Origin: Nitrososphaerales archaeon
GTDB lineage: Archaea > Thermoproteota > Nitrososphaeria > Nitrososphaerales > CADDZS01
Direction: 5' to 3'
DNA length: 27,198 nt
Assembly: GCA_030043455.1 (NCBI GenBank)
Contig: JASHXQ010000185.1
Span: forward strand, 1-27,198
The first letter of the stretch is position 1. Every line of letters starts with the position of its first letter. Made by a program: the position numbers and the translations under genes. Positions 1 to 27,198 of this stretch are shown piece by piece. Below the pieces are notes generated by a model. The model saw nothing but the letters and a program-made list of their open reading frames with translations. It searched no databases and was not told the origin of the DNA.

Positions 1-561
1 ACCGCGAATGCCTTGACTTGGAGCTGGTATCTCCTGTCCCAAAATCCGTTGGCGGAACAGAAAATGTACGAAGAGGTAAAATCAGTCGTGGATCCACGGT
101 CTCCCGGGTGGGAAGATCTACCGAAGCTCGAGTACACTACGAAAGTATTCACTGAATCCATGCGCCTCTATCCCCCGGCGTGGGTACTTCCCCGTGAAGC
201 GACGATGGACACAACGATTGGTGGGTACTTCATACCACTCGGATCACAGGTGCTGGTGAGCCAATACGTCACTCACCATGATCCGAGATTCTACAACGAT
301 CCCGAAAAGTTCGATCCGGACCGATGGACGCCAGCCATGAAGAACAGCCTACCCAAATTTGCCTATTTCCCGTTTGGAGGTGGGGCCAGATCTTGCGTCG
401 GAGAACCCTTCGCGTGGATGGAAGGAGAGTTGCTTCTGGCTGCCATTTCTCAAAAGTGGAAAATGCATCATGTAGAGGGACATAAAGTGGAGATGCTGCC
501 GCAGATTACTCTCAGGCCCAAGAACGGAATGATGATGAAGTTAGAGCGTAGGAAGGATTAG
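1..561 (+). CDS. Cytochrome P450, 3' part (5' end outside window)
   Basis: Haem-thiolate monooxygenase; the substrate cannot be told from sequence. The reading frame is open to the first base of the window, so the gene begins upstream. The first residues (TANALTWSWYLLSQNP) look like the end of the I-helix, just after the oxygen-binding AGxET motif. The K-helix ExxR is seen as ESMR in the ESMRLYPPAW segment. The haem loop is FGGGARSCVG, with the Cys that ligates iron. The C-terminal strand region ends in TLRPKNGMMMKL, as is usual in bacterial and archaeal P450s. No ferredoxin or ferredoxin reductase is visible next to it. It converges on the dehalogenase-like gene, with about 40 bases between the stops. 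The family call is secure. Confidence 0.95.
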   Translation, partial: TANALTWSWYLLSQNPLAEQKMYEEVKSVVDPRSPGWEDLPKLEYTTKVFTESMRLYPPAWVLPREATMDTTIGGYFIPLGSQVLVSQYVTHHDPRFYNDPEKFDPDRWTPAMKNSLPKFAYFPFGGGARSCVGEPFAWMEGELLLAAISQKWKMHHVEGHKVEMLPQITLRPKNGMMMKLERRKD

Positions 562-603
562 GGCAATATTCTAGCGATCTAATTAATCAACTAATGGAAG
601 GGT

Positions 604-1500
604 TTACATGGAGAGGAACTGTTTGACGAGAGCCGCTGTCGCGTCGGGATTCTCTTCCGGAAAGAAGTGCCCTCCTTTCATCGGCCGGCCCTGCACATCT
701 GAAGCCCATTGCCGCCAGATTCCCAGAGGACCCCCTTCTTTCTCGTAGAAAGTGTCCAGCGGCCCACCTGAGGCCCATAGATGAAGCATCGGGCATTCGA
801 TTCTTTTTGACGCCACCTTGTCAACACGATCGTGCTCAATATCGATCGATGCTGCGGCACGGTACTCTTCGCAGATGCCGTGGACACGAGCAGGATCTCG
901 AAAGGTGGAGACGTATTCATCTAAAATCTCCGGGCTAAAAGATCCTTGCCCGAAAGGATTGTCGAAAACAGCTCTGGGAGCACCGAGCAGGTAGCTTTCC
1001 GGGAGCGGTGACGGCTGCGAGAGCAAGATCCATGGCCAATAGGTCTGGGCAAATCGCGCATCCGACCGGCTCCAAGCTTCGAGAATGGGAATCACATCGA
1101 ACACGGCGAGGCGCTCCACATTCTTGGGGTGGTCCAGTGCGAGACGGTAACAAACCCGCCCTCCACGATCGTGCCCAATTAGGACGAAGGAGGAAAAGCC
1201 GAGCTCCATCATGACATTAACAAGCTCGTCCGCCATTGCACGTTTTGAATAGGGAAAATGATCCGCTGTGGAAACTGGTATTCCACTCCGACCGTAAGCA
1301 CGCAGGTCCACGGAAATCACAGTGTGATTGTCGGCAAGTTTCGGAGCGAGGAATCGCCACATCAGACTTGTGCGGGGGAAACCATGCACCAGCAGAATAG
1401 CTGGTCCCTTTCCATATCGCCGCACGAATATTGTGTTCTCTGATACTTTCACTTGGGAAGTCTCGAAGAAACTCTGATCAGACAATCGTTTCTCCCCCAT
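604..1500 (-). CDS. Alpha/beta hydrolase, haloacetate (fluoroacetate) dehalogenase-like
   Basis: The fold shows an oxyanion segment LVHGFPRTSLMW and a nucleophile elbow GHDRGGRVCYR. The nucleophile is Asp rather than Ser, as in haloalkane/haloacetate dehalogenases and epoxide hydrolases. The two arginines after the Asp match the carboxylate-binding pair of fluoroacetate dehalogenase. The acid Asp lies in AVFDVIP and the catalytic His in KGGHFFPEE. The segment WRQWASDVQG is very like that family, recalled from memory. The halide pocket differs: the Trp (YWPWILLSQP) and Tyr (CEEYR) are kept, but the His before the Trp is Pro. The start chosen is ATG at 1500; a GTG at 1509 would add three residues. 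It is last in a minus-strand run after the LLM gene (67-base gap). Family 0.9; substrate unknown. Confidence 0.88.
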   Translation of the reverse strand: MGEKRLSDQSFFETSQVKVSENTIFVRRYGKGPAILLVHGFPRTSLMWRFLAPKLADNHTVISVDLRAYGRSGIPVSTADHFPYSKRAMADELVNVMMELGFSSFVLIGHDRGGRVCYRLALDHPKNVERLAVFDVIPILEAWSRSDARFAQTYWPWILLSQPSPLPESYLLGAPRAVFDNPFGQGSFSPEILDEYVSTFRDPARVHGICEEYRAAASIDIEHDRVDKVASKRIECPMLHLWASGGPLDTFYEKEGGPLGIWRQWASDVQGRPMKGGHFFPEENPDATAALVKQFLSM

Positions 1501-1567
1501 GATCTGCACTTGGAGAAGCCATTATCAAAGTTGTTAGAACATTGATCTGTGATTCGCTCTCAGCAGA

Positions 1568-2605
1568 TTATCCAAGCTTTTCACGGACAACGGGGGCAAT
1601 CCTCGTCGCAATTAATTCGAGAGAGTGCGAGAGTTGCTCGTGCGTAAGAGCTCCCGGGTCCATCTGAAAAGTCACCCGGACTAATCCGCCGAGAGCCTTG
1701 CTGTGATGGAGGATTTTTTCGACCACTTCGTCAGGATCGCCCACCATTAGCGCTCCTTCCGGACCACTCTGTGCTTCAAAATCAGCTCGCGTAACCGGCG
1801 CCCAGCCGCGCTCCTTGCCCACTTCTGTGAAGGCTCGGGCATAGCCCGGAAAGAATTCGTCCGCTGCCTTCTGAGATGTGTCTGCGACGTATCCGAGAGA
1901 ATGCATTCCCACCTTCATTCCATCCGGCGGATGACCGTTTCGTTTGTACGTTTTCTTGTAAAGTTCAATGAGAGGAGCAAAGTCAGCAGTCTCGCCCCCA
2001 ATTATCGCCACCATGAGAGGTAGTCCCAATTTTCCTGCGCGGAGAAACGACTCTGGTGTTCCGCCGACTCCGATCCAGATCGGGAGAGGATTTTGCACTG
2101 GTCTCGGGTATACACCTTGTCCACTTAGTGGCGGCCTGAATTTGCCTGACCAGGTGACGTGCTCATTCGCACGCAACTTCAACAGGAGGTCTAGTTTCTC
2201 TTCGTAGAGTGCATCGTAATCGCTGAGGTCGTATCCAAACAGGGGGAAGGCTTCAATGAAGGAACCGCGGCCCGCTATGATCTCTGCTCTGCCCTGAGAA
2301 AGCAGGTCCACCGTCGCAAACTCCTGAAAAATGCGCACAGGATCTGCGGCACTAAGCACCGTGACGGCGCTCGTGAGCCGAATTCTACAGGTTCTTGCGG
2401 CCGCAGCTGCTAGAATAACCGCCGGAGCCGAATCCAAGAAATCCTTCCGGTGGTGCTCTCCGATTCCGAAGATGTCCAGCCCTAAATGGTCAGCTCTCTC
2501 GATTAGCTTCAGTATGTCCTGAAGACGCTCAGCTTCAGTTTCCTTTTGACTGTTCTTGGGATCCGAAGCAAAGGCTGCAGCAAAAGTGTCAATTCCGATT
2601 TGCAT
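1568..2605 (-). CDS. LLM class flavin-dependent oxidoreductase (Atu2307/SP_0267-like)
   Basis: A 345-residue luciferase-like TIM-barrel enzyme, expected to use FMNH2 or F420H2 to oxidise or reduce a small organic substrate in the cytoplasm. Family signatures are the N-terminal MQIGIDTFA strand, the FGIGEHH motif, the run LTSAVTVLSAADPVRIFQEF, the GRAEIIAGRGSFIEAFPLFG segment and IWIGVGGTPES. Together they match, from memory, the LLM subgroup named Atu2307/SP_0267. Length is normal. It starts with ATG, 43 bases after the CDGSH gene stop, and precedes the dehalogenase-like gene, so the three probably share a transcript. The substrate and the choice of flavin or F420 cannot be told from sequence. 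Confidence 0.9.
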   Translation of the reverse strand: MQIGIDTFAAAFASDPKNSQKETEAERLQDILKLIERADHLGLDIFGIGEHHRKDFLDSAPAVILAAAAARTCRIRLTSAVTVLSAADPVRIFQEFATVDLLSQGRAEIIAGRGSFIEAFPLFGYDLSDYDALYEEKLDLLLKLRANEHVTWSGKFRPPLSGQGVYPRPVQNPLPIWIGVGGTPESFLRAGKLGLPLMVAIIGGETADFAPLIELYKKTYKRNGHPPDGMKVGMHSLGYVADTSQKAADEFFPGYARAFTEVGKERGWAPVTRADFEAQSGPEGALMVGDPDEVVEKILHHSKALGGLVRVTFQMDPGALTHEQLSHSLELIATRIAPVVREKLG

Positions 2606-2648
2606 GGTGCTAGAATCAGATTGGTTCTTGGGGCGCCATCGAAATTAG

Positions 2649-3395
2649 CTAACGCGATTCCTCTTTGGTCTTCGGGAATTCATAAAGACCATCTTTGAAG
2701 TGGATGCTCGCGTGGCTACCATTGCAGAAGGGCATGTTGGACGAAGCTCCACACCGGCATAGTGTCACCCGGTTCCGGACTTCGTATGGCTTTCCATCTT
2801 CGGAAGAGATGTGAATACCACCCCGCACCCAGATGGGCCCGCTGACTCCCAGAGCAGGATCCTCGATGATCCCAATGGATGCTGGAAGTTCACCCTCAAT
2901 CACTTTTCCAGTCTTTCGATCGCGCACTACGAGTCGCCCTCCCGGGCAGTGATTAGCCTCCCGGATGGTGAGCTCACGTGCTTGCTCTCCCTGTTCTGTC
3001 ACCAGATTCCAGACCTGGCCACTGGGATCACAGAACCTCGCAAACGCGCAAAGGTTTTCTGCATCGCTTAGGTTAAGACTTGGACCTTGCGTGACTTCCG
3101 CCTGCCGATCGTAGGGCTTGCGGGTGGCCGTCTCCTTCCCCTCGAATTTTATCTTCAGGTGTGTATCATCGCAAAACGGTTTGTTTTTGGATTGCCCACA
3201 TCGACAGAGACGGTAGTAGCTTTCTCCTTCGACCTTGCCCGCTTCTGTGGGTTTGTAAGAATCGCCCGGGATCCAGTCCCACGACATTCCCTCCTTATTA
3301 GGCGTTATGACTTGCGCGCCCACGGGCACCTCGCCGAATACAAGATAAGGTCCGTCCTTGCTGACCACAATTTTCATCTTTCCTTTATCAGACAT
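2649..3395 (-). CDS. Iron-sulfur protein with two CDGSH domains and a central Cys-rich Fe-S region
   Basis: Electron-transfer or Fe-S/redox sensing protein of 248 residues. The first CDGSH motif, CRCGQSKNKPFCDDTH, lies near residues 63-78. The second, CRCGASSNMPFCNGSH, lies near residues 213-228. Each supplies the three Cys and one His of a 2Fe-2S site. The middle carries CAFARFC and NHCPGGRL, as in the Fer4_19/DUF1271-type divergent Fe-S domain often found with CDGSH repeats. It starts with ATG and is the first recognised gene of the run CDGSH, LLM monooxygenase, dehalogenase-like hydrolase, which suggests it may pass electrons to a partner oxygenase. That link, and any link to the P450, is inference. 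Confidence 0.9.
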   Translation of the reverse strand: MSDKGKMKIVVSKDGPYLVFGEVPVGAQVITPNKEGMSWDWIPGDSYKPTEAGKVEGESYYRLCRCGQSKNKPFCDDTHLKIKFEGKETATRKPYDRQAEVTQGPSLNLSDAENLCAFARFCDPSGQVWNLVTEQGEQARELTIREANHCPGGRLVVRDRKTGKVIEGELPASIGIIEDPALGVSGPIWVRGGIHISSEDGKPYEVRNRVTLCRCGASSNMPFCNGSHASIHFKDGLYEFPKTKEESR

Positions 3396-3412
3396 GGAGC
3401 CTATTCACCCGA

Positions 3413-3613
3413 TTAACTGGAAGATAAAGATGACTTTTCGCGCTCTAGATCTTCCAATGCAAGAGACGAATAATGCTCTAAGAAAAGTCTTAATTCATCG
3501 AATCTAGGTCTAACATCAGGAAATCCGAGAACTATGTCCGAAGAGGAAGAGTCGGATGAAGAAAAGGAAGAAGACGAGTTCGAGGAAAAGACCAAAGGCT
3601 TTGATCTGCCCAA
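3413..3613 (-). CDS. Possible small Ser-rich ORF (competes with the plus-strand ORF 3534-3662)
   Basis: A 66-residue TTG-started frame that ends 17 bases before the CDGSH start, so it could be the first gene of that operon. Its second half, from about DVRPRFDELRLFLEHY, looks like a plausible amphipathic helix. Its first half is an almost pure serine run, which is what the complement of the Glu/Lys-rich plus-strand ORF would give. Only one of the two overlapping frames is likely to be coding in 3534-3613. No family is recognised. Confidence 0.25.
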   Translation of the reverse strand: MGRSKPLVFSSNSSSSFSSSDSSSSDIVLGFPDVRPRFDELRLFLEHYSSLALEDLEREKSSLSSS

Positions 3614-3662
3614 GAAACTGGGGAAGAAAAGGAAAGACGACGCGAACGAAGATGTTGGTTGA
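3534..3662 (+). CDS. Possible 42-residue acidic/basic small protein
   Basis: An ATG-started frame of 42 codons. The first 20 residues are almost all Glu, Asp, Ser and Lys (MSEEEESDEEKEEDEFEE), followed by GFDLPKKLGKKRK and a polar tail. Codon third positions are mixed, like neighbouring genes. No family is recognised. It lies on the strand opposite an overlapping Ser-rich ORF, and one of the two is probably only a shadow. Apart from these two candidates, nothing else is seen between the CDGSH start (3395) and the methyltransferase start (3757). Confidence 0.33.
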   Translation: MSEEEESDEEKEEDEFEEKTKGFDLPKKLGKKRKDDANEDVG

Positions 3663-3756
3663 CAGATTTGTTAACACCCCATTCGCAAAGCATGAACTTT
3701 AGGATTAAACTAGACTAGCACGGGGAGTATCTCCGGAATTCTGGTGTCCGTCTCCA

Positions 3757-4341
3757 ATGAACCCGAATATCAAGTTCCTGACTCGTGCCCTTGTCGCTGG
3801 AGTTATCATTTGGGCAATACTGACGGCGATCTTCGATCTTTCAACCTTGATTTCGAAATCGATCGGACTTCCCCTTACGGTCGTTTTCCCTTTGCCAATG
3901 AGGATAATCGGGCTTGTGATTACGGGAATCGCTCTCGCGGAAACGATCTGGTTGTTTACCTACCGGCAACCTCAGGATATGATCCTCTCGACTTACTTCA
4001 CTTTCATGAAACTTTTCAGACTTGTGCCGATCGATAAAAATGCCGAAAGGACCGAACCTCTAGTTTTCAGCGGTCCACAAAAATATGTGAGGCATCCTCT
4101 CTATCTTGGGCTGATGCTTGCAGTATTCGGATGGGCTTTTCTAATGGGTAACATTTCTGATCTTGTGGCCATCCCCATTCTTGTGATATGGTTCCGATTT
4201 GTCCTGATTCCCTTCGAAGAAAAGGAGTTGCGTTCAGTGTTCGGAGACCAGTTTACGAGGTACGCGGATGCTACCCCCATGCTGATACCTTTCAATTGCA
4301 GAAAGCATGGGCTCAACCACATTTTTTCCGAGAAGAGCTAA
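3757..4341 (+). CDS. Isoprenylcysteine methyltransferase (ICMT/PEMT)-like membrane protein
   Basis: A 194-residue integral membrane protein with about four or five hydrophobic segments. Two N-terminal ones lie near residues 8-30 and 47-68, and others near 108-128 and 132-152. The C-terminal signature of the ICMT/phospholipid-methyltransferase family is clear: GPQKYVRHPLYLGLML, where Arg-His-Pro-x-Tyr is the SAM-site motif, and later IPFEEKELRSVFGDQFTRY, where the EE and the YxRY-like end are typical. These enzymes methylate a lipid or prenyl-cysteine carboxylate with SAM at the membrane. In archaea the substrate is unknown. It starts with ATG. It is a single gene, divergent from the CDGSH operon and convergent with the DUF5519 gene. 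Confidence 0.82.
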   Translation: MNPNIKFLTRALVAGVIIWAILTAIFDLSTLISKSIGLPLTVVFPLPMRIIGLVITGIALAETIWLFTYRQPQDMILSTYFTFMKLFRLVPIDKNAERTEPLVFSGPQKYVRHPLYLGLMLAVFGWAFLMGNISDLVAIPILVIWFRFVLIPFEEKELRSVFGDQFTRYADATPMLIPFNCRKHGLNHIFSEKS

Positions 4342-4355
4342 AGAGTCGCTAAGAC

Positions 4356-4727
4356 CTACTTGGATTCTGCGGTCGAATGCAAAGTGCGATTATACACGGC
4401 GCTGGGAGTTTTTGCTTTTTCCCTCGCTACATCATATGACAATCTGAAGAGCTCGATTGCGCGCTGAACGTCCCCTCCTTCTCGGAAACGAAAAGTGATC
4501 CAGCCACTCTTCGGAAGGATGTGGTGGGGCTGCACTTTCTTCTCTTCTACCAGCTTGTTTCTAACTTCCATGGGAAACACGATATCCACCCAGGAGTCAC
4601 CGTGTACGTGCCCTAATTCCCTTCTACCTAGTTTGAACTCGGTTCCACCAAAACTGTGAGGAGCTATGGTCACACCTTCCCACTTTGAAACTGCCGTTAC
4701 AATTTTTTCTTCGGCTTGTGAGATCAA
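4356..4727 (-). CDS. DUF5519 / 'luciferase family' small protein
   Basis: A 123-residue soluble protein matching, from memory, the small family annotated as luciferase-family or DUF5519. Its conserved signature is the His/Gly core HSFGGTEFKLGRRELGHVHG, then VDIVFP, then the PHHILPKSGWITFRFREGG block, and an Arg-Leu-Ser-Tyr helix near the C-terminus. No catalytic activity is established for the family. The start is TTG, supported by a well-placed AAGGAG (4735-4740) seven bases upstream. It ends 14 bases from the stop of the convergent methyltransferase gene, so it is a single transcription unit. Confidence 0.8.
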   Translation of the reverse strand: MISQAEEKIVTAVSKWEGVTIAPHSFGGTEFKLGRRELGHVHGDSWVDIVFPMEVRNKLVEEKKVQPHHILPKSGWITFRFREGGDVQRAIELFRLSYDVAREKAKTPSAVYNRTLHSTAESK

Positions 4728-4734
4728 CTATTTT

Positions 4735-4740
4735 CTCCTT
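4735..4740 (-). promoter_or_regulatory. Ribosome binding site supporting a TTG start
   Basis: Reads AAGGAG on the minus strand, seven bases before the TTG at 4727. This decides the start of the DUF5519 gene, which has no nearby ATG. Confidence 0.6.
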
Positions 4741-4883
4741 CACTGACTCAGTATGGGACAGTGCATTCTGCCTATTAAGTCTCCCAGCTGCCAACTCTTG
4801 GTGAAGTAAGAGTGAGAAAAACCGACGTGGGAGCTGTAAAGAATAATACACCGGTTTCATCTGCTAGGTCCCGATTTTAGCCC

Positions 4884-5990
4884 GTGCAGATAAAAAAAGT
4901 AGAAACTTATTTTCTGAAGATCCCCCTCGATCGTACCATCCGGGACTCCCTTTTCGAAGTTTCGTATATCGGCTTTCCCGCTGTGAAACTTGTTTCTGAT
5001 GAGGGCCTTGAAGGATGGGGGTTCAACTGGATGACGGCCGGAGGAGGAGAATTCGCGAAGGAGATGATCGATCGTTACATGGCAAAGTCCATTGTGGGGC
5101 GCGATCCGATGACTCGCAAGAAGATAGTGAACGATCTCTTCTTTGTGGAGACCTTCGGGTGGGACTTTAGGCTGGGCAGGAACGGCCTTGCAGTGATGGC
5201 GATTGCAGCGGTTGATATGGCCCTGTGGGATCTCCTGTGCAAAAAAGCGGATTTGCCTCTATGGAAAGTTCTCGGAGGGTACCACGACCTTGTCGAGGCC
5301 TACAACACTCATGGGGGCTGGCTCTCATGGACCCTGGAAGAACTCGTCGCCAACGTAAAGGAGCTGGTCGCACTTGGTTACACTGCCATGAAGATCAAGG
5401 TGGGTAGCCGAAATCCGGAGGACGATTATGAGCGGTTGAAAGCTGTCCGGGCTGCCATAGGTCCGTCTACGAAGATGATGATTGATGCAAACACAAAGTG
5501 GGATCTGGAAACGGCGAGCAGGTGGGGAAGAAAATTCGATGATTTCGATCCGTACTGGTTCGAAGAACCGCTGAACCCGCTGGATATCAAAGGCCACGCA
5601 ATCCTCCGGTCCAGAATAAAGACGCCGATCGCGATCGGCGAATCGATCCACAACAAGTGGACCTTCAGGGACTATATTTCACAGGGGGCGGCAGACATTC
5701 TCCAGGTTGATGCGACCAAGGTAGCCGGGATCACCGAGTGGCTGGAAGTCGCAAACTATGCAGGGATGAACAACATCAATGTCTATCCGCATACAAACAT
5801 TCAGCAACCGCTACACGTGCAGCTTGTCGCTGGAACAGTTAACGCATCCGTGGTGGAACACGTACCATGGTTGCTAGACGTGTGGAAGGAACCATTGGAA
5901 CCGAAGGATGGCTACTTTAGCCTTCCGAAACGAGCTGGTGCCGGTACGGAGATCAGGGGGGATGCGATCGAAAGGTACTCCCAAAACTAA
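4884..5990 (+). CDS. Mandelate racemase/enolase superfamily enzyme
   Basis: A 368-residue enolase-superfamily enzyme, likely an acid-sugar dehydratase or racemase acting by Mg-stabilised proton abstraction next to a carboxylate. The N-terminal capping domain covers about residues 1-125, with the barrel after it. Catalytic features are visible: KIKVG with the K-x-K pair (K170/K172), metal ligands D201 in DANTKW, E227 in WFEEPL and E253 in IAIGES, then D276, and a His in YPHTNIQ (H303). This pattern fits the mandelate-racemase subgroup, with Lys on one face and His on the other. The GTG start at 4884 is at the family's usual N-terminus. A TATA-like AAAGAATAAT lies about 40 bases upstream. The substrate cannot be assigned. 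Confidence 0.9.
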   Translation: MQIKKVETYFLKIPLDRTIRDSLFEVSYIGFPAVKLVSDEGLEGWGFNWMTAGGGEFAKEMIDRYMAKSIVGRDPMTRKKIVNDLFFVETFGWDFRLGRNGLAVMAIAAVDMALWDLLCKKADLPLWKVLGGYHDLVEAYNTHGGWLSWTLEELVANVKELVALGYTAMKIKVGSRNPEDDYERLKAVRAAIGPSTKMMIDANTKWDLETASRWGRKFDDFDPYWFEEPLNPLDIKGHAILRSRIKTPIAIGESIHNKWTFRDYISQGAADILQVDATKVAGITEWLEVANYAGMNNINVYPHTNIQQPLHVQLVAGTVNASVVEHVPWLLDVWKEPLEPKDGYFSLPKRAGAGTEIRGDAIERYSQN

Positions 5991-6091
5991 CTGATTCTCT
6001 AATGTGTTTGCTTGGCTCTGAGTGAAGAGAATTATGGAAGCTTTTGTTGAGATATGTTGTTTTTCCTGATACAAACTCTGACATCAATACG

Positions 6092-6100
6092 TTTAGAAAC
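6092..6100 (+). promoter_or_regulatory. Putative archaeal TATA box
   Basis: TTTAGAAAC centred about 37 bases before the ATG at 6133, which would give a leader of roughly ten bases. The call rests on position and composition only. Confidence 0.35.
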
Positions 6101-6132
6101 TGCTGGGATGCATTGCCGTAGCTTAGAAAAAA

Positions 6133-6534
6133 ATGAAATCCCTGCCAGACTCCGTAAAGAAGTTGATCGAAGAAAAATCGTACGCCAATGTCGCTACACT
6201 CTTACCTGATGGATCGCCCCATGTAGTGTTGACTTGGGTGGATCACGACGGAGATACCATTTTGATCAATACCAACGAAGGCAGTCAGAAGTACAAGAAC
6301 GCCAAAAGAAATTCCAAGATCGCTTTAGACGTAGTGGATCTCTCCAATCCGTTCAGAGCTGCCTTCATCCGTGGAAGGGTTGTCGACGTAACCGTTGAAG
6401 GCGCCGATGCTCACATCGACCGGATGGCGAAAAAATACATGGGAGTAGACAAGTACCCGGGACGTATGACTGGAATAAATCGAGTGTTGATCAAAATTGA
6501 ACCCACTCACGTCATCCCTCCGCGGCAGGGCTAA
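6133..6534 (+). CDS. Split-barrel F420/FMN-binding protein (PPOX class)
   Basis: A 133-residue member of the pyridoxamine-5'-phosphate-oxidase-like split-barrel family, in the group usually labelled PPOX-class F420-dependent. Typical features are the opening helix LPDSVKKLIEEKSYANVATL, the strand pair DGSPHVVLTWVDHDGDTILINTN, the cofactor-phosphate segment GSQKYKNAKRNSKIAL and the late strand RVLIKIEPTHVI. It probably binds F420 or FMN and reduces or oxidises a small molecule; the substrate is unknown. It starts with ATG and a TATA-like box lies upstream. It stands alone, convergent with the Lon-AAA gene. A second, more distant family member lies at 25993-26469. Confidence 0.87.
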   Translation: MKSLPDSVKKLIEEKSYANVATLLPDGSPHVVLTWVDHDGDTILINTNEGSQKYKNAKRNSKIALDVVDLSNPFRAAFIRGRVVDVTVEGADAHIDRMAKKYMGVDKYPGRMTGINRVLIKIEPTHVIPPRQG

Positions 6535-6564
6535 ATCTCGGAATGCGTTGTTAGAATAGATCTT

Positions 6565-9339
6565 TCATTCTTTGCTGACAAAATTCCCGGTTTCCATGAA
6601 TTTTGCAGCTTGCTCCTTCAGGCGCTGGATGGCTACTTCCCTGTCAGGATGAGTTACGAGTGCGATCTTGGCGACGTCCCAGAAATTCTTGGCCGACACG
6701 ATTTTGAGACCCTGCTTCTCAAAGAAGGCTCGATCCTCTGCGCTCACTCCGGAAAAGTTGGATTCCGGTATGATGATCGTGTCCACTCCATCAGTGTTCA
6801 AGGCGGCAACAAACTTGCCCATACCCTTGAAGTCGAGACCGCCCACCTGCACGAGCTCACCCTTCGGGGTCACACCCCCGGTGATCACCACGTTAGGCAG
6901 TACTTCCTCCCTGGCCGCAACGGAGTACTGGGCAAGAGTGATCGCAGCTCCGGCGCTCGGCCCCTGGATCACCTGCGAATCCAGACCCTTGGCGAAGGTG
7001 ATAAAATCGAGGAAGAATTCGTAGTTGCGCATCAACCAGTCGCACTGCTCGTTGAGGAAGATCCTCGCGTGCTCGGCACTTGCCCTAACGGATTTGGCGA
7101 TTTCACTGCCGATGACAGGCGCCTTTCCTCTTCGCCCGAAGGGATTGCACACGCACTCTATCACCGCGACCGTACCTTCAGAAGCCATCCCACCACTGCC
7201 GCTGCTCGCGAGAGCTGCAAGACCATAGACCTTGCCCACGGTCGGCACTGGATTGGGGCCACGCAGAGCAGAAGCGATCTTCTGGATTTCCTCCACAGAC
7301 TCGTCTCTCAGCGCGGCTACCGCAGCCTTAAAGTGCCCTATGGTGAGCTTGTACGATTCAGGTGTAACCTGCTTCAGGCTGTCGTAATTGTAATTCTGCT
7401 TTTCTTCCGTTACAGCGGCTGCAAGACCCATATTGGCCTTCACTCGCGTCAGATCTTCCTCGTAGATCTTCCGGAGCTTGTTCAATTGTGTACCATTGTC
7501 TGAAGGTACATGCGAGATCTTGTATGCCGCGTTGAGCTCCTTGAGACGGAGCTCGATAGCATCACTGATTACTCGTTCGATCTTTGCAGGAGTAAACGTC
7601 CGTTTCCCGAAGAGCTCAAGAATCTTCTCCTCCGTGACAGTAGAATCTAGGAAGGATCTGCATTTGTTGAGATGTACCCTGATTATCTCCAGCCGCTCGG
7701 TGTCGTTCCTTGGGGGTGGTACCTCGACTATCCTGTCAAAACGTCCGGCTCGCAGAAAGGCTTCGTCCACGAGCTGGAGCTTGTTGGTCGTACCGATGAC
7801 GACCACTCCTTCCAAAGGCTTCAGACCGCCCATCTCTGAGAGGAGTGTAGTAACGGCCCCGAGACTCCCGCCCAGTTCCCTCTTTAAAGTTAGGGCGTCC
7901 AGCTCATCTATGATGATGATAGACGGGGCATTCTTTCTTGCCTCGTCAAAAATATCGATGATAATCTTCTCGGTCTGGCCGTGGTAGGGCTTTACAATTT
8001 GGGCACCGCGGATCATATACATCGTCGCCTGTAACTCCCCTCCGATCGCCTGCACCAGCCAGGTTTTACCAGTTCCGGGATGACCATGCAGGAGGATGCC
8101 TCTGACAGGGGTAGCCCCTGCTCGTCTCGCCATCTCGGGATTGAGCGACACTTCCATATCCTTGAGCAGATTTTCCTTGATTCCGGACAGTCCACCGACA
8201 TCGTCCAGCGTGATCTTGGGTTTGATCCTCGTGACAATGTGCCGCATCTCGTCACTACGCTTGTCTTCGTTGTACTCCTTCAGCCGGCTAATGTCCCGGA
8301 AGTCTTCGAGAGTAATATTGAGCATCGGAGTACTTTCATCCTTGCCGAGAGCGCTGGAGAACTTTTTGAGGTATGAGGAGCGGACGTGCTTTGTCTTATT
8401 TTCCATGACGATCTGGAAGGCGTTCGAAATGTCCGCGGGTGTAACCGTGCCGTGCCCTAAAGCTCTGACCTTGGCTTCGATTGTGTGAAGAACGCTGTTG
8501 GGGTCCAGTTCAATTTTGTACTTTTCCAGATTCATTCTCGTGATCTCGACGAGCATGGGCCGATCGATTTCAGAGTCAAGGTCGATCGTTCCCGAGCTGC
8601 CTCTGCGTCTCACGGCCTCAATAACGGAACCGAACTCGTTCGTCGCCATAATGAGGATGCACCGTCTGTCCTGGTACACCATCTCGTTGATCTTCTCGAG
8701 CAGAGTGGTCTGCACCCCACGGAAGGCCTGTACTCCACTGTCAGGTGCGCCTGTGGAATCTCCCTGTTCCCTGGCGAGCGTCTGGGCCTCGTCGATAAAC
8801 AGAATGGTCGGCCGCTTGAAAGCCTCGTCGAACACTTGCGCGATTTTTTTCTCGGACTCGCCCAGCCACTTGTCGAAGATCTTGTGGGGAGAGACCTGCT
8901 GCGCATACACTGGAATATCTTTCTCCGATCCCTTCGCGTAAGCTTCCACCATTACAGAGTGCACGAGCGAAGTCTTGCCGGTGCCCGAGGATCCTTTTAC
9001 GATAAAGACCTGCGGGGGAGCGGTGGGACAGATACTCCGGAAAGTTTCGTCCCGTACTACCCAATATTGGACGGCAGAGAGTATCTCATCTTTCACTTCA
9101 GCATACCCCACGAAATTTGCGGCGAGTGTCGCATACGGGGCAACCGTAGCGTGAGCGTCGTTCAGCTGCTGTCGGATTAACTTCCTAGAAGGCTTTTTCG
9201 CCTTGTTAGTGGACTCCAGGTACCATTTCCGGTACTCTGCGTCCGAGGCCATTAAGAGCGGATGGTACAACGCCCTGAGAACTTTGGAGTGCTTCCACCA
9301 GTTGTCATCGTCCGCGTCTCTTGAAGGAATTACGCTCAT
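6565..9339 (-). CDS. Double-AAA ATPase with C-terminal Lon (S16) protease domain
   Basis: A 924-residue ATP-driven protease of unusual build. After a helical N-terminal region (about 1-100), AAA module 1 has Walker A GSSGTGKT (116-123), Walker B ILFIDE (179-184) and a pore-like KWLGESEK. AAA module 2 is Cdc48/PAN-like: DDVGGL, Walker A GHPGTGKT (419-426), Walker B IIIIDE (474-479) and the arginine-finger stretch RAGRFDR (530-536). A C-terminal S16 domain (about 693-895) has the catalytic Ser in GPSAGA (S795) and the expected Lys in GKFVAA (K842). There is no Lon substrate-binding N-domain and no LonB membrane insert. The ATG at 9339 is preferred, with GGAG 12 bases upstream and the previous stop 16 bases away. 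A TTG at 9390 would overlap the upstream gene. It is the second gene of a minus operon. Confidence 0.9.
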   Translation of the reverse strand: MSVIPSRDADDDNWWKHSKVLRALYHPLLMASDAEYRKWYLESTNKAKKPSRKLIRQQLNDAHATVAPYATLAANFVGYAEVKDEILSAVQYWVVRDETFRSICPTAPPQVFIVKGSSGTGKTSLVHSVMVEAYAKGSEKDIPVYAQQVSPHKIFDKWLGESEKKIAQVFDEAFKRPTILFIDEAQTLAREQGDSTGAPDSGVQAFRGVQTTLLEKINEMVYQDRRCILIMATNEFGSVIEAVRRRGSSGTIDLDSEIDRPMLVEITRMNLEKYKIELDPNSVLHTIEAKVRALGHGTVTPADISNAFQIVMENKTKHVRSSYLKKFSSALGKDESTPMLNITLEDFRDISRLKEYNEDKRSDEMRHIVTRIKPKITLDDVGGLSGIKENLLKDMEVSLNPEMARRAGATPVRGILLHGHPGTGKTWLVQAIGGELQATMYMIRGAQIVKPYHGQTEKIIIDIFDEARKNAPSIIIIDELDALTLKRELGGSLGAVTTLLSEMGGLKPLEGVVVIGTTNKLQLVDEAFLRAGRFDRIVEVPPPRNDTERLEIIRVHLNKCRSFLDSTVTEEKILELFGKRTFTPAKIERVISDAIELRLKELNAAYKISHVPSDNGTQLNKLRKIYEEDLTRVKANMGLAAAVTEEKQNYNYDSLKQVTPESYKLTIGHFKAAVAALRDESVEEIQKIASALRGPNPVPTVGKVYGLAALASSGSGGMASEGTVAVIECVCNPFGRRGKAPVIGSEIAKSVRASAEHARIFLNEQCDWLMRNYEFFLDFITFAKGLDSQVIQGPSAGAAITLAQYSVAAREEVLPNVVITGGVTPKGELVQVGGLDFKGMGKFVAALNTDGVDTIIIPESNFSGVSAEDRAFFEKQGLKIVSAKNFWDVAKIALVTHPDREVAIQRLKEQAAKFMETGNFVSKE

Positions 9340-9355
9340 CTCTAGAAGACTCTCC

Positions 9356-10141
9356 TTAGAGGCCCTGCTGCCTACGGGATCTGAAGCCAAAGAAGGACTT
9401 GATGATCAAAAAGCCTGCGAGGTACGTTCCCAGAATAAGCCCCACCACCAGTATGCCGACTACGACCATTCCGATCAAGGACATGAAGAACAGCCCGGTG
9501 TAGAGGAGCTTGTGGCTGCGCTTTACCCCGATAATGATCAATGAAGCGGAAAAGATCGCAAACATGGCGAGGATGTCCGTAGCACCCAGAGTGATCCCGC
9601 CAAGACTTATGCCTGTAAAACCGAAAAGAGGATTCCAACCGGATGACTGCGAAACTGGTTGAGGAAGGACATCAATCGAAAGGATCAAAAGCAGATTTCC
9701 TGTCCCCGTAATGTTTTTCGTCCATGTCGAAGCAGGAGTTCCCACCTCACTGAGGCCAGCGGAATTGACGCCTATGGCGGAGATGTTGAGCACCAGTGAA
9801 TAGTTTGCAATCTGAGCGGGGGTGAACAACAGGTCATTCTTGGTGCCGGAAGTGTACAGACCCGTATCATATTGTCCACCAGAGAGCGAAAGGATCGTGA
9901 CGTTCGAAGTCTGGGGAGTCAGCACCCTCAGGGTCATGCCAAAAGTGAGGTTGATGTCGATCGATTGGTAAGGAGGTACGGACTGGGAAGGGGATGGCAC
10001 GTACGTACCGGGAGTTAACGCATACGCTCTAAAACTCGAAGTCGAAAGAGAGGAGAGAACGAATAACATCCCCAAGAATGCTGAGGCGAGTAGAAACATG
10101 AGATTGCGTTTTCTTTTTTGAGAAATCGCACTTGCTAACAA
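9356..10141 (-). CDS. Membrane protein with exported N-glycosylatable domain, upstream of Lon-AAA gene
   Basis: A 261-residue protein of no recognised family. A basic start (QKRKR) precedes a hydrophobic segment near residues 14-34 (signal anchor or signal peptide). A Ser/Thr-rich domain of about 130 residues follows and holds five Asn-x-Ser/Thr sequons (NLT, NVT, NYS, NIS, NIT), as expected of an exported archaeal domain. Two or three membrane helices lie in the last 90 residues, and the tail is basic (FRSRRQQGL). The TTG start at 10141 fits a strong TATA-like box at 10172-10182, about ten bases of leader being expected. Its stop is 16 bases from the protease ATG, so the two are almost certainly co-transcribed. 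It could act as membrane anchor or regulator of the protease; this is inference. Confidence 0.75.
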   Translation of the reverse strand: MLASAISQKRKRNLMFLLASAFLGMLFVLSSLSTSSFRAYALTPGTYVPSPSQSVPPYQSIDINLTFGMTLRVLTPQTSNVTILSLSGGQYDTGLYTSGTKNDLLFTPAQIANYSLVLNISAIGVNSAGLSEVGTPASTWTKNITGTGNLLLILSIDVLPQPVSQSSGWNPLFGFTGISLGGITLGATDILAMFAIFSASLIIIGVKRSHKLLYTGLFFMSLIGMVVVGILVVGLILGTYLAGFLIIKSFFGFRSRRQQGL

Positions 10142-10171
10142 AAAGCAGCTACCTCACGACTGTGGTATTAC

Positions 10172-10182
10172 AAAATATATAG
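10172..10182 (-). promoter_or_regulatory. TATA box for the membrane protein/Lon-AAA operon
   Basis: CTATATATTTT on the minus strand, centred about 36 bases before the TTG at 10141. With the usual archaeal spacing of about 26 bases, transcription would begin near 10151. It is the best TATA match in the window. Confidence 0.55.
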
Positions 10183-10289
10183 CTACTTCACTCTGAGTCC
10201 GAATTTCCGGTTCTGATTCCTTTTATTGCAACTCCAGATCAGCTGCGCCGGACTACCTTCTAGCTAAAACGCTCGCGAAAAAATTTCGG

Positions 10290-10961
10290 ATGTTTGTTAT
10301 GGCGATCGACCTCTTCACCGCTCTTGACCTCGCAAGCGCCTTCGCTGTGATAATTCCCGGAGTGGTTTTGCTCTCGCTGATCCGTGGAATCAAGGTCGCC
10401 TCGCTCCGGAACATGACAATCCTCCTATCTGCTTTTTCCATTCTGCACGGCTTTTACCATCTTTCCTATCTGACCTCATACTACGACTATGCTCCCTTTT
10501 TGGATCTCGCGACCGCGCTTATTCTGGTGGCACTGGGTATGTACTATACCAATCGCATAGTAGCTTTCTCGCTTTTCTTGATCGCCCTGCCTGATGCCGC
10601 GACCTATCTTGTCCCTGTCGCACTCGCTATCGCATTCATCCTTTTTGCAAGACTCGCGATCGTCTCGAAGAGTATTCGTACTTTGCAGGCGCAGCTGTCT
10701 ATCTTCATCTTGATCTGGATCGCAGCGGAGCTCCTCAGATCTCTATTATTGCTGAACGTGTTCTCGGCTTCACTTGCTCTGCAGACGTTCGGGCTGGAGG
10801 TTCACACAGTGGCTATGATCGCGTTCGGTGTCTTCATGCTCTCCAGATACTACAGTGCAGCGACGAATCCCCACAACGAATCCCCGGATTGGCTTGCAAA
10901 GGACACCACACCAGCTCCCCCGAGATCCAAGAGGGGTCCGGAGGAAGGAAGCGACCGTTAG
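10290..10961 (+). CDS. Multi-pass (about seven TM) membrane protein, possible sensor
   Basis: A 223-residue protein dominated by hydrophobic helices separated by very short loops. About six or seven segments are seen between residues 8 and 190, with an aromatic, His-containing stretch (HGFYHLSYLTSYYDY) after the second. The last 35 residues are polar and Pro/Lys-rich, probably cytoplasmic. No enzyme motif and no known transporter signature is seen. Size and layout resemble the stand-alone or N-terminal 7TM sensory modules common in archaeal signalling proteins, but this is only resemblance. ATG at 10290 is used; an ATG three codons later is possible. The next gene starts three bases after its stop, which implies joint expression with the NitrOD5-like protein. 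Confidence 0.7.
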   Translation: MFVMAIDLFTALDLASAFAVIIPGVVLLSLIRGIKVASLRNMTILLSAFSILHGFYHLSYLTSYYDYAPFLDLATALILVALGMYYTNRIVAFSLFLIALPDAATYLVPVALAIAFILFARLAIVSKSIRTLQAQLSIFILIWIAAELLRSLLLLNVFSASLALQTFGLEVHTVAMIAFGVFMLSRYYSAATNPHNESPDWLAKDTTPAPPRSKRGPEEGSDR

Positions 10962-10964
10962 ACC

Positions 10965-11288
10965 TTGACAACGGAGAAAGCTGAAACCTTCAACAGCGTC
11001 CTCAGGCGATCTGTCCAAGAAGGAATAGCGAGCGTCGTCGGGCACCAGACGGCAGTGTCCGTGGAATTTTATCTGGATCCCACTATTGCTACTAAAGACA
11101 TAGTGCAGTATACTACGGCGTTGGAGAAAATGTTCACCGTGGGCGCCAAATTGATTGAAGAGAGATGCGCGCAGGCCCTATACCACAACATGGGACTCTC
11201 TTTCGAAAAGCACGACGGCTACGACCTGAGCAAGTACGTTAGTGACGCCAAGAAAAAATGGCTGCTCGGCGAGACCGCCAAGAACTAA
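10965..11288 (+). CDS. Small soluble protein resembling the NitrOD5 output domain
   Basis: A 107-residue soluble, mostly helical protein. The pattern is a first helix (TFNSVLRRSVQEGIASVVG), a middle block ending in ALEKMFTVGAKLIEERCAQALYHNMGL, and a tail YVSDAKKKW. It resembles, from memory, the NitrOD5 (Nitrosopumilus output domain) family found in archaeal signalling proteins. The match was not computed. The start is TTG, three bases after the upstream membrane-protein stop and preceded by a purine-rich GGAGGAAGGAAG stretch. The neighbour suggests a membrane sensor with a separate cytoplasmic output protein. Confidence 0.6.
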   Translation: MTTEKAETFNSVLRRSVQEGIASVVGHQTAVSVEFYLDPTIATKDIVQYTTALEKMFTVGAKLIEERCAQALYHNMGLSFEKHDGYDLSKYVSDAKKKWLLGETAKN

Positions 11289-11348
11289 TCCAAGCGCTTC
11301 AAAAGGAATTTATCAATCAGGATCAAGATCCTGAAAATGTAAAGAACT

Positions 11349-11680
11349 TTGACTGAGGAAGAGCGAAAGCTAGCGTCATCATGTTTATCGACGTGGTGGG
11401 TTACACCGCCCTGACTCAGTCCAATGAGAGTGCAGCATTTGAAATTTTTGAAAAGCACAATCAGTTACTACGTCCATCCTCCCCAAAATATCGAGGGAGA
11501 GAGATCAAGACAATTGGTGACTCTTTCTGGTATAATTTGATAGCGCGCTGGATGCCGTTAGGTGTGCCGTGGAGATTGTAAACCGACACCACTACGTCAT
11601 ACCCGGCTTCCATCAAATCCAAAGGCATAGACATTATCCGGCAATTATCTGCGAGTATTGGCATTCAGAATTTGAGCTAG
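11349..11680 (+). pseudogene. Decayed, truncated class III adenylate/guanylate cyclase
   Basis: The recognisable core is FIDVVGYTALTQSNESAAF, then EIFEKHNQLLR and EIKTIGDSF, with both metal-binding Asp residues. It aligns with the first 80 residues of the intact cyclase at 21590. Lesions are visible. One base is missing near 11374, so the TTG start at 11349 (reading TEEERKLA) is out of frame with the core. A second base is missing at 11527/11528, after which the frame reads FLV, then TAA at 11533-11535 where GAA (Glu) is expected, then FDSALDAVRCAVEI. A third shift is needed to reach IRQLSASIGIQ, which resembles the later LRIGVHAGD strand. Homology ends where the convergent methyltransferase gene begins. 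The Asn-Arg catalytic half is gone. A TATA-like AATTTATC remains near 11307-11314. Confidence 0.82.
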
Positions 11681-12438
11681 GATGACGATTTTCGCAAGAT
11701 TGCTATGTACAGGGGCCTCTCATTAGGTTCTGCATCGAAGAACCGTTCGATCGTCCATCCGGTGTCACGTACAATCTCCTTCATCTCGTCCTTCGAGACA
11801 AGAAGATAGTAGAACCATTTTCCCACGAAAGTTCTATATCGCGCCCTAATTTTGATTTGACCACCAAGTCTGCCCCGCATCCTGTTTCTTCTCTGATAAG
11901 CCAAGTGATCCAGGTCGTCCGTTTTGTAGGGATCCACACTTTGAAAGATCATAACGGCATCCTCGGAAGTCATGACGAAAAGTTTCCTCAGTAGGCGTCT
12001 TGCAAGTTTGGGACTGGAAAACAAGCCAAAATTATTTCCGAACATAACGATCGTATCGAAGGAAGATGGCGGGAAGTCAATCTTGTGAAAGTCGAGAATT
12101 CTGGTCTTTCGCAATCCGCGAAGTCTTGAAACCTTGAGAGCGAGGCGAGAGTTATCGATCCCCAGAACCTCGAGTTTTTTTTCATTCTGGAGGTGTATAG
12201 CTACCCTTCCAGCACCACAACCGACATCCAGTACTTTGCCGTTGGCGAATTCCAACGACTCTTGCTCCATACGATGCCATTCTTCATATGGAGAAAAGTA
12301 AAACTTGGGTCCGGAAGAGGTATTGATGTAGCCATCGTCTCTCTCTATTATCTCATACGCGGGTTTCTTCTGGTAGTAATCCCAGATTTCGTGGCCAAAG
12401 GCGTCTCGATCTTTAGCGTTTGTCAGAGTTGTGAGCAC
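11677..12438 (-). CDS. Class I SAM-dependent methyltransferase
   Basis: A 253-residue Rossmann-fold methyltransferase. Motif I is VLDVGCGAGRVAIHL, motif II ends in GIDNSRLAL, and motif IV/post-II is FDTIVMFGNNFGLF. The C-terminal part (RARYRTFVGKWFYYLL and the VRDTGWTIERFF strand) is typical of generic small-molecule methyltransferases of the Methyltransf_25/11 type. The acceptor substrate is unknown. The start is GTG at 12438, supported by a TATA-like box at 12469-12476. Its stop overlaps the last bases of the decayed cyclase on the other strand. Confidence 0.87.
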   Translation of the reverse strand: MLTTLTNAKDRDAFGHEIWDYYQKKPAYEIIERDDGYINTSSGPKFYFSPYEEWHRMEQESLEFANGKVLDVGCGAGRVAIHLQNEKKLEVLGIDNSRLALKVSRLRGLRKTRILDFHKIDFPPSSFDTIVMFGNNFGLFSSPKLARRLLRKLFVMTSEDAVMIFQSVDPYKTDDLDHLAYQRRNRMRGRLGGQIKIRARYRTFVGKWFYYLLVSKDEMKEIVRDTGWTIERFFDAEPNERPLYIAILRKSSS

Positions 12439-12468
12439 TCTTGGAATTCAGAAACAGTATCGGAGGAT

Positions 12469-12476
12469 GATTTAAG
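12469..12476 (-). promoter_or_regulatory. Putative TATA box for the methyltransferase gene
   Basis: CTTAAATC on the minus strand, centred about 34 bases before the GTG at 12438, giving a leader of about eight bases. Confidence 0.4.
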
Positions 12477-12568
12477 CTTCATTAAGTACGAGTTCGACCA
12501 CGCGATAATTGTTTGAATATTAGGCGGAGGCGAACTGGAGATGCACATGAGGAGAACACAGATTAGCT

Positions 12569-12976
12569 TTGTCAGATTGCATCTTTTGTGACATTGTTTC
12601 CGGAAGGGAGAAATGCTACCCCATCTACGAGGATGCTTCGACCAAAGCTTTCCTAACCCTGCGTCCAATCAGCGAGGGCCACACCCTTGTTATTCCAAAG
12701 AAGCATTTCGAGATGATCTTTGACATTCCATCGGAAGAATTGTCTCATCTGATGGAAGTTACAAAGCTTCTCTGCCTGCACTATCGACAGAAGCTGGGCA
12801 TGGACAGTTTGAACCTCGTTATCTCCAACGGTCCAGCTACTCACCAAAAGATAATGCATCTTCACCTGCATATTGTCCCGCGGAAAGTAAATGACGGCTT
12901 GCAAATTTGGTCAAGACGAGAGCTAGCGAGTGATTCTGATTTAGAAAGGGTGAGAAGAAAGTTTTCAATTCAATGA
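12569..12976 (+). CDS. HIT family nucleotide hydrolase/transferase
   Basis: A 135-residue histidine-triad protein, expected to cleave nucleoside phosphoramidates or dinucleoside polyphosphates in the cytoplasm. The triad is HLHLHIVP (H97, H99, H101; H99 is the expected nucleophile). The N-terminal SDCIFCDIVSGRE carries the two Cys (C4, C7) that often bind zinc in this family, and GHTLVIPKKH is the usual ribose/phosphate loop. The start is TTG directly before SDCIFC, the family's normal N-terminus. A GAGGAG-like sequence near 12549-12554 is a possible ribosome site. T-tracts follow the stop (12997-13003 and 13020-13026) and may end transcription. Confidence 0.93.
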   Translation: MSDCIFCDIVSGREKCYPIYEDASTKAFLTLRPISEGHTLVIPKKHFEMIFDIPSEELSHLMEVTKLLCLHYRQKLGMDSLNLVISNGPATHQKIMHLHLHIVPRKVNDGLQIWSRRELASDSDLERVRRKFSIQ

Positions 12977-13055
12977 TCGTCCTTACTATTTCCCACTTTT
13001 TTCTGAATTCTGACAGAAGCTTTTTTGAGTATTAAAGCTCCCGAGTACTGAGCCC

Positions 13056-15338
13056 TTGTTAGTCGGAGAGTCCTTGGAGCGCAAAGAGGGTCCCAGGCTC
13101 GTAACTGGAAAAGGTACTTTCACGATAGATGTCAAAATCCCTGACGAACTTTACGTGGCCTTTCTCCGGAGTCCGTATGCTCATGCCCGGATAAAATCTG
13201 CGAAAGCGAGCAAAAGCTCCGATGCTGGCTTCTCCATTTTTTTCGATGATGACTTTGGAAAGGATCTCCCGATGCTTTCCAGCTGGCCCGGGACTCCCGA
13301 ACCTCCCTTTCCTCTACTGGCGAGAGGCGCAGTTCTTTACTACGGTCAACTCGTTGCAGCCGCGGTTGCAGCGTCCCCAGCTCTCGCCGAGGATGCCGTG
13401 GAATCCGTAGACGTGGAATACGAGGCCCTTCCTGTCATTCTTGAGAGCGAAGATGCCCTAAAACCAGACGCTGTTCTGGTCCACGACGAGTTAAGGTCAA
13501 ATCTAATCGGATCCTGGAAAAGCGAGAACGGCTCCTTTGAAGAGGCTGCCTCCCGAGCTGACGTTTTAATCGAGGAAAAATTCTCGGCACAGCGGGTAAC
13601 CGGGCAGGCAATCGAACCGAGAGGCGCGGTGGCGAGCTGGGACAAATCCAGCGAGAAGCTTACCATCTGGCTGACTACACAGTGCCCGCACACCGACCGG
13701 AAAATAATCTCGGAGTGTACTAACCTCCCGGAAGATCGCATCCAGGTGCTCGCTTTGGATGTGGGCGGCGGATTTGGAATAAATTCCCACAGTTACCCGG
13801 AGCAAATTCTGACCTGTCTCCTCTCGATCAAACTGGGGAGGCCAATCAAGTGGACAGAAGACAGAAGGGAACATGTGGCAGGTGCGATCCACAGCGGGGA
13901 TTGCACGCAATGGATCACGATTGCGGCTTCCAAGGACGGAAGAATTCTAGGGATGAAGGAAAAAATTCTCCAGAATGCCGGAGCCTACCTGCAGACACGC
14001 CACGTAGTTTCGACCTTTGTTACCGCCCTGCTCGTGCCGGGCCCTTATTCCATTCCCTCTTTCTCCATAGAAGTCTCGGCCGTCTTCAGCAACAAGGGGC
14101 CGGTGGGAACATATCGGGCCTTCGGGATGACCCAGGCTACTTTTGCCCGCGAGCGCATGATGGACATCCTAGCGAGGCGCTTGGGCATAGATCCCGCTGA
14201 AGTACGTTTCAGGAATTTGATCGACCCGGCAGCTTTCCCCTTCATCAATCCTGCTGGTCTCCCGTACGACAGCGGCAACTATCGACTCACTTTTTCGAGG
14301 GCCCTCGAGCTTGCGGGGTATCAAGAATTTAGGCGGAGGACTCAATCTCAAAAACCCGGAAAAAGGTCCGGAATAGGGATCGGTTTCTATCTGGAGATGG
14401 GTGGGGTCGGGGCTCTGCACATGCTCCCCACCAAGGGATCAACTTACGCCCCCAATGAGTCAGCCCGGGTCAGGCTTTACGAAGATGGGCGAGTTGTGGT
14501 ATTTACCGGGGTAGCTCCCACCGGACAGGGCCTCGAGACCTCCCTCGCGCAGATTGCCGCAGGGACTTTAGGCGTACCGCTCAACCGTGTCGACATCCTT
14601 CACGGCGATACTGAAACCTGTCCCTACAGCGGTGATGGGACTATCGCGAGCCGGAGTGCGAACATGGCAGGTAATGCAGTATACCTTGCTGCGAGTCGAT
14701 TGAAACGGACTCTGGACAAGCGGGTGTGGATGAAGCTCGGTCCGGACAGGGATTCTACGATATCGCTCCAGGACTCAAAGATCATTGCAAAAAGCAAGAG
14801 CCTTACTTTAACCGAGCTTTTCGATGGCAGCCCGTACATCGAAGAGACCAAGTTCTACGTCCCCAGAACAACTTCTGGGACAACCGCGTACGGGATCCAG
14901 ATCGCAAACGTGGAAATTGATGAAGAAACCGGCAAAGTCAGGGTAACAAAACTGACAACCGTTCATGACTGCGGGCGAATGTTGAATCCAGCCATCGTCG
15001 AGGGCATGACTCAGGGCGGGTGCGCGCAGGGGATTTCTGCTGCCCTTCTAGAAGAAGTAGCTTACGGAGATGACGGTTCAATCACAACCAGCACCTTCGG
15101 GGATTACTTGATCCCGACTGCGATGGAAATGCCCGAACTGGCTTCGGATCACACCATAACACTGTCTCCTACAAACCCTCTAGGGGTCAAGGGAGGCGGT
15201 GAAGGGGGAATCATTGGAGCGCCAGCCGCGATCGCGAACGCAGTGTGCGACGCCTACTCTTCGGACGGGCTGTCCCTTTCCAGAATTGTGACAAGACCGG
15301 AGAATCTATTTTTCAAGATCCGAAATCTTGAGAGTTAG
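13056..15338 (+). CDS. Molybdenum hydroxylase large subunit (xanthine dehydrogenase/CoxL family)
   Basis: A 760-residue molybdopterin-cytosine-dinucleotide-binding subunit of the xanthine oxidase/CO dehydrogenase family. Landmarks in order: RKEGPRLVTGKGTF at the N-terminus, VGGGFG, GTYRAFGMTQATFARERMMD (residues about 350-370), PTGQGLETSLAQIAAGTLGVP, GDGTIASRSANMAGNAV, and the catalytic Glu near residue 716 in GVKGGGEGG, followed by APAAIANAVCDA. The active-site loop is TYRAFGM. It is neither AYxCSFR (form I CO dehydrogenase) nor AYRGAGR (form II), so CO is unlikely as substrate. The TTG start at 13056 fits the family N-terminus. No FAD or 2Fe-2S subunit gene is adjacent, so partner subunits must be encoded elsewhere. 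Substrate unknown. Confidence 0.92.
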   Translation: MLVGESLERKEGPRLVTGKGTFTIDVKIPDELYVAFLRSPYAHARIKSAKASKSSDAGFSIFFDDDFGKDLPMLSSWPGTPEPPFPLLARGAVLYYGQLVAAAVAASPALAEDAVESVDVEYEALPVILESEDALKPDAVLVHDELRSNLIGSWKSENGSFEEAASRADVLIEEKFSAQRVTGQAIEPRGAVASWDKSSEKLTIWLTTQCPHTDRKIISECTNLPEDRIQVLALDVGGGFGINSHSYPEQILTCLLSIKLGRPIKWTEDRREHVAGAIHSGDCTQWITIAASKDGRILGMKEKILQNAGAYLQTRHVVSTFVTALLVPGPYSIPSFSIEVSAVFSNKGPVGTYRAFGMTQATFARERMMDILARRLGIDPAEVRFRNLIDPAAFPFINPAGLPYDSGNYRLTFSRALELAGYQEFRRRTQSQKPGKRSGIGIGFYLEMGGVGALHMLPTKGSTYAPNESARVRLYEDGRVVVFTGVAPTGQGLETSLAQIAAGTLGVPLNRVDILHGDTETCPYSGDGTIASRSANMAGNAVYLAASRLKRTLDKRVWMKLGPDRDSTISLQDSKIIAKSKSLTLTELFDGSPYIEETKFYVPRTTSGTTAYGIQIANVEIDEETGKVRVTKLTTVHDCGRMLNPAIVEGMTQGGCAQGISAALLEEVAYGDDGSITTSTFGDYLIPTAMEMPELASDHTITLSPTNPLGVKGGGEGGIIGAPAAIANAVCDAYSSDGLSLSRIVTRPENLFFKIRNLES

Positions 15339-15361
15339 TCCAAGCCAAGTAAACACGAACT

Positions 15362-15369
15362 CATATATC
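15362..15369 (+). promoter_or_regulatory. Putative TATA box
   Basis: CATATATC between the molybdenum hydroxylase stop and the TTG at 15422. The expected transcript start is near 15391, giving a leader of about 30 bases. This suggests the cyclase-like gene has its own promoter. Confidence 0.35.
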
Positions 15370-15421
15370 AGATTTGGAAAAAGGACCGCACATCAGTTTT
15401 CCTTTCAATTGGTAACGAAAC

Positions 15422-16540
15422 TTGGCTTACTTCGATAGCAACGGTGAATACCTCGCGGAGATCATTGACCATTTAATCACAGTTCCAGTTTTCACCGGTT
15501 CCTCTCTAGCTAACAGGCCTGTAGTCTTGGAGCTTTACCGGGCCGCGAGAGCAAAGTCTGGTGGGCCTCTGGTATTCGAAGCTGCCGAAAAAATCGTATC
15601 TGCTGCGAAGTCGCTTGATGAGAAGGAGAAAAAATCCATAATCTTGACCACGGGGTTCATCATACCTCCTTGGATTCAGCCTGAAACAGACGGGCCAGTG
15701 GGATCGGTCTCTCTTGCACGATCTTTAGCTCTGGCTTTCGATCTCGTCCCCGTGATTATCACAGAGCAGAGTTCCGTGGAAAAACAAGCTAGACTCGCCG
15801 AGCAGGGTGGCTTCAGAGTCACAAGCTACGAAAGGGCGGCGGAGGTTCCGAGAAGTCTGGCGATCGAAGGCTTCACTCTGGACCGATCAGCGGCGAAAAA
15901 GGAGTCCGAAGAATTATTGCAGAGAATCTCCCCCTGCGCGATCATCTCTATCGAAAAGGCCTCCCCCAACAGGAAGGGAATCTTTCATAGTGGCATCGGG
16001 GTGGATGTAAGCTCATTATCCGCAAAGGTAGATGCCCTAATTGAATCGGCTCGGGAAATTGGAATCCCCACGATCGGCATCGGCGACGCCGGGAATGAAA
16101 TCGGCATGGGCATCATCGAAGACACGGTGAGGGAGATTCTTCCCACAGGCAAGGATTGCGGCTGCCCCTGCCATTCAGGTGTTGCCTCGGCGATCTCTAC
16201 AGATTCTCTCATCGTCGCCGGCACCTCGAACTGGGGCTGCTCCGCGATTGAAGCGATGCTGTCTTATTACTTCAAGGCTCCCGAATTGCTCCATGATGGC
16301 GCGACGGAAGAGATTCTCATCAGGGCGGCGGCGTCTGCCGGCTTTATCGATCCTGCTTCGGGGTTTGCCGATGCGGGGGTAGACGCGATTCCCGGAAAGA
16401 TTCACGGCTCCATGATCGAGGTCCTCAATTTTGTGACCAAATCGCGCTACACCGAATCACTCTACATCAAGAAATACCGGGAATACACGAAGGACAAGGA
16501 GAAAATCGCCCGACTAATCAAAAACGCGGAAGAGAGTTAG
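15422..16540 (+). CDS. D-glutamate cyclase-like protein (DUF4392/GLUCM C-terminal domain)
   Basis: A 372-residue protein matching the DUF4392 domain found at the C-terminus of D-glutamate cyclase, which turns D-glutamate into 5-oxo-D-proline. Marker stretches are ILTTGFIIPPWIQPETDGPVG near residue 80, the IEKASPNRKGIFHSGIGVD block, GIGDAGNEIGMG, and CGCPCHSGVASAIS with TDSLIVAGTSNWG. The Cys-Gly-Cys-Pro-Cys cluster is notable. The start is TTG at 15422. It overlaps by three bases with the stop of the convergent maleate-isomerase-like gene, so their ends are shared. Activity is inferred from the domain only. Confidence 0.83.
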   Translation: MAYFDSNGEYLAEIIDHLITVPVFTGSSLANRPVVLELYRAARAKSGGPLVFEAAEKIVSAAKSLDEKEKKSIILTTGFIIPPWIQPETDGPVGSVSLARSLALAFDLVPVIITEQSSVEKQARLAEQGGFRVTSYERAAEVPRSLAIEGFTLDRSAAKKESEELLQRISPCAIISIEKASPNRKGIFHSGIGVDVSSLSAKVDALIESAREIGIPTIGIGDAGNEIGMGIIEDTVREILPTGKDCGCPCHSGVASAISTDSLIVAGTSNWGCSAIEAMLSYYFKAPELLHDGATEEILIRAAASAGFIDPASGFADAGVDAIPGKIHGSMIEVLNFVTKSRYTESLYIKKYREYTKDKEKIARLIKNAEES

Positions 16541-17280
16541 CGAAAGAGTTCGCCTAGTGGAATAGCTTCCTTTCCGTTCCACCTCATAGCCTCAAGACAC
16601 TTCCAGAGTGTTGCAGAATTACTGCTGACGACCGGCTTTCCCAGAGATTTCTCTATGGAACCGAGGATCGGGAAGGTTTTGAGATCAGTGCAACTGAGAA
16701 AAATTCCTTCAGCGTTGCCAGAGTCGACCTTCATCGCCAGTTTGAAAGCTGTTTCCGGAGGTTCTTTGTGCAGAGCTTCTCCTTCGAGATGACCCAGACC
16801 GGAAATTCTCGTTACTTCGATGCCATTTTCTTCCAAGAATTTCTTTTCCGCCATATTTACTTCCTCGATGTACGGTGTGCCCACCGCTACTTTCGAGATA
16901 TGGAGTTTGTTAAGGGCGTCGATCACCGCTGAAGCAGTAGTCACTGCCGGAACTCGTATGCGGGACTCCATCCTCTTGGCCAAGCTCTTTTCCCATGGTA
17001 GTCCTTCGATCAGGCTTCCGGTGGTGCAGGCATAGGCAATCACGTTAACTCTAGCCGTGGCGAGGAGGTCACAGGCAGCTTCTGTATCTTCCGACATCTG
17101 AATTAGGTGTTCTTTGTCACCCCTGGGAAGAAACAGCCGGGTAGCGTGGACCGAGACTCCGGTAGGTGCATAGGCGTTGAATTCCGGTTCGATTGTGACG
17201 TTGAGAGAGGGGACGATTAGGCCGATCCGGAAAGCATTGCTGTAATTTGGGGTTTGTCCCTCGTAGGTAGCCTGTTTCAT
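16537..17280 (-). CDS. Maleate isomerase / Asp-Glu racemase superfamily protein
   Basis: A 247-residue protein of the two-cysteine Asp/Glu racemase superfamily, closest by motif to maleate cis-trans isomerase and arylmalonate decarboxylase. The first Cys lies in IAYACTTGSL (C85) and the second in FLSCTDLKTF (C197). The opening RIGLIVPSLNVTIEPEF contains the Asn-x-Thr-x-Glu-Pro-Glu-Phe signature of maleate isomerases. It starts with ATG, 33 bases after the UbiD gene on the same strand, so the two are likely co-transcribed. That pairing fits aromatic or dicarboxylic acid breakdown. The exact substrate (maleate or a malonate) is open. Confidence 0.85.
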   Translation of the reverse strand: MKQATYEGQTPNYSNAFRIGLIVPSLNVTIEPEFNAYAPTGVSVHATRLFLPRGDKEHLIQMSEDTEAACDLLATARVNVIAYACTTGSLIEGLPWEKSLAKRMESRIRVPAVTTASAVIDALNKLHISKVAVGTPYIEEVNMAEKKFLEENGIEVTRISGLGHLEGEALHKEPPETAFKLAMKVDSGNAEGIFLSCTDLKTFPILGSIEKSLGKPVVSSNSATLWKCLEAMRWNGKEAIPLGELFR

Positions 17281-17313
17281 GTTTACTTCGAGTTAGATTT
17301 TCTACAATCGTTT

Positions 17314-18648
17314 CTAGCTTCGACGAACGTATTCGTCCAGCTGGATCTTCTCCTGCCCGGGGATATATTTTCGGATCTTCTCCTCCTTGGCCTCCAGCGG
17401 GGCTGTAGCATCAATCCCGATCTTGGACTGGTGAAGATGATGGAGATCCCTCGGAAAGCCCTGCGCCTCTGGAACTATGAAAATTCCCTTGTCCGGACGA
17501 CTCCTCGTCACCATCGCCCACCACACGTCGTCTAGGTTGTAAACATCGACGTCTTCGTCCACCACGATGCAATACTTCAGCCAGGAATATGCCCCGAAGG
17601 CGCACATTGCGACGTTCTTCGCCTCGCCCTCGGATCTCTTCTTTATTCCGATTACTCCACTAAGCAGAGAGGGTGTCACAGAAATTCCCGTGACTACGTA
17701 ACCTGAAGCAGTTAGGGCGCGATAGACCTTCGCCTCACGGGACAATGCAAGCAGATGGATATCTTCCTTCGTCCCCGCCTGGATGGTGTGATAGATCGCT
17801 CCGTTCCGGTAGGTAATCGCCTTTAGGTGAAAGACGTGGTTTTTCGTTTCGGGTATGTAAAATTGAAAGACATCACCGTAGGGTCCTTCTTCCTCGCGGA
17901 CATTCGCGAGAACCTCTCCTTCGAGAACGATTTCTGCGCTCGCAGGGACAGAGATGTCGACAGTCTCACATTTCACCAGTTCTACTGGCTCGCCGGCGAG
18001 AGCCCCGGCCAATTCATAGTGATCGACTCCATAGGGCAAAGTAGTGGAAGCTGCAATCATCTCCAGCGGATGGGCACCGATGACCACCGCTACCTCGAGG
18101 TTCCTGCCTAACTTTTCCGCCTTACCATGGATAACTCCGAGATGCTGGGGCGCCATCATCCTCACGCCGAATTTCTGCGAACCCTTGAGCTGCATTCGAT
18201 TAAAGGAAACGTTGCTGTATCCTGTTTCGGGATCTCGCGCAGTTACCATTCCAGCGGTGATGAAGGGTGCGACATCTCCTTCTGCATGGGTGACGATCGG
18301 CAGGATTTCCGAACGAGCCTCATCTCCGAGGAGAATATTTTCCTTGCACGGCCCGGAGCTTACGAGCTGGGGTTTGATCGGGCGATCAGCACGCGACACG
18401 TACTCCTCCACCGTTTTGCCCTCCGGGGTGTCGAGAGCCAGCGCGAGCATCTTCCTTGAAACGGTGAGGTTTGCGACCACCGGAAAAGTGCTGCCCCGTA
18501 CGCTGTGAAATTCGATCGCCTTGTTTTCCTTCTCGGCAGCGCGCACCACCGCGGACAGTTCAAATTTGGGATCGACATCGCGATCGACGTGTAGCAAAAG
18601 ATTGTTGGTTTCGAGTTGTTTCAGGTAAGATCGGAGATCGCGGACCAA
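17314..18648 (-). CDS. UbiD family prenyl-FMN-dependent decarboxylase
   Basis: A 444-residue UbiD-family enzyme, which uses prenylated FMN to (de)carboxylate aromatic or alpha,beta-unsaturated acids. Signatures are YSNVSFNRMQL (cofactor and metal binding), FGVRMMAPQHLG with the likely catalytic Arg, VVIGAHPLEMIAAS, the acidic REEEGPYGDVF loop (catalytic Glu pair), and KIGIDATAP near the end. Length is slightly under the usual 450-500. The TTG start at 18648 agrees with the TATA-like box at 18674-18683. No UbiX-type prenyltransferase gene, needed to make the cofactor, is in the window. The substrate is unknown; the following isomerase-like gene hints at organic-acid catabolism. Confidence 0.93.
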   Translation of the reverse strand: MVRDLRSYLKQLETNNLLLHVDRDVDPKFELSAVVRAAEKENKAIEFHSVRGSTFPVVANLTVSRKMLALALDTPEGKTVEEYVSRADRPIKPQLVSSGPCKENILLGDEARSEILPIVTHAEGDVAPFITAGMVTARDPETGYSNVSFNRMQLKGSQKFGVRMMAPQHLGVIHGKAEKLGRNLEVAVVIGAHPLEMIAASTTLPYGVDHYELAGALAGEPVELVKCETVDISVPASAEIVLEGEVLANVREEEGPYGDVFQFYIPETKNHVFHLKAITYRNGAIYHTIQAGTKEDIHLLALSREAKVYRALTASGYVVTGISVTPSLLSGVIGIKKRSEGEAKNVAMCAFGAYSWLKYCIVVDEDVDVYNLDDVWWAMVTRSRPDKGIFIVPEAQGFPRDLHHLHQSKIGIDATAPLEAKEEKIRKYIPGQEKIQLDEYVRRS

Positions 18649-18673
18649 ACTGCCTTGTTTCCTCTCCAGTTTG

Positions 18674-18683
18674 TTTTCTAAAG
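18674..18683 (-). promoter_or_regulatory. Putative TATA box for the UbiD operon
   Basis: CTTTAGAAAA on the minus strand, centred about 31 bases before the TTG at 18648. An almost leaderless transcript is expected. Confidence 0.45.
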
Positions 18684-18794
18684 TCTTCTGGGGAAAATCC
18701 AGACAGGAAGCTTGAAAGTGAGCGAGGTGCAGTCCCCAAAATTTACAAGCCTTCTTTTGACAAGGCCTTGAACTACGAGAGCGCGCCGTCTGGA

Positions 18795-19397
18795 ATGAGT
18801 ACTAATCTACCGAAGAAATCCAGGTGGCGATATCTACGGGTGCTGACCTACTTCATCCCCATCTTCATTATAATCGGGGGCTACGGGGTAATCGTGGTCG
18901 TGACCCAGGAAAGCTCTCCCTTCACCATCGTGACCGGGACGAGCATGCAGCCCACCATACTTCCGGGGTCGATCGCACTGATTGCAAAAGTCCCCTTCGA
19001 TCAGCTGAAAATCGGTGACGTGATTGTCCACACCACGCAGGACTCCCTGCTTGCGCCGTGCGACAGCTCCCCTGCGCAGACGTTGACGGGTGAGGTCTCT
19101 AATCCCTGCTTTGTAATCCACCGGATTGTACAGATCAGAACCGACGCTGGGGGCCAGAGGATAGTCACGACCAAAGGGGACGACAACTCGATTTCCATCG
19201 ATGGGATCGACACCGGGATAAATGCGTCGATGTATCTCGGAAAGGTGATCGTGCAGTTTCCGCTTCTCGGCTACCTGACCGAGCAACCGTACAATGAGAT
19301 CATCGCGTTATTCATCTTCATCGCGCTGATCGCCGAGCTTTTGTTTGAGAGAAGACAGTCTCCGCCTAAGCAACCTGTCGAAGGCGCCACCTCCTAG
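18795..19397 (+). CDS. Signal peptidase I (S26B, archaeal/SEC11 type)
   Basis: A 200-residue membrane protease that removes signal peptides from exported proteins. A TM helix lies at about 17-37 and another at about 168-185. The catalytic Ser is in TGTSMQPTI (S50) and the general base is a His in FVIHRIV (H109), which replaces the bacterial Lys. The Asp pair in TTKGDDNS (D129/D130) completes the archaeal/eukaryotic type. The ATG at 18795 lies just before the basic stretch and TM1. An in-frame TTG at 18768 is possible, since a TATA-like AAATTTAC at 18738-18745 would start the transcript near there. The frame stays open far upstream, but there it is antisense to the UbiD gene. Confidence 0.93.
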   Translation: MSTNLPKKSRWRYLRVLTYFIPIFIIIGGYGVIVVVTQESSPFTIVTGTSMQPTILPGSIALIAKVPFDQLKIGDVIVHTTQDSLLAPCDSSPAQTLTGEVSNPCFVIHRIVQIRTDAGGQRIVTTKGDDNSISIDGIDTGINASMYLGKVIVQFPLLGYLTEQPYNEIIALFIFIALIAELLFERRQSPPKQPVEGATS

Positions 19398-19455
19398 AAA
19401 GGACTACGCCTACACTCGTAACTACGCGACTAATCGAAGACTGCGGTGAACCTGT

Positions 19456-20466
19456 CTACGCCGAGGTCTTTCCCAAGATCTCTGAGAGCAGAACGGGGTT
19501 GGCGTTCCCGCCGCTGATCACGGAGACCACCTTACCTCGGCCGAAGGGCAGCTTCTTTTGCAACACAGCCGCAACGGGCGCAGCTCCAGAGGGTTCGATC
19601 ATGATGTGGAGTTCGTTCAGTATGAAACGCATCGCCTGCCGGATCTCATCGTCACTCACGAGTACCATCTGGTCGACCAGGTCGAGCATCAAGCGCAAGT
19701 TCAATGGCTCCGTTGCAGAAGCCGCCATCCCGTCGGCGATGGTGTTCGTGGTCGTCGAGACTATTTTTCGCTCGGTGTACGATCGGTAAACTGCTGGCGC
19801 TCCCTCTGCGCAGACTCCGATGATTTTCGTCTGATGCAGCTTTTTCCCTTTGATCGCTGCGGCGATACCGCTTATCAAGCCCCCGCCACCAATTGGAACG
19901 AGAACGTAATCCGCGTCCGGAAGATCTTCGGTGATCTCAAGACCGATGGTGCCCTGCCCGGAAATTACGTCGGGTTCGCCAAAGGGATGGACCAACACCG
20001 CCCCTTCTTTTTCCACGATTTCTCGGGCCTGCGTGGACAGATCCAGCACGTTCTTCCCGTGTTTGATCAACTTCACATTGGGATATTCGCCGATCGCCCG
20101 GACCTTTGCCTCATTGGCCGTCTCGGGCACTATGATTGTCGCCTCCATGCCGACCATATAGGAGACGTATGCCACCGCGAGCCCGTGATTACCGGCGGAA
20201 AAAGTCACGAGAGCCTTCTTTGAGCCTGACTCGGCCAGTCGGAGAATTTTGTTTAGGGCGCCCCGGATCTTGAACACCCGGATGGGCTGGTAACACTCCA
20301 GCTTTAGGTATGAATCTATGCCTGATCTTAGGGAGAGGGTTCTGGAGGGATAAAGCGGCGTTCGCGTGTAATACTTCGAAGCTCGCTTTCTCGCATCCTC
20401 GATAGACTGGAGGTTGATCTTCCTGACAGTTTCTTTTTGTTCCGGGGTCAGCTCAAATTCAGACAT
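19456..20466 (-). CDS. Threonine/serine dehydratase-like PLP enzyme
   Basis: A PLP fold-type II enzyme of 336 residues from the ATG at 20466. The PLP lysine is in VFKIRGA (K66); the residue before Phe-Lys is Val where Ser is common. Other marks are SAGNHGLAVAY (substrate loop), the phosphate-binding IGGGGL and the late SGGNANP. There is no C-terminal ACT domain, so it is of the short, catabolic type. A GTG at 20478 would add four residues and overlap the upstream stop as GTGA, so translational coupling is likely. Together with the ornithine-cyclodeaminase-like gene it resembles the BhcB/BhcD (hydroxyaspartate) or EutB/EutC (hydroxyectoine) pairs, in which the dehydratase product is an imine. 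The substrate may therefore be a beta-hydroxy amino acid other than threonine. Confidence 0.9.
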   Translation of the reverse strand: MSEFELTPEQKETVRKINLQSIEDARKRASKYYTRTPLYPSRTLSLRSGIDSYLKLECYQPIRVFKIRGALNKILRLAESGSKKALVTFSAGNHGLAVAYVSYMVGMEATIIVPETANEAKVRAIGEYPNVKLIKHGKNVLDLSTQAREIVEKEGAVLVHPFGEPDVISGQGTIGLEITEDLPDADYVLVPIGGGGLISGIAAAIKGKKLHQTKIIGVCAEGAPAVYRSYTERKIVSTTTNTIADGMAASATEPLNLRLMLDLVDQMVLVSDDEIRQAMRFILNELHIMIEPSGAAPVAAVLQKKLPFGRGKVVSVISGGNANPVLLSEILGKTSA

Positions 20467-20474
20467 TTGATTTT

Positions 20475-21476
20475 TCACTCACTTCTCTCTGCCACAAAAT
20501 TAATCCAACTGCCAGCTTTCTTGGAAACGGCTTTTTGATAGATGCGCTGGGCAGAGGCTAGATCTTCGATCGCGAGACCAGCAGACTTGAAAATCGTGAT
20601 TTCGTCGTCGCCCGTCCTGCCTTTCACCGCTCCCACGAGAATCTCTCCGATTTCTCCCTTGATATGGGAGTCGCCTATGAGACCCTCACTCCTCGGGACC
20701 CGGAAATCCTCCGCCTCTTCGATCGCGGACTGTCGCCGGTCTACGAAGAAGGCGCTTTTCACCACGGCCTCTGAATCCAACTCCCGGAAAGGTGGTACTG
20801 AAGCTCCAACAGCGTTGATGTGAGCTCCCGGATCAATCCACGCCCCCTTCAAAATGGGTGCGGTCGCAGCAGTTACGGTACAGATGATTCCGGCACCTCT
20901 GACGGCTTCTTGCGCACTTTCGACAGCTTCGACATCGAGACCTGCGACTCCTTTGTTTCGCAGCGCTTTTGCATGTTCGAACTCTCTCGACCAGATCCTC
21001 ACTTCCCGGAGGGATTTCCTCACCAGAGGGATGGCTTCCAGGTGCATCTTGGCCTGGGTACCTGAACCCAGAATCGCGAGAATCCTGGCGTCCTTCCTCG
21101 CCAGAAGATCCGTCGCCACCGCGCTCACGGCGGCCGTGCGAATCGCTGTTACCGAACCGGCGTCGATGATCGCCTGCAAGTGACCGTGTTCAGTTTCAAA
21201 GAGCTGAATAGCTCCCTGGTGAGAGTCGAATTTAGTTCCGTGGTTTCCCGGAAAAACTGTGACGACCTTTATACCCACAGCTGGATGGTTTCCTCCCAGA
21301 TAGGCAGGCATCATACCTAGGATACCTTTCTTGTCCGGTTGCCGCAGTGCCTGTCTCTGCGGCAAGATCACTTCTCCCCTCGCAAGGGCGGCCAACGCCT
21401 CCCGCATGGTGGCAATGCATTCTCCCATCGAAAGGAGGCTCCTTACCTCGTCAGCACCGACGATCAACGTGTCCAT
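20475..21476 (-). CDS. Ornithine cyclodeaminase / mu-crystallin family NAD(P)-dependent enzyme
   Basis: A 333-residue member of the ornithine cyclodeaminase/alanine dehydrogenase/iminosuccinate reductase family. Seen are the substrate-binding Lys in VGIKVVTVFPGN, the segment DAGSVTAIRTAAVSAVATDLLA, the dinucleotide-binding loop ILGSGTQAKMH (GxGxxA) and INAVGASVPPFRELD, with an Asp near the active site. The ATG at 21476 gives the normal N-terminus. Its stop overlaps a possible start of the threonine-dehydratase-like gene, so both are one operon. The pairing makes imine reduction more likely than true ornithine cyclisation; this is inference. Confidence 0.9.
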   Translation of the reverse strand: MDTLIVGADEVRSLLSMGECIATMREALAALARGEVILPQRQALRQPDKKGILGMMPAYLGGNHPAVGIKVVTVFPGNHGTKFDSHQGAIQLFETEHGHLQAIIDAGSVTAIRTAAVSAVATDLLARKDARILAILGSGTQAKMHLEAIPLVRKSLREVRIWSREFEHAKALRNKGVAGLDVEAVESAQEAVRGAGIICTVTAATAPILKGAWIDPGAHINAVGASVPPFRELDSEAVVKSAFFVDRRQSAIEEAEDFRVPRSEGLIGDSHIKGEIGEILVGAVKGRTGDDEITIFKSAGLAIEDLASAQRIYQKAVSKKAGSWINFVAERSE

Positions 21477-21558
21477 GATTTTCCCAGCACTTTTTGAATT
21501 CCCAAATTCGTGTGAATATGAAATTCTTTCTCTCGAGTTGGAGATCGTTCATAACAGC

Positions 21559-21566
21559 TTTATAAT
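21559..21566 (+). promoter_or_regulatory. TATA box for a leaderless cyclase transcript
   Basis: TTTATAAT centred about 27 bases before the TTG at 21590, so transcription should start at or next to the start codon. Confidence 0.5.
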
Positions 21567-21589
21567 TCCCGAGATTCTATCCCTCTTCT

Positions 21590-23536
21590 TTGTCCTTGGG
21601 CGAGACTGTCAGGCGACTTGCTGCGGTCGTCTTTACAGATATTGTCAGCTACACCGCGCTGTCCCAGAGGGACGAGGCTCTCGCGCTGTCTTTACTGGAA
21701 AAACACAACTCGCTCATTCGCTCGGTGGTAAAAGCCCACCACGGTAAGGAGATCAAGACGATCGGCGATGCCTTCCTCTTGGAATTCGATAGCACCTTGG
21801 AAGCTGTCCTGTGCGCCATAGACATTCAACGAGAGTTCTGGCAGCAAAATCAGACGGCTCCCGAGGGAGAAAAGCTCTTTCTCCGAATCGGAGTCCATGC
21901 GGGAGACGTGGTCGTGCAGAACAACGACATTTACGGGGATGCGGTCAACATCGCTTCGAGGATTGAGCACGAGGCAGACCCGGGAGGGATCTGCATCTCG
22001 GAGCAGGTGTACTTGCAGGTCCGGAACACTCTAAAGTATCCCATGGTAAAGCTTCCACAGCAGAAACTCAAGAATGTAGAGGAGAGGACTGACCTCTACC
22101 TCATAGAGCTTCCGTGGCAGGGAAGCAACCAGGAGTCGAAACCTCCGGTAAGCACGAGAAATCGCATCGCGGTGATGCCTCTCACCAACATCAGTCCAGA
22201 TCCGAGCGATGCCTATTTCGCCGATGGATTGACCGAGGAAATTATTTCCGCCCTTTCGGAAATCAAAGAGTTACGGGTAATCGCAAGGACCTCGGTCAAC
22301 AGATATCGGGGATCGGCCGACAAAGATGCTGCCGGAATCGGTGCGGAGCTGCAGGTAGCCTACATCCTCGAAGGAAGTGTCCGGAAATCCGGCAACAAGA
22401 TCCGGGTGTCCACGCAATTGATCGAGGTGTCATCGCAAGAACGCATCTGGTCGGAGAGCTACGATCGCAACTTGGGGGATGTTTTTCTGATACAGAGCTA
22501 CATTGCAAGCAAGGTGGCAGACTCGTTGAAGCTCACGCTCTTTCCCAATGAGATGCACCATATTATGAGAAAGGGCACAGGTAGCATTACCGCGTACGTA
22601 GCCTATCTCAAGGGGCGCACGTTCTTACACGATCGTTCCGAGAAGGCTATTCGGGGAGCTAAGGAGCAATTTGAAGTCGCGATCCAAGAAGACCCGTCTT
22701 TCGCCCTTGCGTACGCCGGATTGGCCGACGCTCAAATGATCTCCAGTGACTATTTGCTCGCCCCCTTTCCGGAAGCTTTGGAGGAGGCCAAAGTCAATAT
22801 CCGGAAAGCAATTGAGCTGGATCCCGAGAGTGCAGAGGCGAGGGTTTCTCTCGCGCAGGAGCTCATGTATGAGTATCAATTCCAAGAGGCAGAGCAGGAA
22901 TTTCGACGGGCCATAGCACTAAACCCGAGCTACGCCACCGCACACCACTGGTATGCTAACCTGCTGAGAAATTTAGGGCAAATGGAGAAAGCCCATCTCG
23001 AGATTATGATTGCGGAAGATCTGGATCCCCTGTCTTCCGTCATCACACTGTCGGTGATCTACGATTGTCTGGGTTATGGAAAATACGAAGTCGCCCGGCA
23101 ACGGTTGAAGAAACTGGAGGAAATCGACCCGGCGAGCGAGCTCGTGAATGAGGCCCATATGGTCTGCCACTTTGTGCTGAAGGAATGGGACAAAACTCTG
23201 GAATACATCGAGAAAATGCGAGAGCTCGATCCCAACGATCCCTATCTGGACGCTGACGTGGCTTACATCTACGGAGCCACCGGAAGGAAAGAGAAAGCTC
23301 TTGAACTCGTGGAAAAGGTTGACAAGGAGATTTCCGAAACTTCGGGAACGAAGTATTCGCTCTTGGCTTTCGTCTACTCCAGCTTCGATGACTTGGATGA
23401 ATGCTTCCGGTTGCTTAACCGGGCATTCGAAGCCCGGGAAGTATTTTTCGGCTGGTTCAGAGCGTCCTCCTATTTTGGGAATGTCAGAAAAGATCCAAGA
23501 TTTGACGAGCTGTTGAAGAGAGCCGGCGTGCAATGA
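21590..23536 (+). CDS. Class III adenylate/guanylate cyclase with TolB-like domain and TPR repeats
   Basis: A 648-residue three-part protein. The cyclase domain (about 8-175) keeps both metal Asp residues (D17 in FTDIVSY, D60 in KTIGDAF) and the transition-state Asn/Arg pair in GDAVNIASR (N120, R124), so it should make a cyclic nucleotide. A linker leads to a TolB-N/FlgO-like domain (about 190-320), seen as RIAVMPLTNISPD, YFADGLTEEIISALS and GSVRKSGNKIRVSTQLIE. The last half (about 330-640) is a series of TPR helices such as AIQEDPSFALAYAGLADAQ and AIALNPSYATAHHWYANL. There are no TM segments. The TTG start follows a good TATA box. This build is well known in bacteria. A decayed relative lies at 11349-11680. 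Confidence 0.93.
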   Translation: MSLGETVRRLAAVVFTDIVSYTALSQRDEALALSLLEKHNSLIRSVVKAHHGKEIKTIGDAFLLEFDSTLEAVLCAIDIQREFWQQNQTAPEGEKLFLRIGVHAGDVVVQNNDIYGDAVNIASRIEHEADPGGICISEQVYLQVRNTLKYPMVKLPQQKLKNVEERTDLYLIELPWQGSNQESKPPVSTRNRIAVMPLTNISPDPSDAYFADGLTEEIISALSEIKELRVIARTSVNRYRGSADKDAAGIGAELQVAYILEGSVRKSGNKIRVSTQLIEVSSQERIWSESYDRNLGDVFLIQSYIASKVADSLKLTLFPNEMHHIMRKGTGSITAYVAYLKGRTFLHDRSEKAIRGAKEQFEVAIQEDPSFALAYAGLADAQMISSDYLLAPFPEALEEAKVNIRKAIELDPESAEARVSLAQELMYEYQFQEAEQEFRRAIALNPSYATAHHWYANLLRNLGQMEKAHLEIMIAEDLDPLSSVITLSVIYDCLGYGKYEVARQRLKKLEEIDPASELVNEAHMVCHFVLKEWDKTLEYIEKMRELDPNDPYLDADVAYIYGATGRKEKALELVEKVDKEISETSGTKYSLLAFVYSSFDDLDECFRLLNRAFEAREVFFGWFRASSYFGNVRKDPRFDELLKRAGVQ

Positions 23537-23678
23537 AGTCCGGTTAATTTCCAAGTTTCTAAAATTCGGTAGAAATCTTGCTTCCCCGATTTACCTACGT
23601 GAGGCTGTAATTGCTCTAAATCAAATTCCACGCCGACAACAAACTAGTTAAAGGAGGATCCTGGGGCATTGAGCTCCC

Positions 23679-24317
23679 ATGTCGCTAGATCTTACTCCGG
23701 ACGAACTATTGACCACAACCAGAGCTGTCAGAAAGAGACTGGATCTCTCGAGACCAGTGGAGCGAGAGGTTGTCGAGGAATGTGTCAGAATTGCAATGCA
23801 GGCCCCTACTGCCTCCAACGGTCAGGGCTATCATTTCGTCATCGTAACGGATCCCAAAATCAAGGCGGAGATCGGCAAGCTTTACCGAAAGGGAGCCGAA
23901 GCTTACTTTGCTCGCGGAGCTGGTGCGCAGAAAGCGGCTGACCCCAAAAGTGGCTTTTCACGGATGAGGGCGTCCTCGATCTACCTTGTAGAAAACATTG
24001 ACCGGGTGCCAGTACAAGTAATCCCCTGTTATTGGGGCAGACCCGAAGGAATACCATACGGTTCCCAGGCGGCGATGTGGTTTTCCATCATCCCGGCGGC
24101 GTGGAGCTTTGCCCTTGCGGCCAGAGCGAGGGGTTTGGGCACTGCAGTAACGAGTTTCCATCTTCAATTCGAAAAAGAGGCGGCTGAACTTTTGGGGATT
24201 CCCTATGAAAAGGTGATGCAGGCTGGACTCATGCCTCTAGCCTATACTAAAGGGACCAAGTTCGAGGCGGCCGCTAGAAAGGAAGTCAGTTCGGTGATCC
24301 ACTGGGATCGATGGTAA
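23679..24317 (+). CDS. Nitroreductase family flavoprotein
   Basis: A 212-residue FMN-dependent NAD(P)H oxidoreductase of the nitroreductase fold. Features are TTTRAVRKRLDLSRPVE (the usual RRSVR-type FMN phosphate site), APTASNGQGYHFVIVTD (FMN-binding Pro-Ser-Asn-like loop), the dimer helix AAMWFSIIPAAWSFALAARARGLGTAVTS, and a C-terminal LMPLAYTKGTKF that replaces the common Gly-Tyr-Pro stretch. The substrate is unknown. ATG at 23679 is the first possible start, as a stop lies in frame at 23670. The strong AAAGGAGG at 23650-23657 is 21 bases upstream, farther than a normal ribosome site. The gene ends three bases from the convergent permease gene. Confidence 0.88.
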   Translation: MSLDLTPDELLTTTRAVRKRLDLSRPVEREVVEECVRIAMQAPTASNGQGYHFVIVTDPKIKAEIGKLYRKGAEAYFARGAGAQKAADPKSGFSRMRASSIYLVENIDRVPVQVIPCYWGRPEGIPYGSQAAMWFSIIPAAWSFALAARARGLGTAVTSFHLQFEKEAAELLGIPYEKVMQAGLMPLAYTKGTKFEAAARKEVSSVIHWDRW

Positions 24318-24320
24318 TCT

Positions 24321-25607
24321 TTAGGGCGTTGAAGACATAGTACTTTTCGACCGAGTGATCGAGAGCCTCAAGAGTCTGTACGAAATTCCGACGACCAGGA
24401 TAGCTACTCCGACAGCTATATCCAGCGGGGCGAGAGAAAAGGCGAGTCCCAAACAGCCGATCAGACCCGCGACAGACAGAAATCTCGGAAAGGTGCGCTG
24501 CTCCTTTTTCATCCGGAGCGCGGAGAGGTTTGCCACCGAATAGTAAAGCAGAGTCCCGAAACTCGAGATCGCAACGGCCGTTGCAAATGGGGCAACTGCC
24601 GCTACAACGATCGATACTGCTCCGACAAGTACGACGCTTCTCCATGGGTTCTGGTCGGCCCCCAATTTTGAAAATCCATGAGGAATGTCGCTGTTTCGAC
24701 TCATCGCAAATGCCACCCGGGAAACGCCCAGAAGGTCGGAGAGACCCTCGTTGAAGGTGGTGAGCAACGCTCCTCCTGCGATAATCGCCACTCCCACTCC
24801 ACTCCCTACTGCCATCATGGTGGCTTCAAGAGGAGAGGTGGTTTTGGAAAGCGCGGTCGCTCCCATCACTCCCAGCGCAGTTAGAGCAACCAAGATGTAG
24901 AGCGTAGTAGCCGTACCCAGAGCAGCCACGGTGGCCCGGGGAATAGTGTACCTAGGATTATGGACTTCTTCCACAAGAGTGGCTATGCGACTATAGCCTG
25001 TATATGCGAAAAAGAGCAGAGCAGTGGCACTCAAAACGCTTCCTACCCCATTAGGGGCAAAGGGAATGAGATTCTCGGGAATCTTTGCCTGAGGCAGGCC
25101 GATGACCACGAAAGCTAAAAGCGATAATACGGAGAGCACGACCACTACATCGGTTATCCGGACGGATCGCCGAATACCCAAGGCGTTGATTGCAGTGATT
25201 GCAAGGGCGGCCAGAATCGCGGCCTCCCGGGCAGGAACTGCCCCAACAATCGCGTTGACATATTCCCCGAAAGCGAGTGCTGTCACTCCAGGTCCGACCG
25301 TGTTTGCGGTGAGGAACATCCAGCCCGCACTGTAACCCCACCACTCGCCCATGAGTCGCCGTCCAAATTCGTACGTACCCCCGGTTCTGGGAAAGACCGC
25401 GGCCATCTGGGCGGAGGAGATCGCGTTGCAAAACGCAACAAAGGCCGCGATCAAAAGAGAAATCAAAAGTGCGGGACCGGCAATCCCGGCTGCAGGTGCG
25501 ATCACCGCAAAGATACCCGCGCCTAAAATAGCGGCTAGTCCGGTAGCCACCGCATCAAAAAATCTCAGCTGCGGCTTTAGGGTGGGTTCTCCGGAGCTTC
25601 CGGACAT
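24321..25607 (-). CDS. APC superfamily amino acid permease
   Basis: A 428-residue permease with about 12 membrane helices, expected to import amino acids or amines by proton or solute coupling. The substrate-binding start of TM1 is seen as GLAAILGAGIFAVIAPAAG (the Gly-Ala-Gly-Ile unwound segment). The TM2-TM3 region SSAQMAAVFPRTGGTYEFGRRLMG is highly typical, as is FFAYTGYSRIATLVEEVHNPRYTIPRA in TM6 and its loop. It starts with ATG and shares its upstream region with the divergent 98-residue gene. Specificity is unknown. The nearby amino-acid enzymes and iminopeptidase fit peptide and amino acid use. Confidence 0.93.
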   Translation of the reverse strand: MSGSSGEPTLKPQLRFFDAVATGLAAILGAGIFAVIAPAAGIAGPALLISLLIAAFVAFCNAISSAQMAAVFPRTGGTYEFGRRLMGEWWGYSAGWMFLTANTVGPGVTALAFGEYVNAIVGAVPAREAAILAALAITAINALGIRRSVRITDVVVVLSVLSLLAFVVIGLPQAKIPENLIPFAPNGVGSVLSATALLFFAYTGYSRIATLVEEVHNPRYTIPRATVAALGTATTLYILVALTALGVMGATALSKTTSPLEATMMAVGSGVGVAIIAGGALLTTFNEGLSDLLGVSRVAFAMSRNSDIPHGFSKLGADQNPWRSVVLVGAVSIVVAAVAPFATAVAISSFGTLLYYSVANLSALRMKKEQRTFPRFLSVAGLIGCLGLAFSLAPLDIAVGVAILVVGISYRLLRLSITRSKSTMSSTP

Positions 25608-25648
25608 TGCGATTTTGGAGAGTAGGCGATCACGAGAAAAAGGTATTG

Positions 25649-25654
25649 CTTAAG
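25649..25654. promoter_or_regulatory. Shared palindromic TATA-like box between divergent genes
   Basis: CTTAAG is self-complementary. It lies about 27 bases before the ATG at 25680 (+) and about 44 bases before the ATG at 25607 (-). It could position transcription both ways, leaderless to the right and with about a 17-base leader to the left. Confidence 0.35.
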
Positions 25655-25679
25655 ACACGCGCAGCTCGATCAAACTTTC

Positions 25680-25976
25680 ATGGCTTTCATGAAAAGTCAT
25701 TCGATCAAAATCTCCCAGATGACGATGAAGGAGCTGAAGAAATTGACGACCTACATGAATCTGGAAAACAAAGAAGGGAGTAAGGGCAAGAATGAAACCA
25801 TTTATGATCTAGCAATCTTCAACGCACTCTGGCTTGCCAATTTCTTCTACGAGGACGGCGAGCTTCGCGAGATTTTCATGAAGCGATTCAAAGCAAAACA
25901 GGGTGAAGGGGAAGAAGAGCGGAAGAACCTCGAAGAGTGGGCAAAGCGAGATCAGGAGATAGAGAAACAAAAGTGA
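25680..25976 (+). CDS. Hypothetical small charged helical protein
   Basis: A 98-residue protein of no recognised family. The N-terminal half (HSIKISQMTMKELKKLTTYM) and the middle (NETIYDLAIFNALWLANFFYEDGELREIFMKRF) look like structured helices. The last 30 residues are an almost uninterrupted Lys/Glu/Arg helix, possibly a coiled coil. No signal peptide, TM helix or metal motif is seen. ATG at 25680 is preceded by CTTAAG at the right spacing for a leaderless transcript; an ATG three codons later is possible. It is convergent with the split-barrel gene and divergent from the permease. The balanced composition suggests a real gene. Confidence 0.6.
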   Translation: MAFMKSHSIKISQMTMKELKKLTTYMNLENKEGSKGKNETIYDLAIFNALWLANFFYEDGELREIFMKRFKAKQGEGEEERKNLEEWAKRDQEIEKQK

Positions 25977-25992
25977 TTCCAAGCAAAGATTG

Positions 25993-26469
25993 TCATAGGT
26001 ATTTTTTGTGCCACTCAACCCCACTCCAAGTCTGGACCCTTTGGGGAATGATTTTCACCCAGTAGCGACGCCGGTCCATCGTGGGGACTAAATATTCTGG
26101 ACCGTGTTCTCCCAGGTAACGAGTTGCCATCCTGTTGGCGATCTCGATCCATCTTCCGGAAATTCCGACCGGGCCCTCCACAATCTCCGCCTTGCCTTCG
26201 ATCACCACTCTGGTAAAGGGAGCCTTGTCTTCGGCAATGTGCATGGCGATGTGGGGGTCGCGTCTCAGATTCGCTACCCAGGCGGATTTCTCTCGACCGC
26301 CAAGATAGAAGAACGGATGGTCGTATTCGTACCAGACCGTGGACAGATAGGGCGTCCCATCTTCCTTTAACGTAGCAATTCTTGCCACCCAAGGTTCTAA
26401 AAGAAAGGATCTCATCTCTCCTTCTGTCAGTCCACGTTCCTGCCCCTTCCAGCTGTCGTCTTTGCTCAT
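25993..26469 (-). CDS. Pyridoxamine 5'-phosphate oxidase-like split-barrel protein
   Basis: A 158-residue flavin or F420-binding split-barrel protein, distinct from the one at 6133. Signs are LTEGEMRSFLLEPWVARIATLKEDGTPYLSTVWYEYD, the GGREKSAWVANLRRDPHIAMHI cofactor region, the VVIEGKAEIVEG strand, and a C-terminal RRRYWVKIIPQRVQTWSG in which the final Trp is common in F420-binding relatives. It starts with ATG. The substrate is unknown. It is divergent from the proline iminopeptidase gene, with 91 bases between the starts. Confidence 0.88.
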   Translation of the reverse strand: MSKDDSWKGQERGLTEGEMRSFLLEPWVARIATLKEDGTPYLSTVWYEYDHPFFYLGGREKSAWVANLRRDPHIAMHIAEDKAPFTRVVIEGKAEIVEGPVGISGRWIEIANRMATRYLGEHGPEYLVPTMDRRRYWVKIIPQRVQTWSGVEWHKKYL

Positions 26470-26560
26470 GACGAGAGATTCGAATCTTTGATGATCTTAA
26501 CAACTTTGCTTTCTTTGCGGCTCAAGCCTTAAGGACGCAAATTCTCCTGAAGGGGTTCTC

Positions 26561-27198
26561 ATGGAGAAGAGCATCTGGGATTCGCAGGGGCATCCTATCA
26601 CGAAAGGCGATATCGAGGGAATCGTCAATGTCAATGGTTTCGATCTCTTTTACGAAATTTATGGGAAGGATGGAAGGAGAGGAACGGTCCTCTGCCTCCA
26701 CGGCGGACCTGGAGGCACTCTGGAAGATTTTGCACCCCTGATTGCCCTGACCAAGTCGGGATACAAGGTGGTTATGTACAACCAGATGGGCTCGAACAGA
26801 TCCCAATTGCCGAAGAACAAGTCGCTCCTGACTGTCGAGCACTACGTCGAAGAAGTGGAAGCCCTTCGAACAGCGCTAGATCTGGGCAAGATCAACTTGA
26901 TCGGGCAGAGCTGGGGAGGAATGCTCTCCATGGCTTACGCCCTAAAATACCAGTCCAACTTGAAGTGCATGGTCACGAACGGTGGCCCCGCGAGTACTCC
27001 TCTCTGCTTGAGTGAAATGACACGCCGGAAACTGGAGCTGCCGTTAGACGTACAGGAGACGCTCCAGAAATACGAGGACGAAAGCGATTACGAGAATCCG
27101 GAGTACAAGAAGGCGACCGAAGTCTACTACCGGAATTTTCTGTGCAGGCTGCCGCAGTGGCCCGAAGAGCTGCTCTATGCGATCGGTCACATGAGCAA
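26561..27198 (+). CDS. Proline iminopeptidase-like alpha/beta hydrolase (3' end outside window)
   Basis: The frame from ATG at 26561 stays open to the window end (212 codons), so the gene is cut. It has the S33 family oxyanion motif LCLHGGPGGT near residues 44-53 and the nucleophile elbow LIGQSWGGM with the catalytic Ser. These match proline iminopeptidases and the archaeal tricorn-interacting factor F1, which release N-terminal residues from short peptides. The usual DQxG motif reads YNQMGSNRS, with Asn for Asp. The Asp and His of the triad lie beyond the window. CCTTAAGG about 31 bases upstream is a possible TATA region. Confidence 0.88.
   Translation, partial: MEKSIWDSQGHPITKGDIEGIVNVNGFDLFYEIYGKDGRRGTVLCLHGGPGGTLEDFAPLIALTKSGYKVVMYNQMGSNRSQLPKNKSLLTVEHYVEEVEALRTALDLGKINLIGQSWGGMLSMAYALKYQSNLKCMVTNGGPASTPLCLSEMTRRKLELPLDVQETLQKYEDESDYENPEYKKATEVYYRNFLCRLPQWPEELLYAIGHMS

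Follow-up and report, generated by a model that had tools for sequence, protein, structure and literature searches.

A predicted Lon-type protease with two AAA modules and a conserved adjoining membrane-protein gene in TACK and Asgard archaea

The locus and its gene pair

The window, i.e., the whole stretch of 27,198 nucleotides analysed from a Nitrososphaerales archaeon (contig JASHXQ010000185.1), carries on its minus strand a protease-like gene with two AAA modules and, directly upstream of it, the gene of a membrane protein, hereafter the partner. The features of the two genes are as follows.

6565..9339, minus: AAA-AAA-Lon protease gene; the ATG at 9339 gives 924 aa, the TTG at 9390 gives 941 aa
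9109..9339, minus: N-terminal region before module 1 (alignments; mostly helical in the structure model)
8446..9108, minus: AAA module 1, a divergent classical AAA (Pfam, motifs, structure model)
8968..8994, minus: Walker A of module 1, GSSGTGKTS (motif table)
8782..8805, minus: Walker B of module 1, ILFIDEAQ (motif table)
7576..8202, minus: AAA module 2, PAN/Cdc48/FtsH-like (Pfam, model scores, structural match)
8062..8085, minus: Walker A of module 2, GHPGTGKT (motif table)
7903..7920, minus: Walker B of module 2, IIIIDE (motif table)
7732..7752, minus: RAGRFDR arginine-finger motif of module 2 (motif table)
6658..7179, minus: S16 (Lon_C) protease domain (Pfam, model scores, structural match)
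6955..6957, minus: predicted catalytic Ser (812 in the 941 numbering, 795 in the 924 numbering)
6814..6816, minus: invariant Lys (859/842), the candidate catalytic Lys, at the second position of helix 841-848 in the structure model
9356..10141, minus: partner membrane-protein gene; 261 aa from the TTG, 247 aa from the ATG at 10099
9665..9967, minus: partner ectodomain, predicted beta sandwich (structure model)
9365..9583, minus: partner C-terminal helices (187-207 and 210-259 of 261) with two hydrophobic segments (hydropathy and model)

The original prediction had placed a 924-residue chain at 6565-9339; the chain is there, and its strand is the minus one, on which the open reading frame spans 6565-9390 when started at the TTG (941 aa). 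The plus-strand reading of 6565-9339 contains several stops. Twelve nucleotides upstream of the ATG at 9339 lies AAGGAG (9357-9352), which resembles a ribosome-binding site and shares bases with the stop codon of the gene before it. A search with 24 Pfam families, of the kind proposed in that prediction, returned two AAA stretches (E 2.1e-55) and Lon_C at residues 738-911 (E 7.1e-12) and recovered the expected AAA-AAA-Lon_C order; the protein architecture is AAA-AAA-Lon(S16) in one chain, an order that is not a matter of chance, since about 50 listed relatives carry AAA and Lon_C. The motifs named beforehand, i.e., two Walker A/B pairs, the DDVGGL start and RAGRFDR of the second module, and GPSAG in a C-terminal S16 domain, are likewise present. 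In module 1, inspection by eye places KWLGESEK in the pore loop and RRR at the arginine finger.

Only 16 bp separate the stop codon of the partner from the protease ATG. The partner of the window, which the original prediction had missed, starts with a hydrophobic stretch, continues into a predicted beta sandwich and ends in two hydrophobic helices; it has no match in Pfam, NCBIfam or PADLOC. Divergently from it, at 10290-10961 on the plus strand, lies the gene of a 223-aa hydrophobic protein with no Pfam match and no match in the other ten loci compared. The rest of the neighbourhood includes a metabolic run (11677-21476) coding for a methyltransferase, a HIT protein, a molybdopterin-binding hydroxylase subunit, D-glutamate cyclase-like, arylmalonate decarboxylase-like, UbiD-like decarboxylase and ornithine cyclodeaminase-like proteins, and a PLP enzyme, perhaps for the catabolism of an unusual acid or amino acid. 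At 21590-23536 (plus strand), an adenylate/guanylate cyclase catalytic domain is followed by TPR repeats, with a relative at locus L001. RNA families and tRNAs were not found in the window.

Active-site residues and ATPase motifs

The motif table holds 53 rows, 14 from profile A1 (built from 14 members) and 39 from loci, P0016 and L002 being the same protein; L022 is truncated ahead of module 1 and L005 ahead of the S16 part. The Ser is kept in all 52 rows having the S16 part, as is the Lys of the GMGK/GSGK motif (52/52), and the residues between them number 46 (46 rows) or 48 (6 rows); Pro precedes the Ser in all listed rows but one. The published Lon spacing, as given in excerpts from PMC9569914, is 42 residues between catalytic Ser and Lys, and the invariant Lys of the family is placed four or six residues further on than the LonA/LonB Lys. 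At a spacing of exactly 42, the 52 rows (51 different proteins) show Arg 35 times, Lys 10 times, Pro six times and Glu once. The "matching Lys" claimed earlier exists in the window protein at the published spacing (K855 in the 941 numbering, Lys838 in the 924 numbering), but this place varies in the family and the invariant Lys is K859, after 46-48 residues. In the structure model, Ser795 opens helix 794-809, Lys842 is near the start of helix 841-848, and Lys838 sits in the preceding loop; from the conservation of the Lys and these helix positions, we infer that Lys842 is probably the catalytic Lys. Membership of the Lon family in the broad sense (S16) is indicated by an S16 domain with Ser and Lys after an AAA module, for which catalysis is predicted, and by the structural match to MtaLonC.

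Both Walker pairs are intact in most of the 53 rows. The window protein is among these, so that both of its modules are predicted ATPases, as a double-ring unfoldase would need. Two active rings are not universal, since in P0054 the Walker A of module 1 is one residue longer and its Walker B reads MDS, and in clade 2 (four loci, L018-L021) module 1 is degenerate, its Walker A having GWGKK and its Walker B IEQ, IDQ or IDN.

Comparison with curated models and structures

The whole protein scores 48.1 bits against TIGR00764 (archaeal LonB; cut-off 516.6) and 211.5 bits against TIGR01243 (Cdc48; cut-off 802.65). Taken alone, module 1 reaches 56.4 bits to CDC48, module 2 reaches 163.9 bits to PAN, 158.8 to CDC48 and 150.1 to FtsH, and the S16 part reaches 46.3 bits to sporulation LonB and 40.5 to archaeal LonB; the scores are far under the curated cut-offs, so the PAN, CDC48, FtsH and LonB models do not claim the protein. 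Moreover, with the 24 Pfam families, the N-terminal LON substrate-binding domain of LonA, the CDC48_N domain of Cdc48 and the zinc metalloprotease M41 domain of FtsH are absent and, by hydropathy, the membrane anchor inside the AAA module that characterizes LonB is absent too, P0001 having no hydrophobic segment. AAA-AAA-Lon misses the defining features, those examined, of LonA, LonB, Cdc48 and FtsH.

In Foldseek, the best E-values belong to p97; the structure model is a monomer, and the p97/VAT matches over both modules together have an rmsd of 15-18. A structural match to MtaLonC covers model residues 379-919, and module 1 is without a counterpart in it because these are the only residues aligned. 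A simple Cdc48-Lon fusion is not supported, as the modules branch outside Cdc48 D1/D2 in a quick tree of 54 rows that has no PAN, FtsH or Lon rows, flags long branches and carries on three rows a Vps4 label of our own assignment. The reading of the protease given in the original prediction is supported in part.

Distribution of the family and genomic context of LonB

Profile A1 matches at least 9 of 201 genomes of the order (E <= 1e-100) and at least 43 of 398 sampled genomes of the phylum (E <= 1e-90), both counts being lower bounds owing to the strict thresholds; whole-genome sampling covered one phylum. Among the matches listed, the approximately 50 relatives with AAA and Lon_C have 44-100% identity and are mostly near full length, and two further listed relatives with both domains have 28-31%; the named close relatives are Nitrososphaerales or Thaumarchaeota MAGs. 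Profile A2 adds, among the matches listed, Methanomethylicaceae, Verstraetearchaeota, Nezhaarchaeota, Bathyarchaeia, Hecatellales, Thermoprotei, Sulfolobales and Desulfurococcaceae, the Asgard groups Odinarchaeia, Hodarchaeota and Promethearchaeota, and one record labelled Methylomirabilota, the naming resting on 120 of 7840 matches listed, most of them without a name. The source names among the matches listed are generic (AAA family ATPase, ATP-binding protein, SpoVK/Ycf46/Vps4 family, hypothetical). AAA-AAA-Lon is a widespread uncharacterised archaeal family.

The LonB cut-off (TIGR00764) is passed by none of the 51 protease-bearing genomes and by none of the 398 sampled phylum genomes, with 3 of 14 named genomes passing as a control. 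A strong LonB-like match (E <= 1e-100) is found in 27 of the 398; these do not overlap with the 43 protease genomes (about 2.9 expected), an anticorrelation that is weak because the genomes are related. Three genomes (G476, G500 and G531; loci L063 and L064) carry the family together with a LonB-like protein that is longer (819-831 aa open frame) and scores 142-160 bits to TIGR00764, below the cut-off. We do not claim that AAA-AAA-Lon replaces LonB, given a whole sampled phylum under the cut-off, the weak anticorrelation, and three genomes with both proteins.

An anti-phage or mobile-element system is suggested by the match of the AAA stretches to IetA and other PADLOC AAA models; the PADLOC matches are, however, to AAA parts only, the partner has none, and the window neighbours with Pfam matches are mostly metabolic genes. 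In addition, 25 viral contig loci found with search patterns that lay in the AAA part match this part alone and the S16 part in none, on account of which a viral origin was rejected and a defensive role appears very improbable.

Conserved position of the partner membrane protein

A membrane-protein gene adjoins the protease gene in all 41 loci with a readable flank, namely the window, L001-L005, L018-L021, L023-L051, L060 and L061, which take in 32 of the 43 protease-bearing phylum genomes, the other 11 standing outside the count. L022, a second copy in G004, lies at a contig end and was left out; the partner of L004 and seven head-to-head partners were identified outside the initial neighbour filter; the L031 partner is cut at the contig start, the L044 partner frame is probably extended too far upstream, and some loci are closely related (L040, L041 and L042 are 96-99% alike). 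The partner is co-directional and upstream in 34 of the 41 loci and head-to-head with the protease in seven (L036-L042; larger views L052-L054). Partners usually start with a hydrophobic stretch, followed by an ectodomain, and end in two or three hydrophobic helices; a short partner with the transmembrane part and no ectodomain occurs at L043 (L055) and L045 (L059); transmembrane assignments are from hydropathy, and the ectodomain was modelled for the group of the window.

BLAST at 1e-10 splits the partners into five groups. In profile comparison, group A (the window clade) and group B are related over the ectodomain (E 2.7e-6), the links A-E (0.014), B-C (0.035) and C-E (0.047) are weak, and group D is unlinked, with three control sets of membrane neighbours giving E 0.07 or worse. 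At the sequence level, the position and predicted layout of the partner are conserved throughout, and common ancestry is backed for groups A and B, the profile links among the other groups being weak or lacking. In the 21 loci with larger flanks, the protease is the only gene cluster common to all, followed by partner groups in 5, 5, 4 and 4 loci; two other genes, a 2-hydroxyacid dehydrogenase (beside clade 2) and a 327-368 aa open reading frame, occur in four loci each.

Fusions and apparent joint decay

The fusion screen covered 162 listed relatives with a GPSAG-like motif, some of them partial, after exclusion of 14 without the motif. In seven of the 162, at least two hydrophobic segments occur a good distance ahead of module 1. 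Each of the seven matches, over its first 125 residues, the transmembrane part of group-C partners, with best scores of 64.7, 58.9, 52.8, 52.8, 47.0, 38.5 and 34.3 bits (E 1e-16 to 5e-6). The same residues give at most 23.5 bits against 42 other membrane reading frames of the loci and at most 29.3 bits in 200 rounds of shuffling, a procedure that splits up hydrophobic segments. The predicted transmembrane part of the partner is fused to the N-terminus of AAA-AAA-Lon in these seven proteins, where it precedes the region matching the N-terminal region of the window protein; the five that have taxon names are all Asgard, among the matches listed.

The clade-1 partner profile, which is blind to the own partner group of the four clade-2 genomes, matches 6 of 201 genomes of the order, i.e., the protease-bearing G001-G005 and G058. 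In the latter (L099:7118-8121), about the first 60 and the last 40 aligned protease residues are left, the middle is missing, and the remnant adjoins a partner match that contains a stop; a different contig carries a short, stop-interrupted S16 piece. Protease and partner seem to decay together in G058, where the remnant could also be an assembly fault.

These observations bear on whether the protease is instead a soluble cytoplasmic Lon-like quality-control enzyme, to which the adjoining membrane protein is a substrate, an inhibitor or a mere neighbour. Adjacency in 41 of 41 loci in two arrangements, the fusion of the partner's transmembrane part in seven proteins, and the apparent joint decay in one genome all speak against a soluble enzyme, which is rather unlikely.

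A second peptidase domain in clade 2

At three clade-2 loci (L018-L020), the chain continues past the S16 domain into a C-terminal BSP-type metallopeptidase domain (PF04450, HEXXH), which at a fourth is encoded by a separate gene.

L018:7537-10899: BSP-bearing chain (Pfam)
L019:1414-4776: BSP-bearing chain (homologous over the full 1120 aa)
L020:7007-10369: BSP-bearing chain (homologous over the full 1120 aa)
L021:7644-8294: separate overlapping BSP gene (Pfam)

Clade 2 has two different peptidases on one AAA machine. Its degenerate module 1 indicates that this module can lose the ATPase motifs with the architecture kept.

A dedicated signalling protease, whose ectodomain senses envelope stress and which degrades one or a few regulators, would accommodate the fused or adjoining BSP peptidase and the degenerate first AAA module of clade 2, as well as a partner that varies beside a conserved protease. 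Against it stand the broad distribution, the changing neighbourhoods and the lack of a conserved regulator alongside, and we regard so narrow a function as improbable.

Proposed mechanism

The reading that we prefer, with a probability of roughly three in four, is that the two-gene module is a membrane-tethered ATP-dependent protease with two AAA modules and its anchor on a separate subunit. The domain order, the intact motifs, the adjacency of the partner, the transmembrane fusion, and the invariant Ser and Lys are established from sequences and structure models. Specifically, six AAA-AAA-Lon chains would assemble into stacked rings, the two AAA rings would pull and unfold the substrate into the S16 chamber, and the putative Ser-Lys dyad (Ser795/Lys842 in the 924 numbering) would cut it. 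The transmembrane helices of the partner would anchor the machine at the membrane, in the order membrane helices, N-terminal region, module 1, module 2, and S16 chamber, and the ectodomain would face outward and may recruit or sense substrates; the variability of the partner fits such recruitment or sensing without proving it. Domain order, fusions and membrane partner all agree with the build of a membrane AAA protease in which the usual single ring would be doubled. Such an enzyme may act in membrane-protein quality control or regulation, as FtsH and archaeal LonB do, and its substrates are most naturally guessed to be proteins of the membrane or envelope.

A wider proposal, which we hold with less assurance and still lean towards, is that, in TACK and Asgard archaea, the 20S proteasome and LonB are joined by a third and ancient class of ATP-dependent protease. 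This would be a membrane-tethered double-AAA Lon that does the work of FtsH, its soluble subunit being paired with a dedicated membrane subunit whose external domain senses or recruits.

Comparison with known systems

In the Lon classes A, B, C and BA, the protease domain comes after an ATPase domain that contains an AAA+ module (excerpts from PMC9569914). A 2008 survey lists for S16 the architectures LON-AAA-Lon_C, Sigma54-AAA-Lon_C, Mg_chelatase-Lon_C and others, and AAA-AAA-Lon_C is not among them in the portion concerned (PMC2605481); a 2015 review counts, in its relevant part, two ATP-dependent proteases in archaea (PMC4343526). The original prediction knew of no described protein with the AAA-AAA-Lon order, and no description of the family was found in the titles and abstracts of the open-licence literature, subscription papers and outside preprints lying beyond that scope. 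AAA-AAA-Lon is an apparently undescribed family of the Lon/AAA protease kind, found in TACK and Asgard archaea with a conserved adjoining membrane-protein gene.

Cdc48/p97/VAT with the 20S proteasome shares with it two tandem classical AAA modules feeding a protease, whereas in AAA-AAA-Lon no Cdc48 N-domain was found, the protease is in cis and of S16 type, and the modules branch outside D1/D2. FtsH combines a single AAA module with a zinc metalloprotease domain; AAA-AAA-Lon differs in its two AAA modules and in having no zinc metalloprotease domain found by Pfam, and its FtsH-like tethering is predicted from an adjoining membrane-protein gene and seven fusions. MtaLonC differs by its 16% identity and by having nothing that matches module 1, and we know of no membrane partner for it.

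Archaeal LonB (MEROPS S16, TIGR00764), which is said to resemble FtsH, probably in function (excerpts from PMC4343526), likewise has S16 and AAA in one chain and is archaeal; it is membrane-associated, as is predicted for AAA-AAA-Lon. In contrast, its anchor is inside the AAA module, Asp precedes the Ser and 42 residues separate Ser and Lys (excerpts from PMC9569914), while AAA-AAA-Lon has two AAA modules, a predicted anchor that is either a separate protein or fused N-terminally, Pro just ahead of the Ser in all listed rows but one, and 46-48 residues. LonBA of Bacillus subtilis is also a Lon without the LonA N-terminal region and is presumed membrane-bound through its N-terminus, but has one AAA module and belongs to firmicutes (excerpts from PMC9569914). 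The AAA-AAA-Lon module is a candidate degrader of membrane proteins for part of a phylum in which 0 of 398 genomes pass the LonB cut-off and 27 have a strong LonB-like match, and it offers a natural comparison between AAA proteases that would obtain their membrane anchor as a separate subunit and those that have it by fusion.
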